Shown here: one piece after another, positions 1-64,000 of the stretch | Layout: each line of letters opens with the position of its first letter | Position numbering within the stretch: the first letter of the stretch is position 1 | DNA from: Parabacteroides faecis | GTDB taxonomy: Bacteria > Bacteroidota > Bacteroidia > Bacteroidales > Tannerellaceae | DNA length: 64,000 nucleotides | Assembly: GCF_014647375.1 (NCBI RefSeq) | Contig: NZ_BMPB01000002.1 | Coordinates: forward strand, 399,146-463,145 | Reading direction: 5' to 3' | Made by a program: the position numbers and the translations under genes | The notes under the pieces: generated by a model | What the model saw: the letters and a program-made list of their open reading frames with translations, nothing else | Database searches by the model: none | What the model was told of the DNA's origin: nothing

Positions 1-1
1 T

Positions 2-547
2 GCTATCGAACTGAATATTTCCTGCCCGAATGTGAAGCAAGGCGGTATGGCTTTTGGAGTGACAACCTGTGGTGCTGCCGAAGTCGTGAAGGCTGTCCGC
101 AAGGTTTATCCTAAGACCCTTATTGTAAAACTTTCTCCTAATGTAACCGATATAACCGAGATAGCAAAAGCTGTCGAAGCTGAAGGTGCAGACTCTGTTT
201 CGCTGATCAATACCATGCTTGGTATGGCTATCGATGCAGAGAAGCGTAAACCTATATTATCTACAATAACCGGTGGCCTTTCCGGTCCTTGTGTAAAGCC
301 GGTTGCTCTCCGTATGGTATGGCAAACGTACAAGGCTGTGAAGATTCCTATCATCGGTTTAGGTGGTATTTCCAACTGGAAAGATGCCGTCGAGTTTATG
401 CTGGCCGGGGCTACTGCCATACAGATCGGAACTTATAACTTTATTGATCCGACTGTATCGGTAAAAGTGATCGATGGTATGAACGATTACCTCGACAGGC
501 ATGGTTTTAAGTCTGTAAAAGAGCTTATTGGGGCTTTGGAAGTATAA
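2..547 (+). CDS. pyrD: Dihydroorotate dehydrogenase catalytic subunit, 3' part
   Basis: This is the C-terminal part of a flavin-dependent dihydroorotate dehydrogenase, which oxidises dihydroorotate to orotate in pyrimidine synthesis. The reading frame is open from base 2, so the true start lies before the window. The first visible residues include NISCPN, the conserved substrate-binding motif of class 1 enzymes. Later blocks are [13 protein letters not shown], the GGLSGP phosphate loop, and the IIGLGGI and AIQIGT segments that bind the FMN phosphate at the end of the TIM barrel. These features fit the NAD-dependent 1B type (PyrDB), whose partner PyrK is often encoded just upstream; that gene is not in view. 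The C-terminus looks complete. No strong terminator follows. Confidence 0.93.
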
Positions 548-623
548 GACTTACTATTAAACAGAAGAACTTTCTTGCTTTTTTTACGGAAGGAAGTTGT
601 TTATTGCTTGTAACATCCGGATG

Positions 624-668
624 CTACCGATCGGTAGACCCGGGTGTTATTAGGGTCAACACCCGGGT
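624..668. repeat. Palindrome plus inverted repeat downstream of pyrD
   Basis: Bases 624-637 form a perfect 14-bp palindrome (CTACCGATCGGTAG). It abuts an 11-bp perfect inverted repeat, ACCCGGGTGTT at 638-648 and AACACCCGGGT at 658-668, with a 9-base loop. A third CCGGGTGT copy lies near 686. No T-run follows, so this is not a standard terminator. The roughly 420-bp gap between pyrD and the alpha-galactosidase (548-966) holds this block, the TGATAGTT repeats and no recognisable gene. Confidence 0.6.
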
Positions 669-806
669 GTCAACCTCTTTGAGATCCGGGTGTCGATCAG
701 TTTAACTACTGACCTTTGTAAAAAAAGACAATAGGGTTTATGGAAAGCACAAGTATCGTCGGAGAACTTGCCACACGAATGATTTCGTTGATTATATTCG
801 GAAACT

Positions 807-910
807 ATGATAGTTGTATGATAGTTAAATGATAGTTGAAAATAAGAACTATCATTATGTAAAGCTTAGATTTATAGGTATTTATACTTGAAAATGATAG
901 TATGATAGTT
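807..910. repeat. Six phased ATGATAGTT repeats upstream of the alpha-galactosidase
   Basis: ATGATAGTT occurs at 807-815, 818-826 and 829-837, starting exactly 11 bp apart, so about one helical turn. A reverse-complement copy lies at 847-855 and two more direct copies at 894-902 (one mismatch) and 902-910. The third and fourth copies can pair as a 10-bp stem with a 9-base loop. The array ends about 57 bp before the GH36 start, so it could be an operator. No regulator is known for it from the sequence. Confidence 0.6.
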
Positions 911-966
911 GTTTTTCGATTTCTAAGTATGTAATGTATTTATTGTAAACCAAGTAAAATAATAGT

Positions 967-3123
967 ATGAGGAACAAATTATTTCTTTTAATCTTATTGA
1001 CGATTTTATCTATATCGTTGAAAGCCAGTGACAAAACAGTTATTCCTATTACAACGGAAAATATTAGCCTGATCTATAAAGTCGGTGATAACGGTCGTTT
1101 ATACCAATCATATTTAGGGCAAAAACTTCGTTTCAGCAGTGATATCGACCAATTGCCGATGGGTGATGAAGCTTATATTGCGCATGGCATGGAAGATTAT
1201 TTCGAACCAGCTATCCGCGTATTGCATAATGACGGCAATCCTTCCCTGCTACTGAAATATATCTCTTCCGAAACCCGGGAGTTGCAGCCGGGAGCTACAG
1301 AAACTGTCATTAAGCTGCAAGATGAAGTTTATCCCGTAATGGTAGACCTCTATTTTATAGCTTATGCCAAAGAAAACATCATCAAGACATATACAGAAAT
1401 ATCCCATCAGGAAAAAAAGCCGGTTACGCTCTATAATTATGCTTCTTCTATGTTGCATCTGAACAGCGGCAAGTATTTTCTCACGGAATTTGCCGGTGAC
1501 TGGGCACACGAAGTCAATATGACGGAACAACAGCTTTCATTCGGTAAAAAAGTTTTGGATACGAAGCTGGGAAGTCGTGCAAATATGTTCAACTCGCCTT
1601 TCTTTTTACTGGCTTTGGACGAACAGGCAAAAGAAAATGAGGGTGAAGTACTTTTCGGGACAATTGGTTGGACAGGGAATTTCCGGTTTACCTTTGAAGT
1701 CGATAACTTGAATAATTTACGTATTCTTTCAGGCATAAATAACTATGCATCAGAATATTCATTAAAACCGAAAGAAATATTCCGTACTCCTGAATTTATA
1801 TTTACTTTCAGCGCGGAAGGAAAAGGGAAAGCAAGCCGCGATTTTCACAGATGGGCTCGTAAATACCAGGTGAAAGACGGTGAGAAATCACGTCTGACAT
1901 TGTTGAACAACTGGGAGGCTACTTATTTTGATTTCAATGAAGACAAGTTGGTCGATATTATGGATGAAGCGAAATCGCTGGGAGTCGATATGTTCCTGTT
2001 GGACGATGGATGGTTTGCCAACAAATATCCGCGTAACAGCGACCGCCAGGGTTTGGGTGATTGGGATGAAACAGCAGAAAAACTGCCGAATGGCATTGGG
2101 AAATTGGTGAAAGAAGCAACCGGTAAAGGGATAAAATTCGGTCTGTGGATTGAACCGGAGATGGTAAATCCGAAGAGCGAACTGTATGAAAAGCATAAAG
2201 ACTGGGTAATTCATTTGCCGAACAGAGAAGAATATTATTTCAGAAATCAATTGGTATTGGACCTCAGTAATCCGAAAGTTCAGGATTATGTATTTGGTAT
2301 TGTGGATAATCTGATGACAAAATATCCGGGTATCGCTTATTTTAAATGGGATTGTAATAGTCCGATCACCAACATTTATTCCCCTTATTTAAAAGATCAA
2401 CAATCTCATTTGTACATAGAACATGTGAGAGGTTTATATAATGTATTGGAACGTGTAAAAGCAAAATATCCGGATCTGCCGATGATGCTCTGCTCCGGAG
2501 GTGGCGGACGTACGGATTATGAAGGATTGAAATATTTTACCGAGTTCTGGCCGAGTGATAACACAGACCCTATCGAACGTATCTTTATCCAGTGGGGATA
2601 TTCTCATTTCTTCCCGTCAAAGACAATGGCAGCGCATGTAACAAGCTGGAACAAAGGGGCTGGTGTGAAGTTTCGTACGGATGTTGCGATGATGGGTAAG
2701 TTGGGTTTCGATATCCGTATTCATGATATGACCCCGGCAGAACAGGAATATTGCAAAGGAGCTGTGAAAAACTTCAACCGTTTGAATAAGGAAATTATGG
2801 AAGGTGATCTGTACCGTCTCGTATCCCCTTATGATGGAAATCATTCGGCTGTAATGTATGTAAATGAGGCTGTAGATAAAGCTGTTCTTTTTGCTTTCGA
2901 TATCCATCCGCGATATGCTGAAAATTTACAGTCAGTGCGTTTACAGGGGTTGAATCCGGACGCTCAGTACGAGATAAAGGAGATTAATTTACTACCGAAC
3001 ACTAAATCGGTGTTGAGATGTAATGGAAAGACTTATTCCGGTGAATACCTGATGAAAGTAGGTATACCGGTATTTTCCGGCAGACAATTGGCTAGCCGGG
3101 TTATTGAGATCTCAAAAATATAA
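967..3123 (+). CDS. Secreted GH36 alpha-galactosidase
   Basis: This 718-residue enzyme should hydrolyse terminal alpha-galactosides such as melibiose and raffinose-family sugars. It starts with a hydrophobic signal peptide of about 20 residues, so it acts in the periplasm or on the cell surface. An N-terminal beta-sandwich is followed by the GH36 TIM barrel from about residue 320 (LLDDGWF near 345). The nucleophile motif is FKWDCN with Asp462, and the acid/base motif is WPSDNTDP with Asp531; SGGGGR lies between them. A C-terminal beta domain completes a normal family length. The gene stands alone, without SusCD neighbours. A repeat array (807-910) precedes it and a shared terminator hairpin follows. 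An alpha-N-acetylgalactosaminidase activity within the same clan cannot be fully excluded. Confidence 0.92.
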   Translation: MRNKLFLLILLTILSISLKASDKTVIPITTENISLIYKVGDNGRLYQSYLGQKLRFSSDIDQLPMGDEAYIAHGMEDYFEPAIRVLHNDGNPSLLLKYISSETRELQPGATETVIKLQDEVYPVMVDLYFIAYAKENIIKTYTEISHQEKKPVTLYNYASSMLHLNSGKYFLTEFAGDWAHEVNMTEQQLSFGKKVLDTKLGSRANMFNSPFFLLALDEQAKENEGEVLFGTIGWTGNFRFTFEVDNLNNLRILSGINNYASEYSLKPKEIFRTPEFIFTFSAEGKGKASRDFHRWARKYQVKDGEKSRLTLLNNWEATYFDFNEDKLVDIMDEAKSLGVDMFLLDDGWFANKYPRNSDRQGLGDWDETAEKLPNGIGKLVKEATGKGIKFGLWIEPEMVNPKSELYEKHKDWVIHLPNREEYYFRNQLVLDLSNPKVQDYVFGIVDNLMTKYPGIAYFKWDCNSPITNIYSPYLKDQQSHLYIEHVRGLYNVLERVKAKYPDLPMMLCSGGGGRTDYEGLKYFTEFWPSDNTDPIERIFIQWGYSHFFPSKTMAAHVTSWNKGAGVKFRTDVAMMGKLGFDIRIHDMTPAEQEYCKGAVKNFNRLNKEIMEGDLYRLVSPYDGNHSAVMYVNEAVDKAVLFAFDIHPRYAENLQSVRLQGLNPDAQYEIKEINLLPNTKSVLRCNGKTYSGEYLMKVGIPVFSGRQLASRVIEISKI

Positions 3124-3150
3124 GTGAAACATATTCATTCTTTAGCAAAA

Positions 3151-3188
3151 ACGGAGAGGCTGATAAGTTAAGTCTCTCCGTTTTTTTG
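3151..3188. terminator. Bidirectional terminator between GH36 and MFS genes
   Basis: ACGGAGAG (3151-3158) pairs with CTCTCCGT (3174-3181), and a run of seven T follows on the plus strand. A-rich sequence precedes the stem, so it can also terminate the convergent MFS gene on the minus strand. Confidence 0.75.
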
Positions 3189-3210
3189 TTTTCACTATAA
3201 ACTATATTAT

Positions 3211-4392
3211 TTATATTTTCCTTTTTGATAGTAAAGTGACCGACAGGGAAGCACAGCAGAGTAAGACCCCAACACCGGCTGTCCCGGCCCAACCGAACAA
3301 TTGCCAGGCTGTCCCGGAAAGAAAGGTTCCCAGTGAGCCGCCAACAAAATAAGTGGTCATGAATATGGTATTTACCCGGTTCGATGCAGCCGGACATAAC
3401 TCGAAAATGCTCGATTGGTTACTGAGCTGGATGCATTGCATGCCGATATCGATAATAATTATACCCGCAATGATGGAAGTATAAAAACTACCTCCGAAAT
3501 AAAGTAATAACCAGGATAACAATATCAATCCGCATCCCCAGAAATTAAAACATCTGACGCCTACTTTCTTTACATATTTCCCGACAAGTGATGCCGACAT
3601 GGCTCCGGCAACCCCGCAAAGTCCTAACATACCGACGACATCGCTATTGGCAAAGAAAGGGGCTTGTCCCATCTTAAATGCCAGGCATGACCACATCGCC
3701 AGAAAAGATCCGAATGCCAGTCCGGACCGGACAGCATAAATACGCAACGCCGGAAATTCTTTTACGAGGGAAAGCAAGGATTTCATCAATTCAGCATATT
3801 TCCCTTTAAAAGTCGGACGTATATCCGGTAGTACGGTGATCACGACAATACAGCAGACGATCATCAATCCGGCTGCAATGTAATACATTTCACGCCATCC
3901 GAACAGTTCTCCGACTAATCCGCTGATCACCCGCGATACCAATATCCCGGATAACAATCCCGAAACGACCAGTCCGACATTACGTCCTTTATTTTCCGGT
4001 TTGGAATAGAGGGCGGCGATAGGAATGAATATCTGCGGAATTACCGAGCAAACACCTGTGACCAGTGAAGCGATCAGGATAATATGAATATTGGGGGCCA
4101 TGGCAATGCTTAACAGCGATAGCACCAAAAGGGTAAAGTTGGTTATAATGATTTTTTTACGTTTGAACATGTCGGCTAGCGGTACCACAAACAACAGTCC
4201 CAACGCATAACCGATCTGGGTAACCATTGCGATCAGGTTGGTTGTAAATTCGGATACGTCGAGATCGCGCCGTATCATATTTAAAAGCGGTTGATTATAA
4301 TAAAGATTGGCTACCGATATACCGGCTACGATAGATAATGTCCAGAGTATCGAAGCTGGCAGACCTCCGTTTTCTTTCAATGTCTGTTTCAT
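3211..4392 (-). CDS. MFS transporter, probable drug or metabolite exporter
   Basis: This 393-residue integral membrane protein of the major facilitator superfamily has about twelve hydrophobic segments. It belongs to the 12-TM exporter-like group with an NLYYNQPLL motif in the first helix region, as in YgaY-type transporters. The loop LADMFKRKK between TM2 and TM3 is the family's conserved basic motif. Substrate cannot be inferred. The reading frame could begin 7 codons earlier at 4413, but a minus-strand -7 box (TAAATTTG, complement of 4411-4418) puts transcription start near 4404, which supports the MKQTL start at 4392. It is divergent from the mgtC-like gene and convergent with the alpha-galactosidase gene. 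Confidence 0.85.
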   Translation of the reverse strand: MKQTLKENGGLPASILWTLSIVAGISVANLYYNQPLLNMIRRDLDVSEFTTNLIAMVTQIGYALGLLFVVPLADMFKRKKIIITNFTLLVLSLLSIAMAPNIHIILIASLVTGVCSVIPQIFIPIAALYSKPENKGRNVGLVVSGLLSGILVSRVISGLVGELFGWREMYYIAAGLMIVCCIVVITVLPDIRPTFKGKYAELMKSLLSLVKEFPALRIYAVRSGLAFGSFLAMWSCLAFKMGQAPFFANSDVVGMLGLCGVAGAMSASLVGKYVKKVGVRCFNFWGCGLILLSWLLLYFGGSFYTSIIAGIIIIDIGMQCIQLSNQSSIFELCPAASNRVNTIFMTTYFVGGSLGTFLSGTAWQLFGWAGTAGVGVLLCCASLSVTLLSKRKI

Positions 4393-4530
4393 ATTTTGCG
4401 TTTGAACCGGCAAATTTACCTTAAAAAATTGAGATATAGAACCTTTTTTCTTTGTATGGAAGCTGCCTCCGGCATATAGAGATATTCAAATAATTGGTTA
4501 TATTTGCCAATAACTAAAACAGGAGAATAT

Positions 4531-5235
4531 ATGTTTGAACATCTTAATGATATATTGGAAAATACAACTATAACACCCTCAACCGCAGCTGTCAAACTAC
4601 TTGTCAGTTTCTTTCTGGGTGCTATTATCGGTATAGAACGTCAATTCCGCCGCCGTGAAGCCGGAATGCGTACATTTACACTGATCTGTATGGGATCGGC
4701 TGCCGCTATGCTCATTTCCATCTGGATACCGCAATGCTATCCTGACTTTCTGAATGGAGATCCGGGACGTATTGCTGCACAGGTACTTACCGGCATCGGC
4801 TTTCTTGGTGCCGGGGCGATCATGCAAAGTCACGGAAGCATTCACGGATTGACAACGGCTGCCTGTATCTGGGTAGTGGCCGTGATCGGTCTGGCCGTGG
4901 GAGCGGGGATGTATGTACCGGCATTGATAGGGACAGGCCTTACATTGGTTATCCTGGTCAGCCTTGAAAAGCTTGAAAAAAGAATGTTCCTGAACGGAGT
5001 GAATAAGATCCTGACAATTATTTGTACAACAGCAACACCTGACCTGAAAGCAGTTCGTAAGATATTGGAATCAAAGAATATTTATATTGTCAGTGTTTCG
5101 TTCGAATCGATCTATGAGCAGAATAAAGCGATTATCACTTATAAAGTGAATGTCAAGGCGCAGTCTTCTTATATGAATTTATTCAGCGAGATCAGGACGT
5201 TGGGGTATGTCTCTCAAATAAGATTGATGGCCTGA
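4531..5235 (+). CDS. MgtC/SapB family inner membrane protein
   Basis: This 234-residue MgtC-like protein has four to five hydrophobic helices in its first 140 residues, with the family motifs GAIIGIERQ, REAGMRTF, LTGIGFLGAGAIM and GLTTAACIW. The remaining C-terminal part is a soluble ACT-like domain. MgtC proteins are linked to Mg2+ limitation, acid tolerance and control of ATP synthase in enterobacteria; the role in Bacteroidales is not established. The ATG at 4531 has AGGAGA 5-10 bases upstream. A TATATTTG box at 4499-4506 places transcription start near 4513, which rules out the in-frame TTG at 4504. Confidence 0.9.
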   Translation: MFEHLNDILENTTITPSTAAVKLLVSFFLGAIIGIERQFRRREAGMRTFTLICMGSAAAMLISIWIPQCYPDFLNGDPGRIAAQVLTGIGFLGAGAIMQSHGSIHGLTTAACIWVVAVIGLAVGAGMYVPALIGTGLTLVILVSLEKLEKRMFLNGVNKILTIICTTATPDLKAVRKILESKNIYIVSVSFESIYEQNKAIITYKVNVKAQSSYMNLFSEIRTLGYVSQIRLMA

Positions 5236-5239
5236 GCCA

Positions 5240-5713
5240 TCAATCCAATTCGTTTTTCAGCATCCGGCCTGCTATCCGGGCAGCCGTTTCCACATATTTG
5301 CTGCAAGGGCGCTTGGCATAATATTCCGCTGTTCTAGCAGAAGGGGCAGGAGTTGTCTGGCTGGCTTCTGCGGCAGGCAAAAGACTCCGGCAGATAATCG
5401 TACCATGCTGTTCCTTAAACAATTCAGCCATTTTTTGCACCATTCCATAATTCTTTGTCCGGGCTTCCTGATCATTTTGATCCAGTACCGGATATTTGAA
5501 TCCTGCAAGCATAGCCATAGCACTGACCGTCCCGCAGACTTCCCGCATCCGGCCTACGCCGCCACCGAAAGAGACAGACATTTTCTTCGCCATATCCAGA
5601 TTCAGTTCTAAAACATCCGAATAGGCCAGGAATACGGATTGTGCACAGTTAAACCCCGATTCAAAATTTTGAACGGCGAGTTTTACACGTTCTTCAATAT
5701 CAAATTCCTTCAT
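5240..5713 (-). CDS. C_GCAxxG_C_C family redox-type protein
   Basis: This 157-residue protein belongs to the C_GCAxxG_C_C family, named for its spaced cysteines. Visible motifs are FNCAQSV (Cys23), then SFGGGVGRMREVCGTVSAMAML (Cys60), followed by ICR and CSKY cysteines in the C-terminal third. Family members are small cytosolic proteins, often fused or adjacent to oxidoreductases, and are presumed to bind a metal or cycle disulfides; no reaction is established. The gene ends 5 bp from the convergent mgtC-like gene. It lies 17 bp downstream of the Dabb gene on the same strand and is probably co-transcribed with it and serB. Confidence 0.85.
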   Translation of the reverse strand: MKEFDIEERVKLAVQNFESGFNCAQSVFLAYSDVLELNLDMAKKMSVSFGGGVGRMREVCGTVSAMAMLAGFKYPVLDQNDQEARTKNYGMVQKMAELFKEQHGTIICRSLLPAAEASQTTPAPSARTAEYYAKRPCSKYVETAARIAGRMLKNELD

Positions 5714-5730
5714 AAAGGAAGTATTAAGTA

Positions 5731-6033
5731 TTAGAATTCGTAGTCAACACATGCCCTGTCGGCTTTTACCGGGCCGATAATTCCTTTCGATACAGCTACA
5801 TGTTCAGGATGATTGGCATATGTTTTTACATCTTCGAGCGAATCGAGCTCTGTTGTCAGGATAATATCCCATGTTTCTTCCGGGTTGATATTGAAATCGA
5901 CACGGATCATACGCAATATATCGATCTTATCGATCAAAGCTTCCAGCCCCGTTTTGATTTCCTGCATTTTTGCCTGTTTATCGGCAGGAGTTGCAAACTC
6001 CGTCAGTTTAAACATTACAATGTGTCTTACCAT
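5731..6033 (-). CDS. Dabb (stress-responsive A/B barrel) domain protein
   Basis: This 100-residue protein consists of one Dabb domain, a dimeric alpha-beta barrel. It begins MVRHIVMFKLTE, where the conserved His of this family is seen, and continues with DIILTTELDSLEDVKTYANHPEH, the usual C-terminal half. Members include plant stress-response proteins and polyketide-cyclase-like enzymes, but in bacteria the function is generally unknown. It lies 16 bp downstream of serB and 17 bp upstream of the C_GCAxxG_C_C gene in a likely three-gene unit. Confidence 0.85.
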   Translation of the reverse strand: MVRHIVMFKLTEFATPADKQAKMQEIKTGLEALIDKIDILRMIRVDFNINPEETWDIILTTELDSLEDVKTYANHPEHVAVSKGIIGPVKADRACVDYEF

Positions 6034-6049
6034 AAACGCTTTTAATTAA

Positions 6050-7276
6050 TTACATTTGTTCGTCCAAATAGGAATCTTTGTATCCCAGGAAATATAATAT
6101 GCCATCCAGTCCGATCGTGGAGATTGACTGTTTGGCGGTTTCTTTTACTTTCGGTTTGGCATGGAAAGCAATTCCCAACCCGGCTATGCTGATCATAGGC
6201 AGGTCGTTCGCGCCGTCTCCGACAGCAACGGTCTGGCGTATATCTACGTTTTCCACCTGTGCGATCAACCGAAGTAATTCGGCTTTCCGTTTACCATCGA
6301 CAATATCCCCGACGTATCGGCCTGTCAATTTGCCGTCCTCGACTTCAAGCTCGTTGGCATATACATAGTCTATGTTATATTTTTGTTTCAGGTAATTGCC
6401 GAAATAGGTGAATCCGCCCGAAAGGATAGCGATTTTGAATCCGACTTTTTTAAGGATACGCATCAGACGGTCGACCCCTTCCGTTATAGGAAGGTTTTCA
6501 GCGATCTCCTGCATGACAGAGACGTCCAGTCCTTTCAGTAATGCACAACGCTGGGCGAAGCTTTCGCTGAAATCGATTTCTCCGCGCATAGCCGATTCGG
6601 TAATCGCTTTTACCTGGTCGCCGACACCGGCACGAACGGCCAATTCGTCGATCACTTCCGTTTCGATAAGCGTCGAGTCCATATCGAAGCAGATAAGACG
6701 ACGCATACGGCGATACATACTGTCCTCCTGAAAAGAAATATCCATTACCTGTTCGGAAGAAAGCTTCATAAATTCCGCTTTCATCAGTTCTTTGTCGCAA
6801 GGAGTACCACGCACAGAGAACTCGACACTGGCTTTCGGAGTACGGGCATCTTCATCCAGAGGGATACGTCCGGTCAGGCGCTTGATGTCGTCGATATTCA
6901 TTCCCTGGTCAGCAACAATACGGGTCACTCCTGCAATTTGTCTGGCAGTCAGCTTTCGTCCCAGAATGGTGATGATATACCGGTTCTTTCCTTGCATATC
7001 GACCCACTTCCTGTATTCCTGTTCCGTGATCGGGTTGAAACGGATATTTACGTCCAGCTCATAGCTTTTGAAAAGTAGCTCTTTCAGGATATCTCCCGAA
7101 TTACCTTCGCAACTCTGGAAAAGAATACCCAATGACAAGTTATTATGAATGTCAGCCTGACCGATATCGAGAATAGCCGCATTATTTTTAGCTAAGATCT
7201 CAGTAAGGGCGGCAGTGACACCCGGACGATCGGCTCCATTTATATTTAATAGTATAATTTCGTCTTTTTGTCCCAT
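6050..7276 (-). CDS. serB: Phosphoserine phosphatase with N-terminal ACT domains
   Basis: SerB removes phosphate from O-phosphoserine in the last step of serine synthesis. The 408-residue protein has two ACT-like regulatory domains (about residues 1-180) and a HAD phosphatase domain. The HAD motif I is FDMDSTLIE, with nucleophile Asp198 and acid/base Asp200. Motif II is LSGGFTYF and motif III is VAVGDGANDLPMI. The length and ACT-ACT-HAD order are usual for Bacteroidales SerB. The ATG at 7276 is chosen because a minus-strand -7 box (TACCTTTG, complement of 7295-7302) lies just upstream; the longer in-frame extension to 7348 would cross this promoter. It heads the unit containing the Dabb and C_GCAxxG genes. 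Confidence 0.95.
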   Translation of the reverse strand: MGQKDEIILLNINGADRPGVTAALTEILAKNNAAILDIGQADIHNNLSLGILFQSCEGNSGDILKELLFKSYELDVNIRFNPITEQEYRKWVDMQGKNRYIITILGRKLTARQIAGVTRIVADQGMNIDDIKRLTGRIPLDEDARTPKASVEFSVRGTPCDKELMKAEFMKLSSEQVMDISFQEDSMYRRMRRLICFDMDSTLIETEVIDELAVRAGVGDQVKAITESAMRGEIDFSESFAQRCALLKGLDVSVMQEIAENLPITEGVDRLMRILKKVGFKIAILSGGFTYFGNYLKQKYNIDYVYANELEVEDGKLTGRYVGDIVDGKRKAELLRLIAQVENVDIRQTVAVGDGANDLPMISIAGLGIAFHAKPKVKETAKQSISTIGLDGILYFLGYKDSYLDEQM

Positions 7277-7431
7277 GTTTTTTGTTTTATAAGGCAAAGG
7301 TAAACAAGTTATATACAAATTCAGGCATCCGGATAAACAAAAATTCAAATGAAATTGTTATTTTTACAGAGACGTTATATTTAATTTAGAACCTGGCAAC
7401 CTTAATAAGTCCTGACTGGCAGGCAAATGAG

Positions 7432-7956
7432 ATGAAGATTCAGTTTGAAGTTAAGGAAAAGCTGCCTGAGATTATTGCCGAAGTACGGCATTCAGACAAA
7501 TGGCAAACAAAAGTAGTGGAAAAAACGCACAGCCTTGAAAGAGTTACGATCAAAGATCCTAATTATGATTCGGAAGCCTGTGTAGAGATCTGGGAACATG
7601 AGATTCATATCCGTACGGCATGGTCTAATTATACCTACCGTATTTTCAAACGGGGTGATTCTTGTTGGTGTGAATATATCGGAGCTTATCGGGGATTACT
7701 GGAGCAGACACTGCTTCCTACGTTGACTCCCAAGTTGAACATATTGGATTCTGTCGTTATAGAGAGTTCATTGACCGGTAACAGAAAGGAAACGTTGCGG
7801 ACTTATAGTTCTGAAAACCTCAAATTGAAAAATTTCCGTCGTGATAATTTCAAGGAAGAATATAACAGAACATCGTTGCAGGACCATCCGACGGTCGTTT
7901 ATGATGAATATATCAAGGAAGGGATGCCGATGCCTTCCCCTTACGATAAAGAATAA
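7432..7956 (+). CDS. Uncharacterised cytosolic protein, 174 aa
   Basis: I do not recognise this family. The 174-residue protein has no signal peptide or membrane segment. It is rich in beta-strand-like stretches and in Trp and Tyr in the middle (VEIWEHEIHIRTAWSNYTYRIF, then CWCEYIGAYRGLLEQTLLP), and ends in a charged, proline-containing tail. The gene is monocistronic, divergent from serB across about 150 bp, and followed by a clear terminator. Codon use resembles that of its neighbours, so it looks like a resident gene. Confidence 0.7.
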   Translation: MKIQFEVKEKLPEIIAEVRHSDKWQTKVVEKTHSLERVTIKDPNYDSEACVEIWEHEIHIRTAWSNYTYRIFKRGDSCWCEYIGAYRGLLEQTLLPTLTPKLNILDSVVIESSLTGNRKETLRTYSSENLKLKNFRRDNFKEEYNRTSLQDHPTVVYDEYIKEGMPMPSPYDKE

Positions 7957-7964
7957 CAGGGAAA

Positions 7965-7995
7965 AGCCCGATGCACTCCGTATCGGGCTTTTTTT
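7965..7995 (+). terminator. Rho-independent terminator
   Basis: AGCCCGAT (7965-7972) pairs with ATCGGGCT (7982-7989) around a 9-base loop, followed directly by a T-run. It ends transcription of the 174-residue protein gene. Confidence 0.85.
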
Positions 7996-8155
7996 ATCTC
8001 CATATCTATCTAATATACATGATTATTGAGTTTATTAACCTGATTTTAGTATATAGCGAAAACTAAATTTATGTTATAAAACAACCGTTTTAGTGGATTT
8101 TTATGCGATAAAACATATAAAAAATCTTGCATTTCAGTCGATTTATGTTATATCG

Positions 8156-8188
8156 TTTGGAAGGATAGGTAATTTGCCTGTATCTTTG
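8156..8188 (+). promoter_or_regulatory. Bacteroides-type promoter of the thioredoxin-fold gene
   Basis: A -33 TTTG (8156-8159) and a -7 TATCTTTG (8181-8188) are separated by 21 bp, a full match to the Bacteroides sigma-ABfr consensus. Transcription should start near 8195, giving a leader of about 160 nt. The preceding stretch from 7996 is AT-rich and holds no gene. Confidence 0.75.
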
Positions 8189-8194
8189 CCAGCG

Positions 8195-8355
8195 TTAAAA
8201 ACAAGAAAGTGGCTCCTTAGCGAAGGAAAAGCACTTGTTTATTTCCTGAAAATCAGGAGTCGGACATAAAGATATGCAGAGGAAAGCCGACCGCAGACCG
8301 GCGAGTAGAGTGTTGAAGGGTATGTTCCGATTAAGTTTAACGTAAATATTAAATT
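8195..8355 (+). promoter_or_regulatory. Long structured 5' leader, candidate RNA element
   Basis: The leader of about 160 nt has several nested complementarities. AACAAG (8200-8205) pairs with CTTGTT (8234-8239) around an inner hairpin TCCTT/AAGGA (8214-8218 with 8223-8227). TCCTGA (8244-8249) pairs with TCAGGA (8253-8258) around an AAA loop. TCGGA-CATA (8260-8268) pairs with TATG-T-TCCGA (8321-8330), enclosing GCCG/CGGC (8286-8289 with 8299-8302). The purine-rich loop segments resemble those of structured RNAs. It matches no riboswitch class I know. It may be a cis-acting leader or an independent small RNA. Confidence 0.45.
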
Positions 8356-8856
8356 ATGAAGGTAAGAGCTTATGTTCTCATTGTAGCGGTAGCATTTACA
8401 ATAATGTCGTCCGGTACAAAAGAAGCAAGACCTACCGTGGGTACCAATCCCGGTGATCTGGCTCCGAGAATAGAGTCTTTGGGAAACGAAAGCAATTTCA
8501 GTTTCCAAAATCATTCAGGACGTTACACATTGCTGAATTTCTGGGCAGCTTACGATGCTGAATCGCGGGCCCGTAACGTTCAATTATGGAATGAGATTAA
8601 CAAGTTAAGTTCGGACAGAGTTGCTATGTATTCTGTATCTTTCGATGAGAAAGAATCGATCTTTACCGAGACGGTAAAAGCGGACAGACTGAGCAATACA
8701 AAGCAATTTCATGAAGAACTTGGTAAAAAGTCAGAGTTGTATGGAAAGTTTAACCTGAAGAAAGGTTTGAAGAACTTTCTGATCGACGACAAAGGGGTTA
8801 TCATAGCCGAAAATGTTACTCCGGACAAACTGACTGAAATTTTGAATAGAATTTAA
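8356..8856 (+). CDS. Exported thioredoxin-fold protein lacking the CXXC motif
   Basis: This 166-residue protein resembles the TlpA/AhpC-TSA thioredoxin-like family. It has an N-terminal signal-like hydrophobic stretch (residues 1-18), the entry motif GDLAPRIE near 33-40, the strand YTLLNFWAAYDAES at 57-70, and the closing FLIDDKGVII at 141-150. Where redox-active members have a Trp-Cys-x-x-Cys sequence after FWA, this one has AYDAES, so both cysteines are absent, and the cis-proline position before FLID reads LKN. It is therefore unlikely to be a thiol oxidoreductase and may be a binding or scaffold protein. It has its own promoter, an unusual structured leader and a terminator. Confidence 0.75.
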   Translation: MKVRAYVLIVAVAFTIMSSGTKEARPTVGTNPGDLAPRIESLGNESNFSFQNHSGRYTLLNFWAAYDAESRARNVQLWNEINKLSSDRVAMYSVSFDEKESIFTETVKADRLSNTKQFHEELGKKSELYGKFNLKKGLKNFLIDDKGVIIAENVTPDKLTEILNRI

Positions 8857-8875
8857 TCTGTCGATTATTTATTAA

Positions 8876-8914
8876 AAAAGAGCTGTTTCGCCCAACGAGG
8901 AACAGCTCTTTTTT
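8876..8914. terminator. Bidirectional terminator
   Basis: AAGAGCTGTT (8878-8887) pairs with AACAGCTCTT (8901-8910). Runs of A before and T after the stem allow termination on both strands, between the convergent thioredoxin-fold and beta-propeller genes. Confidence 0.85.
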
Positions 8915-8915
8915 G

Positions 8916-10214
8916 TTATTTCAGATGGGCGATCATAAAGATCGGGTTATCTTCGTCATCCACCTTTCCTGATAAATCGAGCAACGCTTGATCCACCTTA
9001 TTGCCGGTGGCCTGCTTTTCATCTATATATTCATGTAGCTCGTAGGGCCAGAAATAAGCAAACAGTTTATTGTCGTAGATACCGAAACGGGGGAAGAAAG
9101 TCTCTTTGTGATGAATATCGTCGATAAACCCTTTTCCTTCTATGGCTATGGTTTCACCTGTCCGTTTATTATAATAGGCGATTTGTGGATAGACCTGATC
9201 TTCCAGTCCCCGTAAAGCCGGACTTACTACGAATTCATTCCAGATAATAAATATATAATTATCCGTATCGTAAACAGCATTGACCATTTTCTTCCCTTTT
9301 GTCAGACGCGTTAATTCGCAATTGTCAAGACAATTCTTGACGGCGGCACTCCTGTCTACGCTGTTCCTGGATTTATGGATACACATTAATGCATCGGTGA
9401 AAAGCTCGTTTTGCCGTATCAGTGATATTTCGTCGGGTATTTTATAGTCACCCAGGTCTATGATCCACCGGGAAGCCAGGCCGTTTTCCGTCACCCGGTA
9501 TATCGTGTCGTTGTAGTAATTATAAAAAAGGGTACTGTCTGAGTTGCAGGTGTAAGCACGTTTTATACCTGTATAACCTACATTGTTCAGTTGTACTTTA
9601 GGAATGGAAGGAGAGATAGCCCGCTCGGCTTTCAATGTATTAAAGTCGCGGTCTATTGTATAGACTGTATCCGGTTGGTTAAATACCGAGATATTATTTC
9701 CGGCCGGTGCCCAATCATCAACCCATCCTATTCTGCCCAGCTGTTCAGGTATGTCAAACTCTGATTTGCCCTTTGACAACAGTTGTATTTCTTTCCCGGT
9801 AAATTTCCCATTTTCATCATATTCTATCAACTTGTGTCCATAGCTATAAAAATGTCCTTTTGTAAAGATAGAACCCATATATTGCGTAGGGTCTTCGCCC
9901 GGTCCTTGTCCGATCCGGCCGATGGTCCGGATAAACCGGCCGTTCAGGTCGAAAACTGTCCGGTTGCATATGATATAAGGAGGAGAGTAGTTAAACCAGC
10001 TGGTATTCCTGAGCAAACATTCTTTACGGGTTTCCAATGGGAGATAAGTAATGCTGTCTACCAGTTCCGACAGATTGACTTTCCGTATATGGTCGATTGC
10101 ATCGGCCAGGCGGATGATGTTGTCGACAGGTTTCTCTTCTGCCTCTGATTGTTTGGGGGCGCCGGAACAGGAGAGCAGAAGACCGGCAAAAAAGAGATAG
10201 ATTAACTTTTTCAT
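8916..10214 (-). CDS. 6-bladed beta-propeller lipoprotein
   Basis: This 432-residue lipoprotein starts with MKKLIYLFFAGLLLSCSG, a signal peptide ending in a lipobox with Cys16. The rest matches the Bacteroides 6-bladed beta-propeller family: SITYLPLET, then the propeller-start signature FDLNGRFIRTIGRIGQGPGE, and repeated strands ending near residue 400. Members are widespread surface or periplasmic proteins of unknown ligand, sometimes near sigma/anti-sigma or SusCD genes; here the gene is single. A -7 box (TATCTTTG, complement of 10256-10263) lies upstream. Confidence 0.85.
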   Translation of the reverse strand: MKKLIYLFFAGLLLSCSGAPKQSEAEEKPVDNIIRLADAIDHIRKVNLSELVDSITYLPLETRKECLLRNTSWFNYSPPYIICNRTVFDLNGRFIRTIGRIGQGPGEDPTQYMGSIFTKGHFYSYGHKLIEYDENGKFTGKEIQLLSKGKSEFDIPEQLGRIGWVDDWAPAGNNISVFNQPDTVYTIDRDFNTLKAERAISPSIPKVQLNNVGYTGIKRAYTCNSDSTLFYNYYNDTIYRVTENGLASRWIIDLGDYKIPDEISLIRQNELFTDALMCIHKSRNSVDRSAAVKNCLDNCELTRLTKGKKMVNAVYDTDNYIFIIWNEFVVSPALRGLEDQVYPQIAYYNKRTGETIAIEGKGFIDDIHHKETFFPRFGIYDNKLFAYFWPYELHEYIDEKQATGNKVDQALLDLSGKVDDEDNPIFMIAHLK

Positions 10215-10416
10215 GGCAACGAAATTTATAGGATAACATTAGAAGCTGTTATGAACAAAGATACGACATTATTACGAATTATTCGTAACATATCCGCGAA
10301 ACAGTGTAAAATGTTATTCGAATCAAACATGTAATCTCCTTTCAAAATAAGGGCGAAACGGATTTTTATTGTATTTTTGCTTTCTAATTTATTACCAAAC
10401 AAATAAACACATAAAA

Positions 10417-12717
10417 ATGTACAAACAATTTCTTGCAGCTTGCTCCCTGACCGGAGCTTTAATGCTGAGTGCATGTTCGCCCACGACGCCTGCGGCACAT
10501 GATGTTTCCCTGATCCCCGTTCCGAAAGAGATCAAGAATGTGAATGGACAGTTCATCCTGAAGAATGGTATGACGATCGGTGTTGCCGATAAGCAGTTAT
10601 TACCGGCAGCAAATTATCTTTCCGGCCTTTTATCGCGTGCAACCGGCTATATATATAATGTACGTGAGGGAGACGGTGATATATCTTTGGCGGTAAGTGA
10701 TATTGCCGGCCAGAATGAAGGAGCTTATACGCTGGATGTTTCTTCCGGAAAAGTACAGATTAAGGGAAATACTTATGGTGGAGTTATTTCCGGTATCGAA
10801 TCGCTTCGCCAGCTTTTGCCGGCAGAGATCGAATCGCCGGAAGTGGTGAACGATATTACCTGGAGTGTTCCGGCTGTCCAGATCACGGATGCACCCCGTT
10901 TCGGATGGAGAGGGTTGATGCTGGATGTTTCTCGTCATTTCTCTACTAAAGAAGAAGTGAAAGAGCTGCTGGATATGATGGCTCTCTACAAATTGAATAA
11001 ATTCCATTGGCATCTGACCGATGACCAGGGATGGCGTATTGAAATAAAGAAATATCCGCTGTTGACTGAAAAAGGAGCCTGGCGTACCTTCAACAATCAT
11101 GACCGGGAATGTATGAGATTGGCAAAATCACAGGATAATCCGGATTATGAATTACCTGCTGAGAAATTGCAGATTGTACAAGGTGATACTCTGTACGGCG
11201 GTTTCTATACTCAGGAAGATATTAAGGAAATCGTAGAATATGCCGGTGTGAGAGGTATCGACGTAATCCCGGAAGTGGATATGCCGGGCCATATGCTGGC
11301 TGCCGTAAGCAATTATTCAGGCGTTTCCTGTTTCAACCAGACAGGATGGGGAACCATGTTTTCTTCGCCGGTATGTCCCGGAAAAGACTCTGCCCTTGAA
11401 TTTTGTAAGAATGTGTATAGCGAAATAATCCCGCTTTTCCCTTATAAATATATTCATTTGGGAGCGGATGAAGTAGAGAAAGCCAACTGGAAGAAATGCC
11501 CGGATTGCCAGAAGCGGATGAAAGATAACGGACTGAAGACGGAAGAAGAATTGCAATCCTGGTTCGTTCATAATATGGAGAAATTCTTCAACGATAACGG
11601 AAAAGAAATGATCGGCTGGGATGAGATCCTGGAAGGCGGATTGTCTCCGACGGCGACGATCATGTGGTGGCGTACCTGGTCTCCGAACGCTGTTCCGGAA
11701 GCAACCGCACAGGGAAACCATGCTATTCTTTCCCCGAATGCAAACTTCTATTTCGATTATCAGCAGGATAAAAACTCTTTGCCGGGTGTTTACAACTACA
11801 ATCCGATGCCCGAATCGTTGAGTGATGCGCAGAAGGCCTTGATCCTGGGTATTCAGGCAAATCTCTGGTGCGAATATATCCCTTCTTTCGAACGGGCACA
11901 GTATATGATCATGCCCCGTATGATGGCTATGGCGGAACTAGCCTGGAGCGATCCTTCCGTAAAAAGCTGGGATGGTTTTAAAGAACGGATGGTTAAGCAA
12001 TTCCCGCGTCTGAACATTATGGATGTGAATTATCGTATTCCGGATCTGGAAGGATTCAATAATACCAATGCGTTTGTCGGTGAAGGCACATTGACGGTAA
12101 CCTGTCTCGATCCGAGTGCGGAGATCCATTATACAACCGACGGAAGTACTCCGACTCTGGAATCTCCTCAATATAAAGAACCGGTCAAAGTAACGGAGAC
12201 GACAGACTTTACTTTCCGTACATTCCGCCCGAACGGAAAGAAAGGCGACATCGTAAAGACACGGTTTATCAAGAGCGAATATGCACCGGCAGCAGAAGCA
12301 ACTCCTTCAAAGAAAGGTTTGCAGGCTGTATGGCATGAGTTCAGAGGCAGTGCATGCGACGAGATAGAAAAGGCTCCGGTAAACGGTACTTATGAGATAT
12401 CCGAAGTGACTATTCCGGCAGAAGTGAAAGGAAATATCGGCTTGGTCGTAACGGGGTATTTCAATGCTCCGGAAGATGGTATTTATACCTTCAACCTGTT
12501 GTCTGATGACGGCAGTACGCTGAAAGTCGATGGAGAGCTGGTTGTCGATAATGACGGTCCTCATTCACCTCGCGAAGTTGTCGGACAAAAGGCGTTGGCA
12601 AAAGGTCTTCATCCGATAGAAGTAAAATATTTCGATCATAACGGCGGAATGCTTCAGATGAAGGTGCTGACAGCCGACGGAAAAGAATTACCTAACGCAG
12701 ATATGTTTGCTTATTAA
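10417..12717 (+). CDS. GH20 beta-N-acetylhexosaminidase lipoprotein with PA14 domain
   Basis: This 766-residue enzyme should release terminal GlcNAc or GalNAc from host or dietary glycans. A lipoprotein signal peptide with LSAC lipobox leads to a GH20b N-terminal domain (about 30-150) and the GH20 barrel (about 155-510). The catalytic Asp351-Glu352 pair is in HLGADEVEK, with WHLTDDQGWR and VIPEVDMPGH also present. After the barrel there is a chitobiase-like C-terminal domain (IHYTTDGSTPT) and a PA14-like carbohydrate-binding domain (GYFNAPEDGIYTF, then SDDGS). The start at 10417 gives the correct signal peptide; the in-frame extension from 10369 overlaps the -7 box TATTTTTG at 10372-10379. 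A strong terminator follows. Confidence 0.95.
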   Translation: MYKQFLAACSLTGALMLSACSPTTPAAHDVSLIPVPKEIKNVNGQFILKNGMTIGVADKQLLPAANYLSGLLSRATGYIYNVREGDGDISLAVSDIAGQNEGAYTLDVSSGKVQIKGNTYGGVISGIESLRQLLPAEIESPEVVNDITWSVPAVQITDAPRFGWRGLMLDVSRHFSTKEEVKELLDMMALYKLNKFHWHLTDDQGWRIEIKKYPLLTEKGAWRTFNNHDRECMRLAKSQDNPDYELPAEKLQIVQGDTLYGGFYTQEDIKEIVEYAGVRGIDVIPEVDMPGHMLAAVSNYSGVSCFNQTGWGTMFSSPVCPGKDSALEFCKNVYSEIIPLFPYKYIHLGADEVEKANWKKCPDCQKRMKDNGLKTEEELQSWFVHNMEKFFNDNGKEMIGWDEILEGGLSPTATIMWWRTWSPNAVPEATAQGNHAILSPNANFYFDYQQDKNSLPGVYNYNPMPESLSDAQKALILGIQANLWCEYIPSFERAQYMIMPRMMAMAELAWSDPSVKSWDGFKERMVKQFPRLNIMDVNYRIPDLEGFNNTNAFVGEGTLTVTCLDPSAEIHYTTDGSTPTLESPQYKEPVKVTETTDFTFRTFRPNGKKGDIVKTRFIKSEYAPAAEATPSKKGLQAVWHEFRGSACDEIEKAPVNGTYEISEVTIPAEVKGNIGLVVTGYFNAPEDGIYTFNLLSDDGSTLKVDGELVVDNDGPHSPREVVGQKALAKGLHPIEVKYFDHNGGMLQMKVLTADGKELPNADMFAY

Positions 12718-12740
12718 TCTGATAAGTATATAGATGCAAG

Positions 12741-12783
12741 AATCCCCGTAAAGAGTTTGATGACTGCTTTACGGGGATTTTAT
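12741..12783 (+). terminator. Terminator after the hexosaminidase gene
   Basis: AATCCCCGTAAAG (12741-12753) and CTTTACGGGGATT (12767-12779) form a 13-bp perfect stem followed by TTTATTT. The symmetrical A-rich upstream side may also serve the convergent pepP gene. Confidence 0.85.
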
Positions 12784-12805
12784 TTATCTTGTTATAGCCG
12801 TATAA

Positions 12806-14179
12806 TTATCGCAGTGCTTCTACTTCTTCCGTATGCAAAGGAATCTTCTTTCCTAACAAACGTGCTCCGTCTTCCGTGATCAGATAATCCTCTTCGTTAC
12901 GGATACCGCTGAAGTCTTTATAAGTTACCAGCTTTTCATAATTGATAAATTCAGTGAACTTATTCTGGCCTCTCCATAAATCCATCAGTTCAGGAATGAA
13001 GTAAATCCCCGGTTCGATCGTAAGAACAAATCCCGGTTCCAGTTTACGTCCCAGGCGGAGAGACTTACGGCCGAACTCAGTGCTCTTCGGCTGTCCGTCA
13101 TAACCCACATATACCTCACCCAGGTTTTCCATATCATGTACATCCAGTCCCATCATATGTCCCAGGCCACAAGGCATGAACATGGCATGTGCACCAGCCT
13201 TTACAGCATCCATCGGATCGCCTTTTACGAAACCAAGATCTTTCAAACCTTCCATAATGACCTTACAAGACAGCTCATACACATCGACGAAAGGAATACC
13301 CGGACGAAGGGCGGCAACAGCAGCTTCATGGGCAGCTACCTGGATATCGTAAATATCTTTCTGGCGGGTGGTGAATTTGGAATCGGCCGGAATAGTAGAC
13401 GACATATCGCCTGCATAGCCCATCTCCGTTTCGGCACCGGCATCGAGCAACAACATATCGCCGCTCTTGATCATATTGCTGTGATCATGATTATGCAATG
13501 TCTGTCCGTTGATTGTCGCGATAATAGGGAAGGAGAGCTGATAGTCGTTGGCATAAGCCACTTCTGCCACGGCAGCAGCCACTTCGCTTTCGCGGATTCC
13601 CGGACGGACCGTACGCATGGCAGTCAGGTGCATATCGGCAGTGACCACACAAGCCTTTTCGATCTCGACAATTTCTTCCGCCGTCTTATAGTTACGCTGG
13701 TTAACGACACCGAAGATGAAAGGAACGGAAGGTTGTTCGGTTCCCGGTACGATGCCTAACCACTGGAATAACTTGATCTGATGTTCTGCACGATATGTCG
13801 GCAGGTAATGGATACGCTGGCTTTTCTGCCCAGCCGCTTTCAGATAGGTTTCAATTTCCTTGAATGGGCGTACTTCCGTGATACCGGCAGCTTCGCTCTT
13901 TTCTTTCAAAGTCGGTTGCGTACCCATCCATACGATTGCGTCGATGGTCAGTTCGTCACCGAAGATGATCTCTTTGTCGTTGTCTATATCAATGATGGCG
14001 GACAGTCCGGCATACGGCAGTCCGAAGAAATACAAGAAAGTAGAATCCTGGCGGAAGTGATACGTGTTGTCTGCATAGTTCATTCCTGACTCATCATTTC
14101 CAAGGAAAAGTAACAGACCTGAGCCTATCGTCTGTTTTAGTTTAGCCCGGCGGGCGATATAGGTTTCTTTACTAAACAT
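12806..14179 (-). CDS. pepP: Aminopeptidase P family Xaa-Pro peptidase
   Basis: This 457-residue cytosolic metallopeptidase removes the N-terminal residue from peptides with proline in second position. It has the AMP_N N-terminal domain (about 1-130, with FLGNDESGMNYADNTYHFRQDSTFLYF) and the pita-bread catalytic domain. The dinuclear metal ligands are visible in LLLDAGAETEMGYAGDMSST, GLGHMMGLDVHDMEN, LTIEPGIYF and RNEEDYLITEDG. The length is typical for bacterial PepP. A -7 box (TATCTTTG, complement of 14206-14213) lies just upstream. It is divergent from the hydrogenase-like module. Confidence 0.93.
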   Translation of the reverse strand: MFSKETYIARRAKLKQTIGSGLLLFLGNDESGMNYADNTYHFRQDSTFLYFFGLPYAGLSAIIDIDNDKEIIFGDELTIDAIVWMGTQPTLKEKSEAAGITEVRPFKEIETYLKAAGQKSQRIHYLPTYRAEHQIKLFQWLGIVPGTEQPSVPFIFGVVNQRNYKTAEEIVEIEKACVVTADMHLTAMRTVRPGIRESEVAAAVAEVAYANDYQLSFPIIATINGQTLHNHDHSNMIKSGDMLLLDAGAETEMGYAGDMSSTIPADSKFTTRQKDIYDIQVAAHEAAVAALRPGIPFVDVYELSCKVIMEGLKDLGFVKGDPMDAVKAGAHAMFMPCGLGHMMGLDVHDMENLGEVYVGYDGQPKSTEFGRKSLRLGRKLEPGFVLTIEPGIYFIPELMDLWRGQNKFTEFINYEKLVTYKDFSGIRNEEDYLITEDGARLLGKKIPLHTEEVEALR

Positions 14180-14292
14180 AAGATTAGAATTTTATTTATT
14201 GCTACCAAAGATAGTAATTAATATAGACTAACGGACATCTATTAAAAAATATTTCTTACATTGCCATCACGAATTAAACCTTGCATGCGATT

Positions 14293-14637
14293 ATGAAGAT
14301 TCAGCAAATACAAGAACTTACCGATGCGGTTGTGGCGTGCGGAAACGACAAGCTAGACCATGATGTACAATGTGCTTTTGCCAGCGACCTGATGAGCGAC
14401 GTGCTGACACTGGACTGTAATGAAGTCATTCTTATCACCGGACTTTGTAACCTGCAAACAATCCGTACGGCGGAAATGGCAGATGTCGACTGTATCCTTT
14501 TCGTCCGTGGAAAAAGGATCACTCCGGAGATGCTGCAACTGGCATCCGAGAATAACATGATCTTACTCGAAACGGAACATTCCATGTATCATACGGTGGG
14601 CGAACTGTATTGCAGCGGCCTCGTACCGGTCTATTAA
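14293..14637 (+). CDS. DRTGG-domain protein, first of two in the module
   Basis: This 114-residue protein is a stand-alone DRTGG-like domain. The signature region reads CAFASDLMSDVLTL, and the rest alternates strands and helices (VILITGL, ADVDCILFVRG, NNMILLETEHSMYHTVGELYCSGL). DRTGG domains are found beside CBS domains and in phosphotransacetylase N-terminal regions and are thought to be regulatory ligand-binding domains. The ATG at 14293 is preferred over the in-frame TTG at 14281. It opens a tightly packed set of six genes with an [FeFe]-hydrogenase-like protein, an arrangement known in many anaerobes, where the pair of DRTGG proteins flanks the iron-sulfur protein. Confidence 0.8.
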   Translation: MKIQQIQELTDAVVACGNDKLDHDVQCAFASDLMSDVLTLDCNEVILITGLCNLQTIRTAEMADVDCILFVRGKRITPEMLQLASENNMILLETEHSMYHTVGELYCSGLVPVY

Positions 14638-14651
14638 AGAAAGGAGAAAGT

Positions 14652-15074
14652 ATGCAACTGAGGTTTGAATTAGAAGGAGGAAATTTCTCGAAAGCCGGAT
14701 ATGCGTCCAGCCAGGTCAAGAAGATACTGAAACAGCTGTCCATCGATCCCCGCATCATCAAGAGGGTGGTTGTCGCCCTGTATGAAGCCGAGGTAAATGT
14801 GGTTGCCCATGCCTGGCGGGGAAAAGTACTGGCGGAACTCGATGCCGATAAGATCTCTTTGTTGTTGAAGGATGAAGGTCCCGGCATCCCCGATATTCCG
14901 CAGGCCATGCAGGAAGGGTTCTCGACTGCTTCGCCTGCTGTGCGGGAAATGGGGTTCGGTGCGGGAATGGGATTGCCCAATATGAAAAAGAATGTAGACG
15001 AACTTAATATAGAGAGCGAGGTCGGCGTAGGCACAACCGTACGCATGGTCACCTGGTTCGGGAAGAAGGAGTAA
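14652..15074 (+). CDS. GHKL ATPase, anti-sigma-factor kinase (RsbW)-like
   Basis: This 140-residue protein is a single HATPase_c domain resembling RsbW/SpoIIAB anti-sigma factor kinases. The N-box is YEAEVNVVAHAW, the G1 box is KDEGPGIPD, and the G2-like box is GAGMGLPNMKKNVDEL. Such proteins bind ATP and can phosphorylate a partner or sequester a regulator; no anti-anti-sigma partner is visible here. The ATG at 14652 has AAAGGAGAAAG just upstream, an unusually good Shine-Dalgarno sequence for this organism. The gene lies 14 bp after the first DRTGG gene and 6 bp before the hydrogenase-like gene. Confidence 0.85.
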   Translation: MQLRFELEGGNFSKAGYASSQVKKILKQLSIDPRIIKRVVVALYEAEVNVVAHAWRGKVLAELDADKISLLLKDEGPGIPDIPQAMQEGFSTASPAVREMGFGAGMGLPNMKKNVDELNIESEVGVGTTVRMVTWFGKKE

Positions 15075-15080
15075 AACACC

Positions 15081-16460
15081 ATGGAAGAGACGAAGTTTTA
15101 TCATGCACTTAAAATAAACCAGGAACGTTGCATCGGTTGCACGCATTGTATGACCAAATGCCCGACCCGTGCAGTCCGTATCCGTGACGGTAAAGCCGTG
15201 ATACGCAAAGACTGGTGTGTCGATTGCGGGGAATGCCTGAAAGCCTGTCCGGCGGAAGCCATCTATGTGGAGCAGGATGACTTCCAGAAGATATTCGACT
15301 ATGAATGCCGGGTGGCGCTTGTTCCGACCGTATTTATCGGCCAGTTTTCCAAATATACGACGGAAGAGGAGATATTCAGTGCCCTGTATGAGTTGGGATT
15401 CACCCATGTGTACCAGGTCGAATTCACTGCCGATATGATCCACCGGGAGATGCTCCGGCAGATGGAACAGGCAGAGGAGAAGCCGGTTATCAGCTCTTTC
15501 TGTCCGGCAATCGTGCGGTTGATACAGATTCGTTTCCCGGCGTTGGTCGATAATATTCTTTTGGTGAAAAGTCCGGTCAATGCGACTGCCACCTATTATC
15601 ATCAAGTGTTGACGGAAGAAGGTTATCAGCCCGGACAGATCGGACTCTTTTACGTGACGCCTTGTGCTGCCAAGATTGCCGCATTGAAAAGTGCGGATGG
15701 CTATTCATCCACCATTAACGGTGTGATCAATATGGATACCCTATATAATAAGGTATATTATATCCTGCAAAACCGTCCGAAAGGCTACAAGCCCGAATGT
15801 GTCCTTCCGCCCGCCCTGACCAAGAAAGAAATGAGATGGAGCCAGACGGGAGGGGAGGCAAAGCATTTCTCCGGCCGTTGCCTGGCTATCGACGAAATAC
15901 ACAACGTGATCGACTTTCTGGAACGGATGGAGACGACAACGGAGGTCCGGAATGTGGATTTCCTCGAACTGCGTGCCTGTGACCGCAGTTGTGCCGGAGG
16001 TGTATTGGCTGTAGCCAACCGTTTCCTGACTGCCGAGCGGATCATGAAGCGTTCGATGAAACGTGATAAGGCCCCGCTTATTTATGCTTCTGAACGGCTG
16101 GGGGCATTAGCTTACCTGAAACAACATATCACGATCCGTCCGCTTCCGGCTAATCCGAAACTGCTTTACGACGGTAGCATTGAAGAAGTGCTGAAAAAGA
16201 TGGAGCAGGTACGGAGATTGATGTGTTATCTTCCGGGAATCGATTGCGGTGCATGTGGAAATCCGAACTGTCAAAGCCTGGCGGAAGATATTGTCCGTCA
16301 TGAAGCCCAGTTCAGTGACTGTATTTTTATGCAGCGTAATATGGAGAAACATGGCAAACTGGACCAGGAGCATGCTTTCCGCCTGGTAGAAAAAATATGG
16401 GGGAAGGATCGTTTAAATAAAGACTGTTATAAGAAAGGAGCCAAATATGAAGGTCAGTGA
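15081..16460 (+). CDS. [FeFe]-hydrogenase-like iron-sulfur protein, putative sensor
   Basis: This 459-residue protein has an N-terminal 2x[4Fe-4S] ferredoxin (Cys17/20/23/27 and Cys46/49/52/56), an [FeFe]-hydrogenase large-subunit domain (about 75-345), and a C-terminal iron-sulfur domain with Cys389, Cys392, Cys397 and Cys414. All four H-cluster ligands are kept: Cys141 in SSFCPA, Cys195 in TPCAAK, and Cys300 and Cys304 in RACDRSCAGG. The cysteine that relays protons in catalytic enzymes (first Cys of TSCCP) is Phe140 here. This resembles the putatively sensory group C/D hydrogenases, which have altered residues at this site, but no PAS domain is present. It probably senses H2 or redox state rather than turning over fast. 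It overlaps the next gene by 14 bp. Confidence 0.85.
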   Translation: MEETKFYHALKINQERCIGCTHCMTKCPTRAVRIRDGKAVIRKDWCVDCGECLKACPAEAIYVEQDDFQKIFDYECRVALVPTVFIGQFSKYTTEEEIFSALYELGFTHVYQVEFTADMIHREMLRQMEQAEEKPVISSFCPAIVRLIQIRFPALVDNILLVKSPVNATATYYHQVLTEEGYQPGQIGLFYVTPCAAKIAALKSADGYSSTINGVINMDTLYNKVYYILQNRPKGYKPECVLPPALTKKEMRWSQTGGEAKHFSGRCLAIDEIHNVIDFLERMETTTEVRNVDFLELRACDRSCAGGVLAVANRFLTAERIMKRSMKRDKAPLIYASERLGALAYLKQHITIRPLPANPKLLYDGSIEEVLKKMEQVRRLMCYLPGIDCGACGNPNCQSLAEDIVRHEAQFSDCIFMQRNMEKHGKLDQEHAFRLVEKIWGKDRLNKDCYKKGAKYEGQ

Positions 16461-16785
16461 TCTTGTAAAAGAATTGGAACTCACCGTTTTCTGCGGTGAA
16501 GAGAATCTGGATGCCGTCGTTAAAGGCGGTTATACCAGCGATCTGTTGAGTGATGTAATGGGGCATATGGAAGAAGGGATGCTATGGATCACCATGCAAA
16601 CCCATCAGAATATCGTTGCCGTTTCAACCTTGAAAGATGCGGCGGCTGTTTTGATCGTGAACGGTGCTTCACCGGATGAAGAAACGTTGCAGAAAGGCAT
16701 AGAAGAAGGGGTTCCTTTACTGGGGACGCCGCTTTCCGCTTTCGTCGTCAGTGGTAAAATATATCAACTCCTGCAGAACGGATGA
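16447..16785 (+). CDS. DRTGG-domain protein, second of two
   Basis: This 112-residue protein has the same single-domain layout as the protein at 14293-14637. The signature region GGYTSDLLSDVMGHMEEGMLWIT is closer to the family consensus. The second half has a strand-helix pattern (AVLIVNG, GVPLLGTPLSAFVVSGKIYQLL). It starts inside the end of the hydrogenase-like gene with AAAGGAG about 6 bases upstream, and its stop overlaps the start of the PHP gene by 4 bp. The overlaps suggest coupled translation and a shared complex or pathway. The ligand is unknown. Confidence 0.82.
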   Translation: MKVSDLVKELELTVFCGEENLDAVVKGGYTSDLLSDVMGHMEEGMLWITMQTHQNIVAVSTLKDAAAVLIVNGASPDEETLQKGIEEGVPLLGTPLSAFVVSGKIYQLLQNG

Positions 16786-17525
16786 ATCTTTACCGGGCTG
16801 ATCTGCATATTCATACTTGTCTTTCCCCTTGCGGAAGCCTGGAAATGAGCCCCACGGTCATTGTCGAAACAGCACTTGCCCGGGGACTGGATATTATTGC
16901 CGTAACGGATCATAACAGTACCCTGCAATGTCCTGAGATACAAAAGCTGGGGGCCGAAGCCGGATTGACGGTTTTTGCCGGGGCCGAGGTTTGTTCCCGT
17001 GAGGAGGCGCATTGCGTGGTTCTTTTGGGAACGGAAGAGGCGCGTGTTGCTTTTCAGCAATATCTGGAGATGTATTTGCCGCCTGTCCCGAACGATCCTG
17101 AACGGTTCGGTGACCAGGTGTGGGTGAACCGGCAGGACGAAATAATAGGGGAGGTCCCGTATTTGTTGCTCTCTGCGCTCGACCGCAATGTGAATCAGGT
17201 AGCGGCATTTGTAAAGGAACTGGGCGGTCTGTTTATTGCTGCTCATGTGGAACGCCCGTCTTTCAGCCTGATCAGCCAGCTTGGTTTCATTGACCCGGCA
17301 TTGCCTTTGGATGCGATTGAATATACGGATGCGTCCCGGTTTGCAAGGCTTGTGGACAAACAAAAGTATTTGTCGAACTACACCTCTTATCCGGCTTCCG
17401 ATGCCCATTACCCGTCACAGATCGGAAGTAATCCATGCCTGATACGGGCTTCTGCACCTTTATTCGAAAACATCAGGATGGCTTATGCTAAAACTCAGGA
17501 ACATTTAGTTTTTTCCTCCGCATAA
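16782..17525 (+). CDS. PHP-domain metal-dependent phosphoesterase
   Basis: This 247-residue protein has a PHP domain of the type seen in histidinol phosphatase and in RNase AM-like enzymes. Metal-binding motifs are RADLHIHTCLSPCG near the start, AVTDHNST, AGAEV, AAHVERPSFS and SDAHYPSQIGS, which account for most of the expected trinuclear site ligands. The substrate is unknown; in this context it may act on a nucleotide signal or a phosphorylated partner. It overlaps the second DRTGG gene by 4 bp (ATGA). It is the last gene of the tightly packed block; the following ATPase gene is separated by about 150 bp with a repeat array. Confidence 0.88.
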   Translation: MNLYRADLHIHTCLSPCGSLEMSPTVIVETALARGLDIIAVTDHNSTLQCPEIQKLGAEAGLTVFAGAEVCSREEAHCVVLLGTEEARVAFQQYLEMYLPPVPNDPERFGDQVWVNRQDEIIGEVPYLLLSALDRNVNQVAAFVKELGGLFIAAHVERPSFSLISQLGFIDPALPLDAIEYTDASRFARLVDKQKYLSNYTSYPASDAHYPSQIGSNPCLIRASAPLFENIRMAYAKTQEHLVFSSA

Positions 17526-17543
17526 TTAAAAGAATAAGATAAA

Positions 17544-17609
17544 CTATACATAAATGTAAAGCATACTATACGTATAAGTAAGGTTATCTATACAAAAACG
17601 TAAGGCAAG
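17544..17609 (+). repeat. Three tandem 22-bp imperfect repeats
   Basis: Units start at 17544, 17566 and 17588, each beginning CTATAC and containing a GTAA near base 14. The spacing is exactly 22 bp, about two helical turns, so bound proteins would lie on one face. The array lies between the PHP gene and the second ATPase gene, in the only long gap of the module, so it could be an operator for the latter. There are no spacers, so it is not a CRISPR. Confidence 0.65.
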
Positions 17610-17675
17610 CTTTCCTTTTATAAAATAGAGGAGAAAAAAGTTTAAAATTCACTATGTCAGGAAATAAATATCAGG

Positions 17676-18200
17676 ATGAACACGCTTACATTCCATATCA
17701 CCGATATTGCCTCGAACAGTGTTCGTGCAGGCGCCACCCGTATTTCGTTGGAAATAACGATTCATGAAGACCATACGACTATCCGTATTACGGATAACGG
17801 TTGTGGTATGGATGCAGAAACGGTCTCCCGGATAACCAATCCGTTCTATACGACCCGGACAACCCGGAAAGTAGGACTGGGAATCCCTTTCCTTATTCAG
17901 AATGCAGAACAAACCGGCGGTCATGTCAGCATCACATCGGAGCCGGGAAAAGGAACGGCGGTAACGGCTTGCTTCATTACTTCTAATATCGACTGTCCGC
18001 CTATGGGGGATCTGCCCGGAACGGTTGCTATGCTGATAAGCGGGAATCCGGGGATTAATGTCTGTTTTTCTTACAGGAAAGAGGAATTGTTCTTTGAAAT
18101 AAGTTCGGAGGATTTGCATAGCATCTTTGAAGATATCCCGTTAAGCCATCCGAAAGTCATACTTGCCATCCGGGAGATGATCGCCGCCAATCTGTCCTGA
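17676..18200 (+). CDS. GHKL ATP-binding protein of the hydrogenase-associated type
   Basis: This 174-residue protein has an N-terminal HATPase_c fold and a short C-terminal domain. The N-box is DIASNSVRAGAT, the G1 box DNGCGMD, then FYTTRTTRKVGLGIPF as the ATP lid and G2 box, and GTAVTACF at the end of the fold. The His of a kinase dimerisation domain is absent, so it is not a classic histidine kinase. Close relatives occur next to NuoE/NuoF-like hydrogenase subunits and DRTGG/PHP genes in Clostridia and other anaerobes. It ends exactly where the convergent lytic transglycosylase gene ends. Confidence 0.82.
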   Translation: MNTLTFHITDIASNSVRAGATRISLEITIHEDHTTIRITDNGCGMDAETVSRITNPFYTTRTTRKVGLGIPFLIQNAEQTGGHVSITSEPGKGTAVTACFITSNIDCPPMGDLPGTVAMLISGNPGINVCFSYRKEELFFEISSEDLHSIFEDIPLSHPKVILAIREMIAANLS

Positions 18201-19595
18201 TCAACTACGTTTGGTCTTTGTCTTGTAGTATTCGAAACGTTGCATCACTTCACGCACATAATTATACGTTTCCGAACCACGCAAATATCCATGCTTGCAG
18301 ACAGGGTCGTTGTAATATTCGGGATCGCTTTTCAGGCGAACATATTCGGCTACGTTGTTATCCCAGACTTTCGGGTCTTTCCCGTATTTCTCCGCCAGAC
18401 GCTGGGCGTCGTAGATATGTCCGATACCGGCATTGTAAGAGGCTAGAGTAAACTTGATCTTCTCCTGCGGATCGGTTATTTCAGAAAAGCCCTGACGGAA
18501 TTTGCGCAAGCAATCCACGCCGGTACGGATGCCGACATCCGGGTCTTTCAGTTCGTGCGGAGTGACGCCGAGTGCCTTGGCTGTATTAGGCATGATCCCC
18601 ATCAATCCTTCCGCTCCAGCCCATGAAACGACCGATGGGTTGAAATGAGACTCCTGATAGGAGATAGATGCGATAAGCTGCCAATCCCAGCCGATGTTTT
18701 TGGAATGCTTTCTGAACAGCTCGTCGTAGGGAGAAATATGTCCGTTCTTTACCGGAGGCAGGTCGGCGGTAAGCGGTTGCTTGCCTAGCTCGAAATAACG
18801 TTTCACCAATGCCCGGTAGACATGGTTTCCCGATTTGTCGGATGCCCAGGCGTTGATCGCTTCTGCCAGTTTCGGACTTGTCTTACGAACCAGCCAGGAA
18901 GAACGCTGCATGAAGCTGACTTTCAGTGATACGTTGATGTTCCAGAAATAAGTCTTGTTCAGACGGGCGATATTATCGTCGCTGATGGTGTAGGGTATTT
19001 CGCCCTGCGAAACCATGGCGATCAGGTCTTCGGTTGTTACCGTATCTTTCTTGATGTCTTTTATATGGATACCGCCGCCCAGTTCTTTATCCAGGTTTTT
19101 AAGCCGTTCGTAATATTTGGTATCCGGCTTTACATACACTTCTTTCCCGATCAGTTGAGTCACATCTTTAAGGATCGTATCTCCTTTGTTGGCACGCTGA
19201 ACCAACACCTGGCTGGTCAACTCTTCGCGCCCGCAGTAAAGATAGTTCTCTTTCAGGTTATTACTCATCTGGATAGGGTAGGCAACAACGTCTGCTTCAC
19301 CGGCTTCCAGCATCTCGATCAAACGGGTTGCGTTTTCAGCGACTTTGATGTTCAGCTTCAACCCTTCGGAGCGGGCGAAGTCTTTGATCAGATCGTATTC
19401 ATACCCCATCGGTTCCATTTTATACTGGAAGTAGGAAGTGGAGCTGTAAAGTGTCACGGCCGTGATCTCACCCTCCGCTTTCAGTTGGGGCAGGTCGGTA
19501 TAGACAAAATCGTCTTCCTTTTGCTCTTGCTTATTGCCGGAACAGCTACTCAAAAGCAAAGTTAAGCACAAAAGGGAGACGATTTTCCTATACAT
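18201..19595 (-). CDS. mltF: MltF-like membrane-bound lytic transglycosylase
   Basis: This 464-residue lipoprotein cleaves peptidoglycan glycan strands. The signal peptide ends in the LLSSCS lipobox. Residues about 40-270 form a periplasmic solute-binding (SBP_bac_3) domain, which in MltF senses muropeptides. Residues about 290-440 form an SLT domain with the catalytic glutamate Glu315 in ISYQESHFNP, followed by AEGLMGIMP and YNAGIGHI. This order and length match MltF. The gene lies 11 bp downstream of rlmD on the same strand and may be cotranscribed with it. Confidence 0.93.
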   Translation of the reverse strand: MYRKIVSLLCLTLLLSSCSGNKQEQKEDDFVYTDLPQLKAEGEITAVTLYSSTSYFQYKMEPMGYEYDLIKDFARSEGLKLNIKVAENATRLIEMLEAGEADVVAYPIQMSNNLKENYLYCGREELTSQVLVQRANKGDTILKDVTQLIGKEVYVKPDTKYYERLKNLDKELGGGIHIKDIKKDTVTTEDLIAMVSQGEIPYTISDDNIARLNKTYFWNINVSLKVSFMQRSSWLVRKTSPKLAEAINAWASDKSGNHVYRALVKRYFELGKQPLTADLPPVKNGHISPYDELFRKHSKNIGWDWQLIASISYQESHFNPSVVSWAGAEGLMGIMPNTAKALGVTPHELKDPDVGIRTGVDCLRKFRQGFSEITDPQEKIKFTLASYNAGIGHIYDAQRLAEKYGKDPKVWDNNVAEYVRLKSDPEYYNDPVCKHGYLRGSETYNYVREVMQRFEYYKTKTKRS

Positions 19596-19606
19596 TATTA
19601 TATATG

Positions 19607-21022
19607 TTATTCTTTCTTTTCCAGTAAGACAACATTTTCCACGTGATGTGTATGTGGGAACATATCTACGGGGCGTACCTTCTTCACATTATACTTCACG
19701 CTAAGCAGGCTTAAATCGCGGGCCTGTGTTGCCGGGTTACAACTTACATATACGATACGCTTCGGTTCGGCAAAAAGGATGGTGTTGATTACATCATCAT
19801 GCATTCCGGCACGAGGCGGATCGGTAATAATAACATCCGGACGGCCATGTTGGTTTATGAAATCTGCCGTAAGGATATCTTTCATGTCACCGGCATAGAA
19901 TAATGTGTTGTCGATTTTGTTCAGGGCAGAATTGATTTTGGCATCTTCGATAGCTTCGGGCACGTATTCGATACCGATTACTTTCTTTGCCTGGCGTGAA
20001 ACGAAGTTGGCGATCGTTCCGGTTCCCGTATAAAGGTCGTACACCATTTCATTGCCGGTCAGTCCGGCAAACTCGCGGGCTACCTTATATAAGTTGTAAG
20101 CCTGTTCACTGTTCGTCTGGTAGAAAGATTTGGGACCCACTTTGAATTGCAGCCCTTCCATCTCTTCAATGATATGGTCTTTGCCACGGAACACAAGAAC
20201 ATCCTGGTCGGTGATCGTATCGTTGCATTTCTCGTTTATTACATATAATAAAGAGGTGATCTCCGGAAATTGTTCTGCCACATGCGAGAGCAAGGCTTCG
20301 CGGCGTTCCTTATCTTCGTGGAAGAATACGACTACCACCATCAGGTCGCCCGTTGAAGCGGTACGGATCATCAATGTACGGATAAACCCTTCCTGGTTCC
20401 TTAGATCGAAGAAAGGATAGCCTTCGTGTGACAAGCAATACTCTTTGATACAAAGACGGATGCGGTTGGAAATATCATTCTGCAACCAGCATTTGTGTAT
20501 ATCCAATACCTTGTCGAACATTCCCGGGATATGGAAACCGACAGCGTTCATACAATCGAAAGTGGCTCCTGACTTCACTTCTTCTTCCGTCAGCCATTTC
20601 TTATTGGAGAAGGTGAATTCGAGTTTATTCCGGTAGAAGGTGGTACGTTCGGAACCTAATATAGGCAAAACCTCTTCCATCTCGATCTTTCCGATGCGGG
20701 TAAGGTTGTCTATAACCTGCTTATGTTTGTATCTTAACTGGGCTTCATAGGGGAGATGTTGCCATTTGCAACCACCGCATACGCCGAAATGTTCGCAAAA
20801 CGGAGTGGCTCGTTCTGTAGAGTATTCGTGGAAGTGTACAGCCTTCCCTTCGGCATAACTATTCTTTTTACGGGTAAGTTGGATGTCTACTACATCGCCG
20901 GGAGCGACAAAAGGAACAAACACTACTTTCTCATTTACACGTGCAATCGCCTTACCTTCAGCGGCTACGTCTGTAATTGTTACCTTTTCAAGCAAGGGTA
21001 ACTGCTTCTTATTTCTTGCCAA
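19607..21022 (-). CDS. rlmD: 23S rRNA (uracil-5-)-methyltransferase
   Basis: This 471-residue SAM-dependent enzyme of the RumA/TrmA family methylates a uridine in 23S rRNA. It has an N-terminal TRAM domain (about 5-65), a [4Fe-4S] cysteine set (FCEHFGVCGGCKW plus a Cys in DIHKCWLQ), the SAM-binding motif YDLYTGTGTIA, the TDPPRAG motif and the catalytic nucleophile Cys428 in VYVSCNPAT. Site specificity (U1939 or other) cannot be read from sequence, so rlmD is the best-fitting name rather than certain. A -7 box (TACATTTG, complement of 21052-21059) lies upstream. Confidence 0.9.
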   Translation of the reverse strand: MARNKKQLPLLEKVTITDVAAEGKAIARVNEKVVFVPFVAPGDVVDIQLTRKKNSYAEGKAVHFHEYSTERATPFCEHFGVCGGCKWQHLPYEAQLRYKHKQVIDNLTRIGKIEMEEVLPILGSERTTFYRNKLEFTFSNKKWLTEEEVKSGATFDCMNAVGFHIPGMFDKVLDIHKCWLQNDISNRIRLCIKEYCLSHEGYPFFDLRNQEGFIRTLMIRTASTGDLMVVVVFFHEDKERREALLSHVAEQFPEITSLLYVINEKCNDTITDQDVLVFRGKDHIIEEMEGLQFKVGPKSFYQTNSEQAYNLYKVAREFAGLTGNEMVYDLYTGTGTIANFVSRQAKKVIGIEYVPEAIEDAKINSALNKIDNTLFYAGDMKDILTADFINQHGRPDVIITDPPRAGMHDDVINTILFAEPKRIVYVSCNPATQARDLSLLSVKYNVKKVRPVDMFPHTHHVENVVLLEKKE

Positions 21023-21218
21023 TTTTATCTGTGTTTAAAATTTTCGCCACGCAAATGTACATATTTAGCTGATACGAATAGTAAAGAATAGTTCTAAAAC
21101 ATATAAAAATCTTTAACTTTCTGTATCCTGTGTACTTCTAAATAGCATATATTTGCAGCATTGCAATGTAGAGATAGCAAAACTGAAATCTAATAAACAT
21201 ATATTTACAGTCTGACAT

Positions 21219-23939
21219 ATGGAAAGAAAAAGAGTCTACACATTCGGAAATGGAAAAGCCGAAGGTAAAGCAGATATGAGAAATCTGCTGGGTGGTAAAG
21301 GTGCAAACCTTGCCGAAATGAATTTAATTGGTGTTCCGGTTCCTCCGGGATTTACAATTACAACAGAAGTTTGCTCGGAATATTATGAACTGGGCAAAGA
21401 CAAAGTGGTAGAATTACTGAAGTCGGACGTTGAAAAAGCTATTGCTAACATAGAAACGTTAATGAACTCCAAGTTCGGAGATGTGGAAAACCCGCTGTTG
21501 GTTTCTGTCCGTTCCGGAGCACGTGCTTCTATGCCGGGTATGATGGATACCATCCTGAACCTGGGATTGAACGACGAGGTAGTAGAAGGGTTGACACGTA
21601 AAACAGGCAACGCTCGTTTTGCATGGGACTCTTATCGCCGTTTTGTACAAATGTATGGTGATGTGGTTCTGGGTATGAAACCGACCAGTAAGGAAGACAT
21701 CGATCCGTTCGAAGCGATCATCGAAGAGGTGAAAGAAGCCAAAGGGGTGAAGCTGGACAACGAACTGACTGTCGACGACCTGAAAACATTGGTGACAAAG
21801 TTCAAAGCCGCTGTTAAGAAACAAACAGGAAGCGACTTCCCGACTTGTGCCTACGAACAATTGTGGGGTGCAGTCTGTGCCGTATTCAACTCCTGGATGA
21901 ACGAACGTGCTATCCTGTACCGCCAGATGGAAGGTATTCCGGCAGAATGGGGAACAGCTGTTTCTGTTCAGGCGATGGTATTCGGTAACATGGGTGATAC
22001 ATCTGCTACAGGTGTATGTTTCTCTCGTGACGCCGGTAACGGTGAAGACTTATTCAACGGTGAATACCTGATCAATGCACAGGGTGAAGACGTTGTTGCC
22101 GGTATCCGTACTCCGCAGCAGATCACGAAGATCGGTTCACAGCGCTGGGCTGAACGTGCCGGTATTCCGGAAGAAGAAAGAGCTGCTAAATTCCCTTCAA
22201 TGGAAGAAGCAATGCCGGAAATCTATAAGGAACTGGATGCACTGCAGACAAAACTGGAAAATCATTACCGCGACATGCAGGATATGGAATTTACCGTACA
22301 GGAAGGCAAACTTTGGTTCCTTCAGACACGTAACGGTAAACGTACCGGTTCTGCTATGGTGAAGATCGCTATCGATCTGTTGCATCAGGGAATGATCGAT
22401 GAAAAGACAGCTTTGAAACGCATCGAACCGAATAAACTGGATGAATTGCTTCACCCGGTATTTAACAAATCAGCTTTGAAGAAAGCGAAAGTATTGGTAA
22501 AAGGTTTGCCTGCATCTCCGGGTGCTGCGACAGGCCAGATCGTATTCTTTGCGGATGACGCTGCCGAATGGCATGCTGCCGGAAAGAACGTGGTATTGGT
22601 TCGTATCGAAACTTCTCCTGAGGACCTGGCTGGTATGGCTGTGGCTGAAGGTATCCTGACAGCTCGTGGTGGTATGACCTCTCATGCTGCTGTAGTTGCC
22701 CGTGGTATGGGTAAATGCTGTGTGTCAGGTGCTGGCGGTTTGAATATCGATTATAAGAAGAAAACGATAGAGGTAGGAGGTATTACGCTGAAAGAAGGTG
22801 ACTTCCTGTCTATCAACGGTTCTACCGGTGAAATATTCGAAGGCAAAATTGAAACAACTGCAGCTGAACTTTCTGACGATTTCGCAGAACTGATGAAGTT
22901 GGCCGACAAATACACCAAATTGCAGGTTCGTACCAATGCAGATACTCCGCATGATGCTGAAATTGCCCGTGCATTCGGTGCAAGTGGTATCGGATTATGC
23001 CGTACGGAACATATGTTCTTTGAAGGTGAAAAGATCAAAGCCATGCGTGAAATGATCCTGGCAGAAGATGCTGAAGGACGTAAGAATGCATTGAAGAAGA
23101 TCCTGCCTTATCAGCAGGCTGACTTTAAGGGTATTTTCAAAGCTATGCATGATCTGCCTGTCACTGTTCGTTTGCTCGATCCTCCTTTGCACGAGTTCGT
23201 TCCTCACGATCTGAAAGGTCAGGAAGAAATGGCAGAAACAATGGGTATTTCTGTAAAGGAAATCCAGCAGCGTGTAGAATCGCTTTGCGAACATAACCCG
23301 ATGTTGGGCCACCGTGGTTGCCGTCTGGGTAATACATATCCTGAAATTACAGAAATGCAGACACGCGCTATCTTAGGTGCTGCGCTGGAATTGAAGAAAG
23401 AAGGTATCGTAGCTAAACCGGAAATTATGGTTCCTCTGACAGGTATCTTATACGAATTCAAAGAACAGGAAAAAGTAATCCGTGATGCCGCAGAAAAGTT
23501 ATTTGCCGAAGTAGGAGACCGTATCGACTTTAAGGTAGGTACAATGATCGAAATTCCTCGTGCTGCTTTGACTGCTGATCGTATCGCTTCTTCTGCTGAG
23601 TTCTTCTCATTCGGAACAAATGACCTTACTCAGATGACATTCGGCTATTCACGTGACGATATTGCCTCTTTCTTACCGATCTATCTGGAAAAGAAGATCC
23701 TGAAAGTAGACCCGTTCCAGGTATTAGACCAGAATGGAGTAGGCCAGCTGGTTCGGATGGCAACAGAAAAAGGACGTGCAATCCGCCCGGATCTGAAATG
23801 TGGTATTTGTGGTGAGCATGGCGGTGAACCTTCTTCAGTGAAGTTCTGTCATAAAGTAGGACTGAATTATGTATCTTGTTCTCCGTTCCGCGTGCCTATC
23901 GCTCGTATCGCTGCCGCACAAGCTGCGATCGAAGATTAA
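21219..23939 (+). CDS. ppdK: Pyruvate phosphate dikinase
   Basis: This 906-residue enzyme interconverts pyruvate, ATP and phosphate with PEP, AMP and pyrophosphate, a common route in anaerobic Bacteroidota glycolysis. It has an ATP-grasp domain (GNGKAEGKADMRNLLGGKGANLAEM at the start), the swivelling phosphohistidine domain with His489 in GGMTSHAAVVARG, and the C-terminal PEP-binding barrel (GTNDLTQMTFGYSRDD; LKCGICGEHGGEP with the catalytic Cys). Length is typical. A TATATTTG -7 box at 21148-21155 gives a leader of about 57 nt. A hairpin follows at 23961-23996. Confidence 0.97.
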   Translation: MERKRVYTFGNGKAEGKADMRNLLGGKGANLAEMNLIGVPVPPGFTITTEVCSEYYELGKDKVVELLKSDVEKAIANIETLMNSKFGDVENPLLVSVRSGARASMPGMMDTILNLGLNDEVVEGLTRKTGNARFAWDSYRRFVQMYGDVVLGMKPTSKEDIDPFEAIIEEVKEAKGVKLDNELTVDDLKTLVTKFKAAVKKQTGSDFPTCAYEQLWGAVCAVFNSWMNERAILYRQMEGIPAEWGTAVSVQAMVFGNMGDTSATGVCFSRDAGNGEDLFNGEYLINAQGEDVVAGIRTPQQITKIGSQRWAERAGIPEEERAAKFPSMEEAMPEIYKELDALQTKLENHYRDMQDMEFTVQEGKLWFLQTRNGKRTGSAMVKIAIDLLHQGMIDEKTALKRIEPNKLDELLHPVFNKSALKKAKVLVKGLPASPGAATGQIVFFADDAAEWHAAGKNVVLVRIETSPEDLAGMAVAEGILTARGGMTSHAAVVARGMGKCCVSGAGGLNIDYKKKTIEVGGITLKEGDFLSINGSTGEIFEGKIETTAAELSDDFAELMKLADKYTKLQVRTNADTPHDAEIARAFGASGIGLCRTEHMFFEGEKIKAMREMILAEDAEGRKNALKKILPYQQADFKGIFKAMHDLPVTVRLLDPPLHEFVPHDLKGQEEMAETMGISVKEIQQRVESLCEHNPMLGHRGCRLGNTYPEITEMQTRAILGAALELKKEGIVAKPEIMVPLTGILYEFKEQEKVIRDAAEKLFAEVGDRIDFKVGTMIEIPRAALTADRIASSAEFFSFGTNDLTQMTFGYSRDDIASFLPIYLEKKILKVDPFQVLDQNGVGQLVRMATEKGRAIRPDLKCGICGEHGGEPSSVKFCHKVGLNYVSCSPFRVPIARIAAAQAAIED

Positions 23940-23960
23940 CATAAAATGTAAATAAAGTAA

Positions 23961-23996
23961 TTAAGAAGGGTATTCTTTTGGGATATCCTTCTTAAT
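23961..23996 (+). terminator. Hairpin after ppdK
   Basis: TTAAGAAGGGTAT (23961-23973) pairs with ATATCCTTCTTAA (23983-23995) almost perfectly. The following sequence is TTCGTTTTAAAA, a weak T-run, so termination is likely but may be leaky. Confidence 0.6.
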
Positions 23997-24103
23997 TCGT
24001 TTTAAAATAGTTCGTATTCTATATCATTTATTTCATTATTCTCAAAATATAATTACTTTTGTATTAATGATTTTTTATTATTCATAAATGTAGAAAAATT
24101 TAT

Positions 24104-24325
24104 ATGGCACGAAAAGTAAATTATTCAAAAAGGATCGGGAAAATTAAAGCTCAACTAGACGAGCTGGTTAATGACATTGAAAATGGTTCTAAAAAAGAAA
24201 CAGAAGAAGTTGTAGAACAGAAAGTGAAAATTTCTGATATTGATTTCGAAAATGAAGATGTTGCTACGTTAATGAAAATTCAGACGCGTTTAGTTCGTGC
24301 AATTAATCAAAAAATGAAGAATTAA
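24104..24325 (+). CDS. Small charged helical protein of unknown function
   Basis: This 73-residue protein is not a family I recognise. It is strongly charged and predicted helical: a basic start (MARKVNYSKRIGKIKAQ), an acidic middle (ETEEVVEQKVKISDIDFENED), and a basic C-terminal helix. No signal peptide or membrane segment is present. The gene lies between two hairpins (23961-23996 and 24356-24388), so it is probably its own transcription unit with clean boundaries, which supports it being real. Confidence 0.6.
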   Translation: MARKVNYSKRIGKIKAQLDELVNDIENGSKKETEEVVEQKVKISDIDFENEDVATLMKIQTRLVRAINQKMKN

Positions 24326-24355
24326 TCGAATTGAGGTTTTATACCTTAAATGGAG

Positions 24356-24388
24356 AAGGGTGTTCTGTAATGGAATACCCTTTTTTTA
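24356..24388 (+). terminator. Terminator after the small protein gene
   Basis: AAGGGTGTTC (24356-24365) pairs with GAATACCCTTT (24373-24383) with one mismatch, followed by a T-run. The next 260 bp to 24652 hold no gene; a TATATTTG -7 box is seen at 24609-24616. Confidence 0.75.
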
Positions 24389-24651
24389 TATTAAACAGGT
24401 CATGTCTGGTGTCCGGTTGATGCCAAATATTCAATGAGAAGTTTCCAGCTTAGGCCAGGTATGGGGTGAGCTATTGAAATTTAATAGATAACTTATTTTT
24501 ATCGAACTTCTTAATATTCAAGAATAAAAGAGGAATTTTATCAGCACGGCTTTCCCTTTACATTTATATTTCTTTGTAAAATATAGCCGGAATAAAGATA
24601 AAATACCGTATATTTGTTACTCGATGAAAATTAAAAAAACAATATCAACGT

Positions 24652-25050
24652 ATGGAGCGGTATTTAATAATTAAGACGAGGGATGAGTTGTTACGAATAA
24701 AGATAGGGCAGATACTCTATTTTGAAGCTGATAGAAATTACACTAAATTACTATTATCCAATGGAATCCAGTTTACGTTTGCAATTAATATCGGTAAAAT
24801 AGAAGAGATATTAGAAAAGCAGGTGGCAGGATGCAACAAGATATTAATGAGAGTTGGAAAAAGTCATATCATCAATAAAAATCATATTCTGCAGATCAAT
24901 TTACCTAAGCAAAAACTATTATTGTTGACGGAAGAGGGCAAACCCAGAGAGCTTATAATATCTAAAGATCCTTTGAAAGTGCTAAAAGAATCGCTGGAAA
25001 AGGAGATGGGCAAACCGGAAGAACCAAAGGAATTAAAAGATGAAAATTAA
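24652..25050 (+). CDS. LytTR-domain DNA-binding protein
   Basis: This 132-residue protein is essentially one LytTR DNA-binding domain, with the family motifs ILYFEADRNYTKLLLSNG in the first half and MRVGKSHIINKNHI in the second. It has no receiver domain, so it is not a response regulator by itself. A charged, Pro/Glu-rich tail follows. It is the first gene of the FHA-phosphatase-kinase cluster and overlaps the next gene by 11 bp, so it may regulate this cluster or be controlled by phosphopeptide binding through its FHA partner. A -7 box lies at 24609-24616, giving a leader of about 30 nt. Confidence 0.85.
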   Translation: MERYLIIKTRDELLRIKIGQILYFEADRNYTKLLLSNGIQFTFAINIGKIEEILEKQVAGCNKILMRVGKSHIINKNHILQINLPKQKLLLLTEEGKPRELIISKDPLKVLKESLEKEMGKPEEPKELKDEN

Positions 25051-25693
25051 AATCGGTAAAGCTGAAGATAATGATTTTATAGTGAATGATCCTCATGTTA
25101 GCAGACACCATGCTTGTCTGATGCGTGAGGATCATGGCTGTTGGTTGTTAGAAGATCTCGGCTCTACCAACGGAACTTTTGTTAATGGTTCACAGATCGT
25201 CAAAAAACGTGTTACACCGACAGATAAGATCATTTTGGGAACAGGCTATGTCCTGAATTTGTCTGAAGCGCTGAAGTATAATAATGACTATAGCGAAGAA
25301 TTTGCCGCTTTAAAGAAAGTGTATGATGATTATGTTCAAGCAAAAGTGAAGATACAGTCGGCTAATCAGTTTAAAACCAGATTATTTCAATCCCTTCCTT
25401 TTGCTTTACCCGGTATAATAGGTGTTGTGATCGGTTTTTTAGGTAAAGGGAGTCCTGAGTTTTTAGGGATAAGTCTTTTCATTACAATTTGTGCTCCTAC
25501 CGTCGGTATTTATATGGGAGCCAAACAGGCATCCAAGACACCTCAACAGTTGCAAGACATTGCAAATCAATTTAAAATAGACTATGTATGTCCCAAATGC
25601 GGTACTTTTTTGGGAGAAATACCTTGGGAATCCCTGAGGAACAGAAAGCAATGCCCGGTTTCTTCCTGTAAAGCAAAGTGGGTCAGCGAATAA
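25040..25693 (+). CDS. FHA-domain membrane protein with C-terminal zinc ribbon
   Basis: This 217-residue protein starts with an FHA phosphothreonine-binding domain (residues 1-75: IGKAEDNDFIVND, VSRHHACL, LEDLGSTNGTFVNG). After a short helical linker come two hydrophobic segments (about 118-165), so it is anchored in the inner membrane. The C-terminal 40 residues contain CPKCG and CPVSSC, a zinc-ribbon pattern. The FHA domain should dock proteins phosphorylated by the kinase at 27447-29348. The start overlaps the LytTR gene. Confidence 0.85.
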   Translation: MKIKIGKAEDNDFIVNDPHVSRHHACLMREDHGCWLLEDLGSTNGTFVNGSQIVKKRVTPTDKIILGTGYVLNLSEALKYNNDYSEEFAALKKVYDDYVQAKVKIQSANQFKTRLFQSLPFALPGIIGVVIGFLGKGSPEFLGISLFITICAPTVGIYMGAKQASKTPQQLQDIANQFKIDYVCPKCGTFLGEIPWESLRNRKQCPVSSCKAKWVSE

Positions 25694-25789
25694 GTTGTTT
25701 CGTATCTCAAAAGCGGACAGTTTGTACATAAAACCCAAACCTTTGATTATAAGAGGAAATTACATGTTAATTTAATCCGTTACTTTTTC

Positions 25790-25797
25790 TACTTTTG
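25790..25797 (+). promoter_or_regulatory. Candidate internal promoter -7 box
   Basis: TACTTTTG fits the TAnnTTTG consensus and lies 33 bp before the ATG of the acidic protein gene. A convincing -33 TTTG is not seen, so it is provisional. It would start a second transcript covering the acidic protein, FHA2, phosphatase and downstream genes. Confidence 0.4.
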
Positions 25798-25830
25798 TTT
25801 CCAGAAAGAATAATTTTAATTCAAACCAGT

Positions 25831-26073
25831 ATGCAAGAGGAGGAATACACATTCGTTACACTAGACAGTGACGACTCCGTATTTAGTGATGCGGTAGTAG
25901 TAGATGTGGATGGGGAAAACGATTTATCTGGTATCGTTATGATTGATGATGATAATATGGATGTTTCAGATTTTATTACATTATCTGATGACACTATAAT
26001 ATTGTCTGACACAGATGTACATGACGCTTTCTCTACTGATATTGACGGAGCTGATATATCGTTCATGTTATGA
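25831..26073 (+). CDS. Very acidic small protein, possible phospho-acceptor
   Basis: This 80-residue protein is not a recognised family. It carries a striking excess of Asp (about a quarter of residues) and few basic residues. It reads as a repeated pattern of a short hydrophobic strand and an acidic turn, for example VVVDVDG, IVMIDDD and IILSDTD. Ser and Thr next to Asp (LDSDDS, LSDDT, LSDTD) are frequent. The ATG at 25831 is chosen because the in-frame TTG at 25795 lies inside the -7 box. It overlaps the next FHA gene by 4 bp. Its place between two FHA genes makes it a candidate ligand or substrate of the module, which is inference. Confidence 0.65.
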   Translation: MQEEEYTFVTLDSDDSVFSDAVVVDVDGENDLSGIVMIDDDNMDVSDFITLSDDTIILSDTDVHDAFSTDIDGADISFML

Positions 26074-26585
26074 TTTCAGTCAAGTGTCCACATTGTCACG
26101 TAGGATTAAAGGTAGACGAGGGGAAACTTCCCCTCGATCTCACTTCTTTTAAATGTCCGAAGTGTAAACAATCGATTCCTGTCTCTTTGCTTCAACTGGG
26201 AAAGCAAGGAGCAGATTGTGATCAGGATACAATCCTGGTCCATCCCGTTTCAAACAGTACAGGTCAGCTTTTGGTTGTTGGCGATGCCGTTACCCCCGAA
26301 CAATCTTTTCCCCTCTATGAAGGTATTGCAGTCATCGGTCGAAAATCCAATGCATCGAATGCTACTATAGGGATTCTGACGGCCGATAAATCAATGAGCC
26401 GGGAACATATACGAATAGAAGTTAAAAAAGACCCAAAAGGAGGGTATAAACATTATCTTTCTGACAATAATAGTAAAAACCATACGTTATATAATAGCAA
26501 TTACCTTGAAAATGGAGAAGTAGTGGTGCTGAAGAATAATGACGAGATCGTTATCGGGCATACTGTTCTTCGCTTTAATGAATAA
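26070..26585 (+). CDS. Zinc ribbon plus FHA-domain protein
   Basis: This 171-residue cytosolic protein begins with an MJ0042-type zinc ribbon (VKCPHCHVGLK near residues 5-14 and FKCPKCKQSIP near 28-37). An FHA domain fills the second half, with IGRKSNASNATIGI, SMSREHIRIE, the phosphothreonine-contact region SDNNSKNHTLYN and DEIVIGHTVLRF. It has no membrane segment, in contrast to the first FHA protein. The start overlaps the acidic protein gene, so their translation is probably coupled. It likely reads out phosphorylation by the downstream kinase. Confidence 0.85.
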   Translation: MISVKCPHCHVGLKVDEGKLPLDLTSFKCPKCKQSIPVSLLQLGKQGADCDQDTILVHPVSNSTGQLLVVGDAVTPEQSFPLYEGIAVIGRKSNASNATIGILTADKSMSREHIRIEVKKDPKGGYKHYLSDNNSKNHTLYNSNYLENGEVVVLKNNDEIVIGHTVLRFNE

Positions 26586-26599
26586 AATCTGTTCGTGCT

Positions 26600-27403
26600 A
26601 TGAATATAACGATTGGCAAGCCTTGGGCCGTTTGTGAAAAAGGCGGTAGACAAAACAACGAGGATTCAATCTATCCGTTACCGGAAATGGTTAATTCCAA
26701 TCAGAAATTATTTCTGGTTTGCGATGGTGTCGGCGGATCAGAGAAAGGAGAGATTGCCAGTTCGCTGGCTTGTGAATCTTTCCAGACTTTCTTTTCTACA
26801 TTCCTGGACGATGAACCATCAGAAGAATTTATAAATAAAGCTATCAGATATACAGAAGCTCGTTTCGACGATTACGTAAATACCCATCCGGAGGCCAAAG
26901 GTATGGCTACGACACTGACGATGGTTTCAGTTGGGACATCCGGTGTGACATTAGCGCATGTTGGGGACAGCCGGATTTATCAATTCCGCCAGGGAGAGAT
27001 CCTTTATCAGACTGAAGACCACTCGTTAGTCAATTCACTTGTCAAATTGGGAAAGATAACTAAGGAAGAAGCATCGACCCATCCGCAAAAAAATGTTATT
27101 GTTCGTGCCATACAAAGTACGGAACATCCGACGGAAGCAGATGTGATCCTGTTAAAAGATATACAGGCTGGCGATTATTTTTTCATGTGTACGGATGGTG
27201 TATTGGAACGGTTGAAAAATGAGGACCTTTCTTATATTTTCTCAACCCATAATAACCCGGAAGATATAAAAGATGCCATTATGGCATCCTGTTGCGGGAA
27301 GACCAGGGATAACTTTTCTTTTTATATTTTACCGGTTCAAAACGTTGGTGAATCTATCGGAATAAAACAAAATATTCTCTCTTTCCTTTATTCTTTTATA
27401 TAA
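26600..27403 (+). CDS. PP2C-type protein serine/threonine phosphatase
   Basis: This 267-residue protein is a PPM/PP2C phosphatase. Metal and catalytic motifs are GGRQNNEDS, LFLVCDGVGGSEKGEIAS, LAHVGDSRIYQFR, EDHSLVNSLVKLG and FFMCTDGVLERL, in the usual order. It should reverse phosphorylation by the adjacent Hanks-type kinase. The start is 14 bp after the FHA gene. The last 25 residues after LPVQNVG are hydrophobic (LSFLYSFI) and might touch the membrane. A candidate promoter for the kinase lies at its 3' end. Confidence 0.9.
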   Translation: MNITIGKPWAVCEKGGRQNNEDSIYPLPEMVNSNQKLFLVCDGVGGSEKGEIASSLACESFQTFFSTFLDDEPSEEFINKAIRYTEARFDDYVNTHPEAKGMATTLTMVSVGTSGVTLAHVGDSRIYQFRQGEILYQTEDHSLVNSLVKLGKITKEEASTHPQKNVIVRAIQSTEHPTEADVILLKDIQAGDYFFMCTDGVLERLKNEDLSYIFSTHNNPEDIKDAIMASCCGKTRDNFSFYILPVQNVGESIGIKQNILSFLYSFI

Positions 27404-27446
27404 ATAACGTAATTTTGGCAGATTAAAAAGAGATACGCAATAAGTT

Positions 27447-29348
27447 ATGAATTTGCCAAACGGACATCTTCTTCAAAATAGAAAATATCGGCTTACTCAT
27501 GTAGTTGGTCAGGGCGGCTTTGGTATAACTTACAAAGGCGTCTGGTTTACTGAGGTTAAAGGACCATTGGGAACGATCAAAACAGAAGTTCCTATATGTG
27601 TAAAAGAATATTTTTTTAAAGATTACTGTTATAGAGATCCTGATTCTTTTGAAGTTAAAGTTCATTCAGAAACAGGAAGGGCGCTTTTTGAGAAGTTTAA
27701 AGAGAAACTGATTAAAGAGGCTAAGATATTATCGGATGTTCATCACCCTCATATTGTCAATGTATTGGAAGTGTTTGAAGAAAATAACACGGCCTATATT
27801 GCTATGGAGTATATTTCCGGTAATAGTTTGAAATATATGATGGACAAGGAAGGCGTCTTGCCGGAAGCGAGGGTGCTCAGATATGTGCATCAGATAGGAG
27901 AGGCTCTTCAGTTCGTTCACGAGAAAAATGTTCTCCATCTGGATATAAAACCGAGTAATATACTGATCGACCAAAGTGGGAAAGCACGCCTGATCGATTT
28001 TGGTGTGAGTAAACGATATGATATTGAACAGCAGGAGACAAGTACGACCATGCTGACTTTATCGAAAGGTTTTGCCTCTATAGAGCAGTATGATAATGAG
28101 GGTACACAAAATTTTTCGCCATGCCCGGATATTTATTCCCTGGGCGCAACTATGTATAACCTGTTGACCGGCAAGATACCGACAGAATCTATTCTCCGTG
28201 CAACCCGTCCGTTGCCAGTTCCTAGAGAATTAAATCCGGCTATTTCTTCCAAGACAGAAGCTGCAATAATCAAGGCAATGGAAATTGTTCCTGCTGACCG
28301 TTTTCAATCGGTGTCGGAGATGTTGGTAGCTTTGGACTTCCCAGAAGCGGAGGAAGAGGAAATAAAAAAAGATATATCTTCTCCGGAATATTTTGAGGAA
28401 GATGAAACGACGATTTTATTTACAACACGTTTACCCCAATCCAAGACGGATGAAGGAGATGAAACGGTATTGAATAATGTCGATCAGCCTTCAATACCTA
28501 AAAAGAAAAAAAGAAAAGTAACGTTAATATCTTTACTTATTATTATATTTGCAAGTATAGCTTCTGCATGGGTGCTGTTGGTACAACGAAATAAACCTGT
28601 ACCTCCTGTTGTTGAAGTTCTGAATGCTGCTCCGAAAGGAAATAGCGATCCGGTCTCTGAAACGGTAGCTACTGATATTATTGAAAAGAACAATACGTCG
28701 GCAGTTGCTGAAGAAGAACCCAGAAATGGTTCTGATGAGAAAAATGTCGATAACCGGCAGACTTCGCAAGAGAAACCCGCTGTTAAGTCTGAAGTTACGA
28801 CTTCACGAACAGATACGGCGAAACCTCCAAAGGAGCCAACGGTAAAAGATATTGAGAAAACAGTTGTTACACCATCAGTTCCTTCGGAAGAAGAGATCAA
28901 TGCGGAGTTTGAAACATTGATTACTTCCGGTAAAAGTAAAATGGCGGACGCACAGGTTTCCAATGGTGCAGCCGATTTTGCAAAAGCTACGGAAGAAATT
29001 TCGGAAGCAGGTCTTGCTTTCAGTAAGGCTGCAAAGCTCAAAACGACGGATGAACTTATTGACCTTATAGGAAAATGTAAAGTCAAAGAGGAGGAAATAC
29101 TCCTTGCCGGTAGAAAAGCACAATATGAAGAAATAAAACCATTTGGTGATCTTATGATCGTTCAGAAAAAGGATACGAAGAAGTACGGAGCCATTGATGC
29201 CAATGCAAGAGAACGGGTCAAATGCAAATATTTGGCGGCATACCGGACACAGCAAGGATATGGAGCGTTTGTCAGGGAAGATGAATTGTTCGATATTTAT
29301 AATACCGAAGGTGTAATGATCAGTGAACGTTTACCAGATTATTATTAA
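27447..29348 (+). CDS. Transmembrane Hanks-type serine/threonine kinase
   Basis: This 633-residue kinase has a cytosolic catalytic domain (about 14-290): glycine loop VGQGGFGITY (20-29), Lys53 in CVKEY, catalytic loop HLDIKPSN (164-171, Asp166), and DFG at 184-186. The HRD arginine is Leu165, so it is a non-RD type kinase. An acidic linker leads to a basic stretch and one membrane helix (about 358-378), then a Ser/Thr-rich external region and a C-terminal domain (about 485-633) with WG-repeat-like segments (KYGAIDANARERVKCKYLAAY, GYGAFVRE). It could sense an envelope signal. A TAATTTTG box at 27410-27417 may give it its own promoter. Confidence 0.92.
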   Translation: MNLPNGHLLQNRKYRLTHVVGQGGFGITYKGVWFTEVKGPLGTIKTEVPICVKEYFFKDYCYRDPDSFEVKVHSETGRALFEKFKEKLIKEAKILSDVHHPHIVNVLEVFEENNTAYIAMEYISGNSLKYMMDKEGVLPEARVLRYVHQIGEALQFVHEKNVLHLDIKPSNILIDQSGKARLIDFGVSKRYDIEQQETSTTMLTLSKGFASIEQYDNEGTQNFSPCPDIYSLGATMYNLLTGKIPTESILRATRPLPVPRELNPAISSKTEAAIIKAMEIVPADRFQSVSEMLVALDFPEAEEEEIKKDISSPEYFEEDETTILFTTRLPQSKTDEGDETVLNNVDQPSIPKKKKRKVTLISLLIIIFASIASAWVLLVQRNKPVPPVVEVLNAAPKGNSDPVSETVATDIIEKNNTSAVAEEEPRNGSDEKNVDNRQTSQEKPAVKSEVTTSRTDTAKPPKEPTVKDIEKTVVTPSVPSEEEINAEFETLITSGKSKMADAQVSNGAADFAKATEEISEAGLAFSKAAKLKTTDELIDLIGKCKVKEEEILLAGRKAQYEEIKPFGDLMIVQKKDTKKYGAIDANARERVKCKYLAAYRTQQGYGAFVREDELFDIYNTEGVMISERLPDYY

Positions 29349-29355
29349 TGTTTTT

Positions 29356-30297
29356 ATGAAGAGACTTTGGATACTTATCTTATTTGTTGTATTGCCGGGT
29401 TATATAATGGCACAACAATATACAGAATATAACAAGAAAGGCGATGAAGCAATGAAGCGCCAGGATTACAGGAATGCGACAATGTGGTATGAAGAAGGCG
29501 TTATGCAGTGTGATTCATACAGCATAGAGCAATTGACTACTATCTGGAAGCTCAATAAAAAGATGCGTCCGTCTATGCGTAGCCTGATGAGTAAGTGTTT
29601 CGACTGTCTGAGAGATAAAGCTACAATAGATAGCGATTCGACTGCCATATCGCAACTGATCCTTTATTATAAAGAAGGAATAGGTACTTTGGCAAATGAA
29701 GAACGTGCCAGAAGTTGGAGTAATCGCTTGGAAGAACTTCGCAGACCGGTGGAATCGATAACTTATATCCCCCACCAGGAGAAAAAGCCCAGAGAACCCA
29801 TGAAATTTTTTGTTGGTTATGCATTCTCTATCGAGGCTCCTTACGGCTTAACTGTAGGTGGCGTAGGAGAAAGGTTCGGTTGGTATGCACGGTTCAGGAC
29901 GAATATGTCATTTGATAATTATACGGATAAATGTAAAGGAACAGATGAGTTTATCAGTTATCCGGAAAATACAGCTTTAAAGTTTACCAATAAGAAAAAA
30001 GTAAACTGCTTAACAGCTTCTGCCGGTCTTGTTGTTAAATGTACGCCGTGGTTGTATACTTCTGTCGGTTTAGGATATGGGAAGCGGGAGTTGTTGTGTG
30101 AATATAATGCTACCAGTTGGGATGATATCAATATAAAAAATACGTATTGGGCAAAGAATATTGATCATTCGTATGAAGGTGTGATCGCTGATTTAGACTT
30201 TATGGTAAAGTTCGGTTCAATATTTGTTAGTGCCGGATGTAATACCTTGAATTTTAAATATGTGGATCTGAATGCAGGTTTAGGTTTATTCTTTTAA
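29356..30297 (+). CDS. Exported protein with helical repeats and a predicted beta-barrel-like C-terminus
   Basis: This 313-residue protein has a signal peptide (MKRLWILILFVVLPGYIMA). The first 130 residues are helical and resemble a TPR hairpin (YNKKGDEAMKRQDYRNATMWYEEGV). From about residue 145 the sequence alternates short amphipathic strands (KFFVGYAFSIEAPYGLTVGG, GWYARFRTNMSF, LTASAGLVVKCTPWLYTSVGLGYG) and ends LNAGLGLFF with a terminal aromatic residue, typical of outer-membrane beta-barrels. The family is known in Bacteroidales but without assigned function. ATG 29356 is chosen over a GTG at 29323 because the latter lies inside the kinase gene. It follows the kinase by 7 bp, so it may be part of its signal system. 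Confidence 0.75.
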   Translation: MKRLWILILFVVLPGYIMAQQYTEYNKKGDEAMKRQDYRNATMWYEEGVMQCDSYSIEQLTTIWKLNKKMRPSMRSLMSKCFDCLRDKATIDSDSTAISQLILYYKEGIGTLANEERARSWSNRLEELRRPVESITYIPHQEKKPREPMKFFVGYAFSIEAPYGLTVGGVGERFGWYARFRTNMSFDNYTDKCKGTDEFISYPENTALKFTNKKKVNCLTASAGLVVKCTPWLYTSVGLGYGKRELLCEYNATSWDDINIKNTYWAKNIDHSYEGVIADLDFMVKFGSIFVSAGCNTLNFKYVDLNAGLGLFF

Positions 30298-30308
30298 CTG
30301 ATAAGATT

Positions 30309-32549
30309 ATGAAACAATTATACTTCTTATTAACTATATTTTCTTTACTATTATCAGGTTGTTTGGAAGATCCGGATATGAATACCGGATTACAGAATGC
30401 ATTGAAACCGGAGTTTGAAAAATTTAGTGGAGATGATATTACAAAGACGGCAACAACGATTGTTGCTAAAGCTACTATAAAGAAAGAAAATGGGTCTCCG
30501 GTTACTGAACGTGGATTCCAATATTGGGAGGAGAACAGTACTAATATTCAAAAAGAAACTGATAAGGAAAAAGAAGGCAAAGGAACATATAGTTTAACTA
30601 TGGACCAACTGATAGATGGTGCAACTTACATGATATGTCCTTATGCAATTAATGGTGTTGGTACCAGTTATGGAGATACAATTAAGGTTAATACAAATCG
30701 TGGAACTGGTCGAGTAAAGACAACGACAATAGAGGATGAAGCTATTAATGCCACTTCTGTGAATGTAAAAGGCATCATTGCTGAAAAAGGAGAGGGAGAA
30801 TATGAAGATTATGGTTTCCGTTTATTTAATGCTGAAAAAGATACAACATTTAATAAGGAAAAGGGTGTAGAACTTCGGGATGATAGTGTTTTAGTATATA
30901 CAATTGAAGGATTGGAGCCTAATACTGAATATTTCGTGGAAGCCTATGCAAAGAATAAATTCGGAACATTTAGTTCTGATGGCAAAGTGAAATTCACAAC
31001 AAAAGATGGTCTTCCTCAATTAGGAAGTATCAGTCTTAAGGAAGATGCAGGATATGATTATGCAATTTTAAGAGCGGAACTGGTTTGTGAAGGAGATTCT
31101 GCAGTGAAAGAGTTCGGCTTTTGTTGGGGGACAGATAATAGAACTCCAGGAAGGCCCAATATTGAACAAGACGATACGGTCAGGGCCCTCTCATTGGATG
31201 CTGATAATTTCTTCGAAGCTACGATCAAAAATCTGAGTGCTGCAACAAACTACTATGTGATTGCTTATGCAACCAACGCTTTCGGAACACGGTATAGTAA
31301 TGATACGATCAGAGTGGTGACAAAGAGAGACCTTCCGACCATATTTCTCAATGAATCTTCCACTTATGTCATAAGTGCCGGAGTTGTTACGATTGGTGGG
31401 GAACTGCAAAGTGAAGGAAAAACGCCTGTGAGTGAATTAGCTGTTTATTATTCTTCATCTACCAAAACTCCTGGTCCGGAAAACTATGAAGGGAAAAAGG
31501 AGTTTAAGACTACTGATCTGGATGAAAATAATAAGTTTACCGTTACTCTTGAGAATATAAAAGGAGGAAAGGAATATTATGTCAGAGCTTATGCGACCAA
31601 TGAATCCGGTTCGGCTCCAAGTAATGAGATTCAAAAATTTACTACCCCTTCCATCTTTGGAGAAGATTTGGCTACTTTCCCCGGGTCAGGGCGTGTTGAA
31701 TTTTCTACCTTCTGTGTAAACAGTCAGATATATATTCTGGGAGGATATTCTGGTACCGGATATATTAAAGAACTATACGGTTATAGTCCGAGTGTGAACA
31801 AATGGGCAGCATTGTCTTCTTACAATGAAAATGTGTATGGAGCTTCTGTCTGTACCCAGGATGATCATGTTTATTCTGTCGGGGGAAGGACAAATTCAAA
31901 ATGGTTTACAGAATTATATACTTACGAGAATAATTCTTGGTCTTCATTTGCTTCAATGGATAGCAAAATGGAATGTATTTTCCCTACTAGCTTTGTTTAT
32001 AAAGATTCAATCATTTTGATTGGAGGTGAAAGAGCTGTAACGGTTCCTGAAAGTAAAAGCAGTATGGAAGTGCAGGACACTATATATCGTTATGATATGG
32101 TCAATAAAGAATGGATTGGATGCGGTAATTTTCCAGTCCCTATAAAGTCTGGAGTTTCTATCACTTCCGGAGATAGTGTATTTGTTGGTTTGGGAAGTAT
32201 CTCTAAAGATAATTCATATGAACGGGGATTGTGGCTTAATACCTCTGGTAACTGGGAGGATTGGGCTGAGCTGGCTGATGCACCGACCGGTATGGGAAAT
32301 GTTAGTTCTGGTATTTTGTTCAAGGATTGTTTATACTATATAGATAATGCTGGCATTATCTGGCGTTTTAGTTTAGCAACGAAAGAGTGGTCAAAAATGT
32401 CCAGCTTCCCTAGAAAACTGGATAACCCACCTGTCGATTATAGGATATTCCTGTTGGATGATACTATATACATTTTCCTGATCAATTATTACTATTCTTA
32501 TTTGAAGATTTATGATCCTTTGTGGGATGTACCACAAGAACAGAAATAA
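30309..32549 (+). CDS. Large surface lipoprotein with FN3-like repeats and Kelch propeller
   Basis: This 746-residue lipoprotein has a signal peptide ending in LLLSGC. From about residue 35 to 455 there are four or five FN3-like repeats ending in similar strings (ATNAFGTRYSNDTIRV, AKNKFGTFSSDGKVKFTTK, ATNESGSAPSNEIQKFTT). From about residue 460 to the end the sequence is a Kelch/galactose-oxidase-like beta-propeller (IYILGGYSGTG, VYSVGGRTNS, ILIGGE). It probably faces the periplasm or cell surface and binds a ligand, since no catalytic residue pattern is visible. It is 11 bp after the barrel-like gene and seems to be in the kinase operon. Confidence 0.8.
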   Translation: MKQLYFLLTIFSLLLSGCLEDPDMNTGLQNALKPEFEKFSGDDITKTATTIVAKATIKKENGSPVTERGFQYWEENSTNIQKETDKEKEGKGTYSLTMDQLIDGATYMICPYAINGVGTSYGDTIKVNTNRGTGRVKTTTIEDEAINATSVNVKGIIAEKGEGEYEDYGFRLFNAEKDTTFNKEKGVELRDDSVLVYTIEGLEPNTEYFVEAYAKNKFGTFSSDGKVKFTTKDGLPQLGSISLKEDAGYDYAILRAELVCEGDSAVKEFGFCWGTDNRTPGRPNIEQDDTVRALSLDADNFFEATIKNLSAATNYYVIAYATNAFGTRYSNDTIRVVTKRDLPTIFLNESSTYVISAGVVTIGGELQSEGKTPVSELAVYYSSSTKTPGPENYEGKKEFKTTDLDENNKFTVTLENIKGGKEYYVRAYATNESGSAPSNEIQKFTTPSIFGEDLATFPGSGRVEFSTFCVNSQIYILGGYSGTGYIKELYGYSPSVNKWAALSSYNENVYGASVCTQDDHVYSVGGRTNSKWFTELYTYENNSWSSFASMDSKMECIFPTSFVYKDSIILIGGERAVTVPESKSSMEVQDTIYRYDMVNKEWIGCGNFPVPIKSGVSITSGDSVFVGLGSISKDNSYERGLWLNTSGNWEDWAELADAPTGMGNVSSGILFKDCLYYIDNAGIIWRFSLATKEWSKMSSFPRKLDNPPVDYRIFLLDDTIYIFLINYYYSYLKIYDPLWDVPQEQK

Positions 32550-32550
32550 G

Positions 32551-33438
32551 ATGAACAGAACTGATATTTTAAACCAGATACAAAAAAACGTTGAACGTTT
32601 ATCGGCTTCCGATCTGCCGGAGTATAAATATATTCCGCTGCATCAGAAGCCATCACCTTCCGTGCATTCTCTTCGGGAGGTGATGTTATTGCTACGGAAA
32701 GTGATCTTTCCGGGATTCTTTGGATCGGAGCAAGAGGCACAGGTAGATTCAATCCAATATTATACAGGTGTATATCTGGAGAAAATATACGATCTGTTAC
32801 AGGAACAGATATACAATGGACTGTGTTTTGAAGTGGATCGTTGTTGCGACTCGAAAGATCGCGCTTCCCGGATAGCGATTGATTTTATAAATAAAATTCC
32901 TCATATAAAGTATTTGCTTTCTACAGATGTAAAGGCTATACTGGATGGAGATCCGGCGGCGAAGAGCCTTAGTGAAATAATTTTCTGTTATCCCGCCGTA
33001 CATGCAATCCTTCATCAACGGGTAGCTCATGAGTTATTAAAGCTGGGTGTACCTGTTCTGCCGCGTATTATAACTGAGATGGCCCATTCCGAGACTGGTA
33101 TCGATATTCATCCGGGAGCACAGATAGGAGAATATTTCAGTATCGATCATGGTACGGGTATTGTTGTGGGACAAACTGCTATTATCGGTAACCACGTCCG
33201 TCTATATCAGGGAGTCACTTTAGGAGCCAAAAACTTTACGTTGGATGAAGAAGGACTACCTATCGATGTTCCCCGTCATCCGATCATTGAAGATTATGTT
33301 ACTATCTACTCCAATGCATCTATTCTCGGTCGTATCACGATCGGAAAAGGTTCGGTGATAGGGGGTAATATTTGGTTAACTCATAGTGTCCCACCAAACT
33401 CCAAAGTTCTTCAAACGCGAGCTGTTGAAGACAAATAA
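32551..33438 (+). CDS. cysE: Serine O-acetyltransferase
   Basis: This 295-residue enzyme makes O-acetylserine for cysteine synthesis. The N-terminal 160 residues are helical. The C-terminal left-handed beta-helix has hexapeptide repeats (IHPGAQIGEYFSIDHGTGIVVGQTAIIGNHVRLYQGVTLG), with the catalytic His in DHGTG. A C-terminal tail follows (VPPNSKVLQTR). Length fits the longer SAT type of Bacteroidota (SatA/EpsC-like). The ATG at 32551 is one base after the stop of the Kelch lipoprotein gene, so it is probably translated from the same transcript, although its role is metabolic. Confidence 0.92.
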   Translation: MNRTDILNQIQKNVERLSASDLPEYKYIPLHQKPSPSVHSLREVMLLLRKVIFPGFFGSEQEAQVDSIQYYTGVYLEKIYDLLQEQIYNGLCFEVDRCCDSKDRASRIAIDFINKIPHIKYLLSTDVKAILDGDPAAKSLSEIIFCYPAVHAILHQRVAHELLKLGVPVLPRIITEMAHSETGIDIHPGAQIGEYFSIDHGTGIVVGQTAIIGNHVRLYQGVTLGAKNFTLDEEGLPIDVPRHPIIEDYVTIYSNASILGRITIGKGSVIGGNIWLTHSVPPNSKVLQTRAVEDK

Positions 33439-33539
33439 ATCTTTTGTTTTTTTAGAACAAAACACGCCCGTAAATCAAACAGAAATACGTATGTTTGTGT
33501 CATACCCATGTGGTAATAATGCCTTAAATGTGTACGATG

Positions 33540-33938
33540 ATGAACAAAGTAAAAACGTTAGATGACCTGCGGAAGATGCGTGAATCCTTACGTACCTCTC
33601 TTGATTTACGCGAGAAAAGTAATAATCCCGAGCAAATGGTTCAGATTAAGGTCGCTATGGCAACCTGTGGTATTGCTGCCGGAGCCAAAGAAGTAATGAG
33701 CTATTTTATTGAAGCCCTCGATCGGGAACGTGTAGATGCCCTAGTGACTCAAACTGGTTGTATGGGATATTGCTACGCGGAGCCTACTGTCGAGATCACA
33801 GTCCCCGGCAAAGAACCGATCGTATTTGGTCGCGTCAATAAAACCAAAGTAGACGAGATCATAACCAGTTATATCAAACAGGGTATTCTGATAGACGACA
33901 TTATACCTGTCAACTATAACTCGGTTGGCCCAGAATAA
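33540..33938 (+). CDS. Small 2Fe-2S thioredoxin-like protein of the hydrogenase operon
   Basis: This 132-residue protein is of the (2Fe-2S) ferredoxin-domain family that occurs beside NuoE/NuoF-like hydrogenase subunits. Conserved parts are ATCGIAAGAKEV (Cys43) and TQTGCMGYCYAEP (Cys74, Cys78). Only three cysteines of a four-Cys set are visible, so cluster binding is not certain. It probably serves as an extra electron carrier or assembly partner of HydB. ATGs at 33528 and 33537 also precede 33540; the last gives an N-terminus (MNKVKTLDDL) close to family members. A TATGTTTG -7 box at 33490-33497 precedes it. HydB starts 23 bp after its stop. Confidence 0.85.
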   Translation: MNKVKTLDDLRKMRESLRTSLDLREKSNNPEQMVQIKVAMATCGIAAGAKEVMSYFIEALDRERVDALVTQTGCMGYCYAEPTVEITVPGKEPIVFGRVNKTKVDEIITSYIKQGILIDDIIPVNYNSVGPE

Positions 33939-33961
33939 AAACCAATACAAATTCTTACATA

Positions 33962-35755
33962 ATGGCACAATATAGCAACTATATCCTGGTGTGCGGCGGT
34001 ACAGGCTGCCGTGCATCACAGAGCGAACTTATACTACAAAACCTGAAAGAGGCGGTCAGGCAAAACGGATTACAGGAAAGTGTACAGGTGATCCGGACAG
34101 GCTGTTTCGGCTTTTGTGAGAAAGGTCCGGTTGTAAAACTGATCCCGGATAATACTTTTTACGTGCAGGTTACTCCCGAAGATGCGGATGATATCGTCAA
34201 TGAACATCTGATAAAAGGTCGTAAAGTAGAGCGTTTACTCTATGTAAACCCGGAAACGAACGAACTGATACTCGACTCCAAACATATCAATTTTTATAAA
34301 AAACAGTTACGTATAGCCTTACGTAACTGTGGTTTCATCAACCCTGAAAATATAGATGAATATATTGCTCGTGACGGTTACATCGCCCTGGGGAAAGCGC
34401 TGACCGAAATGACACCTGAAGAAGTGATCAAAGAGATTATGGATAGTGGTTTGCGAGGCAGAGGCGGTGGTGGTTTCCCTACCGGATTGAAATGGCAGAT
34501 TACCCGTAAAGTACAGGCACCACAGAAATATGTAGTCTGTAATGCCGACGAAGGCGATCCGGGAGCGTTCATGGACCGCTCCATCCTGGAAGGCGATCCG
34601 CACTCTATTGTCGAAGCAATGGCAATCAACGGATATTGTACCGGTGCCAGCAAAGGACTTGTCTATATCCGTGCCGAATATCCATTGGCAGTAGAGCGTC
34701 TGAAGATTGCTATAGACCAGGCGAAGGATTACGGATTCTTGGGTGATAACATTTTCGGTACAGACTTTTCTTTTGATATTCAGATACGTTATGGTGCCGG
34801 TGCTTTCGTCTGCGGAGAAGAGACGGCACTGATCCATAGTATGGAAGGATTGCGTGGGGAAGCCACGGTCAAACCTCCTTTCCCCAGTGAAAGTGGTTAT
34901 AAAGGTTGTCCGACGAACGTGAACAACGTAGAGACTTACGCCAATATTCCCGTTATCCTGCTGAAAGGAGCCAAATGGTTCAGCAGCATAGGTACGGAAA
35001 AGAGCAAAGGCACGAAAGTTTTTGCCCTGGCCGGCAAAGTGAACAACGTCGGACTGATTGAAGTTCCGATGGGAACGACACTGCGCGAAGTAATATTCGG
35101 TATCGGAGGAGGAATAAAAGACGGAAAGAAATTCAAAGCTGTACAAACCGGTGGCCCTTCCGGTGGCTGCCTGACAGAGAAGCATCTGGATCTACCGATC
35201 GACTATGACAATCTGATCGCAGCCGGTTCCATGATGGGATCGGGTGGAATGATCGTGATGGACGAAGACGATTGCATGGTAGCAATGGCCAAGTTCTATC
35301 TCGATTTCACGGTAGAAGAGTCGTGTGGCAAATGTGCCCCTTGCCGTATCGGAAATAAACGTTTGCATGAAATGCTGCAGAAGATAACTTCGGGTAGAGG
35401 GAACATCGAAGATCTGGATAAACTGCGTAACCTCGCTATGGTAATAAAAGATACTGCTTTATGCGGTTTGGGACAAACATCACCCAACCCTGTTCTTTCT
35501 ACCATGGATAACTTTTACGATGAATATCTGGCACATGTCGACGAACAACGCTGTCCTTCTCACCAGTGCCGCGAACTGACCCAGTACTTTATCAATCCGG
35601 AGAAATGTAAAGGTTGTACCATGTGTGCCCGCATCTGTCCGGTACATGCTATCACTGGTAGCCGGAAAGTACCTCATACGATCGACTCGGAAATTTGTAT
35701 CCGTTGCGGATCATGTATAGAGAAATGCAAGTTCGATGCTATTTATGTACACTAA
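33962..35755 (+). CDS. hydB: NuoF-like flavoprotein subunit of trimeric [FeFe] hydrogenase
   Basis: This 597-residue subunit oxidises or reduces NAD(P)(H) and is the likely site of flavin-based electron bifurcation in HydABC. Order of domains: thioredoxin-like 2Fe-2S (VCGGTGCRASQSE near 10-22, RTGCFGFCEKGP near 48-59); NADH/FMN-binding Rossmann domain (GLRGRGGGGFPTGLKW, VVCNADEGDPGAFMDR); SLBB domain; [4Fe-4S] site ESCGKCAPCRIG; and C-terminal 2x[4Fe-4S] ferredoxin (CKGCTMCARICP and CIRCGSCIEKC). The N-terminal and C-terminal extensions distinguish it from complex I NuoF. It has no membrane segment. It is followed after 41 bp by hydA. Confidence 0.95.
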   Translation: MAQYSNYILVCGGTGCRASQSELILQNLKEAVRQNGLQESVQVIRTGCFGFCEKGPVVKLIPDNTFYVQVTPEDADDIVNEHLIKGRKVERLLYVNPETNELILDSKHINFYKKQLRIALRNCGFINPENIDEYIARDGYIALGKALTEMTPEEVIKEIMDSGLRGRGGGGFPTGLKWQITRKVQAPQKYVVCNADEGDPGAFMDRSILEGDPHSIVEAMAINGYCTGASKGLVYIRAEYPLAVERLKIAIDQAKDYGFLGDNIFGTDFSFDIQIRYGAGAFVCGEETALIHSMEGLRGEATVKPPFPSESGYKGCPTNVNNVETYANIPVILLKGAKWFSSIGTEKSKGTKVFALAGKVNNVGLIEVPMGTTLREVIFGIGGGIKDGKKFKAVQTGGPSGGCLTEKHLDLPIDYDNLIAAGSMMGSGGMIVMDEDDCMVAMAKFYLDFTVEESCGKCAPCRIGNKRLHEMLQKITSGRGNIEDLDKLRNLAMVIKDTALCGLGQTSPNPVLSTMDNFYDEYLAHVDEQRCPSHQCRELTQYFINPEKCKGCTMCARICPVHAITGSRKVPHTIDSEICIRCGSCIEKCKFDAIYVH

Positions 35756-35796
35756 ATAAGTTGACAGTGGATAATTGACAGTTGACAGAGAAGAAT

Positions 35797-37587
35797 ATGG
35801 AAAAGATAAAACTAACAATAGATAACAGAGAAGTGGAAGTCCTCAAAGGGACAACCATTCTCGACGCAGCAAAGAGCATGGGAATCCGTATCCCGACACT
35901 TTGCCACATGAAACTCGAAGATTTGAATTACGAAAACAACCCCGGAGCTTGCCGTATCTGTGTGGTGGAGATCGAGGGACGCCGCAACCTGGCCCCGTCC
36001 TGTAAGATGGAATGTACGGAAGGAATGGTGGTCAGAACCCATACACCCCGCGTAATGAATGCACGGAAAACAGTGATGGAACTGATCCTGTCCAATCATC
36101 CGGCCGGTTGCCTTACCTGTAGCAGTAACGGATATTGCGAATTGCAGACCATCGCTCACGACCTCGGTATTCGTGAAATAAGATATCAGGGTGAACAGTC
36201 TACTTTTGAGATCGACCGTTCTCCTTCCATTGTGCGGAATATGAACAAATGTATCATGTGCCGTCGTTGCGAAACCATGTGTAACAGCATACAAACGGTA
36301 GGTGCTTTGACTGCTGTTCATCGTGGATTCAACGCTGCTGTTTCTACAGCCTTTGAACGGGACATAGCCGGTAGCACCTGTTCCTATTGCGGGCAGTGTG
36401 TTTCAGTCTGCCCGGTGAATGCACTTAGTGGCCGTAATACCCAGCAGCCGGTACTGGACGCATTGGCCGATCCGACCAAGATTGTGATCGCACAAACTGC
36501 TCCGGCAGTGCGTACGGCACTCGGACGTGATTTTGGCTGTGAACCGGGAACATTGGTTACAGGAAAGATGGTATCTGCCCTTCGTCAGTTAGGTTTTGAT
36601 TATGTATTCGATACCGACTTTGCCGCCGATCTGACCATCATGGAAGAAGGTACGGAGCTTCTTCAAAGACTGGGCAAATACCTTTCGGGAGATCAGGAGG
36701 TGAAAATACCGATGATGACCAGTTGTTGTCCGGGGTGGGTGAGTTTTGTAGAACAACACTTTCCTGAATTACGCGACAACCTGTCGACAGCAAAAAGTCC
36801 GCAGCAGATGTTTGGAGCTATAGCTAAAAGCTATTTTGCAGAAAAACTAGGAGTGGATCGTAAAAATGTAGTTGTAGTATCCATTATGCCATGTTTGGCC
36901 AAGAAATATGAAGCCAGCCGTCCGGAGTTTGCCGTCGAAGGTAATCCGGATGTCGATATATCGATCTATACCCGCGAACTGGCTCGTTTGATCCGTTATG
37001 CCAATATCAACTTCAATGAACTTCCTGACAGTGATTTCGATCATCCTCTAGGTGAATCGACCGGTGCAGGCGTTATATTCGGAACGACTGGAGGTGTTAT
37101 AGAAGCAGCCTGCCGTACGGCCTACGAGCTATATACCCGGAAGCCGTTGGAAAAAATTGAATTTAAGGAATTACGAGGACTGGAAGGTATCCGTAGCGGA
37201 ACGATAAACTTCGACGGTGTCCCTGTCAAAATCGGTATCGCCCACGGTCTGGGGAATGCCCGTAAATTGGTAGAAGAAGTGAAAAGTGGGAAATCACCTT
37301 ATCACGTTATCGAAGTTATGGCTTGTCCGGGTGGTTGTATCGGAGGTGGCGGTCAGCCGTTCCATCAAGGTAGAATGGATGTTCTGCGTAAACGTGCTGC
37401 CGCTCTTTACAATGAGGACGAAAACAAACCGATTCGCAAGAGTCATGAAAACCCATATATTCAGCAACTATATAAAGAATACCTGGGTGAACCTTGCGGA
37501 CCGAAGGCGCATAAGTTATTGCATACTCATTACTTCGACCGTAAAGAAGTAGTCAATATGTTTTTGGAAACCGATAAAAACGAATAA
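35797..37587 (+). CDS. hydA: [FeFe] hydrogenase catalytic subunit
   Basis: This 596-residue catalytic subunit reduces protons to H2. The N-terminus has a 2Fe-2S domain (Cys36, 52, 55, 69), a His-Cys3 [4Fe-4S] site (His101, Cys105, 108, 114) and two [4Fe-4S] sites (Cys152-162 and Cys195-205). The H-cluster motifs are canonical: TSCCPGW (Cys310 proton relay, Cys311 ligand), MPCLAK (Cys366), and VMACPGGCIGGGGQP (Cys510 and Cys514). A small-subunit-like C-terminus follows. It is therefore a full group A hydrogenase, in contrast to the protein at 15081-16460. ATG 35797 is preferred over the TTG at 35782. No maturase genes (hydE, hydF, hydG) are in the window. Confidence 0.97.
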   Translation: MEKIKLTIDNREVEVLKGTTILDAAKSMGIRIPTLCHMKLEDLNYENNPGACRICVVEIEGRRNLAPSCKMECTEGMVVRTHTPRVMNARKTVMELILSNHPAGCLTCSSNGYCELQTIAHDLGIREIRYQGEQSTFEIDRSPSIVRNMNKCIMCRRCETMCNSIQTVGALTAVHRGFNAAVSTAFERDIAGSTCSYCGQCVSVCPVNALSGRNTQQPVLDALADPTKIVIAQTAPAVRTALGRDFGCEPGTLVTGKMVSALRQLGFDYVFDTDFAADLTIMEEGTELLQRLGKYLSGDQEVKIPMMTSCCPGWVSFVEQHFPELRDNLSTAKSPQQMFGAIAKSYFAEKLGVDRKNVVVVSIMPCLAKKYEASRPEFAVEGNPDVDISIYTRELARLIRYANINFNELPDSDFDHPLGESTGAGVIFGTTGGVIEAACRTAYELYTRKPLEKIEFKELRGLEGIRSGTINFDGVPVKIGIAHGLGNARKLVEEVKSGKSPYHVIEVMACPGGCIGGGGQPFHQGRMDVLRKRAAALYNEDENKPIRKSHENPYIQQLYKEYLGEPCGPKAHKLLHTHYFDRKEVVNMFLETDKNE

Positions 37588-37589
37588 GC

Positions 37590-38078
37590 ATGGAAAAGAT
37601 ACATTTGCCCCAATCAAAGATAAAAGAGTTGCAGGCCGTATGTAAAGAGCATGATAATGACTCCGGTGAACTGATCAACATTTTACATGCAGCACAGGAA
37701 ATATTCGGTTATCTTCCTCGAGAAGTACAGGAAATAGTAGCGTCCGAGTTGCATATCCCGGTATCCCGAGTATATGGTGTAGTTACTTTCTATTCTTTCT
37801 TTACCATGACGCCGAAAGGAAAATACCCGATCTCCGTTTGTTTGGGAACCGCCTGCTATGTGCGCGGAGCAGAAAAGGTGCTGGATGAATTCCAGCGTCA
37901 GCTTGAAATTAAAGTAGGAGAGACTACGTTAGACGGATTATTCTCTTTAGATTGCCTGCGTTGTGTGGGGGCCTGTGGACTGGCACCTGTAGTTACAATA
38001 GGAGGTAAGGTGTACGGTAGAATTACTCCGGAAAAAGTGCGGGATATTCTGTCTGAGTATTATATTCGCGAAGAGTAA
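37590..38078 (+). CDS. hydC: NuoE-like subunit of trimeric [FeFe] hydrogenase
   Basis: This 162-residue subunit has a helical N-terminus and a thioredoxin-like 2Fe-2S domain. The four cysteines are in CLGTACYVRGAE and DCLRCVGACGLAP, the usual NuoE/HydC pattern. It passes electrons between the HydB flavin and HydA. It starts 2 bp after hydA, so the order here is 2Fe-2S protein, hydB, hydA, hydC, while in Thermotoga it is hydC, hydB, hydA. The cluster with HydA argues against a complex I gene. Confidence 0.95.
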   Translation: MEKIHLPQSKIKELQAVCKEHDNDSGELINILHAAQEIFGYLPREVQEIVASELHIPVSRVYGVVTFYSFFTMTPKGKYPISVCLGTACYVRGAEKVLDEFQRQLEIKVGETTLDGLFSLDCLRCVGACGLAPVVTIGGKVYGRITPEKVRDILSEYYIREE

Positions 38079-38166
38079 TACAATTCGAGATTATGAGCTA
38101 TTCATATTAAATAACACAGTTTATTGTTACCTTTGTCGCCCGTAATATAAAAAGAGTAAAAAGGAG

Positions 38167-38421
38167 ATGAATAAACAACGTGTCGCTTATACTCCGGTTG
38201 GGGGAGTATGTTCAAAAATGATGATTGTAGATGCTGAAGATAACATTATTACCGGGGTACAGATCGTGGGCGGTTGCCAGGGTAATACACAGGGACTGAG
38301 CAAATTATTGATCGGTATGGCAGTACCCGAAGCTATACAGCGCCTGGAAGGTATCGACTGCCACGAACGGGGAACGTCCTGCCCGGATCAGTTGGCACAG
38401 GCATTACGAAAACTTAGCTGA
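38167..38421 (+). CDS. TSCPD-domain small protein (TIGR03905 type)
   Basis: This 84-residue protein matches the TIGR03905 family, named for its C-terminal TSCPD motif, seen here as RGTSCPDQLAQAL. Other conserved stretches are VGGVCSKMM and VGGCQGNTQGLSKLL, so three cysteines (near 15, 37 and 72) line up with the family. The TSCPD domain also ends some vitamin B12-dependent ribonucleotide reductases. The function is unknown, perhaps metal or cluster binding. It lies 88 bp after hydC with its own TACCTTTG box at 38128-38135, so it is likely a separate unit. Confidence 0.85.
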   Translation: MNKQRVAYTPVGGVCSKMMIVDAEDNIITGVQIVGGCQGNTQGLSKLLIGMAVPEAIQRLEGIDCHERGTSCPDQLAQALRKLS

Positions 38422-38444
38422 TTGCCGACGTACATTCGACTGGT

Positions 38445-40217
38445 TTACGGATTTAGGGGGATATCTTTTACCAACCTGAATCCGTTGTTGAAGTGTTTAC
38501 TTCCCGGGTAGATATAGTAATGACAGGTAGGCCGGCAGGTTGCCCGTTCGTTGAACCAGGTGCCGCCGCGTACGACTGCATATAGTTTGCCGTCTTTTTC
38601 AAATGTATCGGAACACCATTCCCATACATTCCCGCTCATATCATGGATTCCCAGTTCGTTCGGTTTCTTCATACCGACAGGGTGCGGTTTGCCTTCCGAG
38701 TTTCCGGCATACCATCCGAGGCTGTCGAGTTCCATACCGCCGCTATATAAATGGTCCCGTTTGCCATACATGCCGCCGCGAGCAGCATATTCCCATTCTT
38801 CCTCTGTGGGTAAACGTCCGCCTGCCCATTGGCAATAAGCATTAGCTCCATACCAAGTGATGTAAATGGCAGGGTTGGCTTCGTAGCCGGGGACCGGTTT
38901 TCCGTTTTGGATTCCCCAGTTACATTCAAAATATAAAGGTTGTCCGATGTCAGAACCTTCTTTGATTACATCGCTTTCGTATATTTTCAGAAACTGTGCA
39001 AACTGAAAATTGGTTATTTCATATTTGCTGATGGAGAAACTGTTTACTTTTACCTCATGAACCGGATTGTTATCTTCTTTATAGGTCGAGCCCATCTTAA
39101 AAGTACTTCCTTTCACTTCGATCATCTCCGGATTGATGTTGGTTGATAACCATTTTCGAAATTCAATCTCTTTCATCCGTTTCCGGGCTTCATTCCGGTC
39201 TTCTTCCCTGACATCGCTTTCAATGAATTTATTGAGGTAGGAGATAGAGATATCGTATGCCCCGTTCCCTTTCAAAGGAAGCAACCGTTCGTACATGGTT
39301 GCCAGTGCAATGTATCCGTCGGTACGTTCCGGGTCCAGCCGTACGCCCTGTTCATAGAGTCTGTAAGCCTCTTCGGTATATTTGTACATATTAATCGGGG
39401 TACCGCTAAGAGAGAGCAGGTTGTCTGCCTGCCGGATGCAATTATCGGCATAAGGGTTGATCTGGCTACTGATCAGGCGGGCAAATTTTGTTTTCTTCAT
39501 TTCCACTGGGATCAGGCGATAGAACTGCCTGAGTGAATCGGGCGACAGCTTTTTCATGATGCGGGTCAGAAGGAACTGGCCTGCATATTTATCCATATTA
39601 TCTCCGATGAAAGCAATTCGGATCGAATCTCTTTTCTGCTGGGCGGCATGCAGTTCGATATCTGCATCCAGTTCCTGGCTTCCCCGTACCGGTTGGGCAT
39701 TCAGATTGCTCAGGGATTGGAGGAAGGCGGGCTTCTTTTTTTCTTTGCCGTCGGAACGTTTTTTACCGATAGCACCTAGTTCGTGTTGGGCCATCGAGAC
39801 GGCATTCAGGCTGTCGATCCTTTGATTGAGGTCGTGCGTCTCTTCCAGGTAAACGGCATATCCCATGTGTGTGGCAGCTCCGTTGAAATGCAGTCCGTTA
39901 GGAAAGTCGGAGAGGTGGCCTTCCACGTATAATGTATCTTTGTCGATGAGTAGGTCGCAGTAATGGAACTCGTCGTCTATAGTTGTGCATAGCCATAAGT
40001 GTTGGGGTACGTCGGCCAGTGTCCCTTTCATCTGGAATTTTCCTTTTTCGATCCTCATGGAGTTGATGATGCGCTGGTTGTCGAACTGTTTGAGGAAGAA
40101 TACCGTGCCATCTTTCACTCCGCCGATGTGTGCTTCTATGACATACCGGTCGTTATTAGCCGTCAGAAAAAGGCTGAAACAGGCAAATAGTATGGATAGA
40201 AATAGTTTAGTCTGCAT
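38445..40217 (-). CDS. Exported SUMF1/FGE-like protein with N-terminal DUF4369
   Basis: This 590-residue exported protein has a signal peptide, an N-terminal DUF4369-like beta domain (about 25-130: YVIEAHIGGVKDGTVFFLKQ), a helical and TPR-like middle (about 200-340: YEQGVRLDPERTDGYIALATMYERL), and a C-terminal formylglycine-generating-enzyme-like domain (about 355-585: MGSTYKEDNNPVHEVKVNSFSISKYEITNFQF, RLPTEEEWEYAARGG, NVWEWCSDTF, GGTWFNE). The C-terminal Cys-containing segment (TCRPTCHYY) does not match the catalytic Cys-x4-Cys pattern of true FGE exactly, so sulfatase activation is uncertain. It lies 21 bp after the response regulator gene and may be regulated with it. Confidence 0.8.
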   Translation of the reverse strand: MQTKLFLSILFACFSLFLTANNDRYVIEAHIGGVKDGTVFFLKQFDNQRIINSMRIEKGKFQMKGTLADVPQHLWLCTTIDDEFHYCDLLIDKDTLYVEGHLSDFPNGLHFNGAATHMGYAVYLEETHDLNQRIDSLNAVSMAQHELGAIGKKRSDGKEKKKPAFLQSLSNLNAQPVRGSQELDADIELHAAQQKRDSIRIAFIGDNMDKYAGQFLLTRIMKKLSPDSLRQFYRLIPVEMKKTKFARLISSQINPYADNCIRQADNLLSLSGTPINMYKYTEEAYRLYEQGVRLDPERTDGYIALATMYERLLPLKGNGAYDISISYLNKFIESDVREEDRNEARKRMKEIEFRKWLSTNINPEMIEVKGSTFKMGSTYKEDNNPVHEVKVNSFSISKYEITNFQFAQFLKIYESDVIKEGSDIGQPLYFECNWGIQNGKPVPGYEANPAIYITWYGANAYCQWAGGRLPTEEEWEYAARGGMYGKRDHLYSGGMELDSLGWYAGNSEGKPHPVGMKKPNELGIHDMSGNVWEWCSDTFEKDGKLYAVVRGGTWFNERATCRPTCHYYIYPGSKHFNNGFRLVKDIPLNP

Positions 40218-40238
40218 ACGGATCGTTTATAAGGTGAT

Positions 40239-40922
40239 TCAATCAATGATCAGTTTATAGCCTATTCCACGGACATTCAGGATTTTTATCGAGTCGTCTT
40301 TCGATAGTTTATGTCGCAGTTTGGTAATGAAGACGTGCAGGCTGCGGGCATTGAAGAAAGAGTCGTCTCCCCACAGGTCGAGCAGTACGTCTTTCATCGG
40401 CAATACATGGTCTTTGTTTTCGCAAAGCCGTTTAAGTATTTCCGATTCGCGGTTGCTCAGGAGTTGTTTCTCGCCGCAATATAATAATGTTTGCGTAACT
40501 GCATCGAATGTATATTGACCGAGGTTGAAGGTTGTTTTTTCTTCCTTGCGCACTGTGATCTTATTCAGCAGGGCTTTGATACGGACGATCAGTTCTGCCA
40601 TGCCGAAAGGCTTTTTCAGGTAGTCGTTGCCGCCCAGCTCGAAACCTTCGACAACATCGTTGGCGGCAGAACGGGCGGAGAGGAAGAGGACAGGTATCTG
40701 GCTGTCTGTTTTGCGGATATGCCGTATCAGGGTAAAGCCGTCTATTTTAGGCATCATGATGTCGGTCACGATAATATCCGGTTTGATTTCTTTGTAAAGC
40801 GCCAGCCCTTCTTCGCCGTCGGCAGCCAGTACAATATCGAACTCCTCACCATCCAGCGTATCCTTGATGATCATTGCCAGTGTCGGTTCGTCTTCTACTA
40901 ATAATACTTTTATCTTTGCCAT
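40239..40922 (-). CDS. OmpR/PhoB-type response regulator, RprY-like
   Basis: This 227-residue regulator has a receiver domain with phospho-acceptor Asp54 (IIVTDIMMP) and the acidic pocket (VEDEP). The switch and Lys are in FLSARSAAND and DYLKKPFGMAEL. The C-terminal winged helix (about 130-225) includes ILKRLCENKDHVLPM and SLHVFITKLRHKLSKD. It is similar to RprY of Bacteroides fragilis. It pairs with the kinase at 40936-42372, 13 bp upstream on the same strand. The target genes are unknown, but the adjacent SUMF1 gene is a candidate. Confidence 0.9.
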   Translation of the reverse strand: MAKIKVLLVEDEPTLAMIIKDTLDGEEFDIVLAADGEEGLALYKEIKPDIIVTDIMMPKIDGFTLIRHIRKTDSQIPVLFLSARSAANDVVEGFELGGNDYLKKPFGMAELIVRIKALLNKITVRKEEKTTFNLGQYTFDAVTQTLLYCGEKQLLSNRESEILKRLCENKDHVLPMKDVLLDLWGDDSFFNARSLHVFITKLRHKLSKDDSIKILNVRGIGYKLIID

Positions 40923-40935
40923 AGTTTTATCTTTT

Positions 40936-42372
40936 TTAGTTTTTGAAATGGAGGGTGAATGTCGTGCCTTTTCCCGGTTGACTCTTGACGGTCACTGATC
41001 CCCCATGTTTCGACATCATGTCTTTTACGTAATATAGCCCTAGTCCGAAACCTTTTACATTGTGCAGGTTGCCGCTGGGGACCCGGTAAAACTTATCGAA
41101 TATGTGTTGCAGATTCGTATCGCTGATGCCGATACCGTTGTCCGTAACAGATACGCGGATCTCGTTCGGCAGCATCTCCGCACTGACAGATATTTCTGCA
41201 GGTTTATCGCCGGAATATTTTACCGCATTGTCGATCAGGTTACCCAATATATTATAGAAATGCGTACGGTCGGCAAATACTGCAATGTTCTCTGGTATAT
41301 TTGTTGTGATATCGACCTGTTTTCCTGCTTTCAGCTTGTGTTGTTCAATGAGCGGGGCGATCATGTCAGCTACGCGGATCGATTCCTGTTTCAGCCGGAA
41401 GGTATTGCGGTTCTCCACAGAGAGGGTGAGTATCTGTTCGACCAGGCCGCTTAACTGCGTGAGTTGTTCCCGGACGATACCCAGGTATTTCTTCTGTTTC
41501 TCGCTGACATGGGTGTCGTAGTTGAGTAAAACATCGTTCGCAGCATAGGCGACGGATATCGGGGTTTTTAGTTCATGTGTCATATTGTTGGTAAAATCCG
41601 CTTTCAACTCTTCGATCGTCTTTTGTCTGAGGATCGTATAAAGTAGGTAGATGAAAGCGATCAGAATCAGGATGACCAGCAGAAGAGATGAAGTGAGGAT
41701 GCCTGCCATTTGTTTGAAGACCAGTTGGGAGGGGGCTTTTAATGTTAGTTGGTAATATAGTTCCGGTTCTACGCTTTTGATCGGATAGCTAAATTGTAAT
41801 CCTTTATTGTCGAATGTCTCGATAGACCGGAATGTCATAATAGTTTCGGGCAGGCTGTCCTTCATCTGAATTACTTCCAGTTTATAGGGGACAGAAATAT
41901 CGTACTGTTTGAGTTCCATGACAAGTAGGCTATCATATAAGGCATAGTCGATAGGCATCAATGAATCGAGTTTTACGTGTAAGGCTTCTTGTATCTGGCC
42001 TTCCAGTGAGGTCAGCAAGTCTAGGTATTCGTTGAGCGATTCAGCCGCTTCGTTATATTTGAAGGGGTTCTTATCTGCTTTTACGGAAAATGTATCCATT
42101 AATCCGTTTCGGGAAATTTCATCAGTGCTGTCCTTCGAAAGTTTAATCTCGGAGGTGATTGTTCCGGATCCTTTATTCTCGCTCAGTGAATCCATACGGA
42201 TGAATAGCTCCTTGTAGTCAGCCATACGCATGGCATCCTGTATATTTCCATTTACTTGTTCCCAGGTTGAATCGTAGAGTCCCTTCAACCAGTATCCCTG
42301 TGAAAACAATAATGCAGCCAGTGACAAACAGATCAGTGCAGCAATAATCTTAAAACGTAGTTTCGTTTTCAT
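40936..42372 (-). CDS. Sensor histidine kinase, RprX-like
   Basis: This 478-residue kinase has two membrane helices (about 8-28 and 225-250) enclosing a periplasmic sensor region of about 200 residues. There follow an H-box with phosphorylated His266 (FTNNMTHELKTPI), an N-box (FYNILGNLIDNAVKYS), and G boxes (VTDNGIGI, GLGLYYVKDMMS). This is a complete HisKA/HATPase kinase; no HAMP domain is obvious. The TATTTTTG-type -7 box (complement of 42394-42401) lies just upstream. With the adjacent response regulator it forms a two-component system of the RprXY type. The sensed signal is unknown. Confidence 0.9.
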   Translation of the reverse strand: MKTKLRFKIIAALICLSLAALLFSQGYWLKGLYDSTWEQVNGNIQDAMRMADYKELFIRMDSLSENKGSGTITSEIKLSKDSTDEISRNGLMDTFSVKADKNPFKYNEAAESLNEYLDLLTSLEGQIQEALHVKLDSLMPIDYALYDSLLVMELKQYDISVPYKLEVIQMKDSLPETIMTFRSIETFDNKGLQFSYPIKSVEPELYYQLTLKAPSQLVFKQMAGILTSSLLLVILILIAFIYLLYTILRQKTIEELKADFTNNMTHELKTPISVAYAANDVLLNYDTHVSEKQKKYLGIVREQLTQLSGLVEQILTLSVENRNTFRLKQESIRVADMIAPLIEQHKLKAGKQVDITTNIPENIAVFADRTHFYNILGNLIDNAVKYSGDKPAEISVSAEMLPNEIRVSVTDNGIGISDTNLQHIFDKFYRVPSGNLHNVKGFGLGLYYVKDMMSKHGGSVTVKSQPGKGTTFTLHFKN

Positions 42373-42452
42373 CTTTTATTTTCTTCTTTCCGACAAAAAT
42401 AAAGGATAAGTTTCAGAATCTACGGGTTATGGTAAGACTAAATAACACTTCT

Positions 42453-43658
42453 TTAATAAGCCCCGAGTTGCCTATAGGCGGCAGAAATGATTGATTCAGC
42501 TTGCTTATAGATATCCTTTGTTTTCTCCGTATCCAGTGTGTCATGGCTGGATGAAGCTGTTTCGAATAACTTGAATATCTGTGTTTCCACCGGCTGTAGT
42601 TGCTGGATATAACCGGTCATTTCATTATTCCAGAGAAGTTGCCAGTGGAGATATTTTTGTCCGTTGCCACGATGGATCGCATAGACTTTGTCTTTCAGGC
42701 GGGAGGCATAATAACAGAGAGGAGCAATCTTTAAGGCTGCATCGTATTGTACCAGGGAGGGCTGGTCTTTTCCCATTTTTACCCACAGCGGCAGGGCTAC
42801 CGAAACAGGAGGATATCCTAATGCGGTCCACATGATGGTGTGTTCTGCCGACATACCCGGTTTTACTCCTTGTATTACGATAGAAGCCGTACTTTCAGCT
42901 CGTGGAATGAAATCCTGTTCCACAAACCATCCGGAATGATTGTTCGGACTTTGCTCCGGATTTCTCAGGTCTATGTCAAGCAGGCTGTTGTAAAATGAAC
43001 GGGAGGCTTCCCGGAAGATGCGTTCCGGGGTAAATCCTTCCTTTTCCATTTGTTTGAATATCTTTCGGGCGTTATCATAACGGATGTATACCAGTCCTTC
43101 ATCAGTACGGCCTTCAAAAGAAAAGTTCGTATAGATCAAATATCCTTCCGGGGCCAGAGAGGTATCGTTGACATCTTTTTTATGGAAGTGTTTATTGTTT
43201 GTTTCATAATAGGCAGCGCCTCCATAAGCATCGATCACACCAAAGTTGGCTTCTACACGTAGAGGGCGGGGAAGGGTATCGAGCAGGTGCTCAAAGTCTT
43301 GTATGGTTTTGCATACTTTCAGTGCCTGGCGCATCAGTAGTCCTTCATGGTCCATTTCTTTTACGTCATCGTCTTTTAGATTGTAGGAAGCCGTATTCAT
43401 AATGGAGAAACCTGTTTCGTTACTGCCGGTCCATACAGCCCCGTCCGGATCATCGCTGTTCACCAGTCCCAGGAAACGATAACCACCTTCGTCAATATAG
43501 GCAATATGATTGTAAGGGGCACCGGTATCACGATGTTTCCACATCAAAGGGTGCCCGTCGGGTGTCGCTTTCCCTGAGATAATGATAGAGGTACAAGCAT
43601 GTTGTTGCTGGATAGAAAAGCAGAAACAGAGAATTGCCGCTAAGATGATCTTTTTCAT
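42453..43658 (-). CDS. C45-like N-terminal-nucleophile hydrolase (secreted)
   Basis: This 401-residue protein belongs to the linear amide C-N hydrolase / C45 acyltransferase group. A signal peptide ends before the nucleophile Cys22 in HACTSIIIS, so after cleavage the Cys can be at or near the new N-terminus. Next comes GKATPDGHPLMWKHRDTG, where the Arg-Asp pair and surrounding residues suit the active site of this fold. It may hydrolyse an acyl amide, peptide or bile-salt-like substrate; the exact substrate cannot be told. It has a full two-box promoter and is followed by the histidine kinase region, whose own start is about 80 bp further on. Confidence 0.82.
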   Translation of the reverse strand: MKKIILAAILCFCFSIQQQHACTSIIISGKATPDGHPLMWKHRDTGAPYNHIAYIDEGGYRFLGLVNSDDPDGAVWTGSNETGFSIMNTASYNLKDDDVKEMDHEGLLMRQALKVCKTIQDFEHLLDTLPRPLRVEANFGVIDAYGGAAYYETNNKHFHKKDVNDTSLAPEGYLIYTNFSFEGRTDEGLVYIRYDNARKIFKQMEKEGFTPERIFREASRSFYNSLLDIDLRNPEQSPNNHSGWFVEQDFIPRAESTASIVIQGVKPGMSAEHTIMWTALGYPPVSVALPLWVKMGKDQPSLVQYDAALKIAPLCYYASRLKDKVYAIHRGNGQKYLHWQLLWNNEMTGYIQQLQPVETQIFKLFETASSSHDTLDTEKTKDIYKQAESIISAAYRQLGAY

Positions 43659-43685
43659 GACGTATAAGTATTATGTATTTAGTGG

Positions 43686-43717
43686 CAAACATATACACAA
43701 TAATCAATATAGACAAA
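43686..43717 (-). promoter_or_regulatory. Two-box promoter of the C45-like hydrolase gene
   Basis: On the minus strand, TTTG (complement of 43714-43717) and TATGTTTG (complement of 43686-43693) are 20 bp apart, an exact Bacteroides promoter. Transcription should start near 43679, about 20 nt before the ATG. Confidence 0.75.
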
Positions 43718-43729
43718 TAAACGACGAAA

Positions 43730-44020
43730 TCAATCCAGTTTTTCTTTTATATCCTTTTTGGCTTTGTCGTAACCTTCCTTGATATTCTCTTTCGCTTCTT
43801 GGGCGTTTTCTTTGACATTCTTTTTGGTGTCCTTCCAGGCATCTTTCACTTTATCAGTCCCTTCGTTAATCTTGTCAGATGCCTTATCCATAGCATCATC
43901 GACTGATTCCTTGGCATTCTCTATTTGATAATTGACTTTATTCTCTGTCTTTTTATTACCACAGGAGGCAAATAAAAAAACGGATATTCCTGCTATTGTT
44001 GCTAAAACTAACTTTCTCAT
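43730..44020 (-). CDS. Small helical lipoprotein
   Basis: This 96-residue protein has a lipoprotein signal peptide with FASC lipobox (Cys20). The rest is a single long amphipathic helix with repeated Lys/Asp/Glu/Ala segments (DAMDKASDKINEGTDKVKDAWKDTKKNVKENA). It resembles YtxH or LEA-like stress proteins and may coat or stabilise membranes. It is separated from the C45-like gene by about 70 bp with that gene's promoter. The 166-bp gap upstream to 44187 holds no gene. Confidence 0.75.
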   Translation of the reverse strand: MRKLVLATIAGISVFLFASCGNKKTENKVNYQIENAKESVDDAMDKASDKINEGTDKVKDAWKDTKKNVKENAQEAKENIKEGYDKAKKDIKEKLD

Positions 44021-44186
44021 TTGTTTAATTGGTGTTTAAATCAATACTGGTTTTTATAAAACAGTATTGATAAAAGGAAAGTTCTAATAACAAAAGCACC
44101 ACGCAGTCGGAGCCATAGATCATCCAATCTTCCTCCCGAATGGTGCCGGATATAACTGTTTGTAGGAGCACTGCCTACGATCGTTT

Positions 44187-44729
44187 TCACTCTATACTTC
44201 TCCCCATCTCATACGCCTCTTGCAGAGCAGGATTACCCTTAATCTCTCCGACATGCCATACACCTCCGCAGAAAACAGAACCTTTTATTGTCGGATTTTC
44301 CAGACAATCTAGGAAACCCTTGAAGTTAGTTACGATACGTTCCATTATTTCTGGATCATCCTCTGCTGCGGTAGCTATGAAATAAAACTCCTTGTTTCTC
44401 ATTTCCGTATAAGGTCCGCAGCAACGGTCTATCAGCATTTTCATCTGTGCACTCATCGCATAGAAATAAACAGGAGTAGCCATAACAATAATATCTGCCC
44501 GTAGCATTTTGTCGATGATTTCGGCAGCATCGTCTTTTTGCGGACACGGTTTTTGGTATTGGCTGCATACACTACACCCCAAGCAAGGATGTATCGTCTT
44601 ATCCCGGAGAAAAACTTTCTCCACCTCATTGTTACTATCCACTGCACCACGCATAAATTCATCACAAAGCATATCGGAGTTCCCTCCGCGACGCGGGCTG
44701 GATGATAAAATCAAAACTTTCCTTGCCAT
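44187..44729 (-). CDS. Iron-sulfur flavoprotein / NADPH-dependent FMN reductase family
   Basis: This 180-residue protein has a flavodoxin-like FMN fold. The start VLILSSSPRRGGNSDML is the FMN-phosphate-binding loop. It continues with HPCLGCSVCSQYQKPCPQKDD, a compact Cys motif that binds a [4Fe-4S] cluster in iron-sulfur flavoproteins, and ATPVYFYAMSAQMKMLIDR. It should be a cytosolic oxidoreductase. It lies 29 bp downstream of the alcohol dehydrogenase gene, so the two may be co-transcribed and under the AraC regulator at 46234. Confidence 0.88.
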   Translation of the reverse strand: MARKVLILSSSPRRGGNSDMLCDEFMRGAVDSNNEVEKVFLRDKTIHPCLGCSVCSQYQKPCPQKDDAAEIIDKMLRADIIVMATPVYFYAMSAQMKMLIDRCCGPYTEMRNKEFYFIATAAEDDPEIMERIVTNFKGFLDCLENPTIKGSVFCGGVWHVGEIKGNPALQEAYEMGRSIE

Positions 44730-44758
44730 ATTCTTATGTTATTTATAATTTCTAACCG

Positions 44759-45931
44759 TTATAAGCTTTCATGCAAGACAGAAAGAATATCCTCCCGCGT
44801 AAGCACCTTGAAACCGCCGCTCATAATGAATGTAGCATCGGCAATGCTTTCCAGCATTTCTTCGGTGACACCTAGCGATGTGATCTCCGTAGCCACACCG
44901 ATTTCTTTCATCCAGTCCAGCAGGGCATTTACACCTTCCTGTGCAAGCTGTTCATCCGTTTTGCCAGCTGCCGGTATATCCCATACCGCCGTTGCAAAGC
45001 GAACGAATTTATTCAATCCGTATCGAAGGATATGGCGATAATAAGCTATGGAAACACCCGATAAAGTCATGCCGTGGGTGGCATCGGTATGTGCCCCGAT
45101 AGCCTGACCTATCATATGCACCATCCAGTCCTGGCTCTTGCCTTTGCCGATAAGCGTGTTCAAAGCCCATGTGGAGGTCCACATAATGTTGGAACGTGCC
45201 TCATAGTCTTGCGGATTCTTCACCGCTATCCTGCTGCTGTGTATGAGCGAGCGCATCAGACCTTCCGCCAGATAGTCGGAAGTGTTATCGTCTTCACCGG
45301 AAAAATACTGCTCCATGATGTGGCTCATGATATCGAAGAATCCGGCCACCATTTGCCGTTGCGGTACGGAGAACGTATAGCGCGGATTGAGTATGGAGAA
45401 TTTCGGTATGACGCTTTCCCCGAATACCTTGCCGATTTTGAGTTTCGTTTCATGGTTGGTGATGACCGAACCGCCGTTCATTTCCGAACCGGTACCTACC
45501 ATCGTTAATACGGAACCCACTGGAATGATACGCTGACTACTGTCGGGATCTTCCTGTTTGAGATAGAATTTTTCCCACGGATCACCATCATACCATGCTG
45601 AAACACTTATTGCCTTGGCATAGTCGATCGTCGATCCGCCTCCGACGGCCAGGATCAAATCTACATCATTCTCCCATGCTATTTTCGCCCCCTTATACAG
45701 TTTTTCCGTCGTGGGATTCGGCATGACGCCGGACAATTCTATAACCTCTTTTCCTGCTGTACGTAATGCGGATATTACCTCGTCGTAAATGCCGTTTGTC
45801 TTGATGGAGCCGCTACCATACGTCAGAAGTACTTTTGTACCGTAATGCTTTAATTCCTCGCTCAGGTTTTTCTGAGCATCATCTCCGAAATACAGTTTCG
45901 TGGGATTGGAATAACTGAAATTTCCTAACAT
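44759..45931 (-). CDS. Iron-containing alcohol dehydrogenase, YqhD/BDH type
   Basis: This 390-residue enzyme reduces aldehydes or oxidises alcohols with NAD(P)H. It starts MLGNFSYSNPTKLYFGD, typical of the YqhD/butanol dehydrogenase group, with YGSGSIKTNGIYDEV and VGGGSTIDYAKAI (nucleotide binding). Metal ligands are expected in the region from MSHIMEQYF through HMIGQAIGAHTDATHGMTL. The ATG at 45931 is preferred over the in-frame ATG at 45958. A TAACTTTG -7 box (complement of 46020-46027) and phased operator-like sites lie upstream, between it and the divergent AraC gene. Confidence 0.92.
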   Translation of the reverse strand: MLGNFSYSNPTKLYFGDDAQKNLSEELKHYGTKVLLTYGSGSIKTNGIYDEVISALRTAGKEVIELSGVMPNPTTEKLYKGAKIAWENDVDLILAVGGGSTIDYAKAISVSAWYDGDPWEKFYLKQEDPDSSQRIIPVGSVLTMVGTGSEMNGGSVITNHETKLKIGKVFGESVIPKFSILNPRYTFSVPQRQMVAGFFDIMSHIMEQYFSGEDDNTSDYLAEGLMRSLIHSSRIAVKNPQDYEARSNIMWTSTWALNTLIGKGKSQDWMVHMIGQAIGAHTDATHGMTLSGVSIAYYRHILRYGLNKFVRFATAVWDIPAAGKTDEQLAQEGVNALLDWMKEIGVATEITSLGVTEEMLESIADATFIMSGGFKVLTREDILSVLHESL

Positions 45932-46019
45932 TGTTTTTTCAATTTTATTTATATACAAACATCTACTATTTCAAATTACCATTCAAGAATTGTTCTTTTA
46001 TTCTCTTCTTTGGATGTTG

Positions 46020-46228
46020 CAAAGTTAGGTGGATTTATACCTGGCATTGGTAGATAAATTACAGATATTATAACCCCAATTACAGATTTATGATGCAGAC
46101 GTAATATGTAAGTTTATGTAATCCGTAAACAAGGTTATACAATCCGTAATTTGGGTTGTAAAAGTGACGGAAGTATCCCGTATTTTTGTAACGAGATACG
46201 AATACTGTACACTGAATAATCTGTAAGT
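46020..46228. promoter_or_regulatory. Divergent control region with phased AraC-type half-sites
   Basis: Two copies of AATTACAGAT (46057-46066, 46078-46087) and two of ATCCGTAAAC/ATCCGTAATT (46121-46130, 46142-46151) are near inverses of each other. Each pair is exactly 21 bp apart. A fifth site, ATCTGTAAGT, lies at 46219-46228 just before the AraC start. The dehydrogenase -7 box is the complement of 46020-46027 and the AraC -7 box is TATTTTTG at 46181-46188. This is a likely operator for the AraC regulator at 46234-47136. The gap holds no gene. Confidence 0.6.
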
Positions 46229-46233
46229 AGGAT

Positions 46234-47136
46234 ATGGAAAAGAAAAATACATTGGATTTTAAGACCGTATATGATTGTAACTGTTGCCTGGCCTGCAAGA
46301 CGTTGCACCCACAGGTAAGTCTTATCAATCTGGAGAACCCGTCGTTGGAACAGGATACCGTCAAGTTTGAGTTTTATGCTATCTTGCTGATAGAGAATTG
46401 CCCTGACGAATGTTCATGTTGCGGGCGGAAATACTATGATTATTCCAATGCAACAATGGTATTTCTTACCCCCGGTGAAATTTTCCGTATGAGTGAGGAG
46501 AAAACCCTGCCCGGCAAAGGCTACCTGCTGGTGTTTCATCCGGACTTGCTGTTTCAGACCACACTGAAGAACCACATAGAGAATTACACATTCTTCCACT
46601 ATCGCAAGGAAGAGGCATTGCACCTGTCACAGCGTGAAACGGAAAAAGTCACTTGCTGTCTCTGGAATATAGAAGAAGAACTGCATCATTCGATCGATAT
46701 GCATAGCAGCACTATCCTTTCCCGGCACATCGAATTGTTGCTGGACTATTGTGCCCGTTATTACGAACGTCAGTTTATCACCCGTGAGAATAAGAATAAG
46801 ACCATTCTGGAAAAAATGGAGCAGTTGCTCGATGACTATATAAGCTCCGGCAGATTGCAAAACGGTAAACTGCCTGCATCCGACTATCTTGCGAAGAGAC
46901 TCAATCTTTCTGCATCCTATTTCAACGACCTGCTGAAATTTGAAACGGGCAAGACGCTGGAACAGTATTTCGAATTCAAACGGTTGGAGGTTGCTAAACG
47001 GATGTTACTGAAATCCGATGCCACACCTGCCATCATAGCTCGCCAACTGGGTTATCCGAATGTGCAGTATTTTAGTCTTATATTCAAGAAAATAACAGGT
47101 GTTGCACCCAGCGATTATCGTTATTCGCAAAATTGA
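46234..47136 (+). CDS. AraC-family regulator with cysteine-rich N-terminus
   Basis: This 300-residue regulator ends in a double HTH AraC domain (about 205-298) with LAKRLNLSASYFNDLLKFETGKTLEQYF, then IIARQLGYPNVQYFSLIFKKITGVAPSDYR. The N-terminal ligand-binding part has eight Cys in the first 63 residues: Cys15, 17, 18, 21 and Cys56, 60, 62, 63. Such spacing suggests metal or thiol sensing, which is unusual for AraC proteins. It is divergent from the iron alcohol dehydrogenase gene and likely controls it and the iron-sulfur flavoprotein. Carbonyl or electrophile sensing is a reasonable guess for this pairing. Confidence 0.85.
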   Translation: MEKKNTLDFKTVYDCNCCLACKTLHPQVSLINLENPSLEQDTVKFEFYAILLIENCPDECSCCGRKYYDYSNATMVFLTPGEIFRMSEEKTLPGKGYLLVFHPDLLFQTTLKNHIENYTFFHYRKEEALHLSQRETEKVTCCLWNIEEELHHSIDMHSSTILSRHIELLLDYCARYYERQFITRENKNKTILEKMEQLLDDYISSGRLQNGKLPASDYLAKRLNLSASYFNDLLKFETGKTLEQYFEFKRLEVAKRMLLKSDATPAIIARQLGYPNVQYFSLIFKKITGVAPSDYRYSQN

Positions 47137-47690
47137 AAATTGTCATTCTGATAATTATCTCCTTAATTCCCGGTTCTATTTGGATATAGAGGATGTAAGG
47201 AACTGTTTTTTGTGCTCCAGCGGAAGTTAAGGTCTGACGTAAGGATTCTAGTAAGAGATAAAATGTACATTTTAGTAGGGAATAATGTAATCATCATAAT
47301 GATTTTAGAATAGATGATAGAGATAAGGTAAAAACTTCTACAATCTGTCAACCGAAAATGATCTGCCTCCAAAGAGCTTCCAGCCTTCTGAAAGGTATAT
47401 CTAGCCAATTCTTCTGGAACATGTGTTTGAATGAAAACGGCTGTTAGCCTGATCGGTAGAAATCGAACATTTTGAAAGTTATGAATGTTTATCTTTATCT
47501 TTTTGATTAATCCGGATAAAATGGAGGAAGAGTAATGAAGAAAAGAGATTTTCGTGGACAGATATTGTTGCAGGCATTTCTGAAATCACCTAACTGAAAT
47601 CTTCGAACATACCGCACAAACCTCCATAAATTACATCGCAATGTCCGTCCTGTCTGCTTCTGAAAAATAAATAATAATACAATCGTATAG
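47137..47690. other. Gene-poor stretch of about 550 bp
   Basis: No convincing gene is seen. A 20-codon open frame (47535-47597) beginning MKKRDFRGQILLQAF looks a little like a TetR N-terminus, and a different frame shortly after reads EIFEHTAQTS. These may be remnants of a decayed regulator but are too short to claim. The stretch precedes a TetR-type promoter. Confidence 0.3.
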
Positions 47691-47722
47691 TTTGTATGTT
47701 ACCGTTCGGTAAGATATATTTG
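47691..47722 (+). promoter_or_regulatory. Promoter with TetR-type palindrome in the spacer
   Basis: TTTG (47691-47694) and TATATTTG (47715-47722) are 20 bp apart, a full consensus promoter. TTACCGTTCGGTAA (47699-47712), a palindrome with a 2-base centre, lies inside the spacer. A repressor bound there would block RNA polymerase. TetR/AcrR operators often have this TACCG-NN-CGGTA form. No tetR gene is in the window. Confidence 0.65.
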
Positions 47723-47732
47723 TCGCCAGACA

Positions 47733-48383
47733 ATGATTGATAAAAATAAAATTGTGGAATTGAAAAGATTAATATTCATATTACTAGCCCTGTTATCTTA
47801 TCAGGCTTATTCCCAAACGATAGAATATAACTATTCTTGTGGTGTCGAAAAATCGGTTATCAGGTGGACTGAAAGTAAAAAAGATAATCATATTTATCTG
47901 AAAACAGTTCAGGGAAATGAAATTCATAGTTATGTGATGACTCTAAATTATAAAACTCTTTCATGGGAATACTCGAATCCTGCTGAAAATACAGATATAA
48001 AAGTTGTCTTGGAAAATGGTGTTTACAAGATGACAGGAGCTTTCAAATCAAAAACATTTTCGAAAACATATACTTCAAAAGGCTATCCCTGGTATCAGAA
48101 TATTGGTTTCAATCTAGGTTATTCCATGAAGGATAAATCAAATTTCAAATATGAGTGCATCCGTCCTGACAACCTAAAATTGTATGAAATGCAGGCAGAT
48201 GCAAAAGAGATCATAAATAATAACGGAACGCAGGAGCAACGAATCAATATTCACCTGACAGGTATGCTGGCAAAATTCTTTGGAAGTGACTATTATATCG
48301 ATTGTTCTACCAGACGATTTGTTAAATACAAGGGAGTACATGGTCCTCCCGGAACTCCGGAAACAATAATAACTATCAAATAA
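47733..48383 (+). CDS. Exported protein of unknown function
   Basis: I do not recognise this 216-residue protein with confidence. A hydrophobic stretch near residues 11-24 (RLIFILLALLSYQAYS) and a likely cleavage after it indicate export. The mature part is rich in beta strands (IEYNYSCGVEKSVIRWTES, MTLNYKTLSWEYSN), like DUF6134-type proteins, and has a few lone Cys. The predicted transcription start (about 47729) is only 4 bases before the ATG at 47733, so the message may be almost leaderless, or translation may begin at a TTG at 47760, which gives a standard signal peptide. It overlaps the next gene by 1 bp and should be co-transcribed. Confidence 0.65.
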   Translation: MIDKNKIVELKRLIFILLALLSYQAYSQTIEYNYSCGVEKSVIRWTESKKDNHIYLKTVQGNEIHSYVMTLNYKTLSWEYSNPAENTDIKVVLENGVYKMTGAFKSKTFSKTYTSKGYPWYQNIGFNLGYSMKDKSNFKYECIRPDNLKLYEMQADAKEIINNNGTQEQRINIHLTGMLAKFFGSDYYIDCSTRRFVKYKGVHGPPGTPETIITIK

Positions 48384-49186
48384 TGAAAACACTTATCATA
48401 GTTTCATCGACTTATCTCGGTAATACGATGAAGGTTGCGAAAGCAATGGCTGAAGAGCTGAAAGCAACAGTATTAACCCCTATTGAGGTTGCACAGTTCG
48501 ATATATCCGCATTTGATCTGATAGGCTTCGGATCGGGGATTAATTTTGCATCGCATAATAAAGAGATCATTTCGTTAATGAAAAATATCTCTATAAAAGG
48601 ACAAAAGGTATTTATCTTTTCGACTAGGTGCAGGCCCATATTAGGAGGTTATCATAAAAAGCTGAAAACCTTGATTGAGGAAAAAGAGGGTGTTCTCTTA
48701 GGGGAATTTTCATGTGTCGGTTTTGATCGTACCGGTCCGTGGGTCGGCATGGATGGATATAATAAAAACAGACCGGATGATAAAGACTTATTCAAGGCTA
48801 AATTGTTTGCTGCGAGGATAAGAAAGAAAGCTCATCCGTTGACAAACTTTAGAAAGAAATATGCTGTTTCGTCAGATTTTGAGGGGTTGAATCTTCGTAC
48901 GGATGGTCTAAATAAAGTGATTGGCAATATTGTCTTATTGAATATAACGAGTTGTATATCCTGTGGCAAATGTGTAAAGAATTGTCCGCTGAATGTTTTT
49001 TCGACAGACGAAAATAAGAAAGTTATACTTCCAACGGGTGAAATGGATTGTATCATGTGCGGTAAATGTGAAAAAGACTGTCCTTCGGATGCTATTTTCA
49101 TTAACGAATCTTTCCGCAATGGACTAAGAATCTTGTTCCGTGAAGTGTCATGTGATAAACTTCAAACGGCTTATTGGTCAAAATAA
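48383..49186 (+). CDS. EFR1-family flavodoxin-ferredoxin fusion
   Basis: This 267-residue protein joins an N-terminal flavodoxin-like domain (about 1-150; start LIIVSSTYLGNTMKVAKAM is the FMN loop) to a C-terminal 2x[4Fe-4S] ferredoxin (CISCGKCVKNCPLNVF and CIMCGKCEKDCPSDAI near 193-240). It fits the EFR1 family, which moves electrons between ferredoxin pools and other acceptors. It starts at the last base of the exported protein gene. Its promoter is the TetR-type one at 47691-47722, so it is probably inducible. Confidence 0.88.
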   Translation: MKTLIIVSSTYLGNTMKVAKAMAEELKATVLTPIEVAQFDISAFDLIGFGSGINFASHNKEIISLMKNISIKGQKVFIFSTRCRPILGGYHKKLKTLIEEKEGVLLGEFSCVGFDRTGPWVGMDGYNKNRPDDKDLFKAKLFAARIRKKAHPLTNFRKKYAVSSDFEGLNLRTDGLNKVIGNIVLLNITSCISCGKCVKNCPLNVFSTDENKKVILPTGEMDCIMCGKCEKDCPSDAIFINESFRNGLRILFREVSCDKLQTAYWSK

Positions 49187-49308
49187 TCTCCTGCCTTCGC
49201 TGTTCGTTCCGTTTTCCCGTCTTGTTTATGATATTCATTTGAATTTTGTCTACTTTTGATGTGTCGGAATTAGTATTTAATTGAAACATATTTTTAGTTT
49301 GAAAAATT

Positions 49309-49830
49309 ATGACAGATCAGCTTGACCTATTGACGAAAGAAGAATTGAAAGATTTGGTAAGAATATATGCCAGGAATATTTATGCTCTTGACGGAGTGTG
49401 GTTTCAGTCCGTGGAAGCGGAATGTGGAATGAATGACGCTATGTTGCATGATAAGCAAGCGTGGACGAGGTTTACCCGTACCGAGGCATTAAGAATTAAG
49501 AACTTTCTGAACCTTCCCGAAAAGCCGGGGCTCGACGGACTTGAGAAAGCGTTAGCTATTCGGTTTTCGGCTTTGGCTAATCCTTCTGTGGATCTTTTCA
49601 GGGAGGGCGAGTCCCTGATCTACCGGGTGAATGTTTGCAGGGTACAATCAGCCCGAAAAGATAAAGGAATGCCTTATCACCCTTGTGCACCGGTCGGTTT
49701 TATCGAACATGCCGGCTTTGCCAGCGCAATCGATGAAAGAATCGTTACAGAAATGGTTAGTTGTTTCCCGGATGTAACAGACCAGTCATGTGCTTGTTGC
49801 TGGCGGTTTACGATCAGTAATTTGGGTTAG
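49309..49830 (+). CDS. DUF6125-like cytosolic protein
   Basis: This 173-residue protein looks like the DUF6125 family, recognised by YARNIYALDGVWFQSVE and the rest of the N-terminal region. Conserved Cys and His occur at the C-terminal half (YRVNVCRVQSAR, YHPCAP, and DQSCACCWRF), which could bind a metal or substrate. The function is unknown. It lies 122 bp after the EFR1 gene in a redox-rich island. The family assignment is from memory of the motif, so it is moderately sure. Confidence 0.6.
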   Translation: MTDQLDLLTKEELKDLVRIYARNIYALDGVWFQSVEAECGMNDAMLHDKQAWTRFTRTEALRIKNFLNLPEKPGLDGLEKALAIRFSALANPSVDLFREGESLIYRVNVCRVQSARKDKGMPYHPCAPVGFIEHAGFASAIDERIVTEMVSCFPDVTDQSCACCWRFTISNLG

Positions 49831-49908
49831 ATAATCAGTGATTTATATACTTTTATATTGGATACTATTCTGTAATTTTGTGTCATAACAATAAAATAAG
49901 AATGACAT

Positions 49909-50463
49909 ATGACAACAATGAAAGTTAAAGGTATGATTATGGTAGTGATCATGATGTTATGTATCCCCATAAATGCACAGACGCAGAGTGATAAGACATT
50001 GGTCGCTTATTTTTCGGCAACAGGAACAACGGAGAAAGCTGCTAAGTTGATTGTAGAAGTTACAGGTGGAACGCTCTATGAAATACAACCTGAAAAAGAA
50101 TATGTCGCTGCTGACCTGGATTGGCATGACAAATCCTCGCGTAGCAGTGTAGAGATGTCAGATACCAAATCACGTCCTGCATTGAATAACAAATCAGAGA
50201 ATTTTGCAGATTACGATACCATTTATATAGGTTTCCCTATTTGGTGGAATTCTGCTCCGAGAATCATCAATACTTTTATTGAGAGCAATGATTTTGCAGG
50301 CAAGACGATTATTCCGTTTGCAACATCGGGTAGCAGCAGTATTTCTAATGCAGAAAAAGAGCTGCAGGAAACCTATCCTGATCTGAAATGGCAGAAAGGC
50401 CGACTTTTGAATGGTGCGACAAAGGAAGATATTAAGAAATGGACTAAAAATAAATTATTATGA
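49909..50463 (+). CDS. Exported flavodoxin
   Basis: This 184-residue protein has a flavodoxin fold preceded by a signal peptide (VIMMLCIPINAQ). The FMN loop is LVAYFSATGTTEKAAKLI, and the second FMN-binding part is YIGFPIWWNSAPRIINTFIE. The signal peptide implies a periplasmic location, which is not usual for flavodoxin outside Bacteroidota. It could carry electrons to periplasmic reductases. It overlaps the flavin reductase-like gene by 4 bp (ATGA), so the pair probably works together. Confidence 0.85.
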   Translation: MTTMKVKGMIMVVIMMLCIPINAQTQSDKTLVAYFSATGTTEKAAKLIVEVTGGTLYEIQPEKEYVAADLDWHDKSSRSSVEMSDTKSRPALNNKSENFADYDTIYIGFPIWWNSAPRIINTFIESNDFAGKTIIPFATSGSSSISNAEKELQETYPDLKWQKGRLLNGATKEDIKKWTKNKLL

Positions 50464-51020
50464 GAAAGAATTTTGGGGCAAAGCCCTTTACTTATCCGCA
50501 GCCGGTGTTTATTATCGCTGCTTATGATGAAGATGGTACTCCCAATGCTATGAATGCCGCCTGGGGTGGTATCAGCGAGATGCATGAAATTAGTATTTGT
50601 ATCAGTGAGGGACATAAAACAACAGCAAATATCCTGAAGCGTAAAGCTTTTACCGTGAGTATGGCAGAAGTCGGGCAGGTGGTTGCCTGTGATTATGTAG
50701 GTATTGTTTCCGGTAATAGAGTTCCGGATAAATTTGCCCGTGCAGGTTTTCATGCTACCCGTTCGGAGTTTGTGGATGCACCGTTGATTGACGAATTGTC
50801 TGTAGTGCTGGAATGTAAATTGAAGGACTATAACCCAGAGACCTGTATTTTGCGAGGTGAAATAATAAACGTAAGCGTAGATGATCGCGTTCTTGACGAA
50901 AACGGTAAAGTGGATGTATCCAAAGTGTCTCCCATTATATTCGACCCATTCAATAACGATTACCTGGAAGTGGGTAAAAAGGTAGGTAGTGCTTTTTCGG
51001 ATGGTAAGAAATTGAAATAG
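50460..51020 (+). CDS. Flavin reductase-like FMN-binding split-barrel protein
   Basis: This 186-residue protein matches the flavin reductase-like family: the start FTYPQPVFIIAAYDEDGTPNAMNAAWGG is the FMN-binding region, followed by ISICISEGHKTTANILKRKAFTV and the C-terminal part with RGEIINVSVDDRVL. It probably binds FMN and reduces a flavin or acceptor in the cytosol. Its start overlaps the exported flavodoxin gene. After the stop there is no strong plus-strand terminator before the convergent hairpin at 51101-51130. Confidence 0.85.
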   Translation: MRKNFGAKPFTYPQPVFIIAAYDEDGTPNAMNAAWGGISEMHEISICISEGHKTTANILKRKAFTVSMAEVGQVVACDYVGIVSGNRVPDKFARAGFHATRSEFVDAPLIDELSVVLECKLKDYNPETCILRGEIINVSVDDRVLDENGKVDVSKVSPIIFDPFNNDYLEVGKKVGSAFSDGKKLK

Positions 51021-51100
51021 GAATTGAATTGTTGAACCGGTAAAAAAAAGTAAAGTGGTGATCATAACCGTTGATTTACACCGGGAACTAACTTTTTTAA

Positions 51101-51130
51101 CAAAAAGCCCCGGATTTTTGTCCGGGGCTG
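51101..51130 (-). terminator. Terminator of the acyltransferase gene
   Basis: AGCCCCGGA (51106-51114) and TCCGGGGCT (51121-51129) form a 9-bp stem. On the minus strand it is followed by TTTTTG, giving a standard terminator. Confidence 0.8.
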
Positions 51131-51153
51131 AAAAATAAGGATTCTTATTAGAT

Positions 51154-52311
51154 TTATCCTACAATATATTTAGCCTTTTTACCGGCTACTTTGTAGATAA
51201 GGTAAACAATTGCCCATGAAACACTGAATGCCAATACCGCAGCACACGGGATTTGCAGACACACCGGAATGCCGATCGTACGCATCACGATCACACTTGG
51301 GCCGGTGAAGAAAAAATGCACCATATAAACTCCGAAACCGCAAAGTGTCAGGTTTGCCAGTGCTTTCTGTATGGTCAGTGACTTTATATTCACTTTCTTG
51401 ACCAGCATAAAGATTGGAGCTGTCATCATAACGACGTTCAACGAGTTATAAGTGAAGAACAATTCCAATAATTCGTCACTGAATTCCGGTAATGAGGTTA
51501 CATGGCGGAATCCAAAGAATGTAACGGCATAACCGATAACGAACATAGGGATACCGATCGCCAGTATTTTGCCGATAGACCATTCTAGTTTACGCAGATA
51601 ATGCCCTAGCATCAGATAACCGTTGAAACCGGCAAAATAATATAACATACCGTATGAGTTCCAGGAACAGGTCCCCCATAAGTACGGCGATACGTATTCA
51701 TAATAATAAGGAAGAAGTGTCGTTATTCCCCAAGCTGCCAGGAACCAGAGCTTGGCCTTGTCGGAAGCTTTCTCAACCCAGGCGGAAAAGATAGGCAGAT
51801 ACAGATACAAACCGATCAACAGATAAATATACCACATATGCACATCCAGCAGGGAAAAATTGAGTGGTATTTCAGCGATGTTCTTCAACGATACACTCAA
51901 AGATTGCTGGGTCGCTTCTTCACCGGAGTAGGGAAAAAAGTCAAGTATCACTTCCGGGTTAAGTCCCAACACCCCAGTAAACCAAGGGAACAGATTATAC
52001 AGAACCGACCAGATCAGAAACGGCCATAACACACGTGGAATACGTTTTTTATAGAAAACAGAGGCTTCTCCTTTTACCGGCAGAAGCAATGCTCCGGTGA
52101 TCATTACGAATAAAGGCACACAGGGACGGAGAAATGCTCCGTAGGCAGCTCCCCAGAATTTTATCTCTCCGATATTATCGGGTATTTCTCCTGTGTAAAA
52201 ATTAAAAGGATCGGCGCAGTGACAACATACGACAGTGAACATCGCGACGAATCGCATTACATCCAGCCAGACAATATGGTTGCCTGCATTAGGAAGAGTT
52301 TTGTTTTCCAT
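51154..52311 (-). CDS. Acyltransferase family 3 membrane protein
   Basis: This 385-residue protein has about ten hydrophobic helices and belongs to the acyltransferase_3 family, which O-acylates surface polysaccharides, antibiotics or glycolipids. The N-terminal region includes WLDVMRFVAMFTVVCCHCADPF, where the conserved His lies in the first helix. The substrate is unknown. The minus-strand -7 box TACTTTTG (complement of 52403-52410) is immediately next to the terminator of the upstream Crp/Fnr gene. The gene stands alone. Confidence 0.85.
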   Translation of the reverse strand: MENKTLPNAGNHIVWLDVMRFVAMFTVVCCHCADPFNFYTGEIPDNIGEIKFWGAAYGAFLRPCVPLFVMITGALLLPVKGEASVFYKKRIPRVLWPFLIWSVLYNLFPWFTGVLGLNPEVILDFFPYSGEEATQQSLSVSLKNIAEIPLNFSLLDVHMWYIYLLIGLYLYLPIFSAWVEKASDKAKLWFLAAWGITTLLPYYYEYVSPYLWGTCSWNSYGMLYYFAGFNGYLMLGHYLRKLEWSIGKILAIGIPMFVIGYAVTFFGFRHVTSLPEFSDELLELFFTYNSLNVVMMTAPIFMLVKKVNIKSLTIQKALANLTLCGFGVYMVHFFFTGPSVIVMRTIGIPVCLQIPCAAVLAFSVSWAIVYLIYKVAGKKAKYIVG

Positions 52312-52364
52312 AAGATTAAAATATAAGTTTCTAATTTATCTATCAACTTGTGAGTATCCGGCAT

Positions 52365-52403
52365 AAAAAAGCCTTTTCAATTTTCTTATCCGTTTGAAAA
52401 GGC
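52365..52403 (-). terminator. Terminator of the Crp/Fnr regulator gene
   Basis: GCCTTTTCAA (52371-52380) and TTGAAAAGGC (52394-52403) form a 10-bp perfect stem. On the minus strand the stem is followed by TTTTTTATGC. The stem touches the acyltransferase -7 box, so the acyltransferase transcript probably starts within the hairpin. Confidence 0.75.
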
Positions 52404-52455
52404 AAAAGTACGTTTCCTACTAAATTCAATTTTTGCTCTATGGCAAAAAATGCAG

Positions 52456-53022
52456 TTATATCTTTTGAGAACGTATCCGGCTTAACGTGTAAATGGATAT
52501 TCCCAGAAAAGCCGCTACATATTTCAGTTTGACACGGTTGATCAGCCGGGGAAAATATTTCATAAAACGATCGTAGCGTTCTTTCGGGGATAGTTGTAAC
52601 CGATCCACAAAGATATGGGTCAGATTGTTGTATCCATGCTGGTGTACGATACGCCCCCAGTTGGCGATATCGATGTAATTTTCATATAATTCGTTCAGAC
52701 GGGAAATGGGGATGACATAGATTTTGCACCGTTCAAGTGTCTCCACACTTTCAGCCGAGGGTTGATTATAGTATAAAGACCCCATTCCAAAAGTTATATC
52801 GCCTTCCTCGCTGAACCAGGTGGTTGTTTCCGTTCCATCATGCAGGAAAAAGGAGCGGGTGATCCCTTCTTCAATAAAATAGACATTATGATCAACAGAG
52901 CCTGAACGCACAATGATTGTATGTTTAGGATAGATTTCTTCGCGCATACAGGATAGAAGAGCCTCCAATGCCTCGTCTGAAACCGGGTATATTTCTTTTA
53001 TTCTTGTTGTTATATTTTTCAC
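52456..53022 (-). CDS. Crp/Fnr-family transcription regulator
   Basis: This 188-residue regulator has a cyclic-nucleotide-binding-like beta-barrel (about 15-115) including HTIIVRSGSVDHNVYFIEEGITRSFF and a C-terminal region with a short HTH (about 150-188: RVKLKYVAAFLGISIYTLSRIRSQKI). The cNMP phosphate-binding Arg motif is not evident, so it may bind something other than cAMP. This size is usual for Bacteroidota Crp/Fnr proteins. A TAGTTTTG -7 box (complement of 53057-53064) lies just upstream. It may control the adjacent acyltransferase gene. Confidence 0.85.
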   Translation of the reverse strand: MKNITTRIKEIYPVSDEALEALLSCMREEIYPKHTIIVRSGSVDHNVYFIEEGITRSFFLHDGTETTTWFSEEGDITFGMGSLYYNQPSAESVETLERCKIYVIPISRLNELYENYIDIANWGRIVHQHGYNNLTHIFVDRLQLSPKERYDRFMKYFPRLINRVKLKYVAAFLGISIYTLSRIRSQKI

Positions 53023-53131
53023 TGCTGGATAATCACTTAATTTATCATTACCGGATCAAAACTAACAAATTGTATTTACATTAAGTCATTAATTACCTGC
53101 TTTTATTTGTGAAACGGATAGATATTTACTT

Positions 53132-53731
53132 TTATTGATTGTGCAAAGCCTCGATAAGTAGAGTTATGTTAGCAGTGAACAACCTGACGGAGATAGCCAG
53201 CAGGATGATACCAAAGAATTTACGAATGATGTAGATGCCGCCTTTCCCTAGCAGATGTTCCACTTGTTTGGTCATACGGACAACGAAATATACCCACAAC
53301 ATATTCAGTATCAAAGCTACTACAATATTGATATTGGCATATTCGGCCCTTAAGGAAAGGAGTGTAGTGAATGATCCTGCCCCTGCCAGCAAAGGGAATA
53401 CGAGGGGTACCAATGTGGCTTCTTTGATCGGTCCGTTGTTTTTAAATATCTCGATATCCAGTATCATTTCCAGCGACAACAGGAAGATGACAAAAGCACC
53501 AGCTACAGCAAATGACTCTATATCCACATGGAAAAGTTTCAGCAGAAAATCTCCGGCATAAAAGAAGCCGATCATCAGGACAAAAGAAATGATCGTAGCC
53601 TTTAAAGCATTTACATCTTTACCTTTTTCCTTCAGATTTATAATGATAGGAATGGAGCCAATTATATCGATTACTGCAAAAAGCACAATAAAAGCACTGA
53701 TCATTTGTTGGAAATTAAATTCTGCAAACAT
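53132..53731 (-). CDS. MarC/NAAT-family membrane protein
   Basis: This 199-residue membrane protein has about six hydrophobic helices and matches the MarC family. Conserved stretches include FAVIDIIGSIPIIINL near the N-terminus, GAFVIFLLSLEMILDIE, and the PLVFPLLAGAGSFTTLL region. MarC proteins were linked to multiple antibiotic resistance, but that role has been withdrawn, and transport of a small molecule is suspected. It stands between the Crp/Fnr gene and the divergent coaW-like gene. Confidence 0.88.
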   Translation of the reverse strand: MFAEFNFQQMISAFIVLFAVIDIIGSIPIIINLKEKGKDVNALKATIISFVLMIGFFYAGDFLLKLFHVDIESFAVAGAFVIFLLSLEMILDIEIFKNNGPIKEATLVPLVFPLLAGAGSFTTLLSLRAEYANINIVVALILNMLWVYFVVRMTKQVEHLLGKGGIYIIRKFFGIILLAISVRLFTANITLLIEALHNQ

Positions 53732-53822
53732 ATGTGGTCCTCCTTTTTTTAAGTTTCTCCCGTGAAGATACTAAATTTCAATGAGAAGACGTATCTTTGA
53801 TCCCGATATTAACAAAAAAGTT

Positions 53823-54665
53823 ATGGGTATAGTAATTGGTATAGACGTGGGAGGGAGCACAACCAAGATCGTTGGCATAGACGGTAAGGAGATCAGGAAT
53901 CCGATGTTTGTCAGGGCAACCGACCCGGTAACATCCTTGTTCGGCGCTTTTGGAAAATATCTGTATGACAACGACATTCCACTTTCTGCCATTGAGAAAG
54001 TGATGCTTACCGGTGTGGGAAGTGCATCTATCAACCAACCTTTGTATGGCTTGCCGACAGCCAAAACGGATGAGTTTCTGGCAAATGGGTTGGGAGCACA
54101 GTATATGACACAACTGGATAAACTGATTGTTGTCAGCATGGGGACAGGTACTTCTTTCGTAAAAGTGGACGGAACGAAAATAGAGCATATCGGCGGAATC
54201 GGTATCGGAGGAGGAACAGTGCTGGGATTATCCCGGCTATTATTGAAAACGCAGGATTTCCATCAGGTGGTCACACTTGCTTTGAAAGGGAGTATCACGA
54301 ATATAAACCTGCAGATTAAAGATATCTGTAATATACCTTTGCCTGGTTTACCGTTAGACGCAACAGCATCTACCTTTGGCAAAGCAGATGCAAATGCTTC
54401 GCAGGAAGATGTCGCGCTGGGTATTATTTATATGGTACTGCAATGTATCGGCCAGTCGGTGATCCTGGCTGCTTTAAATAGTGATATACACGATTTTGTT
54501 TTGATTGGGAATCTGACCAAACTACCTCAGTGCAAGGATATATTCCCCCGTCTTGAAGATATGTACGGAGGGCGTTTTCACATACCAGATTATGCAGAAT
54601 ACCGGACAGCGATCGGGGCGGCACTGACCTATATAAATAAAAGAAATTATTTCAACATCGGCTGA
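53823..54665 (+). CDS. coaW: Type II pantothenate kinase
   Basis: This 280-residue kinase phosphorylates pantothenate in the first step of coenzyme A synthesis. The N-terminal ASKHA phosphate loop is VIGIDVGGSTTKIVGIDG, followed by VSMGTGTSFV and GGIGIGGGTVLGLSRLL. The C-terminus (FVLIGNLTKLPQCKDIFPRLED) fits the type II (CoaW) kinase known from Staphylococcus and Bacteroidetes. ATG 53823 fits the loop start; the in-frame ATG 14 codons earlier would add a charged stretch with no match. A terminator follows. Confidence 0.9.
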   Translation: MGIVIGIDVGGSTTKIVGIDGKEIRNPMFVRATDPVTSLFGAFGKYLYDNDIPLSAIEKVMLTGVGSASINQPLYGLPTAKTDEFLANGLGAQYMTQLDKLIVVSMGTGTSFVKVDGTKIEHIGGIGIGGGTVLGLSRLLLKTQDFHQVVTLALKGSITNINLQIKDICNIPLPGLPLDATASTFGKADANASQEDVALGIIYMVLQCIGQSVILAALNSDIHDFVLIGNLTKLPQCKDIFPRLEDMYGGRFHIPDYAEYRTAIGAALTYINKRNYFNIG

Positions 54666-54672
54666 ATAAAAA

Positions 54673-54712
54673 AACTCCGGAAAGTCGTATTTAACTTTCC
54701 GGAGTTCCTGTT
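54673..54712. terminator. Terminator between coaW and the winged-helix gene
   Basis: AACTCCGGAAAGT and ACTTTCCGGAGTT form a 13-bp perfect stem (54673-54685 with 54694-54706), A-rich before and followed by CCTGTTTT. It can act on both converging genes. Confidence 0.8.
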
Positions 54713-54937
54713 TTATCCGAAGTAAAGACCTTGTAAAACGCCGTTACTTACATATATCTGCCCGTTTTTGCGCTGTATGTAGATTTTGTTTTCACGTGCT
54801 AGCCAGCCGATAGCTATTGTCGTATCTTCGTGGCTTTGGTCAATCCGTCTGCTAAGTTCTGGTATTGTCAGTTCTCTTCCTTCATTCAACACATGCCAGA
54901 TTTTTCCGGCATTTTCTCCGATCTTCTCTAGTTCCAT
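54713..54937 (-). CDS. Small winged-helix protein (DUF2582 type)
   Basis: This 74-residue protein is a single winged-helix domain of the PF10771 type. Its sequence has an IWHVLNEGRELTIPELSRRIDQ helix pair, the recognition-helix region EDTTIAIGWLARENKI and the wing YIQRKNGQIYVSNG. It has no obvious ligand domain and may bind DNA. It is convergent with coaW and divergent from the AraC gene. The region upstream (54938-55155) holds only the AraC control region. Confidence 0.85.
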   Translation of the reverse strand: MELEKIGENAGKIWHVLNEGRELTIPELSRRIDQSHEDTTIAIGWLARENKIYIQRKNGQIYVSNGVLQGLYFG

Positions 54938-55155
54938 AATTATAATTTATTAGATGTGATACATGTCCTCTTTGTATTAAAACAAAAGAGAACTCTTTCG
55001 GTTCATTTTTTCTTTCTTTGTTTAATCGTTTACAAAGTACACGGATTTGGATAGAATGGTCAATTCCTATTATTGGGTTTCTATGTTCTGTTTTTGCGAT
55101 TATTATTGTAGAAAAATCAAATATGCTATCTTTGAAAATCATAAATCGATGAAAT

Positions 55156-56001
55156 ATGGGGGCAAACATACAAATATTTGACATTCCTGCGGACTTTATT
55201 GCTGGTGACAATATATCCGGAGATATGCTGAATCGATACGTGCATTTTTCATGCAAAATGAAAGCTGCGCTTTTTGCTCTATGTGTTAAAGGTTCTGTTA
55301 AAGTCACCATCAATTTATCCGAACATAACATAAAAGAATATGATTTCGTCACCTTGACACCTGATTGTTTTGTGCAGATCAATGAGGTATCGGCGGATAC
55401 CCATTTCTTTTATGCCTGCTTTTCACAGGAATTTATGGATAATAACAACCTGATCTTAACAACGATCCGGTTACTTCCCATGTTGGCGGAAGAACCTGTT
55501 ATCAGTTTGTCGGCAGACATTACCCAACTGTATATGGATTTATTCAAGCCTTTGATCCATGCTTATTCTTTTCCCTGTACATTGGAGAATAAAGATATCA
55601 TCAAATCCGTATTCACCATTTTCATACAAGGAACAGCAGAATTATACAAGAATCACGGGAAATGGAAAAACCAGTTACGAACACGCAGCAAGGAGATGTG
55701 CCGTGAGTTTATCAAATTAGTCATGTCGCATTATACGACACAACGCAATGTCGCCTTTTATGCGGAACAACTCGGTGTGACCGTCTCACATTTCTGTTCG
55801 ACCATCAAGAAAGAAACGGGAAAAACAGCTTTGGAGATAATAACGGCGATCGTGCTGATGGATATCAAAGCGCAACTCAAATCGACGGAACTCCCTATCA
55901 AAGAGATTGCATTCTCGTTAGGATTCAATAATATGTCTTTCTTTAACCGGTATTTCAAACGGCATACGGGTATGACGCCTCAGGAGTATCGCAACAGCTA
56001 A
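55156..56001 (+). CDS. AraC-family transcription regulator
   Basis: This 281-residue regulator has an N-terminal cupin-like part (about 20-130, with VKVTINLSEHNIKEYDFVTLTP) and a C-terminal double HTH (about 185-281: VAFYAEQLGVTVSHFCSTIKKETGKTALEII, then IKEIAFSLGFNNMSFFNRYFKRHTGMTPQEYR). It has no cysteine cluster, unlike the other AraC protein in the window. It ends one base from the start of the opposite-strand response regulator coding end, so the two are tail to tail. Target genes are unknown. Confidence 0.85.
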   Translation: MGANIQIFDIPADFIAGDNISGDMLNRYVHFSCKMKAALFALCVKGSVKVTINLSEHNIKEYDFVTLTPDCFVQINEVSADTHFFYACFSQEFMDNNNLILTTIRLLPMLAEEPVISLSADITQLYMDLFKPLIHAYSFPCTLENKDIIKSVFTIFIQGTAELYKNHGKWKNQLRTRSKEMCREFIKLVMSHYTTQRNVAFYAEQLGVTVSHFCSTIKKETGKTALEIITAIVLMDIKAQLKSTELPIKEIAFSLGFNNMSFFNRYFKRHTGMTPQEYRNS

Positions 56002-56763
56002 TTACTGAGATTTCAGCAAACGAAGGAAATCATCTTTATAACTGGTAGAGACTTCTATCTCTGTACCATCATCAAGTACAACATAGCCCCCGGAACTTTT
56101 ATGATAAGATTTGACACAATGGAAATTGATGATATGTGATTTATGTACACGGACAAACGGGAACGGGAGTATTTCGCTGAAATGCTTCAGAAAGCGGCAA
56201 ACCATCTTCTTGCTTTTGTCTTTTAAATAAATATCGGTAAAATTCCCGTTACCCTGTAACCGGATGATATCTTCCATCCTGATTACTTCAAATCCTTCAA
56301 GGGTGGGGAGGATGACCTGGTGTTTTTCTGGTTTGGGTTCCCGTAGGTTTTCGACCAGTATCTTGTTGCGGTTGAATATTTCTCTGTTTATGATATGTTG
56401 TTGTACCTTGTTTACGGCTAGTATCAGTTCTTCGATGCTGACAGGTTTCAGCAGATAATAGGCAGCACTCTGGTTGAGCGCACGAAGCGAATACTCCGAA
56501 AATGCGGTGACAAAGATGGTCTCAAAATAAAGATCCCTACAACCTTCCAGCACATCGAACGCATTACCGTAGGGCATTTCCACATCAAGGAATACTAATT
56601 GAGGTTCCAGTTCGTGCAATAGGGGAACGGCAGATTTACAGTCGTGAGCTTCCCCGATCACTTCGACTGCCGGACAATATTTCGCCAGATAATTTTTCAG
56701 CGCTTCACGGGCAGCCGATTCGTCTTCAACGATCACACTTCTTATTTTTTGCAGCATTTCCAT
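56002..56763 (-). CDS. LytTR-type response regulator
   Basis: This 253-residue response regulator has a receiver domain (about 5-125; VIVEDESAAREALKN, the acceptor in LVFLDVEMPYGNAFDVL, Lys in YYLLKPVSIEELI) and a C-terminal LytTR domain (about 150-250; EVIRMEDIIRLQGNGNFTDIYLKDKSKKMVCRFLKHF and FVRVHKSHIINFHCVKS). It probably pairs with the LytS-like kinase at 60866. The start at 56763 is chosen because a -7 box (TATCTTTG, complement of 56811-56818) and the GH31 terminator lie in the longer extension. It lies 135 bp downstream of the GH31 gene. Confidence 0.9.
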   Translation of the reverse strand: MEMLQKIRSVIVEDESAAREALKNYLAKYCPAVEVIGEAHDCKSAVPLLHELEPQLVFLDVEMPYGNAFDVLEGCRDLYFETIFVTAFSEYSLRALNQSAAYYLLKPVSIEELILAVNKVQQHIINREIFNRNKILVENLREPKPEKHQVILPTLEGFEVIRMEDIIRLQGNGNFTDIYLKDKSKKMVCRFLKHFSEILPFPFVRVHKSHIINFHCVKSYHKSSGGYVVLDDGTEIEVSTSYKDDFLRLLKSQ

Positions 56764-56831
56764 ATCAGCGTTCTCTTGGTCATTCAACAATTTAACTGAT
56801 TTCACTCTGACAAAGATAATATAATCGGTCA

Positions 56832-56874
56832 TAAAAAATCCCTTGCCCCGGCATAAATGTCCGGAACAAGGGAT
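56832..56874 (-). terminator. Terminator of the GH31 gene
   Basis: ATCCCTTGCCCCGG (56838-56851) and CCGGAACAAGGGAT (56861-56874) form a 14-bp stem with two mismatches. On the minus strand a T-run follows. The response regulator therefore likely needs its own promoter. Confidence 0.7.
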
Positions 56875-56897
56875 CGGGATGCTTTATCTAAGATTAC

Positions 56898-59800
56898 TTA
56901 GAACTTACACATATTTAAGTCTTTATCTACCAGCATGCCGTCGATGGCTTTCAGGTTGAATTTGACTTTACGTTTTGCTTTCAACTTCAGGATGAATAAA
57001 TCGGCTGTTCCTTCCAGTGTTTCCTTATCGCCGAGATTCACGAATGTTGGATACAAGGCTTTTTGGCCGCTTGTATGCAGACGGTCGTAAGTCAGGTTTT
57101 CCATGACCTTCAGGTTCAATGGCTCTATACCTGCAAATTCGTAATCTTGCTGGTCGTAAGGCAGAGCAAAGCTCAATCCATTGACTGCTTTCAAGTCTAT
57201 ACCCTTCACCTTTACTTCAACGATTTCGTCTTTGTTGTAACTCTGTTTAGGAGTGCTGATCTCGATCGTACCGGCTGCCTTTTCCGTGCCCTGTTCTTCG
57301 ATGCCACCATCCAGTTGGGTAGCGACAACGGAAATATCATACGCGTCGATCAAACCGTTCTGGTTGATATCTCCGGCACTTACATAGTCGAAATCACTGT
57401 CACCTTTGCGTAAACCGGTATAATTCATATAAGAAGTAAGGTCATTGTTGTCGATCTTCTTATCATTGTTGATATCACCCGGCAGATAGCTTTCTGTTCC
57501 CGGAACTTTGAATACATATAATTCGCGCCCTGAACCGTAGTTACCGACACCTTCCGTTACATTCAGCTTGATGTAGCGCGCTTTCGGTTTTTCTTTGAAT
57601 TCGAATACCTTTATATCGCCGTTACGTTCAAATTTGAAGGAATCGACCGGTGTCCAGTTTTCCTTGTCCATACTATAAGATACGAAGCCTCTCAGCATGG
57701 TACCGTTTCCACCGTCCTGACGGGACAGGTAATGGAATTTATCCAACTGGTTGACTGTACGCAGGTCAATGATTATATCGAACGGAATAGCGTTCTTGCG
57801 ATATTTCGTATGGAACATGTCGCCAAGTTCTGCAAAGTCGAACAGGCGGAATATTTCAAAGCCTCCCTGTTCTTCCGCCGTCACTTCGCCACGGATGCCT
57901 TTAATGGCAAATTCAAGCGGATTGGATTTTGTTTTTACGCTGAAAGAAGCCCAATCGGAATAACCGTCTTTGTTAACCGAACGGATTTTGAATGTATAAT
58001 CTGTTTCAGCATCTAGTCCATCAAACAACAATTCCGTATTCTTGATGGTCGTGTACAGCATATCATTGAATTCGATCTCATAGAAGTCGGCGCCAGCCAC
58101 TTTGCTCCATGTCGGTTTCAACGTATAGGCTTCTGTATTCTCTTCTGTAACCTGTGCGGAAGGTGCTGTCAGCGTTCCGGTTGAAACACGATGGCTGTTG
58201 CCCATATCGAATTTGTAACCTTCGAAAGTAACTGTCGTCATATTTTCCGTAATATCCGTTGCTGCTAATTTTACCAGCAACTGTGGGTTCTTGATGATCG
58301 TTACCTTTTCAAAGTCGCTTCCTTTCGTCGCAAACTTATTCAGGTTAGGAGCCGCATCGTAAAAATAAACGTTTTCACCTTTCAGATATTCGTCCATTGA
58401 ACGGGCTTCTGTCAGTTTAACTTTGTCTTTACCTATTTTAGCAGCGATCTTTTTCGGCATTTCGGAAACGTTGAAATGGAGTTCTGTCGCTTTTTCCTTC
58501 ACGAAACCTTTAAAATCTCCGGTAGACGGCTGGATCGTGACAGTTACATTATTCTTATTGCCTACTTCTGCTTCGATCTGTGTCGTTACGCCTTCACCAT
58601 TCAGATAAGCCTGTGTAATACCATCATCGTCATATTCCGTAAATGAGCTGTAACCGTCCGGATAGATTTCATAGATCCGCAGGTTCTTATTGATCTCAGC
58701 TACATTATTATTCGGATTTGTCATCGGAATGATAGCACCGCTTTTTACAAAGACCGGCAGTTTCCACAGTGGGGAAGCGAAGTTATTGACCACGCAATTA
58801 CCGGCATATTTCTCTCCGGTGAAATAATCGACCCAAGCACCTTCCGGCAGGTAGATACCATCACGAATATCATTTCCTTTTTCGTCAGCCTGTGTTTCCT
58901 GATAGATAGGAGCGACCAGAAAGTAGGGGCCGTACATAAACTGGTATTCTGTCGCTTTACCATAGGTATAAGGATTCGGATATTCCAGAAACATCGCACG
59001 GATCATCGGCTTGCCATCCACCGCTTCTTTAGCGATGCTATAGGCATAAGGCATCAACTCCGATTTCATTTTCAGATACCAACGGTTAATAGAGGTCGCC
59101 GGTTCGCCAAGGGCGTGCGGATATTTCTCATTCGCACCCCAGCCGTCCATATTCAACTCCATCGGTGTCCATGTCTTCCATTGGAAATCACGGGTGTTCA
59201 TCGCCAGGTTCTTTCCGCCGAAGATACCGTCCATATCAGAAGTGATATTCGGTTGTCCGGACAATCCGGAACCGATATATGTCGGGATATGAAAACGGAT
59301 ATATTCCCACTGGCCGCCTGTCTGGTCGCCTGACCAAATGCCGGCATACCGTTGCGTTCCGGCCCAACCATCCAAAGAGATGATAAAAGGACGGGCATCA
59401 TTTCCATAATAAGGTATGATGTGGCCTACATCGGATACACCATTCAGGCCGAATGAATAACCGGCACCAACCCATGCCACGTCTGTTTTCAGGACACGAA
59501 CCCCGGCATCACGCACTTCTTTTACGATATCACGTTGCAACAGGGCACTGACTTCTGGCTTCGGATGCAAGTCCGATTGTGTCCAGAGTCCGATCTCCAC
59601 ACCGTTCTTATGGGCATAATCAGCCAGGTTTTTCAGGTTCTGTATATTTCCGTCCAAAGTCTCCGTCTGTCCGTATCCGGCACCGTAACCGTCATTAGGC
59701 AACAACCATCCGAGCGGCATATCATGGTTTTTATAGCGGTCGATTACGGCACGGGCAGAGAACTGGTAATTGTTCTTTTCCCCGTTCAATGATTCTTTGA

Positions 59801-60758
59801 TACCGCCATTGTCTTTCTGACTTTCTTTATAACGTTTACCGTCTTCAAAAAGGATTCCTTTTTCATCTTCTACCCAATAGTCGCGGTTATAGGCATTCAG
59901 ATGTCCCTGGTAGAAACCGAACTTCGGCAATAAGACCGGGTTTCCCGTCAGTTGATAGAAATCGTTCAACAGAGATACTGCACCATCACTGACCATATAG
60001 AATGCATCCAGATAATCGGTATCATGGGACAGCATCACGGTTCCTTTTTCCGTTGCACCGAAATCATATTTACCAGGTTTGAATGTGTACCACATAAAAC
60101 CATAGCCGTTGGTCGACCAGTAATAAGGGGCAGGAGAGGCAACACCTCCATCCGTCCAACTGTTCTGGTTTTCAATGGCAATCGCTTTCCCTTTATGAGA
60201 GAAGCGTCCGTTTTGCACACCGCCGCCATAGAAGTATTCACCCGGATTTTCTTTCAAAGTAAGGATTGTTTTCCCTTTGTCATAAAGAACCGGTTTTACT
60301 TCTTCGAATGCCACTTTATTTGTGACCAGATTGATCACTTTCAGCAGGGAAGTATTTTTATCCAGTTCCAGTCTCATTTTATTTGTGCTGATAGAAATAG
60401 TGTTATTATCTTCTTTCAGCGTCAGCGGAGAGATGTTCTTTCTGGGGTTATCAACCAGGATCTGTGCTTCCGGTTTGGCTTCCGGATTACGAAGGATTCC
60501 GCCATTGACATCCTGGAACATTCTGAAGATGTTTTCCCCGTAAAAATCATAGGTTATTCTCTGATTGTCGGAGAACAAGACTTCTACTGTTGTAGGATTG
60601 ATTTGTTTCACACCGACAATTTTTTTATCCTGCTGTATTTCCATACATACATTGTCGGCTTTTTGTATGGCTAGCATGGATAATGGTGAAAACAAAGGAA
60701 AGGCAAGAGCGAGTATAAGCACTTTCTTTTGCTTCATTTTTCTAATAGTGTCATTCAT
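56898..60758 (-). CDS. Secreted GH31 glycosidase with F5/8C, dockerin-like and cohesin-like modules
   Basis: This 1286-residue enzyme is probably an alpha-glucosidase or alpha-xylosidase. A signal peptide precedes a beta-sandwich and the GH31 barrel (about 270-640). The nucleophile is Asp426 in VLKTDVAW and the acid/base is Asp478 in WSGDQTGG. A beta-sheet region and FN3 domain (about 868-950) lead to an F5/8 type C domain (about 955-1085). From about 1093 to 1150 two EF-hand-like repeats (GDINNDKKIDNNDL, GDINQNGLIDAYD) form a dockerin-like module, and the last 125 residues look like a cohesin. An alternative ATG is at 60737. It has its own two-box promoter. Confidence 0.92.
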   Translation of the reverse strand: MNDTIRKMKQKKVLILALAFPLFSPLSMLAIQKADNVCMEIQQDKKIVGVKQINPTTVEVLFSDNQRITYDFYGENIFRMFQDVNGGILRNPEAKPEAQILVDNPRKNISPLTLKEDNNTISISTNKMRLELDKNTSLLKVINLVTNKVAFEEVKPVLYDKGKTILTLKENPGEYFYGGGVQNGRFSHKGKAIAIENQNSWTDGGVASPAPYYWSTNGYGFMWYTFKPGKYDFGATEKGTVMLSHDTDYLDAFYMVSDGAVSLLNDFYQLTGNPVLLPKFGFYQGHLNAYNRDYWVEDEKGILFEDGKRYKESQKDNGGIKESLNGEKNNYQFSARAVIDRYKNHDMPLGWLLPNDGYGAGYGQTETLDGNIQNLKNLADYAHKNGVEIGLWTQSDLHPKPEVSALLQRDIVKEVRDAGVRVLKTDVAWVGAGYSFGLNGVSDVGHIIPYYGNDARPFIISLDGWAGTQRYAGIWSGDQTGGQWEYIRFHIPTYIGSGLSGQPNITSDMDGIFGGKNLAMNTRDFQWKTWTPMELNMDGWGANEKYPHALGEPATSINRWYLKMKSELMPYAYSIAKEAVDGKPMIRAMFLEYPNPYTYGKATEYQFMYGPYFLVAPIYQETQADEKGNDIRDGIYLPEGAWVDYFTGEKYAGNCVVNNFASPLWKLPVFVKSGAIIPMTNPNNNVAEINKNLRIYEIYPDGYSSFTEYDDDGITQAYLNGEGVTTQIEAEVGNKNNVTVTIQPSTGDFKGFVKEKATELHFNVSEMPKKIAAKIGKDKVKLTEARSMDEYLKGENVYFYDAAPNLNKFATKGSDFEKVTIIKNPQLLVKLAATDITENMTTVTFEGYKFDMGNSHRVSTGTLTAPSAQVTEENTEAYTLKPTWSKVAGADFYEIEFNDMLYTTIKNTELLFDGLDAETDYTFKIRSVNKDGYSDWASFSVKTKSNPLEFAIKGIRGEVTAEEQGGFEIFRLFDFAELGDMFHTKYRKNAIPFDIIIDLRTVNQLDKFHYLSRQDGGNGTMLRGFVSYSMDKENWTPVDSFKFERNGDIKVFEFKEKPKARYIKLNVTEGVGNYGSGRELYVFKVPGTESYLPGDINNDKKIDNNDLTSYMNYTGLRKGDSDFDYVSAGDINQNGLIDAYDISVVATQLDGGIEEQGTEKAAGTIEISTPKQSYNKDEIVEVKVKGIDLKAVNGLSFALPYDQQDYEFAGIEPLNLKVMENLTYDRLHTSGQKALYPTFVNLGDKETLEGTADLFILKLKAKRKVKFNLKAIDGMLVDKDLNMCKF

Positions 60759-60793
60759 GTTTATCTGTTTTAACGAATAAATGATTTAAGCAA

Positions 60794-60825
60794 CAAACTT
60801 ACTGGTTATTATTTTTATGAGCAAA
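60794..60825 (-). promoter_or_regulatory. Two-box promoter of the GH31 gene
   Basis: On the minus strand TTTG (complement of 60822-60825) and TAAGTTTG (complement of 60794-60801) are 20 bp apart, an exact match. Transcription should start near 60787, about 29 nt before the ATG at 60758. Confidence 0.75.
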
Positions 60826-60865
60826 AAATAATAAATATATCGAATAATAAAAATACGTTCTATAA

Positions 60866-62563
60866 TCAGACAATAAGGGGGAAGCGTAGCAGGACAATCA
60901 CACCGGTATCTTTCCCGTCGTCTTCTTTTTCAGTTATTTCGATCGTAATATGCATATTATACAAACTATTCAACAGTTTTATACGTTCACGGGTATTGGT
61001 AAGTCCCCGCGAATGATGCTCTTTCTGATGACGTGTTTTGAGTTCGTTACTTTTTTTCAGGCCGATACCATTATCTTCTATTTTGACACAAAGACTGCTG
61101 CCTTCTGCCTTGACGGACAGGTACAGTAACCCGCCGGACTCCTTGTAGCGCAGGCCGTGCCATATTGCATTTTCCAACTGGGGTTGTATCAGCATATTGG
61201 GAACAACAATATGATCGGAGTCGAGTGATTCGTCCACATCTATCTTATAGACAAACTTATCGCTGAAACGCATATGTTCCAGATCCAGATATTCCTTTAG
61301 TTGTTCCAACTCCGTCGAGAGGGGGGTAAAATCCTTATTGGAGTTTTCCAGTATATTTCGCATCAGACGCGAATAGGAGGAAAGATATTTGTTTGCCTCC
61401 AACTCATTGTTCTGGGCGATGAACTGGTTGACACTGTTCAGGCTGTTGAAGATGAAATGAGGGTTCATCTCACGACGCAACGACTGAAGAGCGATTCTCT
61501 TATTCTTTCGCCGGATAGAGTACCAGGCTTTTACGGTGAATACCAGAAAAATAAGGATCAAGACGATCGAACCTATCAATACATAATTGAATGTGTTTTT
61601 CTTTTTGATCAGTTCGTCTTTCAGAATACGTTCCTTTTCCAGTTGGGCGATCCGTGCTTCATGTGCCTGGAAGAATTTCTGATCGATCAACGTACTGTCC
61701 GATTTGACCAACGGCTCCAACTGTTCCATAAAGTTAGCATACAGATCCAATGCTTTCCGTGATTGGTTTTCTTTCCGGTACTGATCGACCAACTGCTCCA
61801 GACTTTTCTTCGCTTCCATAGTGTGGCCTTCCTTCAATGCCATATCATAAGATTGCTGGAGTGAGGCTATCGCCTTGACTTTTTGGCTGTCAGCAGCATA
61901 TACTTTAGCGATTTCCCGTTGTACTTTAATCGTTTCCACCGGTTTATCCTTCACTTCATCCAATATACTGTTCAGGTTGCTGATAGCGGCTTCCTTATTA
62001 TTCATTACCAGATTGACATTTGCCATCTGATGGAAAGCGGCAACGCGGTCTTCCTGCTGTTCCGGCCTGTTGGATGTGTTCAATAATTTTATATTGCTCT
62101 TGATATAGGGGGATTGCGCCATTGGATCAGAGAAATTCTTTAATCGGTTGACATCATTGTTATTCAACTCCCTGAACTCCTCATTCCGTGATAAGTGGGC
62201 AGCACTTGCATAACTGAGAATGGCAGCATCTATCTTTCCCAATGTTTCCTGGATACGACCAATCTCCCGGTCCACACGGGCTGTCTTTTCTTTGTCTTTC
62301 AGTTTGTCATACAGTTTCCTGGCATTGAGGAGGTAATTCTCGGCTTTTTCATATTCGCCCTGTTCGATCAGTGTCTTTGCCAATGCTTCATAATCGCTTG
62401 CCACCAAATCATCCGATTTACCGCTTTCCAGCGAAGTAGACAGTTTCATGACGGCACTTTTCGCACTTCTTTTCAGTACAGGAGGTATCGAATCCTGCGC
62501 CATCGTAGCCGTAGAAAAGTTGCCGAGTACCCATATTATCAGATATATGATCAGTCTGTTCAT
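60866..62563 (-). CDS. TPR-containing LytS-type histidine kinase
   Basis: This 565-residue kinase has a signal-like N-terminal helix and a periplasmic region of TPR-like helical repeats (about 30-290; ALAKTLIEQGEYEKAENYLLNARKL). A coiled region precedes the membrane helix (about 320-342). The cytosolic part has a His_kinase domain with His369 in MNPHFIFNSLNSVNQ and an HATPase domain with IEDNGIGLK and HHSRGLTNTRERI. It is a LytS/YehU-type kinase and probably signals to the LytTR regulator at 56002-56763, though the GH31 gene lies between them. It may sense glycan products made by the GH31 enzyme. Confidence 0.9.
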   Translation of the reverse strand: MNRLIIYLIIWVLGNFSTATMAQDSIPPVLKRSAKSAVMKLSTSLESGKSDDLVASDYEALAKTLIEQGEYEKAENYLLNARKLYDKLKDKEKTARVDREIGRIQETLGKIDAAILSYASAAHLSRNEEFRELNNNDVNRLKNFSDPMAQSPYIKSNIKLLNTSNRPEQQEDRVAAFHQMANVNLVMNNKEAAISNLNSILDEVKDKPVETIKVQREIAKVYAADSQKVKAIASLQQSYDMALKEGHTMEAKKSLEQLVDQYRKENQSRKALDLYANFMEQLEPLVKSDSTLIDQKFFQAHEARIAQLEKERILKDELIKKKNTFNYVLIGSIVLILIFLVFTVKAWYSIRRKNKRIALQSLRREMNPHFIFNSLNSVNQFIAQNNELEANKYLSSYSRLMRNILENSNKDFTPLSTELEQLKEYLDLEHMRFSDKFVYKIDVDESLDSDHIVVPNMLIQPQLENAIWHGLRYKESGGLLYLSVKAEGSSLCVKIEDNGIGLKKSNELKTRHQKEHHSRGLTNTRERIKLLNSLYNMHITIEITEKEDDGKDTGVIVLLRFPLIV

Positions 62564-62716
62564 TGCATGTTTGATTGAGATTGTAAAGTAAGCATATGTA
62601 AAACATTTATATCCTATATTTCACCAACTCAAAACGCCGGTTCACCCATTCTTCCCGGAATCCTAAATTCTAACATCTTATTTTTGAGCCATAAACCTAT
62701 TAAAAAATTTCCGAAT

Positions 62717-63892
62717 ATGAAAAGAATTGTTCTACTATGCATTTTATTTACAACATTAACAGCTGCTATAGGCTGTATGTTGGAGGCAAGAAACATGAAA
62801 ACGTCGACAGAACCTGCCGGTGCTCCGGTCGTAAGTGCTGTCACTGCTAAAAAGACAAAAATACAAGTGGCCATCCTGTTAGATACTTCGGGCAGTATGC
62901 AGGGATTGATCGAACAGGCGAAGTCCCGCTTGTGGAATATTGTCAACACGCTCACCACGCTGAAATATAAAGGAGAAACACCGGATATTGAAATAGCGTT
63001 GTACGAATATGGCAATTATAAGCAATACGATGGTGATTATATCCGCCGGATTACTCCACTGACAGTCGATCTCGATCTGATCTCGAAAGAATTGTTTGCC
63101 CTGACAACCAGCGGAAGTGAGGAATATTGTGGTACGGTTATCCAACGTGCCGTGAAAGAACTGGAATGGGGGAATGACAAAGCGGACATGAAGTTGGTCT
63201 ATATCGCCGGAAACGAAGAGTTTACCCAAGGTAGTATCTCCTATAAAACGGCAATAGCCAAGGCACTGGAAAAGGATATTTTTGTCAACACGATCCATTG
63301 TGGTAGTGAAGATATCGGAATACGTGACTTCTGGCAGGATGCAGCATTAAGAGGAAACGGAAAGTTCTTCAATATTGATGCCAATGCGACCGTCAGAGCC
63401 ATCAAAACTCCTTTCGATCCGCAGATCATTTTATGTAATGACAAGTTGAACGATACGTATATCGGTTACGGTGCAGTCGGAAAAGAACGTAAAGTGAATC
63501 AGACTGTTCAGGATAGAAATGCGGGATCTATTTCATCGGCCAATTATACGGAACGGGCAGTCAGTAAATCCAAGGCTATCTATAAAAACACCTCCTGGGA
63601 TCTGGTCGATAAGGTAAAAGAGGATAAAGATGCTTTGTCACGTATAAAAAAGGAAGAGTTACCGGAAGAACTACGAAGTAAATCTCCGGAAGAACTGAAA
63701 ACTTTCATCACGCAGAAAGAGCAGGAGAGGTCCCTGATCCAGAAAGAAATCAGTGAATTGGCGATCAAACGTCAGATTTATATCGATGAACAACTGAAGA
63801 AGGAAGGAGAAAACAAAGGAGATGATCTGGGTAATGCGATTACAGAGTCCATTCTTGCGGTAGCAAAAGTGAAAGGATATACAGCAGAATAG
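62717..63892 (+). CDS. Exported von Willebrand factor A-domain protein
   Basis: This 391-residue protein has an N-terminal export signal (MKRIVLLCILFTTLTAAIGC, lipobox-like end), then a VWA domain (about 50-235) with MIDAS motif ILLDTSGSMQGLIEQAKSRLW and VKELEW/KLVYIAGNEEF further on. The C-terminal third is helical and charged (KVKEDKDALSRIKKEELPEELRSKSPEELKTFI). It probably forms part of a cell-envelope complex or binds a partner through a metal ion. Start 62717 gives the signal peptide. It is divergent from the kinase gene, with about 150 bp between. Confidence 0.85.
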   Translation: MKRIVLLCILFTTLTAAIGCMLEARNMKTSTEPAGAPVVSAVTAKKTKIQVAILLDTSGSMQGLIEQAKSRLWNIVNTLTTLKYKGETPDIEIALYEYGNYKQYDGDYIRRITPLTVDLDLISKELFALTTSGSEEYCGTVIQRAVKELEWGNDKADMKLVYIAGNEEFTQGSISYKTAIAKALEKDIFVNTIHCGSEDIGIRDFWQDAALRGNGKFFNIDANATVRAIKTPFDPQIILCNDKLNDTYIGYGAVGKERKVNQTVQDRNAGSISSANYTERAVSKSKAIYKNTSWDLVDKVKEDKDALSRIKKEELPEELRSKSPEELKTFITQKEQERSLIQKEISELAIKRQIYIDEQLKKEGENKGDDLGNAITESILAVAKVKGYTAE

Positions 63893-63911
63893 GAGCAATC
63901 CTGTTATTTAT

Positions 63912-63939
63912 GAGGGCGTCAAAAATTTATGGCGCCCTC
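63912..63939 (+). terminator. Hairpin after the VWA gene
   Basis: GAGGGCG (63912-63918) pairs with CGCCCTC (63933-63939) around a 14-base loop. No T-run follows, so it is a weak candidate terminator. Confidence 0.45.
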
Positions 63940-64000
63940 GGAGGCTGTAATTTAAACTGTGTCAGCAAAGCAAACAAATAAAGTATTAACTTTGCTAACA
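63940..64000. other. Possible insertion-sequence end at window edge
   Basis: The last 61 bases include an imperfect inverted repeat, TGTCAGCAAAG (near 63959) and CTTTGCTAACA (at the end), and the motif AAACTGTGTCAGC, which resembles ends of IS256-like elements in Bacteroidota. The window stops before any gene, so this is weak. Confidence 0.2.

Follow-up and report, generated by a model that had tools for sequence, protein, structure and literature searches.

The locus raises the question of what a sensor-like [FeFe]-hydrogenase, encoded amid small ATPase, DRTGG and phosphoesterase genes, might sense and on what it might act. The first-pass annotation had proposed a compact six-gene signaling module, with HydABC as a possible output. 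In the window, i.e., the whole stretch of 64,000 nucleotides analyzed here, which stems from a Parabacteroides assembly of 6.66 Mb in 33 contigs (listed completeness 99.99%), this block of six same-strand open reading frames at 14293-18200 was confirmed, including its overlaps of 14 and 4 bp. Pfam and NCBIfam searches returned, in gene order, a DRTGG domain, a GHKL domain, an [FeFe]-hydrogenase H domain with ferredoxin and FeS domains, a second DRTGG domain, a PHP domain and HATPase_c; as had been stated before, the Pfam search of the six genes found no DNA-binding domain. The features are as follows:

14293..14637, + strand: DRTGG1, 114 aa, conserved FxSDLMSDVLT..TGLxNxQxxRTxEM
14652..15074, + strand: RsbW/SpoIIAB-like GHKL protein, 140 aa, E45/N49 aligning with the SpoIIAB N-box Glu/Asn
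15081..16460, + strand: HydS, group D (M2e)-type [FeFe]-hydrogenase, 459 aa, two [4Fe-4S] motifs, H domain and C-terminal Cx2Cx4Cx16C
16447..16785, + strand: DRTGG2, 112 aa, conserved YxSDLLSDVMG..WxTxQxHxN, 14-bp overlap with HydS
16782..17525, + strand: PHP phosphoesterase-like protein, 247 aa, candidate metal ligands conserved, 4-bp overlap with DRTGG2
17676..18200, + strand: second GHKL ATPase (HATPase_c), 174 aa, with a Subdoligranulum relative inside a HydABC operon
33528..38078, + strand: HydD-HydB-HydA-HydC, electron-bifurcating-type [FeFe]-hydrogenase, presumed target, starting 15 kb after the cassette

Judged by its sequence features, HydS fits the group D (M2e) putative sensory [FeFe]-hydrogenases, and the earlier view of a sensor-like enzyme thereby finds its place in a recognized putative sensory kind. 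The protein combines two N-terminal [4Fe-4S] motifs and an H domain with a C-terminal Cx2Cx4Cx16C motif (C389, C392, C397, C414) and gave no PAS match in Pfam; such a C-terminal motif without PAS is what excerpts of two studies describe for sub-class M2e, i.e., group D (PMC6984386, PMC8163306). The H-cluster cysteines C141, C195, C300 and C304 are present and conserved across Bacteroidales. For group D, a proton path via the conserved residues E252, E289, S/T249 and D265 (TamHydS numbering) has been proposed (PMC10407848); the window counterparts, matched by motifs and spacing and not by direct alignment, are E259, E296, T256 and D271, with the same distance of 37 residues between the two glutamates. 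In our alignment, E259, D271, E296 and the four-cysteine motif occur in 11/11 Bacteroidales HydS rows and in Subdoligranulum, while Draconibacterium (L093) carries Pro in place of T256. E259 is found in none of the seven longer, PAS-type rows and D271 in one of them (L048); both are missing from the three weak rows and from HydA.

Among the closest known systems is TamHydS of Thermoanaerobacter mathranii, a group D enzyme of the same domain plan (C-terminal Cx2Cx4Cx16C, no PAS), which shares the E/E/S-T/D residues of the proposed path, appears to share the loss of the proton-pathway Cys and a hydroxyl residue for M353, and likewise has genes for a bifurcating hydrogenase and an HK-like ATPase in its neighborhood. 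Assigned by motif, window HydS has F140 at the C299 position (Ala in TamHydS), T193 at the M353 position (Ser/Thr also in the seven PAS-type rows, Ala in L115) and R298 at the CpI M497 position (Leu in TamHydS, Asp in Subdoligranulum, Lys in one Draconibacterium). A further difference concerns the host, since HydEFG were not detected in the genus Parabacteroides. Group D has already been described as comprising putative sensors in the neighborhood of bifurcating hydrogenases, and the available part of the TamHydS study reports that this protein binds the H-cluster and reacts with H2 in vitro, that an AraC regulator flanks its gene and that signal transmission in group D is an open question (PMC8163306).

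Turning to the partner proteins, both DRTGG proteins score above the Pfam domain cut-off, and their Ser motif is near-invariant in both families among the compared loci; comparison of the DRTGG2 sequence with solved structures gave no useful match. The RsbW-like protein shares with the anti-sigma kinases SpoIIAB and RsbW the GHKL family, the single small domain and the N-box Glu/Asn positions: E45/N49, at least 95% conserved in 80 sequences, align to these residues in 1til, which we take to be catalytic. It remains, however, below the family cut-offs (SpoIIAB 59.5 bits vs. 135, RsbW 27 vs. 145) and adjoins DRTGG genes rather than genes for STAS proteins or sigma factors. The PHP protein exceeds its Pfam cut-off (37.2 vs. 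26.4 bits), and D7-L-H9-x-H11, D43-H44, E69, H77, H155, D207 and H209, presumably metal ligands, are at least 95% conserved in 70 sequences.

That the six genes form a unit, as previously suggested, is borne out by the gene set conserved across Bacteroidota. The compared loci are the best 80 of 519 encoding stretches in named genomes, all from Bacteroidota or, in one case, titled only ‘bacterium’; they were scanned with ten query families whose profiles were built from the same loci, and the counts accept either member of the two DRTGG and of the two GHKL families, which cross-match. Among these best 80 of 519, an RsbW-type gene lies directly upstream of HydS in 80/80 loci and DRTGG1 upstream in all 77 having 1 kb of upstream sequence, while DRTGG2 (62/77), PHP (58/70) and a GHKL gene (50/66) follow downstream; PHP is found on either side in 52/56. 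Five of the 12 loci without a downstream PHP gene have it upstream (L080, L086, L088, L091, L097), three offer less than 4 kb of upstream sequence (L074, L087, L101) and four have none on either side (L102, L105, L112, L115). Since DRTGG2-PHP-GHKL stands as a whole block before DRTGG1-RsbW-HydS in seven loci (L080, L085, L086, L088, L091, L097, L104), the cassette consists of two sub-modules, [DRTGG1-RsbW-HydS] and [DRTGG2-PHP-GHKL]. HydS of P. gordonii is 95% identical to that of the window, and dN/dS values for this pair of 0.02-0.09 across the cassette (HydS 0.022) and of 0.015 for HydA indicate purifying selection on all six genes and on HydA; these values refer to the P. gordonii pair only, with dS of 0.88-1.73 being near saturation and most other pairs saturated or undefined.

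Outside Bacteroidota, a search of a plasmid collection yielded one Clostridia cassette, in a plasmid-labeled, unannotated record of Subdoligranulum variabile, where HydC-GHKL-HydD-HydB-HydA is divergent from DRTGG1-RsbW-HydS-DRTGG2-PHP. The expectation of relatives beside hydrogenase operons in Clostridia thus holds for this one member. The arrangement printed for C. thermocellum agrees with it: in the accessible parts of these papers, Cthe_0335 is listed as D M2e and Cthe_0340-0342 as the bifurcating enzyme (PMC3561251), and Cthe_0339, within Cthe_0338-0342, is annotated as histidine kinase (PMC3990059). The cassette is real, conserved and of a known kind.

HydABC of the window is of group A6 (NCBIfam) or A3 (HydDB), as HydA reaches 896 bits against the A6 cut-off of 765 and is accompanied by HydB and HydC; it is the catalytic enzyme, which accompanies the cassette in the genome without belonging to the sensor. 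Within the best 80 of 519 loci, counting those that reach far enough, HydB lies at most 6 kb downstream in 36/49 and HydA at most 9 kb downstream in 32/44, which makes HydABC, earlier named as a possible output, the favored target. The 12 HydA exceptions include the four named Parabacteroides; seven Parabacteroides genomes carry both H domains on a single contig, at a distance of about 20-90 kb, and in the window HydABC starts 15 kb past the cassette.

A lack of co-occurrence with hydrogenases had been set beforehand as the finding that would speak against a link, and we observed the opposite. HydS was detected at E ≤ 1e-30 in 46 of 149 Bacteroidales genomes, from which three weak rows without the group D residues were dropped (G069, G071, G145). 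A group A6 HydA (E ≤ 1e-100) is encoded in 42/43 HydS-bearing genomes, with G001 as the sole exception, vs. 53/106 without HydS (p 3e-9; 45/46 vs. 50/103 if the weak rows are kept). Altogether 95/149 genomes have such a HydA, 92 of them above the family cut-off; some hold two or three, and the match is not always the neighbor of the cassette. When PF02906 scores were used to sort 39 Parabacteroides genomes, a HydABC-type HydA was seen in 11/12 genomes with HydS vs. 5/27 without (p 3e-5), and a group B enzyme in 11/12 vs. 12/27 (p 0.01). These figures count genomes rather than independent events; HydS in Parabacteroides is tied more tightly to HydABC-type HydA than to group B.

Taken together, we consider a redox- or H2-responsive regulatory cassette for the electron-bifurcating HydABC to be the best explanation, one to which we give about an even chance. 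HydS could act as a low-turnover sensor of the group D type, by analogy to TamHydS, and the state of its clusters might be read by the RsbW-like GHKL partner encoded next to it. Like an anti-sigma kinase acting on an anti-anti-sigma protein, this partner may sequester DRTGG1 or transfer phosphate to it, and the second sub-module (DRTGG2, PHP phosphoesterase, GHKL ATPase) would relay or reset the signal and act on HydABC, more likely post-translationally than at the promoter. The analysis establishes the composition, gene order and conservation of the cassette, its catalytic-type residues and its genomic link to HydABC; sensing, kinase-substrate pairs, and the direction and level of control are inferred. 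From the earlier interpretation, the sensor-like hydrogenase, the conserved unit and the link to HydABC were retained; H2 sensing by the window copy, an action of the ATPases on the DRTGG proteins and a change in transcription stay conjectural.

The window copy cannot be taken to sense H2, as a loose first look with one tool followed by profile scoring detected none of the H-cluster maturases in Parabacteroides. HydG gave no match in the window's own genome at E ≤ 10 and none at E ≤ 0.001 in 12 Parabacteroides entries, i.e., 11 distinct HydS-bearing genomes (G186 has the coordinates of G156), while the same search recovered it in 12/12 other genomes (10 named cassette genomes, G059 and G029). 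In 14 Parabacteroides entries, representing 12 distinct HydS-bearing genomes (G187 equals G165), no HydE scored above the cut-off and no full-length HydF was found, the latter giving matches to the GTPase part only (best 69.7 bits); all 13 maturase-positive controls have HydE and HydF (HydF at least 470 bits). Across the genus, 39/39 genomes are without a HydF above the cut-off, the best match of 103 bits lying within the first ~180 positions, and three Bacteroidales HydF proteins reach 471-556 bits with the same model. Three of the HydS-bearing Parabacteroides without detected maturases are single-contig genomes (G151, G159, G162). HydE, HydF and HydG are all present in 10/10 named cassette genomes tested from outside the genus, and B. 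thetaiotaomicron is reported to have hydEFG in the accessible part of one study (PMC10434189). In G059, HydE-HydG-HydF come after a group B gene (527 bits); the window's own genome has PNGase F-like and MarC genes at this place.

Nine strict HydS-positive Bacteroidales genomes gave no HydG match. Two of them, G006 and G034, do have HydE, and assembly loss may account for their missing HydG. G096 showed a weak HydE match only, and G003, G043, G050 and G072 none at E ≤ 1e-20; G072 and G003, which belong to other families, lack both HydE and HydF matches and HydG at E ≤ 1e-60. We claim maturase absence for Parabacteroides, including the three single-contig genomes.

PF02906 proteins are encoded in 28/39 Parabacteroides genomes. 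The window's genome has three, HydA of HydABC, HydS and, encoded on contig 9, a group B enzyme (TIGR04105, 522 bits, cut-off 450), all with intact H-cluster motifs; TSCCPGW, MPCLAKKYE and E[VI]MACPGGC are retained by HydA of the window and of 12 fetched Parabacteroides loci. Either the H-cluster in Parabacteroides is matured by a route not yet known, or these proteins function without their di-iron site. More specifically, the genus would have lost HydE/F/G and yet kept, under strong purifying selection, the group D sensor with its cassette, HydABC and group B; the di-iron subsite is then made or acquired independently of HydEFG, or the whole hydrogenase set has turned to a di-iron-free redox role, a view we hold with roughly balanced confidence. 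As the canonical maturases were not found, the stimulus of the regulatory cassette may here be the general redox state rather than H2.

A narrower version, in which Parabacteroides HydS is an H-cluster-free [4Fe-4S] redox sensor whose cubane and accessory clusters alone form without HydEFG, so that the cassette reports the ferredoxin/NADH redox state, draws on the same contrast between this genus and the other cassette genomes. A di-iron site that is never occupied, however, would hardly account for the intact ligands and motifs in HydS, HydA and group B, and in two other genomes where maturases were not detected HydA changed little (4 and 5 of 274 conserved sites); we give this version about one chance in four. 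There are published precedents: for Rhodospirillum rubrum, a hydrogenase without maturases was judged probably inactive or of a different role, and some eukaryotes lost their maturases, according to excerpts of one paper (PMC4967309). A substitute maturation system formed by the cassette itself was set aside, as the 10 other named cassette genomes tested also have HydEFG.

A rival to the post-translational reading is control at the level of transcription, via an unlinked sigma factor or an AraC-type regulator like that beside the T. mathranii gene (PMC8163306). The resemblance of the RsbW-like protein to the anti-sigma F factor, below the family cut-off as it is, would agree with this, and the window offers an AraC-type HTH gene (46234-47133) and a two-component pair (40239-42372) as candidates; given that the cassette itself encodes no DNA-binding domain, we consider such control unlikely. 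Less probable still is that the cassette serves, without signaling, as a set of chaperones assembling or repairing HydABC (two GHKL ATPases, phosphoesterase, Fe-S carrier), which would suit the genomic link, the GHKL gene inside the Subdoligranulum HydABC operon and the missing DNA-binding domain, but not the 5/16 HydA-bearing Parabacteroides without HydS, the 53 Bacteroidales genomes with group A6 HydA and no strict HydS, or the in vitro reactivity of H-cluster-bound TamHydS with H2, which is unlike a scaffold (PMC8163306).

Our literature search found no paper joining an [FeFe]-hydrogenase with DRTGG. Among the matches listed for Parabacteroides [FeFe]-hydrogenases or HydG and Bacteroides HydE/F/G, as far as their text was available, the maturase gap is unreported, and the main text of PMC12578642, in its accessible part, contains no maturase names. 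Compared to the TamHydS system, the full cassette is defined here; this definition, the sub-modules, the cross-phylum conservation and the Parabacteroides maturase gap have, as far as our searches go, not been described before. With five partner genes that are conserved in two phyla and linked to HydABC, group D signaling gains a concrete pathway that can be tested in culturable gut bacteria. Should the lack of maturases be confirmed, Parabacteroides would furthermore allow one to test in bacteria how, or whether, [FeFe]-hydrogenases function in the absence of HydEFG.

Of 274 positions that are conserved among 35 other HydA, Parabacteroides HydA deviates at 18 (HydB 2/306, HydS 2/80), and its mean distance to Carboxylicivirga-type anchors (0.327) is above that of every other genome (maximum 0.325), whereas the distances of HydB (0.203) and HydS (0.434) are below every other genome's. 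We did not use this for or against an altered HydA evolution in a genus without detected maturases, as HydA of the HydG-positive G008 (L122) also differs at 20/274 and the pattern may reflect phylogeny.

The cassette also occurs near another putative sensory kind, the PAS-type HydS of group C (M2f; TmHydS type), which shares the H domain, the C-terminal [4Fe-4S] domain and a position beside hydrogenase operons with window HydS but differs in its active-site residues and in having PAS at its C-terminus. A longer gene of this type precedes the cassette in seven loci (L045-L051), where it ends some 1.4-1.7 kb before DRTGG1; Pfam confirmed the PAS domain for L045 alone.

HydF, one of the three H-cluster maturases, was not found above the cut-off in any of the 39 Parabacteroides genomes (G000 and 38 others), and neither HydE nor HydG was found in those of them tested for these two proteins. 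Nevertheless, Parabacteroides genomes without detected maturases still carry [FeFe]-hydrogenase genes with intact motifs. Two Bacteroidales genomes from other families (G072 and G003, 98–99% complete) encode both HydS and HydA, and none of HydE, HydF and HydG was detected in either. Behind the group B hydrogenase gene, the Parabacteroides locus (L188) features a PNGase F-like gene and a MarC gene, whereas the maturase-positive comparison genome G059 has HydE-HydG-HydF at this position.

Residue 298 of the window HydS is an arginine (15972-15974), which is at least 95% conserved among 80 Bacteroidota HydS proteins. In prototype [FeFe]-hydrogenases this position is occupied by M497, the H-cluster methionine, and in TamHydS, the group D enzyme of Thermoanaerobacter mathranii, by a leucine.

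Between the cassette and HydABC, the window contains a run of genes that looks like a separate phospho-signalling locus:
24652-33438, LytTR, two FHA, PP2C, Ser/Thr protein kinase, Kelch/FN3 and hexapeptide genes

In the seven Bacteroidota cassette loci L045-L051, a longer, group C-type HydS (PAS domain confirmed in L045) is located at ~5.6-7.8 kb, its end separated by ~1.4-1.7 kb from the group D cassette downstream, and in six of them it is adjoined by a second HydC-HydB-HydA operon. The Subdoligranulum cassette (L197) harbors a possible membrane-protein ORF of ~170 aa between RsbW and HydS (11226-11942).
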